From: Stichopus chloronotus
Taxonomy: Eukaryota; Echinodermata; Holothuroidea; Aspidochirotida; Stichopodidae
Assembly: GCA_021234535.1 (NCBI GenBank)
Contig: CM037833.1
Coordinates: 23,156,918-23,220,917 of the forward strand
Length of the DNA stretch: 64,000 bases
Direction: 5' to 3'
Shown here piece after piece: positions 1 through 64,000 of this stretch. The notes beneath the pieces were generated by a model that saw only the letters and a list, made by a program, of their open reading frames with translations, made no database searches and had not been told where the DNA came from. Every line of letters begins with the position of its first letter. The stretch's first letter is position 1. The position numbers and the translations under genes are program-made.

Positions 1-479
1 TTAAATATGGAGTTACTTCTATGTTAATTTCGGCTTTCTATAGAGATGAAAGGGATAGGCCTGTCCAGGTTAAACACGTAATGCCATCTTTTGAACGAAA
101 ACTATTATTGCACAGTGTCTGAAACAGTGGTTGCTTTCAGAAAATAAACACATGGGATTAGGATGGTCTTTGTGAAAAAAGCAGCAAACTTTTTTGAGTC
201 ACTTTTAGGAAAGAACACCTTATAACCTGTGTGGCATTATTGACAGAGACTTGAAACGATGACATGAGAAAAAGGAGAGGCGAGAGCAAGTTAACTGTGG
301 TAAAAAAATAATAAATAGTGTTTTTATTTGTTCACACTACATTTACCATCAGTAACTCTGATTTAAGAAACTAATGCATGTAGTAAATTCAATGTTGACT
401 TTGAAACAAAGTCTATATTTCCATGTGCAAGGAATACAGTAGTAACTATAAACTCAGAAAATGTAAAGTCATTTCTTAC

Positions 480-533
480 CTTATCAGTGAAATCAGGTGT
501 CATATATTCATCATTCATATCATCCGAGGGAAT
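480..533 (-). CDS. Gene A micro-exon with an EYMTPDF tyrosine motif
   Basis: This 54-bp phase-0 exon reads IPSDDMNDEYMTPDFTDK. It is preceded on the minus strand by a T-rich acceptor ending CTTTAG and followed by a GTAAGA donor. Acidic residues around a single tyrosine suggest a phosphorylation and SH2-docking site (inference). The EYMT core recurs in the second SH2 exon of gene B (EKEYMTF), which ties it to this family. It is the last gene A exon visible before the left edge, so the gene continues outside the window. Confidence 0.6.
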
Positions 534-1335
534 CTAAAGATAAAAGGGCCAATTTACAAATCTAACGAGCAAACTATCATTCGAGAACATATTTCTTGCT
601 CAAGGATACATCCGAAGTGACTTGCAGAACAGAACATTAGTCCTCACTTTTAACTGAGTGTTTTAGTTGTAGAATCGTACAGAAGAGCAAATTGAAAGGG
701 ATCTTTTTGAAAATGAATGTTAACATTGGCAAATACAGTATCAAAATACAGTAAAACACATTAAGTAAAAAGGGTAATCGATGATGTTGTAAATAGATAT
801 TCAATCTCGGATTGACTTTTTTATGAATAGAGATTCATTGAGTTTAATTTGAAAGTCTGCGCTCCTTCATCTGGCATTTACAAGTTAGTGAGGCGACATG
901 TGCTGCACTTTCTGTTTAGTGATGTGATCAAGTAGTGCAATGGTAGATCTACCTGAGAAGCTAACCATCATCTGGTAGCCGAGAGTCCTTTTGGTACTAT
1001 CAATGTAAGAATAATTTTTATCACAAAAACCTTCAACAAGAAATATTTGCTTACTTTGGAGGTACTGAATACAACGTACATTTTCCCTTACGTTTTGATG
1101 AATAATTCAAAGATTGAAATAAAGGTCTCTTCATGAGGGTTTGTCGGGACGAACGGGGAGTGTAAAAAGGCAAAGCTCACCACAACAGAAGCCAACCTTA
1201 AGAGCTCCCTATTTTTTTTCTTAGAGTGAATAATTAGGATTACCTTAGTCTACGCAATAATCGTCTATATCTGCTCTCTTCGTGACATTTTCAATATTTT
1301 CAGAGATATTTTGAATTAGCGTACCTTTTCTTTAC
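534..1335. other. Gene A intron, no other feature
   Basis: AT-rich sequence without a supported exon on either strand. The short ORFs here have no splice context and no recognisable motif. Confidence 0.4.
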
Positions 1336-1395
1336 TCAGTCGTGCATCATATAGGGCTCGATATTGTAGGGATCAACTTTATCGCATACGATGTC
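1336..1395 (-). pseudogene. Possible decayed gene A micro-exon (DPYNIEP)
   Basis: The minus strand reads DKVDPYNIEPYMMHD and then TGA. VDPYNIEP resembles VDPYHIQP in the 37.6-kb exon of gene B. The T-rich tract upstream ends in GCAC where an acceptor would need GCAG, and there is no clean donor before the stop. I read it as a possible broken cassette. The match is short and could be chance. Confidence 0.25.
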
Positions 1396-3220
1396 ACGTG
1401 CAAACAAAAACGCATTCGCATCATCACCCAGACTCATCCCTGCTCATAGTATCAGACCCATTGAGATTTTATGTCACGGGATTTTTTACGCTCTCGTATC
1501 CACATAGGCATCCGTAGATATAAAATCCTGGATTTAATGCGATGTCCTGGTGTACATATTCAGCTATTGTGTGTAGACACTTTATCTAGTTCTTGCATTG
1601 TCGGGTTGCCCTCGTGATATTGCGAGTATCATTGAACCTATTTATTTATTGTGCTGATGCTGTATCCTGTTGATGTAAGTACCTAGTATGTCATTGTGTG
1701 TGGTGTCATGTCCTATAATGTGAGCAGTAGACTGTTTATTCGGGTACTCACACGAAATTAACTTACTTAGTAATTACACGAAATTAACAAGCGTATATAC
1801 TTGAAGTATAGAGAGAAAAAAATGACAGAATAGTAATGCCGACCAGCCGGTATCCAACGGAGAATTCCTAGTAACAATAGTTGAGATGCATTTGCCCGTA
1901 GCCTAGTGAGGTATAATAATAATTTAATAAGGTATAAAACAGGTATAACATGACTACTGTAATAGGCATAGTCACACATATGAATCTTTGCCTGAAAGTA
2001 GTGGCAAGAATAATCCTGACAACATTTAAAAAATAGACATCATCATCGACGGATTTCTTCTCTCCGTATAACCTATGCACATCTTGCCAAACTTGCAAAC
2101 ATTAATGGCAACCTTTCACACGGTAAAGTCTTCTATGGCTAATGTATAACAACGGTTTCTTCTCAAAGGCCCAGCTGTCCTAATTAGTTCCAAGAGCCGA
2201 AAACATCAATAACGTGTTGGCGGACGCTGTTAAGGATAGTCCCCAAAGGTAAGGAATGGATCTCAACCCAAGTGAAACCACCCGGGAGAAACCATCTGTC
2301 CTTAACTTATCGATGGCCGAACAGCGAAACACCCGACGTGAGGAACATTAGACATCGAACCTAACCATATGAAATTACCTGCTTCTGTACTAACTATGCA
2401 CCAGAGTGAGGGACGAGCGACGGACTGGACCTATTCGTCGGACTCCTCAGGGACATATGGTCAAATACAGACTCTGATACCATTGCGTCCGACAGGTAGC
2501 ACGCGACAACGGTGGAAGGATGTTGTGGTAAGCAAATAGTGCAATCGGTACGCTTAAAGTGATTGCGTGTGTACTGAAAAACCAATAGGATAAGATTACA
2601 TTTTATCTTGGCTTTTGCCTTATTTTGAAATGTACACGTGAGGTTGTACATAAATGGACTATGTTTTTATATGAACGCAAACGACGGCAACTACTTTGAA
2701 AAGGAACAGGATTGGCATAAAACAGCAAAAACCAGAGATAATATTTGAAAATTAACGGTCCTTACAACAAACACCAACATAATGAATATGTAACAGCACA
2801 GGTCTCACTGTTGTATTAAAAACATGCTACTCAAAACGTCGATTCTTGGTCGGTATCGGGAATTGTAATATTTGATGAAAGGAAGTATTGTATTTGCAAA
2901 TTACATACAAACTGATTACATCATTGCGGCGTCAGTGATCCTGAGTTGTTTTGAGAGACTGAATATTCAATACTGGTACACGTCCCATTGGCTTGTTCAA
3001 TAAGCATAAGGTTCATTTCAATAAAAACTGTCAACCACTATGTTATTGTATTTTACACTTGTTGCCTTTATGCTAGAAAAATTTGAAAATCATATGACAG
3101 ACCTAACCACCTACTACCACTTTATTTTTCCAAATTGTCTGAATGTTGCAATTAAAGGCCTTACCAAACTTGGAATTGAAATTTCAATATTTTTACTTTT
3201 TGCCTACACAAGCAATCACT
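1396..3220. other. Gene A intron, no supported gene
   Basis: Only short unsupported ORFs are present. I see no splice-framed coding sequence and no recognised repeat. Confidence 0.35.
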
Positions 3221-4160
3221 TTAAGGCACAAATTTAGTGCAGCAGTGTTGAGTGCTGAATCAGCTCCTATGGAGGCGCTGATGGGAATCCAGGACAACGC
3301 CCATATCATACTGCGGAGGAGGAGGTATGGAAGGCATACCCACGATTACTTGCAAACGCCCACGCTTGTGCCCATCGACGACTTGTCCAGAAACAGGGTG
3401 GATGGCTGCGATAAACTAGCGGTAGTCGCAGATCGTGCTGATAGATTCTAACTCTGAGAACAGTGTTTGAAGGAAGTCCCAAACTTCTGTCCAATTGACT
3501 AAGGTACGAAGAACCTAAGTCCCTTTGACACCGAAGTCGTCCAGCACCACTGAGCGAAGCGGAACAGACAGGAGGAAAAACCAGACTGGAGGGAAAGCAG
3601 ATGCGTCGAGCCCGTACCAGCCAGATTACATCAGCGAGGATTGCGAGGAGATCGAGGAGCCGGAAATCCTTCGGACGGACGTAATTATTGTTGCCCGGAT
3701 ACAGACTGACGATATAACGCCACGATCCGTTCTTTTTTGTGCTGGAAAGGAACGTGGACAATACGAAGGATTCCTCTCCCCAAGTCGCACCAAAAATAGG
3801 GCATTTTTTTTTATCCGCCCTTTAATTGCGAACTCGAGAGTCAGGCGCTAGTGTGGATCAGGGGTATTGGAGTCACTCGGAAACCTAAGGGAGCAGCCCC
3901 CGATTGCGCTTGTACGTGATCAGGGTGGAGTGACTCCTTCTTACATCAGGCAAGTCCTCCTCGATAGAGCAGGAATACCTGTGGAGGGAATCTAAGCTAA
4001 AAAGGAGGTAAATCTGGCTATCCAATATCTGCTGGTCAAGCCTTAGGGTTTATGGAATGTCCCTTATGGAATGTATAGAACCTCAGTTCCTCAACTTTTG
4101 AGAACTGTAGTTGATGGGGAAAATGATGAGGCTAGTCCCCATTCCCAACTGTGGCACCGC
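3220..4160. other. GC-richer island, probably mobile-element remnant
   Basis: This stretch is visibly richer in G and C than its surroundings and has moderately long ORFs on both strands, none with a motif I recognise. One plus-strand ORF (3525-3851) has an acidic segment reading PDYISEDCEEIEEPEIL. The abrupt composition change inside a gene A intron fits an inserted element or a processed fragment, but no terminal repeats or target duplication are visible. Confidence 0.25.
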
Positions 4161-4259
4161 CAGTGTTGCAACAAATAACAAATTTCCGAATTTTTAATTT
4201 ATTTCTTGAGGATTTTTAAAAGGACTGAAGCTCAAATAGCTTCAAACAACTTGACACAT

Positions 4260-4490
4260 GCGCACAATCTTAAATACCTACATACATATGTCTATATGCA
4301 CATAGATACATACTTATACAGGTAAATAGTAACGTAAATACGTACCTACATGTGTACATATATAGGTAAATACGTGCATACATAGGCTATACGCGTAGAT
4401 GAGCGCACGCAGACACGAACGTTCGCCACAAAGGTGAATACGTACATACGTGTAAACTTACATACCTACATGTAGTAGATTATGAATACC
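4260..4490. repeat. Degenerate TACATA-type microsatellite
   Basis: Repeated TACATA, TACGTA and GTACATA words with interruptions, including many ACGT and ATAC steps. It lies in the gene A intron just 3-prime (minus sense) of the duplicated proline exons. Confidence 0.6.
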
Positions 4491-4775
4491 AACAACCATT
4501 CAGTTATTATTGAACAAACGACTGTTTCACGCAACCTACACTTACATCCTGTTTATTACTTTCTACCATATTTGTACATACCATATCACTCGCCATATAG
4601 ATCTGACACTAAATAGACGTACACCGCAACCGGGCTAATCTCTACTATTGCCTTTATTGTACGTGTGGATCCGTACCCTGTTTCGGAGTCACCACACTAC
4701 ATACGCACATAGGCACATACAAAGAATAGAATCAAATGCGAATATCATTCAATTTTGAACTTCTGTCTTAATTAC

Positions 4776-4859
4776 CTTTTGTTTCATATCTGGCTGGGTG
4801 TCGTTTCTTTCTGTTGTAAAACTAGATACTCTACTAGCGGCGATTGGTGGAGAATCGAT
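4776..4859 (-). CDS. Gene A proline/threonine micro-exon, copy 1
   Basis: An 84-bp phase-0 exon encoding 28 residues. It starts IDSPPIAASRVSSFTTERND and ends in MKQK at a GTAAT donor; the acceptor is ATTTTAG. It is a tandem duplicate of the exon at 5006-5089, and flanking intron sequence is also alike. A third, more diverged copy lies at 12942-13022. The SPPI...R core could be an SH3 ligand (inference). Confidence 0.65.
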
Positions 4860-5005
4860 CTAAAATGAAACGTTGATCGACTACATTTGTATAGATCTTT
4901 ATAAACTATTGAAATTGATACATGCATATATACATGCATACATCATATCTGCACAGAAGAGAATCAAATTTGAACTTCATTCAGTGTTTAAACTGTCATA
5001 AATAC

Positions 5006-5089
5006 CTTTTGTTTCACCTCTGACCGGGACCCGTTTCCTTCTGTTGTAACAGTAGGTGTTCTGCTTGCGGGAATTGGTGGAGAATATAT
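5006..5089 (-). CDS. Gene A proline/threonine micro-exon, copy 2
   Basis: An 84-bp phase-0 exon that begins IYSPPIPASRTPTVTTEGNG and ends VKQK before GTATT. The acceptor is ATTTTAG. It aligns residue for residue with 4776-4859 and shares its intron edges, so this cassette arose by local tandem duplication. The PPIPASR segment is a plausible SH3-binding stretch (inference). Confidence 0.65.
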
Positions 5090-7759
5090 CTAAAATGAGA
5101 CATTGATCGACTACATTGGAAGAGATCGTTGTAAACTAGCGAAATGATAGAATGTTACTCAATCGAATACAAAGCAAAGATGTTATTACCTCACAGTGAC
5201 GCCATACGGGCATACGCGATAGCGCCTCCCTTCAAATGACATAATTTGTAACTTACACATTTAGCAACACAACCAGTTGGTGCTATCGGGAACATCACGC
5301 GTATGCTCAAAAGTCTGCCTCCTACTTACGATATTCGGAGAATCAGTTCTGTTGGTATTTAACACAAAGAATACAATCTTGTTTGTCAGTCGATGGCGGT
5401 GCCATTCGATGGTTTTTCCTCTCTAATTACATCGTAGTTGCCAAGTGAACCAGAGTAGCAATTCTCGAGTCGCTAAACCCTGTTTGTGCGTGTATTTGGT
5501 TATAGCAAGGCAGTGATAAGTTTTGTAAGGAATGTGTTGTGATGAATTAAGAAACTTTTATCTGTAATGATTGCGTGTGTTACTTTTGGGCTTACTAGAG
5601 GGCGAATACTAAAATTGTGGATAGGAAAAGTATGTTAATATCATATCTCTTTGTAGATTTAAGATGGCAACTGCTGATTATGAACGTATGGGTGCATAAC
5701 ATTATCAAATGAAGGTACCTTATTTAGTTGTCCAATGTCATTTGCTGTCACAGGAGATTAACCTTTTGTGGACATAATATCTAAAGATAGGCATCACGGA
5801 AACTTACTGATCATGTACGTTTTATATAAGCGGGTGACAACTAGGGACGCCATCCTCCCGGTGTGCTTTTTTAGTAACTCATGGGGAGAAGAGTGACTAT
5901 GCCACCAGGTATTTAAAAAAGCTTAATTGAATATGAGTCTGTAAAAGGAAGTTATTCTGTTTAGAATTTGTACAGTTTGTTTTGCCCAGAAATCAAACTT
6001 AACTGACACTTTAGAGGTTGTTTTAACATCACTAAATAGAGTGCCCTTTTAAGTTGATTGTAATTCCATATATGCCAATGCTTACTTTGCATTTCACAAA
6101 CGTCGTTAGTGCGACCCCTTCTAAATGTCCTTTTGGTATTACAGCTCCCTGGTGAAAGGATCACTGCATAGGAAAAGATTGTGAATCCCTATTCCCGATC
6201 AAATAAAAGATCTTAATTTTGATAGGGTTAGTAGTCACCTGCGGGCTACGGTTCAAAGCTTTCTTACTGAGGTTTTCATTCACAGAAATGTAGATTTGCT
6301 GAACAGTAATTTTTTTACTCAAAATTCAGTACGTTTAAATGAACAAGTTGGGGTAAACCTACTCTTGTAATGAAGGTGATAACCTTGTATTTGCAGTTTC
6401 CAAATGAGCTTGAATGCTGATATTGAACAGCTGTTGTTATTGTGTGCCATATTAGTTCCTTTTTGATGCAGAATTTCCCCGTAAGTGGTATGAAAAGTAA
6501 TTAGGCCTACTTACTACGCATTACAAAACTGTCCGAGTATTCCCAAACAAGGTCGAGAAATCTTGCGAACGAACTTTGAAGTTGGTCTGCAGGTGCAGTA
6601 TATGAAGATAGTTGTTGGATTTTTTATGGACTAAAGGTTACTTTGGGTCACAAAAATTTTGAAGTTACAGTTGGAAATATTTTTGCCGATACTGGCAAGA
6701 AGTATTTATTGTCACCAGTAGGTAAAGAGCCCTATAATTGCGATGACTAAGGAAAGAACTACTCTGAGAACTTCATAGCCGCTACTGTATAGCGTCTCAC
6801 TCTTTTCGTTTTAACAATTCTGTGACATACTTCCTAAACATTTCTGCACCCTGTTTTTGACATCCATTTACTACTTAATGCTGCTTTTGTATTTATAAGC
6901 AAGTGGGTTTTGATTTTTTAACTAATGCATACGCCTATCCATGCTAATTCATTAGATACCTCAGACAGTTACCCTCCCATTGGAAAAGAGAACTTATGTC
7001 CACCTCAAAGCAAAAATCTTCCAACTGCTTAGCAAATTTATCCAAGTGCTCAAAGAACACTAGTATATGCCTCCTTCATTTGCTGATTTGCTGATCACAG
7101 CCGAATCACCAGGACAAAAATGTATCAGAGAGGGAGAAAAAGGAAGTAAAATCACTGGTACGTGTTTTCCTCCAGATAAGATAAATTATATTTGATTTAC
7201 ATATTGAAAATTAAGGTTACATGTGAGATAGAAAGATAAATACAAGGGATAATTACCCAACTTCAAAATATTAAGACTGGTGACAAGTGGGAAGTAAACT
7301 TTGCTGTATTTGTATTTAGAGATTTTAGTGTTTTACAGCTTTTATCGTTGCATCACTAAAATTCCATATAGACACACCAGAGAACGAGAAACACAATTGT
7401 TGTTTTTTTTTAGTTTTTTCTTTTAAATGAAAATTCCCACAATTTTTAGAATTATAGCGATAAAATGACATAGTAAAAGAGTGTTTGAGATTTAATGTCA
7501 GCATTTTGTTTAAAAAATCCTACCTGAAAATAGCTGTTCTAAATTTGATTACATGAGAAGAGCGCAACGCCCTTAAGCTACTAAAAAAAATGGAATTGTG
7601 TGATCTAAATATTTTGCTGTACAAACAGTACGAATGGTTCTTTTTTGATGATTTTTTTCAGGAAAATTTGGTTTAGAGCTGATTTGTATGTGTTTTCCCA
7701 CACCTCTACTTAGTAAGATACACTAAAAACAATGAGCAATACAAAATGTACAAGGAAAA

Positions 7760-8830
7760 AGTACTTAAAACATCCTGAACTTTATTCAGAAGGGCGATGT
7801 ATTTGGAAAGTTTCTCACATACCTTTGAAATGTGATCCTTCCATGTGTGTGATCGATCAAAATCCCAAGAAGTTTAGTTGAGTAAACCCTTTCAATATTT
7901 ACGCTGTTTATATGGATATTTAAGGTTGGTTTCAAAAACTTGTTGGAAAAGAAAATATAATTCGTTTTCTCTATGTTCAGTTATTAATTGAAAACCAAGT
8001 GTATAGCTTCAGAAGACATTGACCCTATCAAATAAAATAGTAATACCGTTATGCAAACAGAAGATATTTGTATCACCTGCAAATAAAACGGATCTTAATA
8101 TGACAGACACATTGCAAATGTCACTAATGTACAATATGGATAGTTTGGGTCCTAAAATTGACCCTTGTGGAACTCCACAACTCAACTTCACGTAAGGACT
8201 TCCTGTTATTGAAATCAATATACTGTTTTCTATTAGCTAAGTAGTTTTCCACCCACTTTAAGACCATACGTCTAACACCGATATGCTCGAACTTCTTTAA
8301 GAGAATGATCTATAGCATCAGAAGTCTTTCACAAATCGATATAGATAACTAATTTACGTTTAATACAATTTGTGATCAATGCCATTGTGATTGATCCATT
8401 ACTTCTAAATCCATTTTGACTATTACTGAGAATTTCATTTTTGTCAATAAAGTTGCTTGAGTCTTGATTCAAACAGCTTTTCTAGGATCTATAAAAACGA
8501 TGAAACTAATGAAACCGGTCTATATAGTTAGTATACAAGCTCTTCCCACCTGATTTGTAAATAGGAATATCTCACGCAATCTTCATGCTATCAGGGAAGT
8601 ATCAATCTAAAAATGATTTATTAAAAATGAAAAATGTATGCAAGAGGTTTAGCAATATCATAATTGACCGTTTGGACAATATTCATGCTTATACCATTGT
8701 TATCCATGGATGTTTTATTACTTAGATTTTTCATAACAAGAAAAACTTCAAAATTAGAAATGGGTGTTAAGTACAAAGAATTACAACAACATGTTTTCGA
8801 GGAGCCCGATGTTTTCGCTGGCACGTGCAG
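7760..8830 (-). mobile_element. Decayed non-LTR retrotransposon (LINE) ORF2 fragment
   Basis: Reverse-transcriptase motifs appear on the minus strand in broken frames. The upstream part reads VMKNLSNKTSMDNNGIS, matching the usual region before RT block 1. Then comes LSCGVPQGSILGPKLSILYI (the GVPQGSILGP block) and FAGDTNIF, where the catalytic FADD is changed to FAGD. A downstream segment reads IEKTNYIFFSNK-like sequence and KLLGILIDH. Several stops and shifts interrupt it, so it is dead. It sits inside a gene A intron in the same orientation. The clade is not resolved. Confidence 0.8.
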
Positions 8831-9691
8831 TAGATTCAGGCTTAAATGTTACCGACATGTTGTTCTGCCCGAAAGCATTTAACAAGGAAGAAGCCACATA
8901 AGATGTGGCAAGACACTAGTCTAAGTCGATCTCGAGTTGCTTGCGTTGAACCTGCAGTAAATTCCTTGCAGTTCAATCCTAGGATAAGCCATACGAGCAA
9001 CGTTACTTCACTGAGCCTCAAAAGGAATGTCCATATCACGCATGTGGCTGCTGATATCGTTCCTCATTTTTAACGCTTTCCGCCAGCTGGGTAAGTGCCA
9101 TAAGATCCGTGTCCACTTTGCGAACCGTAACAGCGCCACCTCGATCATCCATATGAAATAATTCTCTCAGCTCTCAATGGCGTGTAAGAGGAACATTGAG
9201 TTGTTTCCTGAAGTTCACCTCATTTTCCTGAACCTGCCAACTTTCCTTCACATACTTATGACAAATGGTCCAACTAAGAGGATCCCCATGTTTTACACAC
9301 AACCGAACATGATTGAGTGAGTCAATAACGATTCAATTTGGTTTCATGACCAGACACTTTACAGTCTTAATACTTAAAATGCTTTCAGCCAGTTAAAGGA
9401 TCAAAAAGTTTGACAGTTTTTTTAACTGTTGGATGTGAAACTTTACAAATTATGATAATCTTGAGCATCAGTCAGGCTTGTATCCCTCAATATCCTCACA
9501 AGTTCAACTCAGTGAGCCCCTTTAACAAAAGCCTACACCAATTTATCCATCAAAATTGTTTGTCTACAGTTAACATAGCTTCAGCTAAAACCTTTGTGTT
9601 CTATGATACGATATACTTGTTCTTTGAATGCATTAAGCTAAAAGCTGAGGAGTGAGGAGTATTTAAATTGTTACTTAGCAAATGGTGTTCC

Positions 9692-10044
9692 TCAAAGGAA
9701 ATAGGGCGTTTAGAATACACCGACATGACATACAAAAGAAAATAACAGTATTCATTGTTAGACCATTCAGTTTCATCAATAATCATCTTCCAAAGTTCCA
9801 TCTTCTCAAAACATTATGCATGTGATGAGTAATGGAAGATGCATCATTTGAATTTTGAAAAGTTTGGGTGAGAAAATTAGTGTTGAATAACAAATAACTG
9901 AATTTCTATCTGTGAGGAGTTTATTTCTTGAAAAGAAGGCGACTGTCCTTCCTTATTTTGAATACTCTATCATTAAACGTCCACAGACTTTGGTTTCAAA
10001 AATATGGATGTTTTCCCTAAAACAAAAGCCCTATTTCCCTTTGA
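9692..10044. mobile_element. 353-bp MITE with terminal inverted repeats, copy 1
   Basis: The left end reads AAAGGAAATAGGGCGTTTAG and the right end is its inverse, GCCCTATTTCCCTTT. The interior matches 50714-51066 closely along its whole length, and both copies are 353 bp. The flanks here are TCAA and TTGA; in copy 2 they are TTAA on both sides. There is no transposase, so this is a non-autonomous DNA transposon, possibly of a TTAA-targeting type. Confidence 0.8.
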
Positions 10045-10392
10045 AAAGTGATACTTTCTTTTCCCAATGACTCATGACCTTGGATCCAAGGACTTCAAAA
10101 ATGGGACCTGTTGCCCTGTGAATTTGCTACTTAAAGAGAGTGAAACAGGGGCAATACTGATGTGGTTGCTCAACTCATCACTGAGGGCCAGAGATTATCA
10201 TAATATTCACAGGGCTATTCACAGGGACCGAAAAGGTTTCTGAATGTGATTATATGGACGGCAGAGTGCATTTGAGGATATGATCAGTGTGTATTCATAT
10301 ATCCCAAATACTCGTACAATTTGAAAGGAGAGGTATCGTAGTAAGATTGTTAACAACTTGCAATATCAAACGACGTACATCTATAGATGGAC

Positions 10393-10471
10393 TACATAGA
10401 AAGATAGACAGATAGAAAAATGAACAGATAGGCAGACAGATAGACAGACAGATTGACAGACAGTCAGATAA
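10393..10471. repeat. GATA/GACA microsatellite
   Basis: Interrupted run of AGATAGACAGA and GACAGACAG words. It ends a few bases from the donor site of the 10479-10550 exon, so length changes could affect splicing of that exon (inference). Confidence 0.8.
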
Positions 10472-10478
10472 ATATTAC

Positions 10479-10550
10479 CTCTACATCATAATACAATTCC
10501 TGCTCAACGTTCTCGCTTCTTTCATCATCTTCTTCGATTGGCTGGGTTAT
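10479..10550 (-). CDS. Gene A acidic micro-exon with an ELYYDVE motif
   Basis: A 72-bp phase-0 exon encoding 24 residues, bounded by a TTTTGTAG acceptor and a GTAAT donor. It starts ITQPIEEDDERSENVEQ and ends ELYYDVE. An acidic run followed by a YYDV-type tyrosine resembles docking sites in immune adaptors such as ADAP/FYB (YDDV motifs). That is a motif resemblance and not homology. Confidence 0.65.
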
Positions 10551-12941
10551 CTACAAAACGACAGTTGCCATAAAATATGACATTGGAAAGACACGAAGAA
10601 AATTTTTGTAACGCTTACTTTGTTCGATTACTTCACTGTTTAACTTTAGCTTAATTATTGTCTTTCTACCAGAATATGCTCAGAAATTCAGGTCATGTAT
10701 GTTTTGGCATGAGACGGAACAAAACCAAATAAATTATTAAGCAAGTTCCGTCAGTTGTTCGTGTCGCGCAAGGGATACCGGGACGGAGCAGGACAAACAA
10801 ATCTGTGAACAGGGCTTTATATAGTATACACCAAGCAGAACTGAATGTGTGTACTACAGTTGTAGAAAAACGCACGGTATTTCTGTGGTTGCTAAAGAAA
10901 CTGGTGACTTCCTGTCACTAATTTAATATTGGTTATTTTTAAATTAGTTATCTAATGATGAAAGTGTTGATTAACAGAGAGTTTAAGAGTTCATTCTTGC
11001 CATATGGAAAAGCAATTACTTCCTTATCGTTCCGTGAAACTAACTAGTAACGCTATGTTTTGTCAATGACTTACAGTACATTTACCGTAGAACTGCCCCA
11101 GTACCAACCTTTATCATCATCCCCGATTTGAGCTATAAATTTTAATATTTATATAATGGGAGGAGGAAGCATTTTTCCAAGATTAACTATTACTTTTTCT
11201 GCTTTAATAGATCAGCCAAGCACATGATGAAAAAATGCGCATTCAGAGGCTCCACAAGTTGCTCCCAAACAATAGGCGCTTTAAGAAACAAGATTGCCTG
11301 ATTAATTTGAAAATGCAGTACATGTTGTTGCCTAGCTACCACCTGCCATGCTGTACGCAAAGGTCTTAACAGAAGTCTGTAAGGGGGGGGGGGGAGGACG
11401 GCGATGGACAAATTAGTGGACCGGAAGGATAAAAAAGTTAAAAACTCAGTAACTTACTGTACAGTGCTGTAATATACAACGTTGCTTTACTAACGTAGGT
11501 TGGTATGGCTACTTCGCATCCATATAAAGTTGGCAGGGACAGTGGAGATCATTTTAAAGTTTTCAAGCTGTTAAAACCAAAGTGTGCTTAATTTGGTAAA
11601 TACAAACTTGTGCAATGCCCTTTTTATTTGAACCTCCCCACTAGCCCTCAGACACTCACACCAAACAAAGTGAGGAATTGTGTACAAGTGCTTCAGCATT
11701 ACATGTTTTTAGATTCCCTCTTCAGACATTGATGTGGTACACCATACAATTTTGTGATGTTTAAGTACATAACGTGAGTCACGTTGCTGTTTGTCAATGA
11801 TCCATTTTGGATGGATCAAGTCAACTAGGCCATTTAGTGGTGAGGCGGAGGGGTGAGGGTAACTCATTCACGGAATTTTGGCATTATTAGTATTCAAAAC
11901 ATGCAGAAGGTTTTACAATAGTGGAAATCAAATACCTGAACCAGAATGAAATTATTTTGTTCATTAACTAATTCTGTGCTTCATGAACCAAGTAAAGGTA
12001 TCCTGTTTTACGTAAATCTCATGTGGCTTAAAATTTAGAAATCGGAACAGTTAATACTTTTAACAATAACGTGGAAAATAGCATACTATCATATTCATGT
12101 GAAGAAGAGTACAGTACCCTACCATAGTACTGCATCCATATACTGTGCTTTGTAAGTGTAGCTCAGTGAAAGACTTTTTTTAATAATAGCAAAGTGAACC
12201 TTTCAATATTTGTTATATCCTCGCATTCAAAAATGCACAATATTCCTTTGACAATGAGTGAAATTATTGAAAGACCAAGATACATTCAACTTTCTTTCAG
12301 ATGATTCTGTATTTGGTAGCCTACTTCTGTATTAAAATTTTATTTTCAGATTTCAATCCCGATCTTGTAAAACTTCCTTAATTGCGGCACTTTCACCTCT
12401 GGAAACCTTCCAGGTTAAATTCACGTTCTGTATCATCAGTCCACACACTTTGGGAGGCTATCAAATATAACTTGTTATCGAAGTGAAAGTATTTCCTTAC
12501 ATGGTTTACTCATTTAACAAAAGTTGGTACACCTCTTGTAATACACTTGACATTTCGTTAATCGGAAAGTCATTGTATTGCAAAAAATTGAGGCAATGAA
12601 GAGATCCACTGTCAGGTTAAAGCGTCAATTTTCTTTACTTTGTCATTTTGACGGGATAATACTTTATCACATCAACATCAATTTTGCAGAAAGTGATGCA
12701 TTGGTTTTGTTGCCAAATTTTTAGTTTTGGCATTTTGAAGAAATAGTGGAAACTTGTCAAAACGTTATATTTCATTACTTTGGTCGATATTCCCAAATTT
12801 TGGATTGACGTAGGACTTGTCTGTCTGTTTCAGTTGTTCAGCACAAAAGTGACATCTTCATATCCATGTACCGAAGTCACATTGAATAGAATCAAACGTA
12901 AACATTATTCAACATACGAGTTTCTGTTTTAATTACTGTAC
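10551..12941. other. Gene A intron, no supported exon
   Basis: AT-rich intron sequence with a short poly-G run near 11383. A 9-base AG/GT-bounded possibility near 11460 is too short to support. Confidence 0.35.
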
Positions 12942-13022
12942 CTTTTTCGTCGTCTCTGACTGGGACTCGTTACTTTCTGTTGTAACAGTTGGTGGTCTAC
13001 TCGCTTGAAGGGGTGGAAGAGG
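12942..13022 (-). CDS. Gene A proline/threonine micro-exon, copy 3
   Basis: An 81-bp phase-0 exon of 27 residues that begins PLPPLQASRPPTVTTESNES and ends ETTKK at a GTACAG donor. It is a diverged copy of the 4776 and 5006 exons (shared ASR..TVTTE core), one codon shorter, and shares similar intron sequence past the donor. PLPPLQASRPP is a strong candidate SH3 ligand (inference). Confidence 0.65.
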
Positions 13023-14276
13023 CTTAAATGGAAAATTAATGTAGATTTATTTTAAGACTGGTGAAAATGCTAGAATAGCATTAATAAGCATGATCACATT
13101 CCTTAAGTCTGCCGTCACAGAAGCAACAACTTAAAATTAAATATTACATATCAAATCGGTACTTACTGACGTTGATTTTACTAGTTACTTGCATGTAGTT
13201 TGCTCCATAGCCTTTTATAATAAAATTGACTCGCTGAAATAGGTTAAATTGTGGGGCTTGAAAAAATTTTCCTCTCTTTTCAATTAAACATTCTTTTGCC
13301 GCTGGACACAATAACTACATGTTATTTGCTGTGATACGAAATTATAGATATTTGATGTCTAATTGACCGGTGTTACTGTTTGCTAAATGAGTGTAATCTA
13401 ATCACCGTGAAGCAATAAAAATGAACTAAGACCATGAGGTTGTTTACAAGCAAAAAGCGTATCCTTTGTTCTAGTAATTACTTTCAAAGGCTTAGATTCA
13501 GCATGGTTACTTAATCATGAAGTGAGGCAGAGACCTAAATAGACTCATAAACAACCACTAGTTGAGAAAACCTAAGGCAGCCACAAAACTTGTCTGATCA
13601 TGCAGGGAAACTTGTTACAATTCTTTTCTATCAAAACGTTGGGAATAATTACGATAAGGTAAAAGATAACATAAATGGCATTCCCTCATAGTATATACCA
13701 GAAGATTCTCAAACAATCGGTTGCGATCCAATTGTTGGTAGTTAGATGTCTTTTGTCGAGTGGGGGGCACCTTTATGGTTCGCAATAGTCGAGTTGGTCG
13801 CAAAGGACTGTAGAGATAGAATAGCCGTTGTGGCCGGCGAATTTACCCCAAGATGGACATTATGACCACTAAACAGCGTCAGCTCTGACACAAACTAGGG
13901 GTCATAGTAGTAGTTTGTCAGTGCCGACCGAAATAACACAGGTTCCAATCCTTCCATAAAGCAAAATTAAACTTCGCTTTTAAGCGATTGCTGACTTTGC
14001 CATAAGATTATGCAGTTGATTGTGAGATTAAAAAACCATCACCTTTTCATCCTCCGCTACCACTACAGATGATCACATGTGATTGATTAACTGATCATAT
14101 CTTTTCTGGTAATGAGAAAACGTGCGCTGTAAGATTGACATGGTGTTTACATAAGAACTGATCAAGACAGAAGTAACAAAATGATAACAAGTGAACACCT
14201 GTCAACAGTTAAAATTCATATCATAAAGATAACGTATGGGCATTATTAGCACGAAAACTTAAAAAATAGAGCGTAC

Positions 14277-14321
14277 CAATGGCCTATCTGGATATGAATA
14301 ATTCTCCACAAATGGAAGGCC
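14277..14321 (-). CDS. Gene A micro-exon GLPFVENYSYPDRPL
   Basis: A 45-bp phase-0 exon with a TTCTCTTCAG acceptor and a GTACG donor. It encodes 15 residues with two tyrosines (ENYSYPD). The strong polypyrimidine acceptor supports it. Function is unknown; by context it is one of the tyrosine cassettes between the SH3 domain and the expected SH2 domain. Confidence 0.6.
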
Positions 14322-15569
14322 CTGAAGAGAATAGTAAAGTAAAAGCATTGTATATTCGGAATGTAAGCAACATTACAATTTAACTACATGACTGAGAAAT
14401 CCTAGACTAAAAAGTAGTATAAAGCCTGTTCATTCAAGGGATTATTTTGCATGAAGCCGTAACCGTTGCAAATTCAGCCACAGTAGATGAAATGTCATCA
14501 GGTACATTCAAACGAACGGTATTGACTTTCAATTTGTGGTAGTTTCAGAGCTATTTTTAAGCGTAAAAAGAACCTTCTTCGAATATTCTTTTAAGAATCC
14601 AATGTCGACCGTTGTGTGTTTTGTTTTTCCAAATGTCTATATCGGGAATATGTAGATCCACACAACGTAGTTTATTGTCCTATATTGCACTTAATAGTAT
14701 CAAACAATCTCCAATATGTTGCACAAACTTTCTGAAATAAGGCAAAATTTGTGTAATTTTGGTTTTCACATTTCCATTTCTGTTTCACGTTTTTGTCAAA
14801 GGTCATATGAAGCTTCGATTGAGTTATATTGCACTGGTATCTACATGTACAGAAATGATTAAACACTATATTGTAAATCCCCAGAAAACAGCAAAAGAAC
14901 AAATGTTTGGCATTGACTGCCAGTTATAAACCTGGGTAAAACAGCAATTTAAAACATTTGTGCTCAAGAATACAACCCACGTAATCGATCTGTGCCATCA
15001 CGATTAGCATCATAATCTCTAAGTGCAATATATGGCATCATGACCTTTTGATATCATTCTAGATAAGAAATGCTTCAGCTGCCGCCTTACGTTTCGTTTT
15101 TTTTTTTTTTTGTCTGGTTTTCAACTGAAACAAGTTTGCTCCCTGTACCAATAAGTGGTACACTTGCGTGGAAAGGGGTGAATGCGTTTATAGTGGCCAC
15201 TGAAGAACTTCAATGGTACAAACTCGTTGAAATGCTAAAATAGCACTCTTAACCAGTAGACGTGATTGCATAATGATGTCTCGAACAAATGAAATTTTCA
15301 CACATCGTGTCGCTAATATCACTTTTAATTTATTCATTAGTAACATATACTTCACTTCAGCTGTTCAAGTTAGTTATGATGTCAGTATACAATGCTCTTC
15401 CATTAAGTCACTGCTCATGTCATTCAACATGTCACACATCGACCTTTTTAGTCTAAAATATTATCATAGTTCAAACCATTCATTGCTGTGAAATTCACTA
15501 CTTCATTACAAACTTACATCATTTTGCAATACAAGAAAGTTTGGTTTCTGCCTTATGTTGCTTTCTCAC

Positions 15570-15629
15570 CTCATAAGGATTTTCAGCGTAGTTTCCGACG
15601 CCCCCGTTATTTATATAACGCACTGACAT
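15570..15629 (-). CDS. Gene A micro-exon ending in YAENPYE
   Basis: A 60-bp phase-0 exon of 20 residues ending GGVGNYAENPYE. It is bounded by an acceptor ending GTATGTCTAG, with a T-rich tract upstream, and a GTGAGA donor. Two tyrosines lie in NPxY-like and acidic contexts. It is the first small exon after the SH3 exon. Confidence 0.6.
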
Positions 15630-16383
15630 CTAGACATACGTGAAAAATGAAAGACAATGTTGCAAAATTCTAAAGAGACTGTTTGAATACTTTGCCGTAC
15701 AAAATGATGAAGCTGAAAGCTATTTTGGTACAAACTGTATTGGTACGCAACAGGAAAACATACTACTTCTGATACCCTTGTCATTCTGCTGTGTAGTCCA
15801 ATTGTGGTAAGTTGCATAAGATCTTTGATAATGAATAATTTAGCTATTTTCTGTTAGTTTTGTGAGCTCAATTGGTTATTCATGAAACTTTGGTATTGTC
15901 TCTACTTGAGACAGTTAAATTGTTGTTTCCGGTTACAGCTCAAGGAAGTCCCATTTAGTCCTGGGGAATGGTGAAGACAAGACAGCTAATAAAGATATTT
16001 ATAAATATAACGAGAATGTGGAAAGTTTCCTTTCATAAATGTTAACAATGCCCATTCAAGAAACAAGTATGTACTAAATAAAAAGCAATTAACGCATTTA
16101 CGAAAAAGCTGTCAGATATACTTAGTAAAGAGCTTTCTGTGCAATTTCATTGACTCAAATGAAATAAGGAAAATTATTCTTCAGAGGTTACGAGCACAAA
16201 CCGTTAATTGAAAAGAGGATATAAATGTCACTTTGCCAAAATATACAACTGTAGATTGGAAGCTTTCGTATTTCTGTAAAATAGTGCTCTTTGCAGGAAT
16301 ATTCAAACACTTTTTTGTCGCTGTTAAGGATTAGTGGGGAATTTTAAGATATAATTTTATAGGAGTTGGCATCAGAAACTTAC

Positions 16384-16965
16384 CTCATCGAAACCACTTT
16401 CTTTATACTCTTTCAAAGGTACAACTACACCTTCATTTGTTTGCCAGGTAAACAAACGTCCATGGGCCTTATGTAGTTCTACGGCATCTTTAAGATACGC
16501 ACATTCCATTCTAATTCTCACGCCATCCATCAGCAACCGTCTCGGGTTTGTTATTATCCTCACAATAGCAGACGGAAACACACCCACTTGTTTTTGTTCC
16601 GTTATTCCAACATACTCTTCCTGTCTGATGTCTGCCAGGATAAGGACCAGATCACCTTCCTTGAATTTGATTTCTGTGTCATTTGTCCAGTCTGTCAGGG
16701 CTACAGCGTACATGAGGACCATCTGGATCCCATCGACAGATTCGGCCAATTGGGAAATCTCGAACACCACGGGTGGGTCTGTCTGCTTGAAGGTTACATT
16801 TTTTAGCACAGCAACAGCCTCGTCTTTCTTTCTGTATATCGTAAATGTGTTGTTAAATCTTAACAAAATGATTATCTTGTCATTTTGTTGTATGCGTAAC
16901 ACATTGTGTTTTCCGTGGACACGATAGGAATTGCTCAAGTATGTTGATATGGATCTCGTTGACAA
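16384..16965 (-). CDS. Gene A SH3-domain exon (partial gene)
   Basis: This is the largest clean coding exon in the window: 194 codons, with acceptor TTTTCTCCAGAG and a consensus GTAAGT donor after GFDE. Residues about 86-138 fit an SH3 domain: AVALTDW (the ALYDY position), EIKFKEGDLVLIL (the acidic/GD loop) and VGVFPSAIV (the GLFPSNYV end). The usual WW pair is replaced by EEYVG, so ligand binding may be unusual. On either side are similar beta-rich segments (residues 20-60 and 146-188) that I cannot assign. A paralogous exon lies at 48581-49123. The frame is open throughout, so gene A looks intact here. The acceptor may be either of two adjacent AGs; using the first would add two bases and imply a phase-1 upstream exon, which I did not find. 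The likely role is a cytoplasmic signalling adaptor (inference). Confidence 0.75.
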
Positions 16966-19900
16966 CTCTGGAGAAAATTGAAAAGTTTGTCTTTCATTGT
17001 CCTATTCAAAGATACATTCAAAACGAAAGACTGTTGCAAAAACCAAAAGGCCAATAAACAGATTATTTCCAACTTTATATTCTGAAAATTGTATGAAAGT
17101 CTTACATGTGACTAGACATAAAACTTAGAATTCATTTCACGCAAAAAGATTAACGTGAAAAGAATCCAATACTTGTCGGGAAAATTTTGCTCTTACAGGG
17201 CTTCTTACAGTAACTAGATTACGCTAGGAACAATGCTTGTGATTTATTGAAGCACTCTAATGTAAGAATCTTTAGAACGTGCAATATGGCTAACTTCTAT
17301 ATTATTCTGAATCAAACAAGAATAAAAAACCTAGATCAAATAAGAGTAGATTTCAGATACTTACAACCATATAAATACTCTTAAAACTTGGGCAGACACG
17401 GAACAATTTCTTACTGACACTACGCCACCGATAGTAACGAAATTTCCTTTCTTTGTCTCTAAGGGGACTGTTCGCCCTCGTTGTAGTATATTCTATGTAA
17501 TAATTACGTTTGAGGTTTTGGCCAGTTGCGCCAATTACTGAATAGATATGAGTTTACATATTGGTCAAATATGAATGTATAAATATAAGTCTCTAAGATA
17601 TAAAACGTTCTGAGATTGTCAAAATACTATCTGCCATTTCGGGATACTGGTGAGCTATCCACTCTTGATTAGACCTTTGACATATCTTGGAAAATAACAA
17701 CCAAATGGTCGAATCCCTTGCTAACTTTCGTGGCAGGTGTAAATACATTCCAAAGTAGAACTAAATAATGCATTCGTAATTCTTTGGGGACGCACATCTC
17801 TGGGACAAATTTGTGAAAGTTTAACAAAAAACCTAATAAGACCGCTTTGAATATTTCGGTGCATATGAGAGAGTGCCATGAATGGAGAAGGTGAAGTGAC
17901 GGGATGTGAAGTATGTCCCTTTTCCAATTTTGTTTGGATCGTTTTGTTTTTTATTCTTTTTGAGAAGGAGTCATAAAAGCGTATGGACCAATTCTAATGC
18001 AGCGTTGTATTGCAGAATTTTATTACAGATGTAGTTATTTGGAATAAACACTCTCTAATAGTTTTCCAGTGAAAAAATCAAATTGACGTCTCTGTAAGAT
18101 TTACTTTTCTTACACGTATATGTATACTGTAACACTGGACCACTGCGGATTATAACTGCAAAATCATGCCTTGCAAAACACATTGAGACCGCCTTAAGTC
18201 ACTGCCACCTCCATTCTGCCATCAATGAAATTTGATAGCACTGGGTAGTTAAAACAGTGACGGTAACAGTTGTCAGTTTGGTCTACCAAAAGTGGCCGGT
18301 TAAGTTAAAAAAGAGCTATTTGTTTCTAGAAGATTGGCCTTGTATTTGAAGTCATATTCCGATTGTCTTCCCGTGGATCTAGACGTCTGTGTTTAGTTCC
18401 ATATTTTAGGTGCCTTGTAATTTTGTTTTATTTAAATATATATTTCTAAACACGAAGACATTTTTCTAGAGTGGGGGTTCTCCTCTTGCTAGAGATATTT
18501 TACATCTTTTTATTATTAGATTTTGATATTGTTTTTCTCTAAACTATTGAAACTGAGTCAGATGTTGGTAAAACTGGAAGAAAAGTACATAGGGAGGAGA
18601 TAATGTCAACATATATACTTACTATACCAAGCTGCTCTTCTTTGGACACGTGTGCTGAGAGCATTGCTGGTATAGATAATATTTTCAGTTTGTCCGCCAT
18701 ATGCCATTGCAAACGTGGAAACATCAGAGATTTGCCTTTGTGGTGTTTTCGTCAGTCTGAAAGAGGAAATGCTAAATTGAGATTTTGATACACTCCTTCA
18801 CTCAGTACTTTGGCCAAGATCAGTATTAGCGTCGGTCCAACTTAAAGTGTTGAACTTATAACTTAGAAATATCAACATAAAGGTATGTGATTATTAAAAT
18901 ACACACATATAAATACTTCAGTAAAATGTTTGGCAAATTACTTCGCTCAGAGATATCCTCGCTGAAGTGACACTTAATCAAAAATATTTTTTGTTTCTTT
19001 GTTATGAGAACTGTGTTTGGAATATGTATACGTTATTTTCATAGCCCACAGACGTAACGAACCTGAACGATAGACAAAGTCCTTATTCTTGTTAAACTTC
19101 TCAACACTGACTTCAGACGGAGTGTGTGATACTTCAAGGGACTTGGTTTATTTTTGATATGATACTTCTGTTGATTTTGTATATGGTACGATGTCTGGTT
19201 CATCCACGAATCCAGTTTCAACTTTTTTTGTTAAACTAATCCTACTACGAATTAATCGGTCTTGACGTAGCACTGACGCTACTGGTTTGCTCATTGCTAA
19301 TAATTTACTGCCCTACATGAGGCATAGCACCATTTTGATCACCTATTTGGTGATAGAACACTTTTATCGGGGGAGTCTCAAAGCATTTCCCTGATCGATA
19401 TAGTTTCATGATTCATTGGCTTCACTAATGTTTCTCAGTGAAAGACACTAACCTGCAATCGCAGAATGAAGTGAAGAAGTGTCTCTGAGGCCTATCCTCG
19501 CTCGATTTGCTTCTCAGTTTATACACAAACAGTCATTACAACATTTTGTCTGGTATTACGGTTACTGATTGAGCGATTATCTCTGACATTACAATAAACG
19601 GAATATCCACAACATCTCACCACCATAATAAATGAAAATTGGGATAACGTTTTGATGTAGTACCAAACTAGATCTGTGCATCTGGCCTTTTACACATTCT
19701 TCGATCACCTTAATTTAATCTGTAAGAATTGGTTTCTTATAAAGTGTACAACTAACAGGAGGAATCATAATTAGGAGGAGGTACTCATAGATTACTCAAG
19801 ATATTCTATTATCAATCAGAAAGAAACATAAATTACTACGTTCTTATCTTATGAATCCTTCTCCCAACAACCAAATCAAGTGCAAGACGCACAGTAAATG

Positions 19901-21520
19901 TGAGCCATATCATTCATTCATTCCTTTTTTCTTTTCTTTTTTGAAGCGGATATATTTAACTTAGAATGTCTGAATGATATAAAGAAAACATGGATTAATA
20001 TTAATTACATGTTACATGAAAATCGTAAAGATGCTACATATCCTGCTACATGTAAGAAAGGCAGTTATGATGTTAGTGACGAGACTGAGAAATTTCTCCG
20101 TGGATGAGAATAAAAGTCAATCTATGGAAAATGGTGGTACATATCAGACGAACTTACAGGCATCTGTAGAGGAGAGAGGACCCAAATTAGAGGCAATGGT
20201 GAGGGCAGGGGGAATTTTAGGAAGACTATCTAAGTGGAGCGCCACCAAAATTGATATATCCTATAGCGCACTAAAGATATCCCTCCCCAGACTAGGCGAG
20301 CTAGCGACGGGAAATGATTTTGTTGAATTCAAAACTGTTATCCTTCCCTTTCATTGGACCTTTGTGCAGTTTTCCCTCACAGTTTCAAAACCAGTAGCGT
20401 CACAAAAGTTGCTCGGAAGCTCTCAAGAGGTTTGACGTACGTCCAGGGTCTAAGCTATAATGTTGTCTTTGGAGTTCCTGGCGCGTAAATGTCATGACGG
20501 ATCATTTTAATAAAGGTATAGCCAATGGTGCGGAAATACAGTTTGCAGCAATAATTGGGCACCTAGTATTTCAAGTACTGGGAAGACGTTCTAAGTGGAT
20601 CCCCACCGTCGGTTAGCACTTCGCGCACTAAGGAATGTTTGGAAAAGATACCCCCTAGATCTCTCATGAATCACATGTAACAGACTCAGTAAGTAAGCTC
20701 CAGGAAATAATTCTCGGCAGAGGCTTAAAAAAAGTTATTACACTGCTGGTACTGCATGTATTCGTGTTTCTTATCCTATGCCATAATCTTTTTGTAATAC
20801 TAGCTTAAGATCATTAACTCTTACTCGTAACTGTCCCACTGTCAAAAGTATATTGTAGCAAAGGTAAGGGTGTCCTAAAAGCTCAGTAGATGTATACAAG
20901 TACTGAAAATCATACTGGGTTGGTGTATTTGGTATTGTTGTGAGTAATGGATGGGTCAATCTGGAAAGTCAAATTGAATATTCTCCTGGACTAACATATT
21001 ATGCTTACTTTTTTCCCTGCTTGTTGATGCATGTGGCATAGACGGTGAAGGCTGAGGCCGTGAAGTTACCCTCCGAATACTTTGAAATGATGCCAAAACA
21101 TTTAATGAATGATGCCTCCTCTTCATTTATTCAACCTACAATGTATCCATTGTTATATTTTACTTTTGGTATTGCATTTTGTCCACACCCATATCTCTTA
21201 AGATATGATTGTGGACAAAATCTTATCTTATCTATTGTACGGAGAAACCAAACGAATTATTCTCGAAAAGACCGAACTCAATCTTGATCGCACTGCTGCA
21301 GCCTGTGTTTCCACATCCTCCTAATCACGGAGACAGGGTTGAGGCATGGGTGTCAGTAGTGGGGATTGACCACCCTCACTTTTTCATGGTGGGGTCCTTC
21401 CGAAAATTATTAGTGTGTGATCTCACGCACTTCTTACAAGTTTATATTTGACATTTTTTCACTTTTCCGAGCAATTTCGTCAATGGACTACACTTAGCAA
21501 AGTACAAAAACATATCACTT
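16966..21520. other. Region upstream of gene A, no supported gene
   Basis: No convincing first exon of gene A is found. A minus-strand AG/GTAAGT-bounded stretch near 18610-18660 (AHVSKEEQLGI) is only a weak exon candidate. A plus-strand 139-codon ORF at 20016-20435 shows no motif. Part of it (near 20220) resembles sequence near 20580 (AAGTGGA...GCGCACTAA words), which suggests repetitive origin. Confidence 0.3.
21176..21221. repeat. 46-bp near-perfect hairpin
   Basis: Two 21-base arms (left starts ATTTTGTCCACA, right ends TGTGGACAAAAT) pair with two mismatches around a 4-base loop. It could be a hairpin MITE remnant. No target duplication is obvious. Confidence 0.6.
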
Positions 21521-21974
21521 ACAACTTGAAACGAAAATTTCAAAGACAGGATTTGATTTTGTAAAGTTTTGGCCTTATTCTTATCTTATTAACTTAAATT
21601 GGTAAGTGCAACCATACATGATAGGATATTTAGCAAATCAATTCACCCAGTAAATTCGTCGATTGCAACTAGTCTTGGTAGATATTTGGAGAAAAACGTG
21701 GCGTTTCTATGCCATACATTGAAAGAACCGGAGACTGCCGTTACTGCAGTTTATTGGGTCTCGTTTTTTTCTTAACTGCTCCAATTTGAATCCTTTAATC
21801 AATTTTCAATTTTATTTTGAGAATATAGTGATGGGATATGATTTTAATGGAGTCTATTAGGAAAAGTTTGCAAAAGTATGCTTTTCTTATAAAAGGTCAG
21901 CGTTCACGTTCTCAATTAATTTTTCTTAAGATATAGTGGAAGAGCCATGATTTGATACAACAGTGAGATAAAAA

Positions 21975-22440
21975 AAAAAAGTATGTTCTCAGAGAAGTCC
22001 TTCCAAAGTTTTAAGTTCATTAATAGTTCTCAAGAAATGCTGTAAAACCATTTTTTTTGGGGGGGGGGAGGGGTAAGGAATTGGACTTTCCTTAATCAAC
22101 AAATAAAACTCAGTTTATTCTAAAAGTGTTATATTTTGAACATTTCGTTCTCCTACTACCTAATATAAAGATCTTATTAGCTGCTCAAATAGTTCCCAAG
22201 ATATGGCGAAAGTCAAATTTTTTAACCAAAATTTGATTTTCTAAAAATCAGCAAATATTACTGTATTAACCATGAAAGTGATATTATCTTAAGTAATGTT
22301 TTCTCCGGTAAGTCCTTCAAAGTTTTAATTTAATTGATGTAATAGCTGTCAAGATATTCTTAGCACAAAATTTTTATCTCAAAATCAGCAAATTCCACTC
22401 AGTTTGCCATAGAAGAAGTGATGTCTGGACAATTGCTATA
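21975..22440 (+). repeat. Tandem ~160-300-bp repeat family, forward orientation
   Basis: Recurrent words include GAAGTCCTTCCAAAGTTTTAA, TTCTCAAGA and AAATCAGCAAATTCCACT. The same units occur reverse-complemented at 23370-24130. Copies are diverged. No coding sequence is seen. Confidence 0.6.
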
Positions 22441-22899
22441 TGCTGAAGAAGGATAAACTGAAAATCCAAATGTTGGTGCAAAACTGGATTTGTACAATTG
22501 TGCCAACATTTGTTCATTCAAGTCATTACAAAACTACCACTTCATCGTAGCCGTTTTGATATCCTTTTAAGCTTATAACGTTTAAAATTAATCGCCCGTA
22601 TTACTGTTCAACGTTTGCTAAAGACAAAAAACGGGATAAGTGCGGTCGGCTGCAGACACATAAATACCAGTTTACGACACCTATCGGTCATATGGGTTTC
22701 ATCCCGCAATCGGGATATCACTTCTTTGCAGATGATGTCACCAGTTCGATCGGTGTTAAGTCCTGCATGTGCCACCGATCCACGCAATAAACGGACATTG
22801 ATTTTTTTTCATAGAGACACAGCTATATTGGGGTATAAATCCATGAGACAGTTAATTGCCTGACAAGTCAGATTGACCCTAAAATTTTGAGGGCACATA

Positions 22900-23360
22900 T
22901 CTGATAATTATCTCATCGCCCTATACGGGCTAAGATGAGATATTGTAGTCACTTGGCTAATGGAGCTGTACATTGTACTGTGCTTCCATGGGAGAACGGT
23001 TGCCATGGAAACGCTTGCAGTGGATGAGTAGGGACAACCCAGGGGTACCCGATAATAGAGTGGCCACGGGCACAGGTGGGTCCTGTTGGGTGGTATAAAT
23101 AAAAACGTGTCCGTGCCAATGTGTGTAGGTGCGTGTGTGGGTGCGTGTGCCTTTGTTTTCGGGTGGGATCGAGGACCGAAACAATAGATTTTATGCCCTC
23201 TGTAGAAAATATAATAGATTTCTACGGTCCTCTCAAGATTAACAATAGGCAGTCTATTATTAAGGTTAGGGTTGAGGAAGAAAAAACAAAAGAAAGCACA
23301 ATGACGTCCTCGGAATGAATGGAAAACAAAGTTGTGTGTGTGTGTGTATGTGTGCGTCCG
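22900..23360. other. Spacer between inverted repeat arrays, with a GT microsatellite
   Basis: Unique-looking sequence ending in a (GT)n run near 23330-23357. A minus-strand 153-codon ORF (22908-23369) overlaps the GT run and low-complexity sequence and shows no domain, so I do not call it. Confidence 0.4.
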
Positions 23361-23369
23361 GACTAGCAC

Positions 23370-24130
23370 AAATTGTGGTTTTTCCAGAATACCTTGAAAA
23401 GTACTTGTTTTAACTTGACAAGGTTGTGTATGCTGCCAATATGTCCAAGATGTATTGGTTGTATGGTAAATTGAGTCAAATGTGCTGATTTTTTAGAAAA
23501 AAAAAATTTTGCCACAAAATTTGCTATTTCCAGCATACCTTGAGATGTATTTGAGCATTTAATGCAAAATTTTGCAAAAACGTACCTGAGAATGAAATAT
23601 TCAAGGTATATCACTTTGGTAGTAAAGAGAGTGAAGTTTGCTGACTTTTAGAAAAAAAGCCAATTTTGCCCCAAAATTTGTATTTCCAACATACCTTGAG
23701 AAACATTAGACTAATTAATTTGAAGCTTTGAAAGGACTTCCCGGAGAACACATACTGTTCAACATAATATTACTGTAATGGTAAATCCAGTGAAATTTGC
23801 TGACTTTTGAGGGAAAAAAGTCGATTTTGTCCAAAAATTTGTATTTCAAGCATGTCTTGAGAACTATGAGACCAATTAATTTAAAGCTTTGTAAAGACTT
23901 TCTTGATGCCACATACTAATCAACATATTATTACTGTAATGGTAAATCCAGTGACAATTGCTGATTTTTTATGGAAAAAAAGCCAATTTTGTCCCCAATT
24001 TTGCATTTCCACCATATCTTGAGAGCTAATTAAGCGTTACAAATTTTGCAAGGCAGTTCCTATGAACACAATAATGAATACACAGTATATCAGTCTTATA
24101 ATAAACTGGTGAAATTGTATGATTGTTTGG
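23370..24130 (-). repeat. Tandem ~160-bp repeat array, about 4-5 copies, reverse orientation
   Basis: Four or five head-to-tail units of about 160 bp. Each contains GTGAAATTTGCTGACTTTT, an A-run, GCCAATTTTG, TATTTCCA.CATACCTTGAGA and an ACTAATTAATTTGAAGCTTTG stretch. It is the reverse complement of the family at 21975-22440. Confidence 0.75.
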
Positions 24131-26937
24131 TAAAAAACTGAGAGCCTGCATTCGGATCAATAGACACTACCTTTTTAACTTTAGCCAAAACATCTTTAGC
24201 AGAAGTGACCCCTGTGGATAATGTCTTTCAACATCTCTGCCAATTATGAGAACATTATTTATAAGTCAAACAATAATTTTAGCAGAACCAGGTCCTGCAC
24301 AGATAAATAGAAGACGAATTCACAAACAACTAATAGAGGGATGCTCTTATATCCCCCCTAAGCCTAACCTACATGGAATAACCCAATATTATAATTGTAT
24401 TAACTGTTATGTAGCGTAATATGAACAAATACTTTTAAGCCGTTATTGTTATCGTTACTTGAGCCTAGTCGCATCAGGCTATAGGCTTTTCTGCTACCAT
24501 CATTTTATGCTTGAAGAATACTTGTCTGTAATTTACAATCAGTGCCCGGAACTAATTGTCTGTGAGATGTTGTTGCAGTAAACTATTGCAAATCCCTACA
24601 TGCAGGCACTGTGAAAGCAATGCATATTGGCGATGAGATACGCAACTCCGTGAATTGCCCTTTTGTTTGTCCCTGCAGGACCCGTCTTTGCTCCAACGTC
24701 ATTTTTCCGTATGTGAGGAAGATTCCATGTTGTATTCCCCAAACAAAATTCAATCTATACTACAAACTCTACATTGTCAGAAAACTGCATTTGAAAGTTG
24801 TTGTCTGCAGCGTTTGCTTGACAGGAAAGCATCGAACAGTTGAAATATTCCTAAGTATCCGGCTGATACTAATTGTCTTTTTCTATATTTACTTTAAATA
24901 CACGATAAATACTTGATTCGGGACAAAAGAGGTAAATTCTGTCTAAGGTATTTCTAAAAGCACAAACTCGTCGTTATGTAGTCGATTTTGAAATCAGTGG
25001 CTGAGTTGATGAGGTACTTCCTTTTATTGTGAATTAAAGGACGTCATTGTCACCTGTACTAATTATAATCCTTGGACATCCCTCCATCACCAACAACAAA
25101 ATTACACAAGCTGTAATTTCTGAAGTGTCTTGTTTTCAAATGAAGACATGGTCACTCAACTTTACAATGGTCTTAATTCTGTTTCTTCGTCTACGGTATT
25201 TTGAGATTTGAGCAAGTAATACTAACAATAAAGTGTGTGGTCTTCCCTGGGGGTCGTTTTCATTACCATTAGGGTCACTCAGGTTGCGATTGTCCACAAA
25301 AGTATACCTCCTTTCACTTCAATTTACAGTTTTGCTCTGGTTTTTCCCAATACTCAACCACCTAAGTGGTCAGTAAAATAATTATTATATCCTCAAATGA
25401 TCTAATTTTGAACAGTTGCAGTTATGCGATATTTGTCATGTTCAAAAAAAGTAAATGTTGAGATAGTGACTTTGCAAAGTATAATGACTTTGCTCAATAT
25501 TTCATAGGCTAGTAGATAGTGGTTGGCAGAAAGTGTACCAACCCAATGGAAGCTTAGGACGAGTTTGCACTACCTGCTGTGAATTCCTGTTGGCTTTTTT
25601 CCTGTTTGTAATACACTACTTTGAAATAAATATTTCCTCCTTATTATGTGCTCATTTGTTTTTAATCTTTTAAATTAAAGAATTGACAGCATTTTTGTTT
25701 CTCTTGTTTTCCCCAATGATCCGTGTACAGGAACATTTCAAATCGTTACTTTTCGTTTTCTTATTCTCCATCATTATGTTTTTGAGGAGAAATTAGGCAG
25801 TCAGTGCAGGAGCTCCGACACCATGCGCTTCTTCTACTATATATACTTTCTCATTCTTTGTAAACTATCACAAGTTTAAAACCGGCAACATGTATCACAC
25901 TAACAATGTATGACATGAAACACGAAAAACTTACCACCAAACTTCACGACCGCTTTGGTTATGCTGCATGTTTCAATTCAGTCCAATGGTTAACTTTCCT
26001 GACGTTCTCACACTTTGGTAGGCAATTGATAAAGGCTCTTGATACTATGTGGGTGTTGGATGGCAAACGTTACAAAGTTTTCGTTGAAGTGTACAAGCCC
26101 CAAGATAAAACCCCCGAACTAGAATAACATAGTTGCATTTATGGCAGCTTGACCTTCGCTCTCTAACAAATATCTTCAATCACTCAAGCTGCACGTACCA
26201 TCGTACGATCTAGTAAGACCTTTACTTTGTCTGAAGCATATTCTGTCTAAAAAAAAATATTTATTTTATTATTTTTGGCATCATGTTCTCAACGGCATTC
26301 AAGTGTGATCATCATGGACGTGATGTATCTAAAAATTTGTTCGCTGAACAAGAATGATGTTTAAGCATCCAACGTTTCCAAATTCTGCACTATGTTGCTT
26401 TACCCAATTGCCTAGTTAGCATTTGAGGAAGCCATAAACAGTTATTATCTACAATGACTATCACTAAAAACTGTTAGATGTGACAAAAATGATTGCAATG
26501 ATTGCAATTGAATGAAAACATACTGTGTGTCGCACTGTTAAGAAGACAAAGTGCCCAATAACGATGTTTGGAAAATTTTTGGTTTAGTCAGTCTGTACTC
26601 AAACAGCTTACAAGAGATACGCTTCTGAATAAGTGAACGAAGACTGCTGAGAAATGTATTGTTTTGTAGCAACTATCTGTTCTTCAAGATGAAATTTTTG
26701 TTTAAACATAATAAAGTATCAGAATACGAGGGAAATGCATCTTTCGACCAATCAAACCTATGAGTTACCGAGTAACATTTTGGGATGTCTTTTGCAATTT
26801 TTACCACAGATGAAGATAACTCGTAACTAAAATTGAAAATAACAGAGAAGAAGAGTCCACATCAATTATTCAGATTTTTCAGAAATGTTAGCAATGTTTC
26901 AGTGAACCAATTCTTCTAGCAGGTACAGTATTCCAGA
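24131..26937. other. Intergenic, nothing supported
   Basis: AT-rich sequence. A 73-codon plus-strand ORF at 25906-26127 has no recognisable motif and no good splice context. Confidence 0.35.
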
Positions 26938-27306
26938 AAAAAAACGGATCTGTGTTAGTGACATGTAACACAACCATGTGCTTTATCATACAAGAAGAGA
27001 GGTCGCTTCTACGTGAGCCTAGAAAAATGGGGAATGCTTTTTAGGGTGCTAAAATGTGGATCTCCCCACTATTTGGACGTACATCTACTGTGTGTGCCTC
27101 TTTTTCCTATCCGGAAGATTTTCTTTTCTTGACCTTCATACAATATAGTTTCTTTTCCCTGAAGCTGTAGAGGAGAGAGAATATTGGTGAAAGATACATC
27201 AGAACACAATGGATTTGAACTCATGATTATAAAACTTACGTAACTATGAAAATTGTACCGTAACCGACTGTGCCAAGAGTGCACATGGAAGAATGGGTTG
27301 TTCAAA
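26938..27306 (-). mobile_element. Dispersed ~380-bp repeat with tRNA-like head (SINE-like), copy 1
   Basis: The reverse complement matches 58072-58458 over its whole length, from GAACAACCCA through TGTATCTTT.ACCAATATTCTC to CATGTCACTAAC.CAGA at the far end. Near its start a GGCACAGTCGGTTACGG segment and a later GAGTTCAAATCC segment look like pol III A and B boxes. That suggests a tRNA-derived SINE (inference). Confidence 0.7.
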
Positions 27307-27359
27307 GTATTACAACCATCTTTGGTACAATATTATCTGTCAGCCCGTCACATCCACGT

Positions 27360-27565
27360 TATAACACAACTTTGTTTGGGTAATATAACATTAACGGTAT
27401 GAACTGATCAACATTCATCTAACATTAACGGTAAGTACTGATCAGCAGTAATATCTGCCGACTCGTCAACATGTGTGGTCGTGTAACAACACAACACTGT
27501 TTGTATATCTAGCATTAACGGTAAGAACTGTCACCGGTCATCTACCAGTAGGGATAAGAACTGAT
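27360..27565. repeat. Short interspersed repeats of an AACATTAACGGTA word
   Basis: At least three copies of a CATTAACGGTAxGxACTGATCA-like word occur at irregular spacing, just upstream (minus sense) of the SINE-like element. It may be a degenerate minisatellite. Confidence 0.5.
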
Positions 27566-30500
27566 CAAGCCATGAAAATTGGGTATTTCAGTGCAAGCAA
27601 CGTTCAAAGTAACCCATTACTATAAATAATATTTTTTGTGCATTGCAATCAATAAAAACTACCAAGTTCTACCCGCAATCTTCACACGAATGGCGATAGT
27701 TGGGGACCTTTACAGACAGCGTTGAAGACATTGCGACTATTGACTAAGAATTAGTACCTTGGTAGAGAGCTCAATTACATCATTTTATTTTTCTTTTCCA
27801 ATATTAATTCAAATATTACTCGATATTGCCATCAGATAAGATGTATTTGCGTCAATTTCCCCAAATTATATTCCCGGACGTTAAAATGTAGCACAAGGCA
27901 ACCGTTCAGAAACGCAGGGAAAGCCCCCGCTTGACACCCATGATAGTGACAAACTTATCAAGGAATGCACAAGTAGCTGTGTTTGTTTAATAGATCTCAA
28001 AGTTCTTTTCATGTTGAAACTCGCCATGGTACTTTTCGACTCTTGCTTATTCAACTCGTGGTTCTTTCAGTTTTTACATTACTATTTTTAGCGCGGCTTC
28101 CATACACCCTTACAAACAGACACCTGAATTATACGGTTTGCAAGTATTTCAAAATGTTGGTAAATAGCCCCTGTATCAAAATTGATAAGAATATAGGTGA
28201 CACTCGTTAAGAGGAATTTCTAGTGTCTGCTGTAGGATGAATGCTATGCACAATCTTTTTGTCAAAATGGTTAGGTAGTGTAAATAAATAGGGTATTTGA
28301 ACTGGAAATGAAGCTCCAATACCATGTATCCTTAGGGTTGATGAGATAGATATGTTTAACTTATACACAATAGAAGTGGAATTCTTTTCGACACATTTCG
28401 AGTGACAGCACAACTTGGAAGAAATGACTCAGGACTTTCTTATTCTGAAAGCTCAAGGTGGTTTTCCTCACTGAACTTCTCAATTAATTCCAAATTTGAA
28501 AATACTTTGGATCCGCCAGATCATTTTCTATCAATGGTGTGACGCCTATATCGGGAGGTTTAGCTCTATGACCACAAATTTGAATTAGTGCAATAACAAC
28601 GCCAATGGAATTTCAGAACCCGTGCGGCTTCCATTTGATACATACAAACTAGAAAATTAGTAATGTTGATGTAAACGAAATATGGCATTGGGCATTATAA
28701 AATGTGCAGTAATATACATAAAGGTCTCTAAGACAGATAAGTAGCTGTAAACTCTCTTTAGATAGCATTCTTTGTGAGAATTTGAAATGCACGGTAATTA
28801 GTATCTTTCATTTATTTGAAGAATGAATCTTGTAAAATGCTGTTACATTCTAACACCGATAACGACTTTATGATTTTATGTTCATTCACTCCTGTTCAAA
28901 TACGAGGAGGTTTGAACATAAATACTAACATCTTATTTGAATCAAACATGAAGGTACAGAATATGCATTCAAATGCAAACAAAGTCCTCATGTCATATAA
29001 AGTAGAAGTAAAAAAGCAGAAAGAAGTGTAAACTTGAAAAAAAAAAAAGTAAGAGAAAGGACGAGAAGTTTAAAAAGGTATTACAAAAGGCAAAAGAACA
29101 GCTGCTTCGTTTGATGTTTATTCGCTGTTGAGAAGGAAATGCTTTAACCTGCAAAAAGTCCTACTCCAATGCGCAACAGGAAATAAAAATATTATGCACA
29201 ACTTTCTGTAACTAACAAAATAATATATCACATGCAGTGAAGCGTGAAGAGAAATACTGGACATTGAAGGGACCCCTACTTTTCTGTTCAACTGCTATTG
29301 TCTGAGATCAGCTTGTTTAGTTTCACCGAGAATCAAATACTGTACACATAAACAACGAAAGATATATCTTATTCAATTGGAAAGAAAAACATGGGCTTGT
29401 CCTGTTTACCACACGGGTTAATGTTATTTAACAGATTGTTCTAAAATGATTTTGCGCTCAGATATCAAGTAAATGTATGTCACAACAGCATCTAAACGAC
29501 AGTGCAGCTTTTCCAGTATGATCTAAGTAAATAGTACATTCAAAGAAGCGAGTCAGTTTTTTTTTTCTTTTTAAGTGCAGTAAGACGCTTTCCAAAATGT
29601 ATGAAATCGAATTTAATCATTGAATCAGATTATGGAGAATACTTCTTAAGCTTTGCCATTTTTTACAACATTTCTTCCATTTACGACATTTTGTTAATAT
29701 CTCCATTTCATGTCTTTTCCTTAATGTCTGGTAGACTCTGTCTCTCAGACTCAGTCAAAGGTAACTATTTCTGTGGTTTTATTAAACGTTTCAGTTCCTT
29801 GCTGACTTCAGATATCAACATCGATGAATTGCATGGGCTCATCTTTTTTTTTTTTACTGAAACCTCATGATCTGAGATACTTGCATTTGTCTGTCAATGT
29901 ACTCTTGTGAATTAGCCTACATTTTTCTTCATGCAAACTTGAGTAGATCACATTTGGAACTGCATTTTCTTTCATGCATAACACGCATACCCACAAGTAA
30001 CTTGTCAGATGGTACAACAATAATATAGGGTAACTTGAGTCAGCTCCTCCCTTAGTCATTTGCAATTTATTTTTTCTCGCATTTCTGGTAAGTTTTCTCT
30101 TGATCTGCTAGGCAAAATTTTCTGTTACGATAAAGAACCCTGAAGATTGAATACTCTGTTGGCTTTGCCTTCATAATTCTTTTGAGTACCGTGGAAACGA
30201 ACTTAAAACATCCTACAATTATAGATATTCAAGTAGTTATTTTTTTCAACGCCCAAGTTGCACTTTCATAATTTTCTTGTGTTTCGTCTTAAATTTTGCA
30301 GATTCAGATTTGAAGGTTAGAAGTGGCAGATTGCGCAATGGGCGGTGAAGTCATATTTTTCCCTCTGAAATTACTCTTTGGTATATTTTTCTGTTTTTCT
30401 TTTTTACGAAAACCTTTCCATCTTGTCCAGAAATGTGAACACTGTCCTACCGATATTAAGTTATTGACTGTACAACCCTTCTCAAAATAACATGTAAAGT

Positions 30501-31250
30501 AAGAAAAGAATTTAACTTGTCAAGGTTATACAAACATTTTAATTTCACAAAGAAAGAAAAACAGGTAACATTTTTTGTACAAGAAGAACACCACCGATAA
30601 TGGAAAACTGACTATTTCAATAGTCAATAAGAGTTGTCTGAATAGAGTTTATTGTTTTCCTGTTAGATATATGTTTTTGTAATCTCGAGATAAGGTACAC
30701 TTCAATGCTACAATGGTATACGTAATCTGAACTACATGCAATTATTTGGGCACGGGAGACCTGTGAAATACAGTAAGTGTATCCACCTTTGGAAGATACT
30801 ATTGAAGGAAGACTGATGACAATGCTCATTTGTAGCATCTCCTGACTGATCTACTTCAGGAAGCAGAGTAGAAATTGCAGGTGCAGGAAAAAATTTTTGT
30901 GATTTAATCAACACAAATTGATGTACAGTTGCTCGCAGTGTAAAAAAAAAGTAATACTTACATAAACTCGGAATTCGTATTTAGAAACGTATTACAGTTA
31001 AATATATTTTATTCTTTGGTGATTTTTCCTAGTTTAGAAATCACCAAAATTCAGTAACCAGTACTAGTAATAATACGTTCAAAAGGATTTCTTTTCTACT
31101 CTTTTCAACTCCATGATTCCACGTAACAAAATGTACATATCTTAGTCCATAGCCATTGTAAATATTGCCACAGAAATTCCCTACCATAATTCTACGAAAA
31201 GCAGTTTCCGTAGAATTTTGAAAAAAGGTAATGAGTAAGTTGGGCTCAAT
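27566..31250. other. Intergenic, nothing supported
   Basis: AT-rich sequence with homopolymer runs (poly-A near 29039, poly-T near 29560 and 29845). Short ORFs lack motifs and splice context. Confidence 0.35.
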
Positions 31251-31253
31251 GAG

Positions 31254-31281
<28 letters not shown>
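31254..31281. repeat. (AT)n microsatellite
   Basis: An uninterrupted run of alternating T and A of about 28 bases. Confidence 0.9.
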
Positions 31282-31282
<1 letters not shown>

Positions 31283-31287
<5 letters not shown>

Positions 31288-32840
31288 CAATATTATTGAT
31301 GAGGATAACAACCCATTTAACTATGATCGACAATGTTTGAAAAAAACCTATGCACACATGTATGGTACATAACAACCCCACAATTTTTGCAATCAACTAA
31401 AGCTTTAGAGTTTTATTAACCATGTAGTTAAAGATGAATTACATTTAAACCTATCAATCAGGACGAAATGACAAATATGCATATTAATAAGTAGTCATGA
31501 AATAGCCTTACACACCACCTAGTCCTTCTAGAGTTTCCATAATATGCTAAAACTATGCCTCCAGAAGACCTATTTCTACATGATAGAACATGATGTGATA
31601 GCCAGATATACCATAACGGATAGGTTAGGTATCTTTGGAAAAGGGATAATCACGTATGATATCGTCGGAGGATTTGCTGTATACACTGATTTCAGAGAGT
31701 GTAACGCGTATAACCTACTCAACAATTTGAGCGCAGTGCGTTATGTAAGGGTGTGCATGAAGCGGCGAAGAAAGGAAGAAATGTAAGTGTAGGGCTAGAA
31801 ATAAATTACACTAACTTTGCCAAGATGGACTCCATTTAGGTATCATCAGGTGTTACAGTACCTGCTCTATGATTCGTCGAAAGTCTTGTATGTCTTGCCT
31901 GTCTTAATTTCCTCACTCTTTCACTAAAATGGGGATCTTCTACAAGAATCTTCCAGATTCGTCAATACATATAATCATGAGACTCTTCTATGATAAATTT
32001 TGGTTCTCATCTCAGAGCAGTTACAAAATTAGTGAAGAAAAGGTCTCTACCCTATGATCTGAGTAGCTTTTAATAGTATAAACTAATTTTGATGCACTGA
32101 AGTCATTTAGTTGTGGTGTAAGGCTCGTGGTTGTTTAAGTGACGTAACATTGTCTGAGTGTAAAATCCCCTCCATCGAAATCACGGACCACTTCTATATA
32201 TTTCTCTTGAAAAGCTTTGTCAAGTTCTTTCTACATCAATAACGTCAAGCTTCAATAGTTTCGATTGGTCAATTACTAAAACCTCGGCGGGGTTCTCCTA
32301 GGGGATTCCCGAATAAGGAATTGTGCAATATGACGGCTTAACAACCAGGCATTCACAAAACGACCTGTATTTGTTTTATATTAACTTTGTATATGATTGC
32401 TCGTGGATGTTGCTGTTGGGTTTTATTCAACTTAAGGAACAACAACGTAAAATTACATCGTTTAAAACAGAAGTGTACGTACTTTTGCTACGTTTCAGTG
32501 ACATACGCATTGTACACATTGTACAAAATCGTAGAAAAGTATAGATACGCAAGGAGCCGCCGAGAGGAGTAATTCACGAATGCAACATTACGAAGCATCT
32601 TTTCATATTGGTAATTAAACTGTGCAGAGTCAAATGTTCATTGCACAAACGTCAATAAATGAAGCATTTAGTGACGCAGACGATACAAATACTCACCCAG
32701 CACACATATAATCATCTTTGCGTACCTTGTAATTAGCTTCTACATGCTTGTGTGTTATACGATTTGTTAACCCCAGGGTGCTTGAAAGGTTACAGCTTCA
32801 AATTTGGGATAGGGTCTATGTCTACTTCTATAGATACTTT
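31283..32840. other. Intergenic, nothing supported
   Basis: Short ORFs only, without motif or splice support on either strand. Confidence 0.35.
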
Positions 32841-32847
32841 CGTTGTT

Positions 32848-33030
32848 TTTGTTTTTGTTTTTTTTTTTGGTTTCTCTCCTAACTCTCCCAAAGTTGTGGA
32901 TATTCTGTGAAAGGAAGAACAGTGAAACCCGTGGAAAGATGTTAGAAGAGGATTTGAACCTAGGATGTCAAGCTAAGAATCGCATCATAAGTCCTAAGAC
33001 AAGGTCACACCGCTCCGGCTACTCACGATT
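32848..33030 (-). mobile_element. tRNA-derived SINE
   Basis: On the minus strand a tRNA-like head has an A-box-like TAGCCGGAGCGGTG and a perfect B-box GGTTCAAATCC with normal spacing. It is followed by a unique tail that ends in an A-rich run (the T-rich stretch at 32848-32870 on the plus strand). This order is typical of a retrotransposed SINE. Its tail differs from the 27-kb and 58-kb repeats. Confidence 0.7.
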
Positions 33031-33059
33031 CGACAAAACTCAGCAATTGTAGACAATCG

Positions 33060-34620
33060 TGAAAAACTCATGGGCGGTGTGGAGTCCGTCATTCTTATGA
33101 CGACACCATGCTACACTGCACCGACCCTTATCGATGGGTTATCGTAGACCTGAGTGGCAGTCAAGGATCATCTTATCTTTTTTGACTCCGCTCAGTTCAA
33201 TTTCACGAGATGTAGCCAATGCATAGACATAGAAACGTGCTGCAGTTCTGGCTGTTTTTATCTCATTTGCGGAACATTTGTGAAAGCGTAGCCCCAATGC
33301 ACCTTTAAATCCCTTGTAAACTTCCATAAGTCAAAACACATGAAACATTAGAAAATTATTAGCAAAAATCGGAAAAACAAAAGTCCTACATGCAAGTGGC
33401 AACACATGATGTATTGTTCCCAATTTGCCCATGATTTCTGAGAGCCGAAACTCTCAACAACAACAAAAAGTACAATGTTGCTGCAAAGGACTTTGTGTGC
33501 ACATGCATGGCCGCACGTAAATACATAGTAAGCACCATCAATGAAAAATATTCTGATTTGTCTTATTTCTGTAAATATTCCCAAGTGCCCTTGTACATTT
33601 CCGGTTGTCTTGTTGAATAATGTAGTACTATTCTAGTGAGCTTTCAAAGTCGGATTGCACATGCATGGTCTCTCTACACACATAATTACAAGTTCGTTCC
33701 CCATTTCTTGGATTCAGAATGTTATACATGCTTGTTATGCGATATTTTATCAGGTCTCGTGTCGAGCAGAACGGTCATGTCACTGTATATTGTTTTTCAT
33801 TGGCTAAATTGCAAACGACTGTTTGCCAAGTTGCAGGAGAGGAAGCTATGATTGAACATGGTCAATCGGGCCTACGGCTCACGACGAAATCGATGGAGTT
33901 GTAGTCATAGGACTGGCCAAACCGCCACGATTATATCCGAGTCAACCTCAACTTTCGTCGTGGGTCGGTGGGTGTGAATTGAGCGTTAAGCATGTAAAAC
34001 CCACTACGCCTCGAGGGCGAATTTGGTCGGTGGGTTTTCCGAAATATATACAAGACGTATAATCCAATCTAGTCATCGACAATAATAACTGCCTTGAAGA
34101 ATGAACACAATAGGTTCACAAAGCCGGCGAAGTCGTAACCCCGTTTTGGAATGTTATAACATGGAACAGTTATATGTTGTTATGTTAGCCATTAGAAGCA
34201 TATATAAAAAGCTTTAAGTATGTTATGAGTGGGTGAGTGACGTAACCATCCAGTATTTACGATATCACCCGCCTTAAAAAAGATGAAATATTTCAGTACT
34301 CAGCTTTTTCACTATGTTTGATTTGCCTTGGAATACGTTAAGTTTGTCAGTACTGACGGTCTTGTGGTGACTGGCAGGTCCAATCCCTGCTGTATTGAGA
34401 TAACCCTCCAATGCTTGTAGAAATATTCACTCGACACTTATTTGGTTCTAACAAACAATCTTTACACCGATACATCGTGCATTCGATAGAGCAGCTAGAA
34501 ACAGATATGACACACCTGTACGCGTAGTGACACTACATTCAAATTCACGAGAAAACAATTAAAACAGAATAGACCAAAATGTCCACGTTTTTGGTTCCTA
34601 TATTGATACCTTTCAACAGT
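33060..34620. other. Intergenic between genes A and B, nothing firm
   Basis: No supported gene. A B-box-like GCAGGTCCAATCC near 34375 could be another decayed SINE head. Confidence 0.35.
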
Positions 34621-34626
34621 TTTATT
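34621..34626 (-). terminator. Candidate poly(A) signal of gene B
   Basis: AATAAA on the minus strand, about 560 bases past the gene B stop codon. It is the nearest canonical signal I found. The 3-prime end is not proven. Confidence 0.35.
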
Positions 34627-35186
34627 GCCAACAGGAATACACGGTATGCCACACTACAAGATTTTAACTTTGAAAAGAAAAATAAAGCAAAGCAGGGAAG
34701 GATTCTCTTTGTAATGTTTCAAATCACATACACATCATGCTGAATACAGCAACAAAAATTACTCACGTAGGGCGACTCAAAGAAACAAACAGAAAGCGAT
34801 TATTCTGGATTAAACTTGAACAACCGTACTCATTGTTTTATACTAATCTTGACAGTAATGATACCACGACTTGAATGTAAACGACTTCGATATGATACAA
34901 GAACTTGACCTCAGTCTCCATTTTTTTCCAAGTGCATTAAACATTTTAACAATTAGTCAAGCGGGGATAGTTTTCTGCACATTTCTGTTATTAGTTTGTT
35001 CTTTCTGTTATATTCTTCACATTAGATCTTTATCATTCATTCTGAACTTTTATCTTTCATTCGTGACATTTATCAACGTTTGCTTCTACGCTCTTTTCTT
35101 TTGTGCCAGCAATGTAAATAAACAACGCGATTTAACAACACGGAACTGTGCACAATCCAATCCAAAATAGTACACTTGAATCTTTT

Positions 35187-35282
35187 CTAGGAGATGTCTT
35201 GAACCTGGAGGTTTTCGTAAAGGTCTTCTAAAAGTGGTTTTATCTCTTGATATTCAAGCGTCCGAAGAGCGTCAAGAAGTAC
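35187..35282 (-). CDS. Gene B terminal exon: C-terminal half of Death domain
   Basis: Thirty-one codons plus a TAG stop, after a CTCTTTGCAG acceptor, phase 0. It starts VLLDALRTLEYQEIKPLLED and ends VQDIS. The LLxALRxLxxxxIxxLLxDL pattern is the helix 5-6 end of a Death domain. It joins in frame with the last codon of the 36066-36264 exon, giving ...WLDRKGSDATVE then VLLDALRTL. A Death domain here implies homotypic assembly with other Death proteins (known for the fold; partner unknown). Confidence 0.7.
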   Translation of the reverse strand, partial: VLLDALRTLEYQEIKPLLEDLYENLQVQDIS

Positions 35283-36065
35283 CTGCAAAGAGCACAATGT
35301 ATTTTAATTTTAATGAATTAAGATGTTAACTTTCTTATAGACATATCCTTTGACCTCAACACAAGCAAGCCTACACAGTATAAATCAGAAAGCTATCTTT
35401 CAATTTTGAGTTTTTTCCTCTTGATGGGGTGATGTTTTTGCGTTAGGAAGATTTTCTTTTTCATTCCTTCACTACGATTATTGCTATACTTTTCAACTAG
35501 AAAGAATGCAATGCTGTGACGGATGTTGTGGTTAAATAATTAGGTCCAATACCTAAGCTGTGCTCTTTTCTTCAAAGCACTATTAAGTAACTGGCCTAAC
35601 AGACCACCAGAAATGCCACGGTGAACCGCACCACATAAAAAAAAAAACAGGCACAACAAGAACCAAGTGAAGACCATCTCTGTCCTACGGTAGAGAGAAG
35701 GTGCACAAATACTAATTACCGTTCGCCCATATCAGCTCTAGAGAAATAAAAATATATTCCCGGCAAGTATAACACCGATTCCCAACAACTATGAAAACGA
35801 AAGTTCTTGTCTAGCTAGTAATTTGTTTCTGTAGTATTTGGAAATTGCACATTCCTAAGTCATCAACAACAAAAAAATGTTTTTTTTTCAGTGCTGCTAA
35901 CGGTGAATGCAGATGTCGGAGGAAAGGAGGTTTTACTGATAATTCAAATTCAGTTAATTCTGAGGACTTCAAGCATTACAGAACGATCGTGAGATGACAG
36001 ATGAACGTTTGCCAGGTCCCAGTTTCATTTGCACCAGTCACCTGACCGTCTACTGCTGAACTCAC

Positions 36066-36264
36066 CTCAACAGTTGCATCACTTCCTTTTCTGTCCAGCC
36101 AAACTCCCATGAGACGACTGATTCTTTCTTGGACTCTATCTTCCGTTTCCAAAATTTGACGAAGTTTTTTTCAGCGGAATACCGAGGATTTTTCCAAATT
36201 CGACCAGTTTTTCCTCTGGCAAGTGATCAGCTACGGTTTCACATAAAGCTGGCGTTACTTGTTC
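36066..36264 (-). pseudogene. Gene B exon: N-terminal part of Death domain, with +1 frameshift
   Basis: The acceptor is CTGTACAG and the donor GTGAGT. The first frame reads LPEEKLVEFGKILGIPL and the second RVQERISRLMGVWLDRKGSD, the W..R.G.A core of a Death domain. The two frames meet at a run of seven A (minus strand) at 36165-36171; six would keep one frame (GIPLKK then LRQIL). Exon length is 199 where 198 would fit its phase-0 neighbours. The single extra base in a homopolymer is either a sequencing or assembly error or a real slippage mutation. Confidence 0.65.
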
Positions 36265-37538
36265 CTGTACAGTAAGGAGATTATAGTGTCAAAAGATTCA
36301 TATTTGTTTGACATTGGGCAACAGCAGTGATTTGATAAAACGGACTGTGGTAGTACGAACAGCTGCCTGCTCACTTGACACTCGATTCTAGTGTGAATGC
36401 CTTAATAGTACATTACTAGGTAGACATGAGGGGAAATGATGTTCAGATGTATATTTGTCGTCATGCTACTAAACTTGTCAAACGTCGCCTCTTTTTGTCG
36501 TGAAAATTTATACCTAGTGACGAATTAGCCCTACCTTGATTCGTGATAAGCTTGGTATGCCGGGATACATCATGTGCATTCCAATTTCATATCACTGCTG
36601 TCTTAGCATGTGCCAACATTTGCTTATATCTCATACGCAAAGAGTGTTGGAAAGAAGACGTTCTTTCAAGTTCAAAAGTAATCTTTAAAAGGACAAAATG
36701 TCTCAGATAAGAGAATTCGAGCTCATCGATTATCAATCAAAAGAAGCATATACCGTAAACGCAAATATATCCTGCAACGTGTCTGCATCGTGTCTTGATT
36801 GGAAATGAATCAGCTATCTTGACTCAATGTATTTGTCATCTTAAGGTATTATCTGGGAATAGCATCGCCTCCAAGAAATTACGTGAAGGTATAGTAGCGC
36901 CAACGGAAAAGGAAAGCTACCACAACCTGAAAACCCACAAACCTGAAAACCACCACAACCTTAAGATGAGCCTACACCAGATACAAAAATACCTAGATAT
37001 GGAAGTAAGCAATGCTCAATGAATGAACGAACCGACGAACGAATAAATAAGCGGAATGAATGAAAGTTTCAAGTTTCCCTTGCACCTCTGGTAAAATTAA
37101 CCTCTCATGAACTTTACTGTGAGGGTGGACAAGCCACCAGACTGAAAAGTTGGTCGCAGTTGGTTCACAATATACTCAAGGAACCATGATCATGTGCGTC
37201 ATCAACCATGCTAACCCCATGCGAAAGAGAATGAACTGAAGGGACGACGAATGTACCACAATACAATAATTTATGTGTTAGCTATATAAGGTTCAGATGA
37301 TACTCCCATTTCCATGACGTTGACTTATCTCTTCGTATTGAACATCTTGTTGCTCCAGAAAAATGAAGTAGAACCAACATATCTTTTGCACTCTGTTGAA
37401 ACAATCACGTAACAATGTGCACACAGAAGACCTATTGGACAGCGGTAGATAAACTAACACGTCAGAATGCAACTAAACAATCAAGACATCATGGATCAAC
37501 TTTTCTAGTGTAAGGTGTGTCGTCTTTGTCTCGCTTTA

Positions 37539-37562
37539 ATATTAACTTTGCAAAGTTAATAT
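37539..37562. repeat. Perfect 24-bp palindrome
   Basis: Each 12-base arm is ATATTAACTTTG, meeting directly at the centre. It lies in the gene B intron between the 37.6-kb cassette and the Death exons. It may be a hairpin or a dimer-protein site; nothing more can be said. Confidence 0.75.
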
Positions 37563-37642
37563 AAAATTAAAAAAACGATATCAAATTCGCTGATTTATTG
37601 GTATAATGGTAACCAAAAAAGGAAAATTTTGTTTGTTCTTAC

Positions 37643-37690
37643 AGGTTGTATGTGATAGGGATCTACATCTCCTCGCTGTTCGAAAGACGT
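37643..37690 (-). CDS. Gene B micro-exon TSFEQRGDVDPYHIQP
   Basis: A 48-bp phase-0 exon with a strong TTTTTCTATTTCAG acceptor and a GTAAGA donor. It carries one tyrosine in DPYHIQP and sits between the SH2 and Death exons. A possible broken relative lies in gene A at 1336-1395. Confidence 0.65.
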
Positions 37691-38099
37691 CTGAAATAGA
37701 AAAATAATTTGCATTTACAACCAGAATGCCTGTACCAATCAATAATTACTTTTACTTATATCAGTTACATGATTATTCACTGCTACCGTCACACTGATTT
37801 ACTATCCTGAAGAATATTTGCTCAATGACCAAGAATACAAATACAAACTATGTGCAGTATCCAACTCAATATGCGATGGTCGTCGATAGATTTCTACATT
37901 TGCAAATACATATGAACTTTCAAAGAACAATCACGGTCATAAGAGCGCCCTCACAAATCCATTCAGCCATTCACCCACAAAATGTCACCAAGCATAAATT
38001 ATAATGCAGCAAATAGTTTTAGTTCCCCCGCAGAGAAACAAACGCATTCAAGAAAACAAGGCAGAGAAGAGGATAATATATTAAGCATATGAAGGGTAC

Positions 38100-38270
38100 C
38101 TTGAAGCTCATTGGATTCTTGTTTGCGTAATCCGAGTCGAAAGTCATGTATTCTTTCTCCTTAGGCCCTCCTCCAAGACGAATTGGTTGATCATCTTGGA
38201 AACGCATTCCTTTTGACCTTGCAAAGTGCAAAATGCGTTCTTCTATCAGAGGTGTTCCTTGATGAAGTGT
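38100..38270 (-). CDS. Gene B exon: C-terminal part of SH2 domain plus tyrosine tail
   Basis: A 171-bp phase-0 exon (57 residues) with acceptor ATTTTGCAG and donor GTACC. It begins TLHQGTPLIEERILHFARSK, matching the end of an SH2 domain (F.TL..LI...HF...G). It continues GMRFQDDQPIRL and then an acidic tail, KEKEYMTFDSDYANKNP. The YANK site fits the pYxN consensus bound by GRB2-type SH2 domains (known motif; use here is inference). The EYMT core recurs in the gene A exon at 480-533. Confidence 0.7.
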
Positions 38271-38453
38271 CTGCAAAATGACATTATCAAGTGTTAGTCG
38301 ACTAAAATCATCGAAACCTTTAAACTGTTTTCCGTACATTATGAATACCTAGTAATAACAGCAAACGTGAAAGAGGTGTAAAGAGGGAAGATTGAAGCAA
38401 AGTTTGCAATGACGAAGGTAGTGAAAAATAACTCTAACCGCCATTACGTTTAC

Positions 38454-38641
38454 CTCTGCATTCGACGTCACGTTTTCGATCACTTCCAAATGATCGACAT
38501 TGCAATACGATGTGACAGCACAATGTTGTTACTGTGATCACCTTTATAGCGAAACAGATAGTCACCCTCATGAGTTAGTAGCTGTTCTGCCTTTTCTCGT
38601 GACATGCGGTCTTTGAACCAATGATCTCTTTTCACCTCTCC
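38454..38641 (-). pseudogene. Gene B exon: SH2 domain N-terminal part, with a 1-base frameshift
   Basis: After an acceptor ending CACCACCAG the exon reads GEVKRDHWFKDRMSREKAEQ, then LLTHEGDYLFRYKGD and NNIVLS. This is a clear SH2 start: the W, the SR..AE..L helix, and the FLVR-strand arginine in YLFRYK. The frame then slips; a second frame gives YCNVDHLEVIENVTSNAE up to a GTAAAC donor, with the expected beta-D histidine. The exon is 188 bases where 189 would fit its phase-0 neighbours, so one base is missing around 38505-38517. Unlike the Death exon shift, this one is not in a homopolymer. Confidence 0.7.
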
Positions 38642-38659
38642 CTGGTGGTGTAGAAACAT

Positions 38660-40650
38660 ATCGCAATAAAATGACAGTACAAACTCTACCGATAATTTTA
38701 TTCAAAGTTCATAATCCGGAAAATGATATCCAAATTCGTTACTTTTTTTGTTCATTTAAACTGAAATCAATAGATCTTTAATGGATCAAAGAGGTGTAAT
38801 TTAGAAGTTACACCAACAACTTTTCCCTTGTACCAGCCTTGTTGTCCATAAGGACTTTTTGTTTTGTTTACCATTTACAGATTCAATGGTCTAAAAATGT
38901 GTTAAAGATTTAAATGTCAAAGGTTCATGTTTCCGGGTCGTACATTACGTCGGAAAATTTTGTACTTAGCTGTAACATTGGCCAGTCCCTGCACTTTGAC
39001 ATCAGTAATCAACTCCAACCGGTTATAACGCCTACCACGAACATACAATATAATGTTGTGTAACATGCTGGGAATGTGTGCAACTGCAACTTGTGAAGTA
39101 TGGGACAGGTGATAAAAGTCTACAGTAAGTTATTATCTGACTCTTTAAAAATATTGCATATATGGCAACTCTATGCCTCATTCTCATTCATTTGTGTATT
39201 TTGATTTCCACAACTGAGAAAAAAATAGTCGTTTTGATTCGTGACATGATTGTCATGACTTGACTGTCAGCAGCAGACCTCGGATGAAATCGTTGCCATT
39301 TCCGTACTAAGGTATAAGCAGGGTTGAATGGAGTATGTTTGGATACTGGAAACTGAACAAACAATAGAAAAAATAAAAGGTACCCAAAGCTGCACACATC
39401 TTATGTGGGTGAAGACTTGAAATAAAAAATCTTGATATAAAATATAAAATTTCAACTTGTCTTGTCTACATATCATTTCCTGAATGGAAACCATCTATTG
39501 CTGACCGGGTGACCACGGCTGAATTTTAATGATTTCCTGTGGGTTATCTGTTAATGTCCCTAATATCAAAGCCGACAGTCGTTGATAGTATTGGATCACT
39601 TTCAAAGATTGTGTTGTTTTAATACCTTGTTGAAATACCTTGTTGAGTAATGATGCATTTGACTTTCGAAAGAAACGGGCCGAGTGCTCAGCTACGTCGC
39701 ATTGCAAAGACGTTTTGTTAATGAGTACGGAGTACAATCTGTCTGCTACAGTAATGTCACTTGATCAACAGATGCACCTCGAGATGGTAATGACATTGTA
39801 AAATGCATTTAGCGTAAGACTAGCAACGTGTGAGGTTAGCCTTGAACGATGAGTTTGGCCTTGAAGATGCAAGGTCTTATACCTGGGAGGAGAATGTTGA
39901 AGTGTTCGAGATCATGAAACTTGTAGATCCACTCAGTTAGTTTAATGACGCTAGAACAATTACTTCAACTGTACTACTATGTGAGGTGGAGTGTTTTGTC
40001 TGCTGAATCCCGCTGAAGAAGTACTTAGATGCAAGTAATACTACGACTGGCAGAGGCGGTAACCAGGGAATTTTTCATGAAAAGTGTGTCGGCTCTCAGA
40101 TGTCATGGGGGGTGGGGGTTGATCATGACATGCGTAACATGACATGCGTAATAATATTTGCAAGATAAGCTTACTTCCTTGAATAGAATTCTGAAGGAGT
40201 TTCATCGCACTTTTTGTTCAGTCATTGGGAAGAATATAACAGCCTTTAGCAGTGCTTACCAAAACAATGCTGCATCGCATGTAAGATTTCAATTCACAAG
40301 TCTGGGGGCTTCCGTAGATTTTTGAGACAAAGCCTTATCGTTCTGCTAAATGCTGACCGCAATTTGATGCCTCAACTTTCAGATGATCTTCAGACTTGCT
40401 GGGTTACGGTTATTTCATTCAAAAGTTAGTATGGTTGATGCCTGACTGCGGAGAGCTTATTACAGAGTGTGATATGTGATGTGCATTAATCTTTTTTGAA
40501 AGGATAGCTATAGGTTTAAACATATTTCACAACAATAAACATTCCAATCTACACAGGAGCTTCGTATATATTAGCGGTTTCATAACTTTGCCGCGTTCAC
40601 GAGTCATGCACAGTTAAGTATCAAGAAAAGTAGCACCCCCAGGGAGTCAT
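38660..40650. other. Gene B intron, no supported exon
   Basis: A minus-strand 80-codon ORF (39495-39737) has no motif and no splice support. A direct repeat, CATGACATGCGTAA, occurs near 40128 and 40140. Confidence 0.35.
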
Positions 40651-40652
40651 AC

Positions 40653-40709
40653 CTGAACAGCAATAGCTTCCGCTGACTCAGAAAGGCGATATTTGCTCCC
40701 TGGTTGTTC
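40653..40709 (-). CDS. Gene B micro-exon EQPGSKYRLSESAEAIAVQ
   Basis: A 57-bp phase-0 exon (19 residues). The acceptor is CTTTTCAG and the donor GTATG. It has one tyrosine (SKYRLSE) and lies directly upstream of the SH2 exons. Confidence 0.6.
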
Positions 40710-41414
40710 CTGAAAAGTACGAAATGTAAGAGTTATCCATTCTCTAGCGATATATACACGTGTTCTTCCAAATACGTGAAAAATTATTTTAGGTGGACAC
40801 TGAAAGGAGCAATAAACTCACCCCACTGAGACGCCACGCGACCATCCTGGAAACGTGCCCCCATGCTCTCAACTAACTCAAAAATTCACTAGGGGCCATC
40901 GAACTCCCCTAAGAGATGTCACATACCCCCCTCCTCTTCTTCTCACATGCCTACCTCGACAGAAAGCAAAGGCACCAAGCGGTGAAAACCGCTTTGAAAG
41001 ACGCCTAACTTCATATTCTCAAGGACCACTCGCCAATTCTGTTCCCTAAAAGTGCTAAAAATAGTATCACGCCAATTGTTCATTAATTTCTTGAGTAAAG
41101 GGAGAGTAACAGACACACACAAAAAAAGAAAAACGCACAAACACCAAGAGAATATTCTGAAAAACTACTACCATATAAAGCAACCTTAACCTCCAATGAC
41201 CATAGGGTCCATTGTTTGTTTAACAAACTTCCTAAAAACCATTTTCATTTCCAGAAAAAAAAGCTCAATGTAAAATATGCATAATGCTCTGTAACCTTCT
41301 TCGGACACGACATCTCATAATATTTGGTACAATCAACAGCAGAAATGTGTTTTAACTTCTCTGGTGGTACCTTTTCAAATTTGTATGAAGAATTACAATA
41401 AAAAAGTAACGTAC

Positions 41415-41459
41415 CTGAATATTTCTCATGTCTGAAGGATCATCACCTGCCTCAATATC
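41415..41459 (-). CDS. Gene B micro-exon DIEAGDDPSDMRNIQ (duplicate 2)
   Basis: A 45-bp phase-0 exon; the acceptor is TTTTTTTCAG and the donor GTACG. It is an acidic peptide without tyrosine. It differs from the 41819 copy at one residue (R for V) and by silent changes, so the coding sequence seems constrained relative to its duplicate. Confidence 0.65.
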
Positions 41460-41818
41460 CTGAAAAAAAGAACCCGCACGTGACTTACGAAAATACGAAT
41501 AAGTAGAAACAATGACCGTTTAGGGGACCAATACACCATGAGAACATTCTGGAAAACTAGTACTATATAAAGCAACCTTAACCTCCAATGACCAAGGACG
41601 TTCTCTTACTTGTTTAGCAAACGTCTTGAGACCATTTTTATTTCCAGAAAAAAATGCTCAATGTAAAACATGCACAATGTTCGGTAATCGGTCACATGCA
41701 GTCTTCGACACGAGCATCTCATAATATTTGATACAATGAACAGAAGAAATGTGTATGTACTTCTCTGCTGGTACCTTTTCAAATTTGTATGAAGAATTAC
41801 AATGAAAAAGTAATGTAC

Positions 41819-41863
41819 CTGAATATTTACCATGTCTGAAGGATCGTCTCCTGCCTCAATGTC
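41819..41863 (-). CDS. Gene B micro-exon DIEAGDDPSDMVNIQ (duplicate 1)
   Basis: A 45-bp phase-0 exon with a TTTTTTCCAG acceptor and a GTACA donor. It duplicates 41415-41459. Of five base differences in the exon, three are synonymous (GAT/GAC, GGT/GGA, GAT/GAC), consistent with selection on the peptide. Confidence 0.65.
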
Positions 41864-41929
41864 CTGGAAAAAAAGAGCCCACACGTGACTTGCGAAAATA
41901 CGAATAAGTAGAGAGAATAGCCGTTTACG

Positions 41930-43840
41930 TGACCAATAGACTTCATTACTTAAAAAATCATTTTTGTTCTCAATTTCAAACTAACGTAACTCCTTAAGTC
42001 TCAAATGAGGCTTCCAACAGGGATTGCAACAGTCACATTAGTTGCATGAAACACTCGTTGAAACGTTCTTTACTTAAACAATAGAAAGAAAATTTTGCGA
42101 AGAAAATTGTGATGCACAGTAAGTTGCATAACTTTTTGAACTCCTCCAGAAAAGAATGTGGTTCCGAGAAAAATTTGCAGGAACGTGTTTTGCTTTGTTT
42201 GTCTTAATACATTGGGTATTTACTTGGACTTCCTCTATGCTCTCTGTAATTGGTCTCGGGTCTTCATATTCTCAACTGAAGCATTGAGTTTAGTTTTGAG
42301 AGACCACATTTGGTTATTTGCACTAAGGCATTGAACATCTTTACAAAAGGACAACTGAGGTGGTGAAAACTTTGTGGTGGAATGAATTTTCAGGATTCGT
42401 ACAGGTTATTCTTAAAAACGTTTAGTATCTCCACAGAGTACTAACACGTAGTTCCTGATCCATCTGACCACATACCAATAGCAAAATTGTGTTAATGGTA
42501 TTAAGTGCTCACATCACGTAGGAAATATAATTGCGTATGTGGTATTAAATGCTCAAATCTCAGGAACGAAAACGCCACTGATAAACGGCACTTTAATAGA
42601 AATGAATGAAGAGCAAACAACAACTCTGAAAGGCTACTGTCATGTGAGTCAGCCTATAGTGTACATTATCTTGAAACTGTTCCAATGACTTTGGGGTTTA
42701 CCACGAAAAGTTCTTCAGGTTTGTGAAACATGCTCACTTTACCAAGGCGACATTGCGTTTTAGTATCATTTCCATTACTTTTTGTGGGGTAATGTTTGCA
42801 GGATCGCCGAAATATTTCTCAGTCTACGATATGCTCGCTAATAAATTTGCACAGATATTTTCGAAAAAAAATGTTTTTTCAAGAATTATTTCCATATCAG
42901 GGAACGTGAGTTAAAAGAGTATTGAGCAACATGACAACAGATGGTCTTAATTAACTTAATAGTCTTAATAAAGTTACTATTGATGTAGAAGGTGAGATTC
43001 TTCGGAGGGATTAAGAACTCATGGACAAACGACTCTCAACAACCCAAAACAAAAAAAAATAACAAATACCGACACTATAAACAAACAATTAAAAACGAAA
43101 CCGCGTTCACCTAATAGCGGCACCAGGATTTAGAATTTGAGGTTGAGATGGAGGTCAAAAGAAACTGTTGGGATTAAGGGGAAAGCCCCTTGAGACTCTG
43201 AGGTTTAGAATATCACTGAGAGAAGACCTAAGTTTCAGGACTCCTTAAAACAGAAAATTAAATGCAACATATATGTAAGCAAGGAACAGATATACATTGT
43301 GCGTGAGACCACTTGTTTCAGCTGAGTAGGGTGGGGGCACTGGGGAAGTTCTGTTAAGGGGCATTGTCTCCATTGACGTCACCACTGGTTTCAATCCAGC
43401 AAAATCCTTCCAACCAGCAAAGACACTGGTCTTCATGTCATCACGCCCAAACAAAAAGCTAACAATTACACTTGAGTGCCACGTGGGGTTCACCTGACAG
43501 CAGCAAAACAAATGAATCTTTTTAGAAACACTATCTTCTGAAGAAGACACAGACCAAGAGGCGTCTAATATCTTCTTCAGTATGAAGAGGGGTATGTTAC
43601 TGATATTCACTAATCAATCTACCCACAAAGCCCAATGTTGTTTAAAAACAAAATCTGAAGGAAGTCATCTTCCACTGCTAGTGCAAGAAATTATAAATAA
43701 ATTTAACTGTTGCTTTGAAATTATAACAACTTGATTGTATAGTGTAAATGAGTACTTTATTTCCGAAAATATCAAACAGTACTCAAATGCAAAACACCAG
43801 GTCGGTTGTGCTAGTTTTCAGACTAGTTTATGTACTACAA
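41930..43840. other. Gene B intron, no firm exon
   Basis: A 121-codon minus-strand ORF at 43245-43610 contains RTSPVPPPYSAE, but clear splice borders are lacking and it may be repeat-derived. Otherwise AT-rich. Confidence 0.3.
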
Positions 43841-43845
43841 CTGAC

Positions 43846-43884
43846 CTGATAGTTTATTTCATCTTGGAAGCTTTCATCGAGTAA
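43846..43884 (-). CDS. Gene B micro-exon LLDESFQDEINYQ
   Basis: A 39-bp phase-0 exon with a good acceptor (TTTACTTTCAACAG) and a GTCAGT donor. The peptide is acidic with one tyrosine near its end. It is the smallest exon I support in this gene. Confidence 0.55.
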
Positions 43885-44029
43885 CTGTTGAAAGTAAATA
43901 GAAAGGATTGCTTTTTAGAAACCCATGTAGGTCACAAAATTACTTGAATCACACTGAACATCAGTCCAGGTGCGCTGTCTTGAGAATCTTAGTCCAACTC
44001 CACCAATGAGCCAATCCATGTAAGCAAAA

Positions 44030-44710
44030 TATCTTGGATAGACACCAGATGGGTATAATTGAGCTGACATAAGAACCCAAATGGGTAGATGGGACACACC
44101 GTGGCCCTCGTCCTCGGACTCATTTTTCGAAATGTAGGTTATAAAGGCTATGTATCAGATATAAATAAGCAAGCTCTTCAGTAACTTTTTATTGTCAACA
44201 GCCCATTTAGTTAAGGAATGACAATCAACACTAACGATTACTTTGCGCATAAGCAATCTTACTTGTGAACTTACTTCTTCTCGTAGAAGAATGAAAAGGT
44301 AAATGTATAAACTGGACTCATTGGCACTATACAAAATTACCGGAATACAAAAATGTGGATTTCAACCCTTTAATTATTCATAAGATTAATGATCTTTGCA
44401 AGAAACCTATGCATGCACGTAAGGTGAATAGTACTCTCAAAATATGTAAAATTAATTTATTCCGTAGACTTTTCATAACCTTGTATTTGAGGACTAACGA
44501 CGTAAAAGCCAAAGTAGTATAGAACTGCAATTCCGTTGCTCCCACTTAGTACAAATGAAGCCCACCTGTGTACCATATGGGTAAATGTCTCCTCCATGTA
44601 GACCATACAGCCCAAATGACACCCATCTGGTGGGACCCATGTGGTACATATAGTCAACATCATGCCCAGGTGGAACCCAGATGGATCCAGATGCTCTGCT
44701 TAGTACAACG
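44030..44710. repeat. Degenerate repeats of a CCCATCTGGGT-type word
   Basis: Words such as ACCCAAATGGGT, CCCATCTGGTGGGACCCA and CCCAGGTGGAACCCAGATGG recur, mostly in 44040-44100 and 44555-44700. They give rise to spurious glycine/tryptophan-rich ORFs. The unit is short and partly palindromic. Confidence 0.5.
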
Positions 44711-45211
44711 TACGTGTTACTAGATCTTGCTGACTTGGCCACTTACTTGAATACTGATCGAAACCAAAACGAGACATTTATTTACATGTGAGGTTAGTGG
44801 AAGGTCTTGTGAAAAACGTACACTCGACCTAAGCCTTGCACTTGTAAGTGCTATGTTAAACGAAGCTCTGTCACAAAATAACTTGACCAACACAGAATAA
44901 CAGTATAACAGCGATACTGAAAGTCACTCCATCCTCTCTGTCTAAAGGGTCTCATTTCATCCCCCCCCCCCCATCACCCCTTAGAGCGACAGATATGCTG
45001 GTAGACCATGCCCACCTGGCTATATCTAAACTTTTATACTCATTGAAACTAGAAGATATTTATTTGGCACAGAGAAATCAAACGGATGTCACATTAGAAA
45101 TATGCAACAGACACACCTTAGGGTCTCTACATGAACTTGGTCCTCCTGTAGCTGGTGGCGTATCACAGTTGATCTTTTTTTTTTAAAGAGAGAAAGAAAA
45201 AAGAGAAATCA

Positions 45212-45995
45212 AATGAAACCATCCCCATTTATATTCTAAAGCTTACATAATTCCCTTCACTTGCAAATTGCGAACAGCTGGCATTGTAAGCATATTACAT
45301 ATATACAGTATATTGCTGGGAATATAATGAAACTGTGTTATTGCAACTTCACTAGTTGTGGGCGTTGTTACCATAAGCACTGCGACATTTGATAGACGTA
45401 TAACTTGACGTCAAACGAACTGGAAACCCCAATAGATGGATCATGCCTTAGGGCCAAATGGGTGATTACGGATGTGCAAAGTGATAGAAATAATAAACTT
45501 TGTATAAAGTGCTTTCTAATAAAATAAATAATAAAGTGCTGTACAACATAAAGCGACAAAAGTAAGATAGTGAAATACATGGGCAAGTTAGACAGCTCAA
45601 GACAATAAACAGATAAATAAAACATATAAATTAGAGCAAGCAAGAAAGTTAAGTAACAAAGTTTGTTACAATATCATTTAAACCCCTCCAGGTCAAGTCA
45701 AAACATATAGTCCAAAATAAACTTGACTATTGAGATACAAACAAGAAAAAAAAATACATAGCTATTAAACCTCATCGAAGTCATTTTCTGAATCACTGGA
45801 ATTAGACCATAGACTGGTATCCTAAAGAAATGGGGCATGAAGGTGAAGAAATGGAAAAAGAAGGTGAATTGTAAGAAGAGAAATCAACTATGTTTATCGT
45901 GCAATAGTTTTACATACAGTGGGTACACTATTTGAGTCGTTGCCACAGTATCCTTACAATACGATATACTTCATAATAATTTTCAGTTGTATGAA
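45212..45995. repeat. Segmental duplication copy 1 (with LINE-type 3-prime tail and a micro-exon)
   Basis: It aligns with 47030-47780 from ATGAAACC.TCCCCATTTA through CGAACAGCTGG to the TGTATGAAT border. It contains a LINE-like 3-prime segment (minus strand, TTGTACAGCACTTTATTATT) and the 45771-45821 exon. The LINE tail is present in both copies, so the insertion preceded the duplication. Confidence 0.85.
45771..45821 (-). CDS. Gene B micro-exon DTSLWSNSSDSENDFDE
   Basis: A 51-bp phase-0 exon of 17 residues. The acceptor is TTTCTTTAG and the donor GTTTA, weak but the same in both duplicate copies. It is serine- and acid-rich. It is the duplicate of 47573-47623; the pair differs at several residues but keeps DTSL.SN and DFDE. 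Confidence 0.6.
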
Positions 45996-45998
45996 TAC

Positions 45999-46052
45999 CT
46001 CGAATTCTGGTAGTGATGACAAAAGTGGTGCTGGAAGAGGTGGTGGGTTGCC
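45999..46052 (-). CDS. Gene B proline-rich micro-exon GNPPPLPAPLLSSLPEFE
   Basis: A 54-bp phase-0 exon with a TTTCCTCTGTAG acceptor and a GTATTC donor. PPPLPAP is a typical SH3, WW or EVH1 ligand type (inference). Similar border sequence (GTATGAATATCTCG) near 48183 and TGGTTGCCCTG near 48330 suggest a decayed second copy of the surrounding segment. Confidence 0.6.
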
Positions 46053-46583
46053 CTACAGAGGAAAGAAACCAAATTTGTTAATGTTCTCACTTCGATGCTG
46101 TGACATACGCATCACCCGTTCATGATCTCGAGGAGTCCCCTCGAGGCTAAAGTACTGGGTGATACCGCTTTTCATATTTTTTTTTCTTCTCAAAATTCTC
46201 AGGGAGGCTCTGTTGGAGGAAGAATAAAGCTCTTACGAGGTCAGCTCTTATATATGCTGATTGTTCTATGTAGCTCGAATGTGGAAACTGGATGTTTGAG
46301 CCATGAGGGATCATTTGATGTCCTAGTGTCAAAGGGTGCGTAATTGTTAGTGGTTTCTTTTATTATCAGATGAGTTTTAATTTGCTAACTGTAATGATAT
46401 AAGGGTGAGGATCAATGGTGATGCACGTTAGCCATTCCTGGCATTATTGCAATAACATTTTCATTTGGATTTACCACTAATCACGTAACCAATGACGTCC
46501 CTATAAAGTCAATAAAAAAAAATGATATTGATTAAAGTGGCGATTGCACTGTTTGCTGAAATAAATTATATTAATTTGCATAC

Positions 46584-46634
46584 CCTGAGATCCAAAGATA
46601 GCTTCCACTCTGTTGGATATTCTTCCGGTCTGTC
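46584..46634 (-). CDS. Gene B micro-exon DRPEEYPTEWKLSLDLR
   Basis: A 51-bp phase-0 exon with acceptor CCTCTTCTATATAG and donor GTATGC. It has one tyrosine in an acidic context (PEEYPTEW). Confidence 0.6.
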
Positions 46635-46867
46635 CTATATAGAAGAGGTAATATTGAAGGTAGGCCACAAGTGATGGCAACTTACTTGGATTTCTAAGAC
46701 TGTCAGTACTTTGAATTAAATCTATGAAAATGCTATTTCCATTTTTTTTTTTTTTAGGTTTGTTAAGTTAGAGATAACAACAACAAACTAACAAGTATCA
46801 TTGCTCGGACTGTGATCATTTCCAAATAAAAATGTGATGTTCGAGAATTTGAACACCGAGAACTTAC

Positions 46868-46921
46868 TACATCAGAGTAATCTGCTGATATTTTACCCAA
46901 ACCTTCCGCGCATGTTGCATG
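46868..46921 (-). CDS. Possible gene B micro-exon ending ISADYSDV
   Basis: A 54-bp phase-0 stretch bounded by an AG (GAAATCGATAG, poor pyrimidine tract) and a consensus GTAAGT donor. It reads HATCAEGLGKISADYSDV. The donor and phase fit the pattern and the acceptor is weak, so confidence is lower. Confidence 0.4.
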
Positions 46922-47029
46922 CTATCGATTTCAAATCTTCCCTTATCACTAGTCATACATAGATTATCCATGGAAGTGTTTTAACTGATCAGAAGTACAC
47001 CTATAACGTTAATGAGTAAAATGAGTGAT

Positions 47030-47780
47030 CACATGAAACCTTCCCCATTTACATTCTGAGGCTAACATATATCCCCAAACTTGCAAATGGCGAACAGCTG
47101 GTATTGTATGCATATTATATACAGTATATTGTTAAGAATGCAATAAAACTGTGTTATTCCAATTTCACTAGTTGTGCGCGTCGTTACCATATGAACACCA
47201 CTATTTGATAGACGTACAACTTGACGTCACGCTAAGTGGTAACCCCAATAGGCGGATCGTACGTTAGGACAAATGGTTGATTACGGATATGCAAAGTGAT
47301 AGAAATAATTAACTTTAAATAAGGTGCTTTCTAATAATATATCAAAATGCTGTACAACGTAAAGCGAAAAAAAGTAAGACAGTGAAAACATATAGGCAAC
47401 TTAGACAGCGCCAGACAATAAACAGATAAATAAAACAAATAAATTAGAGCGAGCAAGAACGTTAAGTAACAAATTTTGTTGCAATATCATTTAAACCCCT
47501 GCATGTCACGTCAAAACATATAGTCTAAAATAAACTTGACTATTTAGATACAACCAAAAATAAAAATTAAACCTCATCGAAGTCATCTTCTGGATCTCTA
47601 AAATTAGACCTTAGGCTGGTATCCTAAATGGAAAAAGAAGGTGAATTGTTGGAAGAGAAATCACTTCTGTTAATTGTGCAATAGTTTTACGTACAGTGGG
47701 TATACACTATTTGAATCATTGACACAGTATCCTTAAAATTCGATATATTTCGTTTGCATAATTTCCAGTAGTATGAATTC
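47030..47780. repeat. Segmental duplication copy 2
   Basis: Partner of 45212-45995, offset by about 1.8 kb. It carries the same LINE-type tail (near 47300-47360) and the 47573-47623 exon. Confidence 0.85.
47573..47623 (-). CDS. Gene B micro-exon DTSLRSNFRDPEDDFDE
   Basis: A 51-bp phase-0 exon, duplicate of 45771-45821, with acceptor ending ATTTAG and the same GTTTA donor. Most differences from the other copy change amino acids, while the frame, length, DTSL and DFDE ends are kept. Confidence 0.6.
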
Positions 47781-48580
47781 CACGAAGTCTCGAAATTTGT
47801 TTTTAGTAGAGTTTAGTAGAGTTTGAGTTTCCGTTCAACCTTTTCAACAGTCACTTCAGGGTTTGGAACCCGGAAACCAGCTGAAGTTGTACTTGTCCAT
47901 AATGGTCACCTTACATTATGTGCCCAAAAAAATGAAGTTTTCGGACTGTCGCATCCCTTTGAGGCAAACAGTGCGTAAAAAAAAGGATTATGACCATAAT
48001 ACATGTCGGCATACCACCAGCTTTTGCTACAGCTATATAGCCTACGGGCAGGACGTCCTTGAACAGTGGTTGATATGCCACTGAGCCGACGGCCGTTTCT
48101 CCTGCGGTCCGCTAATTTGACATCTGCCAAATTTACGAGCCCCCCTCCCCCCTCCCCCCATATCAAAATATCATTAAATTTGTATGAATATCTCGTAGTC
48201 ATGTAGTGATGATAACACACACAATATTGTGATGACTCAGAGAAAGGAATGCGACAACCAGTTATTTCCCTGGTTCAAATTAAACTCTTAGCATTTGTGC
48301 CGCTTTTCTGCATTTCCTGTCGTGGATTAATGGTTGCCCTGTAAAATGTGTGGCTCTAGGGTGATAACCTGGATGCCTCCTTAAAAAATCAAGTCCAATT
48401 TCACAATCAAACGCTTATTGTTGAAATTTTATCTCTTATAGGGGCTAAGTGGAATTTGCTGATGTTTACGTTCCCTTGTTGGGATTTGTTTAGACTGTTA
48501 ATGCCATGGAAAGAGATCGTTATTATTCGACAAAAAAGGATATCTTTTTTTTTTCCTGAGAAGAAAAAATGAATACTTAC

Positions 48581-49123
48581 CTCTTCTGAACAAAGTTCTT
48601 GAAACTGTCCTAATAGAAGATGAACACCTCCTTTTGTTTGCCACTCAAATACTGTCTTCGGTGATTTAAACAGTAGGAATACCTCGCCAAAATCACTTTC
48701 CACCCTCAGCATCATTTCTTTCCTCATGAATTTGCGAGGCTTTGTGATTCACTTCACAAACTTTTTGGGGAACTGCGTGACCTTATATTCCCTTGTAATT
48801 GCGATGTAATGATCCCCAAGAAGCCTTGATATGATTAGGACTAAATCATGTCTTTGAAGGTTTATCTTCGGCCGGCTTTTGCTTTCCCAGTTGCGTAAAA
48901 CAACGGCATATGAAAGGATCATTTTTACACCTTCCATAGAATTGTCGTATTTCGTTCCACACGACATAACCGGTGGGTTGCGTTGCTTAAAAGCAACATC
49001 TTCCAGAACCGCGAGAGCGCCATCTCTGTGTCTATAGACAACAAACAAGTTCCTGTGTCTTAAGAAGATGGACAGCTTGTCATCTGTCTGAATTTCAAGC
49101 AGTTCTCTGTTTTGGTGAACAGA
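48581..49123 (-). pseudogene. Gene B SH3-type exon with an in-frame TGA
   Basis: It is paralogous to the gene A exon at 16384-16965: VLEDVAFKQRNPPV against VLKNVTFKQTDPPV, and VKMILSYAVVLRNW against IQMVLMYAVALTDW. The SH3-like part continues RHDLVLIISRLLGDHYIAIT and TQFPKKFVK. A TGA at 48749-48751 follows, exactly where gene A has an isoleucine, and the same frame then resumes (ITKPRKFMRKEMM ... FEWQTKGGVHLLLGQ) to a consensus GTAAGT donor after ELCSEE. The acceptor is uncertain: no good pyrimidine tract precedes the possible AGs near 49124-49136. An ATG at 49127-49129 lies in frame but an upstream TGA precludes extension. The likely state is pseudogenic or divergent. Confidence 0.65.
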
Positions 49124-49139
49124 CTGCATCCTGCTTCAG

Positions 49140-50710
49140 TTTCGTTGTTTTGCATAGTTTACTCAAGATCTCGCTCGTGTCTGCGCAGTGAAGAGAAACA
49201 GTTCGTCAACCAAACAATCTAGTTAAGATATCGAAATGATTAAAAGCGTCAAATCAACTGGGACTTCAGACGTCCACGAAAACAAAGTCCATATGTCTCT
49301 TACATACCTCCTCTAACTTAGTTACCTACCCCATCCTCGTTTAAGATAAAAGGTACTCTTATGTGACCAACCTTATAAAGAGAACCGCGTTAACCTCATG
49401 TACAGGCAGCACCCAAAACAAAGCAAGGTAATAACAAACACAAACAAACCCAGCCATTCACGCTACATGAACTTTTGATTAGGGTTGAACTGACAAATGT
49501 TTGGAGACTAAGAGGGGCGCTAGCAGCTTTATTTTGGAGCGAAACCAGAAGCAAATACAGAATGTGGTATTGTCAGTATTGTTTGGATGAAAAATTAATC
49601 TCATTTGAGAGTTTCCCTCTGAAAAAGTCTTATAAAAAATTACACATTTCATGATGAGTATATGCAGTACTTGCTTGAAGGCATAAAATTGGCAATGTCA
49701 CTATCATATCCTGGATACAGGGCGCTGTAGTATTCAAACTTGCATTTTCTATACCTTTTCTTTTATTGTTTTCTCATTCTTATCTTCTTCTATTTACTTT
49801 ATCTTTTTTTAAATACTGAAAAGGGCGCCTTTAAATCCATTTGAGTCAGCCATCGGGGAGGGGGGCGGTCCCCCTCCTGACCATATGATAGCTTCGCCAC
49901 TGAAAATAGCTATGGTTATGTAACCAAAAAAGCCTCGACACTGAACCTTAAAAAAAAAAAAATGCAGTCTGGATAGCAGGTTTCACCTAGTTGAAGGTTT
50001 CTCAGTTCATATTCTTACTATGGGCTATACGCAATCCAACAAAGCAGAATGGACTACATTAACTCTCTACACACAACTTCCCAAAACACTTCCCTCCTGT
50101 TTTTTTTTTTTTTTTTTTTCCGGTTTTGATTGTACTTCTCCAGTGAGTCCTCCGAGTGCATTTCTGGTTCATGTTTTCTATATACCTTAAAAGTTTTGCA
50201 AAATTAAATTTGTGTAGTGATCCTCTTACCTAGCATATACTTTTTAAGTTGCAATTCGAAGAATGATGTGTAAATAAATTCCGCATTCCTACGCTACGCA
50301 ATCTCTTCATCACAGCTGGACGTTGTCCTACCAGTTCGTGACGTGACTTGCACAGGAAATGACGTCATACCAACTGTTACTTGGATGCGGATAACATCCA
50401 AATTGCCGTGTCGATCGTTACATGTAGCGATTTGGTTTACCGCCCTGTTCCGAAAGTTCATCCGCACAGATAGAATTAGATACGTTGAAACTCAATGTGA
50501 GCGAGTTTTGAAGCTTACCTATCGGCATCCGTGTCCGTACTTATGGAATCCTACCTTAAAAGTTGAACTGTCCAAACTTTACTTACACACACAGTGCACT
50601 AACACGAATTTACCAAACACAATATGCTTATTATCGCCTTTTTGCATAAACCAGCTATATGGGTAGGGCAAATGATTTCTTGTACATACACACACTTTGG
50701 GTTGAAGCAG
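49140..50710. other. Upstream of gene B SH3 exon, nothing firm
   Basis: Poly-T (50099-50120) and poly-A runs, no supported exon. A 107-codon plus-strand ORF at 50343-50666 has no recognised domain. Confidence 0.3.
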
Positions 50711-50713
50711 GGC

Positions 50714-51066
50714 TTAAAGGGAAATAGGGCGTTTAGAATATACCAACATGGCAAATGAAGAAAATAGCTTTAATCATTATTAAACCATTCAGTCTCACCA
50801 ATAAACATCTGCAAGAGCTTCATCTCCTCAAACCATGAAGCATGTGACGAGTAACAGAAGATGCATCATTTGAATTTTGAAAAGTTTGGGTGAACAAATG
50901 ATAGTTGAGCAACAAATAACTGAATTTCTATCTGTGAGAATCTTATTCCTTGAAAAGAAGGCTACTGTCCTTCCTTATTTTGAATAATCTATCATTCTAT
51001 GTCCACAAATATTGGTTTTAAAAATATGGTTGTTTTCTGTAAAACAAACGCCCTATTTCCCTTTAA
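50714..51066. mobile_element. 353-bp MITE with terminal inverted repeats, copy 2
   Basis: The ends read TTAAAGGGAAATAGGGCGTT and ACGCCCTATTTCCCTTTAA. TTAA is present at both borders. The interior matches the copy at 9692-10044. It has no coding capacity. Confidence 0.85.
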
Positions 51067-51347
51067 ACGCAAATAGCAATACTCTGTTGACCTTTTTGTG
51101 GTTGACAGGAAAGATTTTTTTTATACAAGAACTGATGTTGGAAAAAATTCTTTCATGATTGATTGCTCAACTGGGGCATTCCCACATGCAGCAGGGTGAA
51201 ATATTGCGAAACAACAAAAATATACATTACAAAGAGGTTCATGAACGAGAGTCTGAAATGGTAACAGGTTCTCCAGTTGGAAGCTTTCCTAATTTTGATA
51301 ATAGTACTTCCAGAGACTTTACTTCAATATGAAACAGGAATTCTTAC

Positions 51348-51408
51348 TTTGCACAGCTGGTGAAGCTGCCATGGAGTCAATCTGATGGTATTCAAACAGC
51401 AGTACAAG
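51348..51408 (-). CDS. Isolated exon candidate (possible first coding exon)
   Basis: The acceptor is very strong (TTTTTTCTTTTTCAG) and the donor is GTAAGA. The 61 bases read LVLLFEYHQIDSMAASPAVQ plus one base (phase 1). It contains an ATG followed by AASPAVQ, so it could be a 5-prime exon. Its phase does not fit the phase-0 pattern of gene B unless the SH3 exon uses an offset acceptor, so its gene is uncertain. Confidence 0.45.
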
Positions 51409-51409
51409 C

Positions 51410-52800
51410 TGAAAAAGAAAAAAAAAGATCATTTGCAATCGGGTGTCCTTCAATCACTAATCCTCGACACAGATAGAAAGAATATGTAGTAACTTCCTTT
51501 GCTATAGCCAACGAGGATGGTGTAAGAGCAGGTAGCCACTAGAAGGCTTGACTTCCAATAAAAAAAAATCAGTAAAACTTTCCTCTTTTTTGGTGCACAA
51601 ATTTAGGGAGAACAGACTGAAATCGTGCACCACTTTGAATCTAGAGCCCCCTTAAAAAGGGGAACAGTCTTTCAGGATCTCTTCCCAAGCCCTCAAGCTC
51701 CAACATGCAACCAACCCTAACCACCACCACAAATTGGTTAGTCTGGTTTATACCTGCCTGATTTAGTGCGCCCCTATATTTCGGCTTCTGCAGCTAATAT
51801 GAACATTTTTTTGTGACGCGTAGATATTAAGTTCATTTTGAAAGTATCTTGTAATCCTTTTTTATGTAAAGCTAGTCTTTAGAAGTATATTCCTTTCTTA
51901 TTTTCCTCTCTAACCAAATATAAGCCTCCCGTAGACAAATCAAGGCCCAGAAGGAATCTGAAGTTATGAGGGTGTTAAAATGTTCAACAGGCCCTTTTTC
52001 ATATTTGATAACACATGTTTTGCCTATGGACATGGCCCCTAATACCCCTTGCCAGGCAGCTGGAGAAAGATTAGATATTAGATTAACATACCTCAAACAC
52101 TTTAGGACAAAGATTATTTTATTGACCATGACGATCATTACAGCATATGGGGTGACCTAAGGCAATGAGGGTTTGAAACAGGTTGAACCTCAGTAAAACT
52201 ATGAGGTGAGGTTGGACCGAGTGGCTGTTTAGCGTAGGAATTTTGGTATGTAAAGTGGGAAGATCTACTCAAATTTCAAGCATAACTTCACATTTCACCT
52301 ACTCAAGGGCCATCTGCCGCTCTGTTCTCGGACCTCTTCCTCCATTTATGTCTATACTAGACTAGCTAAGAGAAACAAAAGCAAATACTCAAAACAGTTT
52401 TCAAAGAGCGAAATACCCATTTCAAAGAACGATTTTGATACTACGTGTTCCTAGCATGACTCTTAATAAAACAAATTTAAGCAAGGAATAGCCGAAACGA
52501 GCAACTGACCTTAAACCTAATCTGAAAGTGTCCTAGCACTAACTCAAATCCTATCCTTCTTAGAGGTACCTGCAAGGCAGTTGAGCGAATAGACTGAGAG
52601 ATGATAATAGCGGCTTAGAATTTAACACATGATTTACAGAAAATGGATGGTACGTGTATGGATGTTACACAAACACCCCCTTATAATCAGCAATCACCAC
52701 CTTACGTATCTCCACTAAGTTTAGTTTAGTAGAAAAAAGGACTAGGAGGTACAATTAAGTCCCCATCAAGGACCCTGAAAAAACCCAAACATAAAAAAGT
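51410..52800. other. No supported gene
   Basis: An 88-codon minus-strand ORF (51872-52138) has no motif I recognise. Other sequence is AT-rich, with C- and A-rich low-complexity patches. Confidence 0.3.
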
Positions 52801-52814
52801 ACCAAATCAAACCC

Positions 52815-52935
52815 GGTCACAAAGCTTTAAGTACTTCATTAAAACTTCTTGCCATCACTACATCCTCAGGCAACCCATCCCTCCTATTCACTACCCTCTG
52901 CGAAAAGAAGTAACGACGAATATTGCGCCTTCTTT
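52815..52935 (-). mobile_element. LINE ORF2 C-terminal fragment
   Basis: The minus strand reads RRYFFSQRVVNRRDGLPEDV then VMARSFNEVLKAL. The FFSQRVVN.W.GLPE.VV pattern is typical of the C-terminal end of non-LTR retrotransposon ORF2 in invertebrates. No full ORF2 adjoins it. Confidence 0.7.
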
Positions 52936-54490
52936 GAACCTTCTATAACTTAGGGGAACAGAAGTTACGGAAAGGAAATGTGCCATTAGTTATCAGTTGT
53001 ATGATAATTGTAACTCATGATAACTAGCTATAGATCGGTCTCCATCATTGACTGATTTCAATTTGAAATGATTGGTTCATTATGCGATTCAGTGGCCTAA
53101 CTACAAAGATATAAGGTGTTCTTTGACACACTGCATCTCTTTACCTCAACCATATCAATAACAAAACGCTCACTTGGCCTCGCTTGAAGGAACAGCGTCA
53201 GTTCTCACCGGATCAGCTCAGGGGGAACAAAAGCGTCATAGCCAAACGGCAAGTAAACTTCCAAAACGAAAAAGCAAACCTTCCACGCCATAGAAGGAAC
53301 CGAAAAGAAAATCCAAGCCTCAGCCCTGCAAGCTAAGGCACCATACTACCAACAGCTGTTGGGCGCTGTCACCTACACTAGGCCCTCCTTAATATATAAG
53401 TGTTCACAGTGTTATGTTTGAAAGTCCAACGCGTATCAAAACAATAACAAATAAGTTTTCGGGCACACCAACGCCACAAGAAGACATATGCAGAGGAAAA
53501 AAGTGCATAAAAATCAAGTTTATATGATGATTCTTTGACCTTCCAGCTGATGGAAGAGTTGCAATAAAAGAAGAGAAAGACGAAGGTTCCTAGTAATCCG
53601 GAACAATTTAACCACCAACAAGTTAATGCCTTATACTCTGTTTCGAAAAAAAAAAAAACTCACCATGCACAATAACCAACACATGCGCAAATCCAAGCTG
53701 TTAACCACTTCTAAATATTTTTGCCACCCTATCAGAAAGGTACAAATTCTCCTATTTGAGGCGCTTGGGTCTCTACATCAGAACCAAAAAGTCATTGCCA
53801 ACATCACGGAAATTGCACACAACACGTCCCACACTGTAAATAAAAGCCAAGCAATACACTTGAAGTACACAAAATGTCCCAATCTTGCTCAACAACTCAA
53901 CAATTAAACTGTGGTGGAATGGAAGTGTCTTTCCCGTTCTGTCCTACTGATGCTACCTTCATTCTCACCTGTTGGTGTTCTTACTTTGACCATGTGCGTG
54001 TTACACATATGACTATATACTTTGCTTGGACTTGGTTAGCTGAAAGCTTATCGTCCCGGAGCCCCTCCGTACAATGTGTGGGACAAAAAAAGTTACAAAA
54101 GAAATATAAAAAGTGGTAAAACAATTCTTGATGAAGGCAAAAAATATAAGTCAGGCATAGAAAAGGAAATCTGAATGAAACATAAAACATATTAAACAAA
54201 GCAAACAGCACAACAACAGTATAACAGCATATAAGCTCTAAGTATAATAACAATATACCCAATACACACTTTCCCTCCCTAAAAAGCGTGCAGTCAGAGA
54301 AAACTAAAAAAAAATCATCAACTTTTGCAACAAGTTATCTGATGGAATCTGTATCAAGTTTCCTGTAGTTTTAGGATGTGTGAGCCAATTGTTTCTCTTG
54401 TTCATTTACGTAATCTCCCCAGTTGAATGTTGTAACGGACCCACTTTTTGGGATTGACTTATTATGATGTCATCGTTTAGCCGAAGATCG
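52936..54490. other. No supported gene
   Basis: Repeat-like, A-rich sequence. Short ORFs on both strands lack splice context. Confidence 0.3.
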
Positions 54491-54501
54491 CTTATGGCCT
54501 T

Positions 54502-54687
54502 TCATTCATCTTTCGTTAATTTATCCAGAAATGGGTTGTTTTGGTTCTCCCAATGCATTAGAATTAAACGTATCTGCTGTACCCACAAGGAATATGGCAC
54601 ATTTGTCGGTAATCCGTACTGTTCGTTGATTGTGACTACCCTATACACATAATCGGCGAGAGAATAAGAAAAGATTTCGTTTATCGT
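54502..54687 (-). CDS. Unassigned coding-like fragment
   Basis: An open minus-strand frame of 61 codons without a start, ending in TGA. It reads SYSLADYVYRVVTINEQYGL ... HWENQNNPFLDKLTKDE. Residue composition looks protein-like, but I recognise no family and there is no clear acceptor. It may be a terminal exon or a transposon fragment. Confidence 0.25.
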   Translation of the reverse strand, partial: TINEIFSYSLADYVYRVVTINEQYGLPTNVPYSLWVQQIRLILMHWENQNNPFLDKLTKDE

Positions 54688-54689
54688 TT

Positions 54690-56690
54690 AACTACTGTGT
54701 TACAAACCTAAAGTTGAAAATTATCGTATTGCTCTAAGCTCTTGCTATTAGCTCAGATTTTAGTATTCCTCAGGCAGATAACTCAATCTCAGACCTTTGT
54801 AACGATCTCCCCATTGACTGCCAACGGACAACCACCCAACCTAAATTCCCTTCTCACATCCTCCACTCTTCCTACCTCTAAGAACACAGGTTACCAAAAT
54901 TGCAATCCAGATGCACGTATGTCGATTTAGTATCACTGACGAAACTTTCCCCCATCATGGTACTACAGGCAACATTCCGCCCCTCCCATTGGCTGTGACA
55001 AATGTAGTTTACAAATTCTGCATCCAAGTACCACATCAGTGAATCAAGTCATTCCTTGACTAAAATATAATGTAGTTCTAATTATTCTTCTGTCACTGAC
55101 AAAGGTCAAATGGTAAAAGCAAACGGATAATAAAACTGTCAAATAATTCTTGTGGCTTGAATAAAGACTCTCGTTTGTTGAGTGATGTCCCCTCCATGTG
55201 TTGTAGGGGAGTGTCACAAGACCAAAGAGAAAGTTGGTAGTATATTTACAAAATGCAAAAAACTCAGTGAGGCAAAAGACTGGGTTATACCTAGAACGTA
55301 GGGTAGTCGCTGGCCGTTTGTATAGCGTAAAAAACACAGCTAACCCCTGTCCAAGTTTCAAAGTTGTGCATAAAGAAGGGACACGAAGTCGTGTATACTT
55401 CTGTTTATTGCATAACGTGAAAACACCCAGTTATCACTTCTGAGACTAATGTGATTCTGCATAAAGTAGGGCTCTTACTGCTGCCTTTGTGGCTTCAACG
55501 TACACACAGTATCATAGTACCACAGCATGGTGCACCACGCATCTTTTGTTGCATATATATATATATACGCAGTGTTACAAATAGACGCAGTGCTAAAAAA
55601 CCAACATAAATTATATAAGTTGTGAGGGACTTGAGGGCTTGAAACTAGTTGCAAACAGGCAACAATTGCGGAACTGCGTCAATGTCTCCATGTAGACAAC
55701 AAGGGAGACTTTGGAACCACTTGGCAGTGGAGAAAATTTGCCTGGAGAAGTAACGAAATTGTAAGTATAGAAATGATGCAGTTTAGCTGGATAGCATGAC
55801 ACTTGATAGACTATAACATCGTATTTTGACTCTATATTTGTGCTTGTTATGACTGACAGTGGGTCGAATCGACAATGCTGGGAAGGACAGCAAAATGGAT
55901 AATTTAATGTTTTCTAGGGGTTTAAACAATAGTTTCGAGAATGTGCCGATTTAGAATTCATAATTCTGAAAAGCATTTTTCAAAATCCTTCGCAATATCA
56001 GTGATAGCGCATTTCCGTGTCTTACAGCTTGCATCTAAGCAATATTTGAAAAAATATATATAAATTTAGTAATTTGACCATATTAAAAAGTTTCATTTCA
56101 AAATTTATGGAGGCGGGATGACAACCATCTGTTCAGGGGGCATTTAGGTAATTGGTCCTGTCAGTGATAATGCTTTTGCATGAAGCAATGACAAGCAATA
56201 TAGTCAACCGGGACTGAGCCCGAATCACGAACACAATGTTTTAAACAACTTAATTGGTACATTTTCATTATCAGCTATTTGTGTTTCTGAAGTGTTAAAT
56301 GCAATATTCACAATGAGTAACTTTCCCCGGGTATGCCTACGTCTTCTTTCATTGCAAAAAAAAAAAACAGGATACAGGAGGTTATATCCTGCTCTGTGGT
56401 TTTTGTTCTATGCTCTTTATATATGCTCTATCCTGCTTTTCCATTTGTCGATGCTCTAAGGGGCAATCACATCAACTCTTCAACTCTTTATTAGTGTAAA
56501 AAGGGCGGCAGAATTAATGCTGAATGCTGTAGACGACGCAATAGTTTACAAAGTTTAAGAGGTAGCATTTACACGAACTTTATAGACATAAGCAAGAATA
56601 TTTACGGTATATACTTGCCAGAGAAATAGGTTAACTTTCATTGGAGGCCTGACGTTAGGACGTTTAGGAAGGTGAAACTTGCCACGGCCA
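54690..56690. other. No supported gene
   Basis: AT-rich sequence with an (AT)n run near 55552-55567. No exon pattern supported. Confidence 0.35.
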
Positions 56691-56697
56691 GCGGACG

Positions 56698-56940
56698 AAG
56701 ACTCAGTTCAGTTCAGTGTAACTTTATTTCAATCCCAAATCCAATTTAATGACAAAAACATAGTGACTTAAATACAAACAGTAATGTGAAGAAAGGAACA
56801 TGTTGTGAAAAAAGGGGAGGAAAAAGATAAGATGATGAGATGCGACTGGGGGAGACGCAACTGAAGCTCCTGGGAGCTTATGGAGGTTGACACCCCTTAA
56901 CATAACACAAGAACAGAACATAATTATGCAGAATTAAAGG
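56698..56940 (-). mobile_element. LINE 3-prime end with (ACTGA)n tail
   Basis: On the minus strand the sequence ends GGATTTGGGATTGAAATAAA followed by GTTACACTGAACTGAACTGAG. An AATAAA and a short ACTGA tandem tail are the usual 3-prime end of a truncated non-LTR element. Confidence 0.6.
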
Positions 56941-57449
56941 GGGAAAAACAAACATGAGGAAATAAACAAAAAAGTTATATTTTACTCACCACAGTAGAAA
57001 AGATTTTTACAAACGTTCAATCGATTAAACAACTGTTGAATAAGGTTGCAAATCCCACCGGTATATACCACGATCAATATGGTAAAGTGTCATTGATGTA
57101 ATCCCCCTTGGCTTCCTCGTCCTTAAACTTTCAAATTCAAATCTATAATTATAATCTATAATAGATGTAGTACATCCCTTGACTGTTTGAGGTGAAATAG
57201 TGTCCGTTTTAACTTGATCAGGGAACCACAAACATCATTGCGAACAACACCGCAAGCAAACACATCGCCATACCATAAATATGTAACGAAGCATTTACAA
57301 AAGTACGCCAAATATGCCACAAAATAACCGAATCAGAAGAGTAGTTTTCAGGTGAAAAGGAGACGTCCGTTCCGTCATGCTCTACTGGTAATAGTTATCA
57401 GCTACCTGTTATCTACTTTTTAACTTATTTTTATTTATTTATTTATTTT

Positions 57450-57716
57450 TTATTGTTGACGTCCCACTGTGTGGGTGTTTGAGTCCGTGTTTACTGTATT
57501 CTTTGGCTGCCGTTGGATATTGTTATAAACTCCATCTGGTGATTTGTATTCACGTTTGCAGCCACTCTTGTAGCCCGGCAAACACGTGAGAGGGACAAGA
57601 GACTGCAAACTGTACACCCCATCGCAAAGCTTGTAACCGATGGCTGCAAATATGACCTCTGTGTCACCAGATATCACATGATTTTCCTCATAAATATGTG
57701 TAACGATGGATAAGGT
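57450..57716 (-). CDS. Unassigned terminal-exon candidate
   Basis: Preceded by a good acceptor (CTTCTACTTTGTAG). Eighty-eight codons then TAA, phase 0. It starts TLSIVTHIYEENHVISGDTE and contains EVIFAAIGYKLCDGVYSL and LTCLPGYKSGCKREYKSPDG. Three cysteines lie close together. I do not recognise the family. Confidence 0.35.
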   Translation of the reverse strand, partial: TLSIVTHIYEENHVISGDTEVIFAAIGYKLCDGVYSLQSLVPLTCLPGYKSGCKREYKSPDGVYNNIQRQPKNTVNTDSNTHTVGRQQ

Positions 57717-58071
57717 CTACAAAGTAGAAGCTAGATGAAGAAAGATCTTCCCTAAGGAATGTAATTCCACCAGAAATATTATATAAGTATTATTCTGAAA
57801 ACATTAGTGGTGTTTAGATCTACCCTTTCGTTACAGTATGATCTTCTTGCACTTTCCTTTTGGAAATTTCTCAGATTAGAAATGCCACACTTCAAATTCG
57901 AAAACCAATTCCCTTGGCCTGATCAGCTCTTTCCGTTAATGGTAGATGAATCTTCACAGTTCTTACCTTTCGTGATAGATATTTAAACCGTGTTGTGTTA
58001 TGACAAGACAACGCAGGTTAACACAGGTAACACAGGTAACAGAGGCAGATATTATTGCAGTAAGGATGTTG

Positions 58072-58458
58072 TATAATTTGAACAACCCAATCTTCCATGT
58101 GCACCCGTGACGTAGTGGGTTAAGGGACACTCGTAATGCTTACTTCAGTAAGTGTTACAATCATGGGTTCGAGGACAATGTGCACTGATGTATCTTTTAC
58201 CAATATTCTCTCTCCTCTACAACTTCAAGGAAAAGAAAATGTAGTGTATGAAGATCAAGAACAGAAAAACAAAACCTTCCGAAGAAAAAAAAACGGGGGA
58301 AACACAATAGACGTAACTAATGGCGGTATCCATCTTTTAGTACCCCCAAAAGCATGCCCCATTTTTCTTGGCTCACACAATCAAAAAGAGCGCCCTCTTT
58401 TTGTCTGACGTTAAACATGGCTGTGTTTCATGTCACTAACTCAGAGCAGTTTTTAGTG
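58072..58458 (+). mobile_element. Dispersed ~380-bp repeat with tRNA-like head (SINE-like), copy 2
   Basis: It matches 26938-27306 in inverse orientation along its length. GTAGTGGGTTAAGG and GGGTTCGAGGAC resemble pol III A and B boxes. The ORF 58136-58408 is produced by the repeat and is not a gene. Confidence 0.7.
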
Positions 58459-58758
58459 TGTAATGGTGTTAATTTATTCGCGATTTTGTACCTGCTAGGA
58501 AAATTGGCTGAGTTGGAAGACTGCTATGACTGCTATGACTGCTAGGTTAACTGTTGGGGTCGGTAGGGGTGGCTTTCATTGTTTAATAGAGACGTTCGAC
58601 AAGTTAATTGAAAGTTTAATATGACCTTGCATTGCAATTCATAACATCTTCTGAAGTCAGTTTCCTTTTCAAACTGAATCTTTCCTTCTTCGGATTTTGT
58701 CAGTCAGTCGCAGGTAACCTTTAAGTCGACCAAGATTGTAAGTTTGCTTAATTCTTAC

Positions 58759-58864
58759 AGAAGAAATTCTCGGATAATCGTCAACAAAATTGCAGGTCTT
58801 CAGCAAACGCTCGACATTCCCGACGGTATTTTGAGTTGTGTAGATCCACATGTTACACAATTTA
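58759..58864 (-). CDS. Unassigned exon candidate
   Basis: The acceptor is CTTACATTACAG and the donor GTAAGA. It reads KLCNMWIYTTQNTVGNVERL then LKTCNFVDDYPRISS, phase 1 to 0. If the donor is not used the frame runs on to a TGA near 58669. No family recognised. It may belong with 57450-57716. Confidence 0.35.
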
Positions 58865-59364
58865 CTGTAATGTAAGTTCGACATACACTTGTTTGTATGC
58901 ATTTATTATTACAGGTGTTCCTAATACTTCTTCATCTTAGCAACACTTGAAATGAGAAAAAGTCTCTTCCAAATTTACCAAGCATGCCCCTTCATTCAAA
59001 ATAGCTAGAAATATGATCAGGTTCAGCCGCTTTCTCTCTTTTTCTCTTTCTTTCCCCTTCTTTTCCTCTCTTCGTTTCCTCATCTTTGCCCCTCTTGCAG
59101 CAATTAGATTAGCGCATTCCCTGGCTGTCCTTGTCTCTTTTCACAGTATTCTGTTGTATCGGTAATTGTTAAAATTTCTTGACACCAAAGTTTATGATTT
59201 ACACTGCTCAAGTTCTCAGAAGGATTACCCCCATTCTTCAACTAAATTCAGCAGTATCATGTAACTCTTTTTATGCAAACTATTAGATAGAATCCTAGTT
59301 AAGCTTGACTTTTTGTTCGCCTAAGTGTATGACTACACGACAAAGTAATGAATTTCAATTAAAC

Positions 59365-59970
59365 GTGAAAAGGTCAAAGGTCAAATTTATGAACATCTCA
59401 AATTTCCCGTATTTCTTGATTCAAAATGGCTATTTACAAAGGACCATCCAAAAAATGACTGCTGTACAAGATTTTATTTAAAAATCATGTTTGTATGTGT
59501 TTTGAGTTCAAAGGTGAAGCTCAGGTGTCAGAGGTCAACTTTGACACCGAAAAGTTTGTGTCCTCAACTCCCTCTATATCACAAAGCCGATTATGGTCAA
59601 GGTTGATAGATAGGTGACACATGGTCTAAAGTCGTATCTCCCGTCGTCAAAATTTAAGGTCAGAGGCCACAGGTCAAATTTGTGAAAAATCTTGAATTCA
59701 CTGTATTTCTTAATCCAAAGTGACTATTTACATGTGACCTCCAAATATGTTACCGGTATACAAGATTTTTAATCTAAAAGCCATGTTTTTAGGGGTTTGA
59801 GGCCAAAGGTCATGTTTAGGGGTCAAGTGCCAAATTTGACACAGAAAAGTTTGCGTCCGCAACTCCTTATAGACCGCAAGCCGATGAGGGTCAAATTTAG
59901 GTCACCCATTGTCTAAAAATTTAAAGTCACTGGTCACAGGTCATAGGACAAATCTCTAATCAGCAAAATG
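59365..59970 (+). repeat. AGGTCA-rich tandem repeat, about 2.2 units of ~280 bp
   Basis: Two units can be aligned (GGTCAAATTT.TGAA at 59380 and 59673; TTTGACAC.GAAAAGTTTG.GTCC in each), with a partial third. Each unit is dense in AGGTCA or GGTCA half-sites. Confidence 0.75.
59371..59383 (+). promoter_or_regulatory. Perfect DR1 nuclear-receptor half-site pair
   Basis: AGGTCA-A-AGGTCA, a direct repeat spaced by one base, as bound by RXR heterodimers and HNF4 (established for the motif). Whether it acts here is unknown. Confidence 0.5.
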
Positions 59971-59974
59971 CTTT

Positions 59975-61115
59975 AAAAAGAAAAAGGGTGTCGCGATTTC
60001 CTTCTAGCCATGTAACTATAATGAACTTCAAATTTGGTCGTTAGATACCTGATTATGATATGCAGTGTTCACGCTATCGGTGACGTGATAAGTCGATAAG
60101 GTACATGATACAGCACGGTAGGTTCTGTTAGTACAAAGTGCAACATTGCTTTTCCATACAATGTGAATTAATATTTCAACCTTTTCAACCATGTTTGGAG
60201 TGAGCGATTATACCTATCCATTGAACCTGATTTGTGTTTTACTAGTTTTTATGTATTGATTTTTGTCATTGTTGCAAAACTACATAAATAAGACCCGTAC
60301 TTGAAAGTTGTGTAGGCCTACATGCAACTTAGAAGAAGAGCGAAGTGCTGTTTCCGGTCATCTGAATGGGGCGTTACATTTTCTTGGCCAACATATAGTA
60401 GCCCTCCGTTTAGCCCAAGATTCGTTTTCGGAGTTCACCCCCCGCCCGCGTATAGCGTACGATACTTGTAGCAGATGAATTTATGGTGAGATGCCCACCC
60501 CCACCCCCTCCCCCCCAACACACACCCCCACCCACCCACCAACAACATCAACGCGCACACGTAGGTAACAAACAGACGTCCATCTTCCATAGATCAGTTT
60601 CTATTTCAATTTGCAAATTTTATAACTTAACTTGATGCTGTGTCTTCTCTCGCCGATAGGCTGTAGATGAGAACTGAGGTTGAATTTAAAATTGAAAAGA
60701 AGTAGAAAAATCTTAAAAATCCAATTTGAATAAATCTGATTTAGTATGATGAAAAACAAATCACCGTTTCGATCCACCCATCCCTTAAAAGAAAGACGGT
60801 GGCGCACTTATAGTTAGTTCATATTACTCTGTAGCTAGCTCGAGTGACTGCAAGTTGAAGGCTGTAATGCATCACCCCAGACAGTTTGAATTCTCCCAAC
60901 CACCTACCTCTAGTCCCTCCCTCAGCCTGTCTTACATTCCTCCACATGTGTAATAAAAACAATGGATCCCTGTGTACGCTGTGTAATACGAGCTGCTCTG
61001 CATCTTTCGAATTTGCTGTCAATCTAAGAGTACTGTAACTTAGAACCAGTTGAGAATTTTCCTTTCAGGGAGGTAAAAATATAGCTTACGGGTGATGCAA
61101 AACAGCCAGGCTTTA
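59975..61115. other. No supported gene; C-rich low-complexity patch
   Basis: It contains a C-rich, CA-interrupted run at about 60495-60542. Short minus-strand ORFs (60601-61022) lack motifs. Confidence 0.35.
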
Positions 61116-61119
61116 AATA

Positions 61120-61184
61120 CTAAATACCAAAGACGTATAACGCCGTAAGGCGCATTACGACGCTATAATGTCTTTGCTAAATAC
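61120..61184. mobile_element. 49-bp hairpin insertion with 8-bp target duplication
   Basis: A 49-base element (61128-61176) begins CAAAGACGTATAACG and ends CTATAATGTCTTTG. It folds on itself with ~20-base arms and a 6-base loop. It is flanked by perfect copies of CTAAATAC (61120-61127 and 61177-61184). An 8-bp target duplication and CA...TG ends fit a hAT-type MITE remnant (inference). Confidence 0.7.
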
Positions 61185-61188
61185 TTAC

Positions 61189-61218
61189 TTGGCCTTGGTA
61201 CGGTCGAGTAGAAGTCAT
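61189..61218 (-). CDS. Possible first coding exon MTSTRPYQGQ
   Basis: An ATG-started 10-codon frame ends in phase 0 at a consensus GTAAGT donor. The region just upstream (61220-61510) has more CpG than its surroundings, which would fit a promoter. Phase 0 would suit gene B, but a 12-kb first intron is speculative. The donor lies only a few bases from the 49-bp hairpin insertion. Confidence 0.25.
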
Positions 61219-61519
61219 GTGTACTGCACGTACTTGGTGGCACCTTGACCCTTGTTACGTTAGCACTTGAGCAGTGTAACACTGACAAATGTTCGCACTG
61301 ATCAGTTCGCAAAAGTGCTGCTAGTAGGTACGGTGCAGTTTGGTTTCGATACCATTGTCGGAAAACCCCTGACTGGCTAGTGAATTAAGACAACTCCTGA
61401 TTAGAGCAGATGTCGATGTTTGCATGCCTTGTCGCTGGACGCTTGGTATGGGCATTATGCAATCATACGTGACGGACCTACGATTTGCATAGGCCAAGAT
61501 ATAGCATCAGTTATCGATC

Positions 61520-63370
61520 ACCTCTCTTGTTCCCGCTCCCTAGTTAGGCTTTAACCTAGCAATATATTATAGATATAGCTTTAGTATTTTACTACATACA
61601 TCATGTTAAGTATCTACTGGGACTATCACCCGTCGATTACTTAACGAACTTCATGACCATGAAATATTATAACATGTAACGTTAGACCTAGGCTACGAAA
61701 ATAAAACTTTGCAGTAGTCACGTCGTTTGTTATGAGTGACAAACATGTCCTGATTTCTGAGTTTTCCATTGGCCTATATTTGGTGATGCCTAGGCTAGAT
61801 TGAGTAATTTACAGAAACTGAATTTTAAAATGAAGGTTGCAACGTGCAAACAATGCAATGACAAATCATCTTGAGTCAATCACTCAATCACTGCCCAAAA
61901 AAAGCAAAGAAATTTAATTACCACAATTAAGAATTGATAATATTATTTGTGAACCAAAAAATGTCTTTCTAAAATAGTAGCAGAGGGGTACCAGAATAAG
62001 ACCTTTCAAAATACTGTTTATTATCAAATAAACACCAAAAAATCTCAAAAACGATAAAAATAAAATATTGTTTCTACTATCCAAATTTTGAATGAGAGTT
62101 TTACCGAAGACCAGATCAATATTTTGGTAGGATTTTAAACATAGCAGTGCATGTTGCTGAAACTCAAAAATTTGACTGTGAGTAAAATTTTTCCATGGAA
62201 ATGAAAAATAAGACAGCAAACACTTGTTTTTGTATGTTGTTTAAAGTAAATATGACACAGGCGGTGCTTACTTTGGAATTGCTTTGCGTCCACACTGCCT
62301 CACTGAAGTTTAGAATGCATCGATCAACTCAAAGTACTGATTGACTCAAGGTACACCTAGTATACTATTTGTGGTATGCAAGCTTTATTGAAACATTTTG
62401 GTGACAAATTTTGGTAATGTCTGCAAATTTTTAGTTGATACTTAAGCTACTGTAGGCTAAGCAGAAACTTTAAAGTATCGCCCTAAGTAACACTCAACAT
62501 CAAAACATCGCCAACACTTATGAACATCAAAAGTGACAAAGCAAAGGTATAATTGTTTTAGTATATTGTTATATATGTTATATATATTGAGGAATATGCA
62601 TTGAAGGTCACATTTAAGTTGAAATCGCATCATCACGCTGTGCTGGCTTGCAGAAGAATGCAGTGATAGACTTATGATACTGATCGGCAATGATTACTTA
62701 TTCAGCCTTATGTGCATGCCCCAATGTTGACGTAGACTGATTGTGAGGGCCTAGCTTAGGCCTAAATTTAGTGTTGTGTTGTTGGGGTTTGTTAGAGTTT
62801 ATTGTTGGGTTGACCGCCCCTGTGGTAGACGTCCTGGCTGTTGACAACATGAAAAGTTCCAATTTTACACAGAGAAAGAGAGAGGTGAAGGTCCAGAGGG
62901 ACATCAGTCTGATTTTGCTGTTATCAATGTTCCATTAATTGATGATTCGACTGGCACATATTTTGATAATTAATTTTACGATGATGATTAAAACCAGAGA
63001 GCGGCAGACAGTTAGCCTACATGACGCTGATGAAAGAGGAAAAGAAACAGATGGTACAGTAAGTGGCACAGGCCTACTATAGTGTACAGAGAGATGTAGA
63101 GCGAACGAAACGGGTGTGCACTTCAATGATATGATTTCCTAGTCTCGGTCTGGTGGTTGTGTCCATGCTTCGAAATAGATGCCAAACCGCTGAGGGTCAT
63201 GGGATAGAAGATGATGTTAACCAATGAAGTGCTGCTGGAAGTGTAAAAACACGTAATTTGCTGCCCACAATCAACTAGTTGCGTAATTGTTGGGCAATAC
63301 TTGTCTGTGTCAGTGTATGTTCCTCCAATTCTAAATTTAGAGTTACATGTTCAGTCATCTGCATCTACTG
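61520..63370. other. No supported gene
   Basis: AT-rich. A minus-strand AG/GTAAGC-bounded 34-base stretch near 62270 (RQCGRKAIPK) is a weak exon candidate only. Confidence 0.3.
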
Positions 63371-63384
63371 TAACTGGAGAAAGG

Positions 63385-63520
63385 AAATGAAGAAAAAGTC
63401 AGGAAACCCCGGCCCCGTGTGAATGGCAGAGATTGAACTTGGTTTGCCCTCTGAGATGTGGAATGCCACTGCCTGTAACTGACTGACAATGTACACCATT
63501 AGGCCTTTATGCACGCTATA
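63385..63520 (-). mobile_element. SINE-like tRNA-derived fragment
   Basis: On the minus strand a TCAGTTACAGG-type A-box-like segment is followed by AAGTTCAATCTC, a B-box-like segment, at tRNA-like spacing. It abuts the exon at 63539. The tail is not clear. Confidence 0.4.
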
Positions 63521-63538
63521 ACTTTAAACCAAACTCAC

Positions 63539-63760
63539 CTTGTACATGGCATTTGAATACTGGACCTCCAAACCAGCTGTAAATGGCCTCTGCATGGCTT
63601 ACTGCATAGCACGGGCATCCCCCATGAAGTAGGCCTGGCCCTGCAAATTGGGACACTCAGACGCTTGAACATTGAATGCTTTTTGGACGAATGTTGTCAA
63701 TGCTTGCTTACGTGAGCTCTGCAGGTAGACATTGATAGCCTTCAGCCAACAACACTCCTG
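63539..63760 (-). pseudogene. Phase-0 exon with an in-frame TAA, unknown family
   Basis: The acceptor is CTTAACTTTGCAG and the donor GTGAGT. The 222 bases (74 codons) are open except for TAA at 63599-63601. Before it the frame reads QECCWLKAINVYLQSSRKQA ... QGQAYFMGDARAMQ; after it AMQRPFTAGLEVQYSNAMYK up to the donor. A single C-to-T change from CAA would explain the stop. Either it is a pseudogene, or the gene really ends here and the downstream frame is chance. No family recognised. Confidence 0.45.
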
Positions 63761-64000
63761 CTGCAAAGTTAAGGAGGGGCATAAAACATATACTTATGAA
63801 TATCATCTTGCAGGTCACAACATAAGAAAAATGTAAAAAATGCATGTTTTTTTTTTCCCTCTACTGAGGCACTGTCTAACAACATTTGCCATTGGCAGAT
63901 CATTTTTTACCACAAGTCTGTTAAATAGATATGCTTCTACTGGATTTGGAGAAAGAAAGAGTGAAAAGTTATGTAAGATGTATTTTACAGCTCCCTATCC

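Follow-up and report, generated by a model that had tools for sequence, protein, structure and literature searches.

Does the minus strand of the Stichopus chloronotus window, the whole stretch of 64,000 nucleotides analysed here, hold a single gene that unites an SH3-type, an SH2 and a Death domain, and what would its product do? Copy A, which runs from position 49129 to 35187 of this strand, comprises an SH3-like exon (E1), an SH2 domain over two exons (SH2a and SH2b) and a C-terminal Death domain (D1 and D2). The peptides by which the preliminary description had recognised these parts (GDYLFRYK, WLDRKGSD, VLLDALRTL and others) are all present on the minus strand where it had placed them.

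Collinearity of the copy A exons with a sea-cucumber protein

In the third of the homologue searches, one of 1850 candidates came out at E ≤ 10, the 'uncharacterized protein isoform X2' of Apostichopus japonicus (P0001; E 1.9e-20). It matches the exons of copy A in the same order, with 134 bits for E1, 63 for SH2a, 49 for SH2b and 28.5 for D2; as a control, shuffled P0001 reached 27.7 bits at best in 30 shuffles. Since E1, SH2a, SH2b and D2 all find collinear matches within one annotated protein of a sea cucumber, the SH3-type, SH2 and Death exons of copy A are assigned, on sequence grounds, to one gene, as had been proposed. The same order of matches also indicates that an SH3-like/SH2/Death adaptor family is common to the Stichopus chloronotus window and Apostichopus japonicus. 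The exons would be separate neighbouring genes only with very low probability: the long introns of the model (5 kb and 4.7 kb) fit such an arrangement, but P0001 carries all the parts in one protein, and the junctions of the copy A model are in phase 0.

P0001 also resembles copy A in having a proline-rich stretch before the SH2 domain and a Tyr-rich linker after it, whereas it differs in its length of 520 aa, its intact frame, its longer linker and the apparent lack of the middle of the Death domain in this isoform. In Pfam, P0001 displays only SH2 (29.8 bits), and neither SH3 nor Death is scored. The Pfam curated cut-offs are 21 bits for SH2 (PF00017), 22.6 for Death (PF00531) and 21.8 for SH3_2 (SH3, PF07653 and kin). 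A blind Pfam scan of minus-strand positions 35101-45000, in three frames with stops as X, revealed two families only, SH2 at 18.4 and Death at 11.2 bits, both at the right positions and both under their cut-offs. Upstream, no Pfam family was found in 48601-58500 of the minus strand, a scan insensitive enough to miss the start of E1 too.

A search with the 509-aa read-through gave no homologue at E ≤ 1 among the matches listed (7998 candidates scored), and one with the copy B E1 region, described below, gave none at E ≤ 1 among 596 candidates; both missed P0001. Since two of the three homologue searches missed P0001, empty search results prove little, and further relatives of the copy A family may exist. 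The whole window has no Rfam match, phages show no DNA match to it, and viral contigs yielded no relatives of copy B E1. AF2 models of P0001 and copy B E1 are unusable (mean pLDDT 35 and 34, respectively); the strand-helix-three strands-helix order predicted for P0001 263-341 fits an SH2 domain, which at pLDDT 35 is no evidence.

Domains and linkers of copy A

E1 (48581..49129, minus strand) encodes a beta-rich N-terminal part and an SH3-like domain, and ends in phase 0 at a gtaagt donor. Its 5' end is uncertain, the first in-frame ATG lying at 49129 and an acceptor-like cag at 49183-49181. It shares 41.5% identity with P0001 residues 51-231 over 183 columns. The profile comparison suggested earlier has a divided outcome: scored on joined exons with X placed at frame breaks, SH2 and Death of copy A pass their Pfam cut-offs, while its SH3_2 score stays below (16.5 bits for the exon alone, 14.4 bits joined) and that of copy B passes. 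In ordinary SH3 domains a Trp contacts the proline ligands; this position is occupied by His in copy A and in P0001, and by Glu in copy B in the p67phox alignment. Because the SH3-like domain is without this Trp, the reading of proline motifs that had been ascribed to it appears doubtful, and a structural role or a non-canonical contact is more probable than PxxP binding. No PTB (PID) domain was matched by Pfam in E1 of copy A, in copy B or in P0001.

The SH2 domain is encoded by SH2a (38454..38641, minus strand, 188 nt, beginning HWFKDRMSREKAEQLLTHEGDYLFRYK, out of frame by one base close to its 3' end) and SH2b (38100..38270, minus strand, acceptor ttttgcag, donor gtaccc), which runs from TLHQGTPLIEERILHFARSKG to PIRLGG and a Tyr-containing tail (EYMTF, SDYANK). 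The SH2a open reading frame alone scores 25.2 bits, and the joined exons score 28.1 bits with SH2b taken from 38348 or 23.8 bits with SH2b taken from 38270. The start at 38348 is slightly favoured by Pfam, yet has no matching residues in P0001, and 38270 was adopted. SH2a is 70.7% identical to P0001 262-302 (41 residues) and SH2b 43.9% identical to P0001 325-381 (57 columns); the frame-shifted end of SH2a bears a weak likeness to P0001 (415/5000 shuffles) and to GRB2 (335/5000 shuffles). The FLVR-type Arg of strand B, which is important for SH2 function, is kept in copy A (GDYLFRYK) and in P0001 (GDYLFRFK), aligned with GDFLVRES of SHC. The best PDB match of the SH2 part is SHC (1mil; E 0.0009 with P0001 and 0.088 with copy A as query), followed by FER, GRB10 and GRB2. 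The copy A SH2 is placed in the SHC/GRB2 kind, and phosphotyrosine binding is predicted for it.

Between E1 and SH2a lies the candidate exon E2 (43296..43493, minus strand; 66 codons, phase 0/0), an open frame with ag/gt flanks and the proline motif SPVPPPYS, whose likeness to P0001's proline-rich linker is not significant (625/5000 shuffles). Cassette micro-exons had also been described. One of them, TSFEQRGDVDPYHIQP (37643..37690, minus strand), is credible as a 48-nt open frame in phase 0 with ag/gtaaga flanks, and no homologue of it came out positive; for another candidate, near 38890-38835, an open frame is the sole support.

D1 (36066..36264, minus strand, 199 nt) encodes the first four-fifths of the Death domain, its frame slipping by one base where seven A stand in a row, and D2 (35187..35282, minus strand) the region of its last helix up to the stop TAG. 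Joined, they reach 30.4 bits for Death over profile positions 7-82 of 86; when three Death pieces were scanned apart, no Pfam family was matched at E ≤ 10. D2 matches the C terminus of P0001 (residues 486-514; 48.3% identity, 29 residues), a score reached by 0 of 5000 shuffles, and for the first Death helices homology between copy A and P0001 is not significant (941/5000 shuffles). At E ≤ 10, Pfam lists no Death domain in P0001, despite the homology between D2 and the C terminus of this protein. Because of this missing score and the non-significant first-helix homology, copy A is, despite its damage, the sole source of a complete Death domain, read across the frame shift.

Reading-frame damage and the second E1 exon

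The domains and their order agree with the gene proposed earlier; as it stands, copy A is untranslatable. Three lesions are present, namely the in-frame TGA at 48751-48749 in E1, the 188 nt of SH2a (62 codons + 2) and the 199 nt of D1 (66 codons + 1), and they amount to one nonsense, one single-base gain and one single-base loss. The 5' end of E1 was considered as the site of a fourth lesion, an idea dropped because the out-of-frame piece is no closer to P0001 than shuffles are (877/2000). From the three lesions it follows that copy A is most likely a recently inactivated copy or a mis-assembled one.

A second E1 exon, copy B, lies 32 kb from that of copy A (16384..17001, minus strand) and is intact over 206 codons. 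It scores 28.4 bits for SH3_2 and is 41.9% identical to P0001 (179 columns, 136 bits), the two copies being equally far from this protein. They share 36% identity with each other, and by codon position they agree at 52, 67 and 38% (183 codon pairs), a pattern indicative of protein-level constraint. A possible copy B micro-exon, IPSDDMNDEYMTPDFTDK (480..533, minus strand), is in phase 0 with ag/gtaaga flanks and shares EYMT with copy A SH2b. No Pfam SH2 was found for copy B in minus-strand 1-6489 and 6485-16383 (stops as X), and our own profiles detected no further copy of SH2, SH2b, E2 or Death in the 64-kb window, the best other matches having E 0.32 or worse. The remaining exons of copy B, not found in the window, may lie past its left end.

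There is about an even chance that copy A became a genuine pseudogene not long ago, keeping its exons and splice signals and losing the frame. The mixed kind of the three lesions, the intact second E1 exon in the same window, and the transposon fragments and repeats in the surroundings speak for it. Against it, every splice site of the model is still ag/gt, the D1 and SH2 scores are still good, copy A is no farther from P0001 than copy B is, and one of the shifts coincides with the seven consecutive A, a context prone to sequencing errors. A working gene whose lesions are assembly errors is plausible, with somewhat under an even chance: a single base gained or lost accounts for two of the three lesions, one of them in a homopolymer, and the remainder of copy A is conserved, but a nonsense substitution is an unusual long-read error and copy B shows no lesion over its 206 codons.

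Known systems and proposed role

SHC carries a PTB domain before its SH2 domain, whereas copy A, copy B and P0001 have no PTB in Pfam and copy A has Death after SH2. Likewise, the SH3-SH2-SH3 order of GRB2 is not seen for copy A or P0001 in the Pfam scans, and Death follows SH2 instead. CARD11/CARMA scaffolds resemble copy A in that a single protein carries both SH3 and a death-fold domain, but they have an N-terminal CARD, PDZ and GUK, and no SH2.

The literature searched holds no description of an SH3-like/SH2/Death adaptor family. The earlier statement that no described family has this combination was nevertheless too strong. NCOA6-clade TRADD-N proteins of the sponge Amphimedon carry SH3 or SH2 in addition to Death-like domains and, like copy A, are lineage-specific invertebrate proteins; unlike in copy A, the Death-like unit is N-terminal and is followed by TRADD-N, the order being reversed (PMC8195603). 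TRADD-N has no Pfam match at E ≤ 10 in copy A, copy B or P0001, and remote versions could escape Pfam. Designed chimeric adaptors (Howard et al. 2003), in which SH2 or PTB was fused to DED, are said to steer signals from tyrosine kinases into apoptosis; they share with copy A a phosphotyrosine-reading and a death-fold domain, and differ in being artificial, in having DED rather than Death and in lacking an SH3-like part (PMC2575513). The word 'death' is absent from the main text of the Patiria egg SH2 census (PMC11593052).

We lean, by a modest degree of belief, towards a family of adaptors, shared with Apostichopus japonicus, that would couple phosphotyrosine to Death assembly and of which the window holds two members in tandem, copy A being the damaged one. 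In a protein of this family, a beta-rich N terminus harbouring the SH3-like domain would be followed by a proline-rich linker and a SHC/GRB2-type SH2 domain; beyond a second linker, which contains Tyr, Death would form the C-terminal domain. Once a receptor or scaffold is activated, the SH2 domain would bind to a phosphorylated Tyr on it; the tyrosines of the linker would in turn become docking sites, and the Death domain would bring in a partner with a Death domain of its own. Kinase signalling would in this way seed the assembly of Death domains. The most likely role, judged from the predicted domains, would be phosphotyrosine-triggered recruitment of Death-domain complexes.

In well-studied animals, to our knowledge, it takes several separate proteins to connect tyrosine-kinase signals to Death-fold assemblies. 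A single natural protein with SH2 and Death would, if true, be a direct wire between the two, and the engineered chimeras, as described, showed such a wire to be possible (PMC2575513). More tentatively, echinoderms could have a natural phosphotyrosine-to-Death adaptor, a fast-evolving and tandemly duplicated family with SH2 and a C-terminal Death domain through which tyrosine kinases would seed Death assemblies directly; nature would then have its own equivalent of the engineered SH2-DED proteins. If so, this locus would provide a concrete gene for asking whether phosphotyrosine sets off echinoderm immune or cell-death complexes.

Exon order and domain content of the damaged gene

The damaged gene (copy A) lies on the minus strand between 49.1 and 35.2 kb of the window, in the order of an exon with an SH3-like domain (E1), a candidate linker exon (E2), two SH2 exons (SH2a and SH2b), a micro-exon and two Death-domain exons (D1 and D2), the exon junctions of the model being in phase 0. 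When the exons were joined, with X placed at the frame breaks, and scored against Pfam, SH2 reached 28.1 bits against a cut-off of 21 (23.8 bits if the second exon is taken shorter) and Death reached 30.4 bits against one of 22.6, whereas the SH3 matches of 16.5 and 14.4 bits were sub-threshold (cut-off 21.8). A preliminary description had placed SH3, SH2 and Death domains in one gene; the profile search of copy A bears out its SH2 and Death domains and leaves its SH3 domain under the cut-off. A blind three-frame scan of 35101-45000 placed SH2 and Death as expected, both under their cut-offs, and returned no other family. Within copy A, the first long intron holds a local duplication (45300-45928 and 47116-47705) of four blocks, 81-89% identical.

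Intact relatives of the exons

A search with the SH2-Death part gave a single match at E<=10 among 1850 candidates (E 1.9e-20), namely P0001 from the sea cucumber Apostichopus japonicus, 520 aa long and annotated as 'uncharacterized protein isoform X2'. This one match suggests a holothurian or another echinoderm as a possible source of the window. The worry that the exons of copy A belong to separate genes is answered by this protein, as tblastn of P0001 against the window matched E1 (134 bits, 41.5%), SH2a (63 bits, 70.7%), SH2b (49 bits, 43.9%) and D2 (28.5 bits, 48.3%) in order. The D2 match would be marginal if taken alone, since 30 shuffles of P0001 gave a top score of 27.7 bits. The score of D2 against the C terminus of P0001 was reached by none of 5000 shuffles, and D2 lies at the expected place.

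A second, intact copy of E1 (copy B) is present at 17001-16384 on the minus strand; no longer clean frame was seen in the region, and P0001 matches this exon with 136 bits (41.9%). Its SH3_2 score of 28.4 bits is above the cut-off and higher than the SH3 score of copy A. The two E1 exons are 36% identical, with the same residue at 66 of 183 aligned codon pairs, and their identities of 52, 67 and 38% at the three codon positions are in line with constraint at the protein level.

The SH2 and Death exons of copy B were not found within the window, and this copy may continue beyond the left end of the window or be partial. A possible micro-exon of copy B is seen on the minus strand at 533-480, as a phase-0 open stretch IPSDDMNDEYMTPDFTDK with EYMT and splice-like flanks. 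The motif VDPYNIEP (1354-1377, minus strand), which is without clear splice flanks, agrees with VDPYHIQP, the micro-exon of copy A, at 6 of 8 residues (E 0.069).

Repeats and traces of mobile elements also occur in the window. They comprise a degenerate reverse-transcriptase fragment at 8015-8236 on the minus strand (RVT_1, 14.1 bits, under the cut-off of 29.6), a dispersed repeat of 300 nt at 9736-10035 and 50758-51057 (85% identical) and a 161-nt tandem repeat of 2.5 copies at 23630-24024.

Lesions of copy A

E1 of copy A is interrupted by an in-frame TGA at 48751-48749, where copy B and P0001 both have a hydrophobic residue. Neither SH2a (188 nt) nor D1 (199 nt) divides evenly into codons; each is off by one base, and each contains a change of frame. 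The case for a frame shift within D1 is strong, as its halves score nothing apart and 30.4 bits together. In SH2a, one frame encodes the FLVR-type strand and VLSH, which are conserved in P0001 too, but ends at a stop after nine more codons; a different frame runs on with DHLEVIE up to a good donor. The DHLEVIE continuation bears no more than a suggestive likeness to P0001 and GRB2, its scores being reached by 415 and 335 of 5000 shuffles, respectively.

The lesions of copy A are of mixed kind, its splice sites are all intact, and its divergence from P0001 is not greater than that of copy B. These observations indicate that either copy A lost its function recently or the assembly is faulty.

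Comparison with known proteins and likely function

The architecture of copy A had been put forward as possibly undescribed, and no description of it was found in searches of open-access literature. However, TRADD-N proteins of Amphimedon combine SH2 or SH3 with Death-like domains (PMC8195603), and a further study describes SH2/PTB-DED adaptors made by design (PMC2575513). As far as these sources go, the general kind of architecture is therefore already known, and it is the variant that is new. The copy in hand is damaged, and it alone shows a complete Death domain, none having turned up in an intact relative.

Among PDB structures, the SH2 part matches SHC, FER, GRB10 and GRB2 best; the relatives of the Death part are weak (THOC1, ankyrin and FADD, E 0.03 to 0.95). 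Ordinary SH3 domains keep a ligand-binding Trp. At this position the SH3-like domain has Glu in copy B and His in copy A and P0001. Canonical PxxP binding is therefore unlikely, which makes the earlier view of this domain as a reader of proline motifs doubtful. The linkers of copy A contain SPVPPPYS, EYMTF, SDYANK and DPYHIQP, and those of P0001 contain APPLPPPRLPP, YATYSD and TYADIYEP; SDYANK has the YxN pattern of a GRB2-type site. From this make-up we infer that copy A and P0001 most likely represent a phosphotyrosine adaptor ending in a Death-domain recruiting module. A protein that joins SH2 and Death domains in nature would be of genuine interest.
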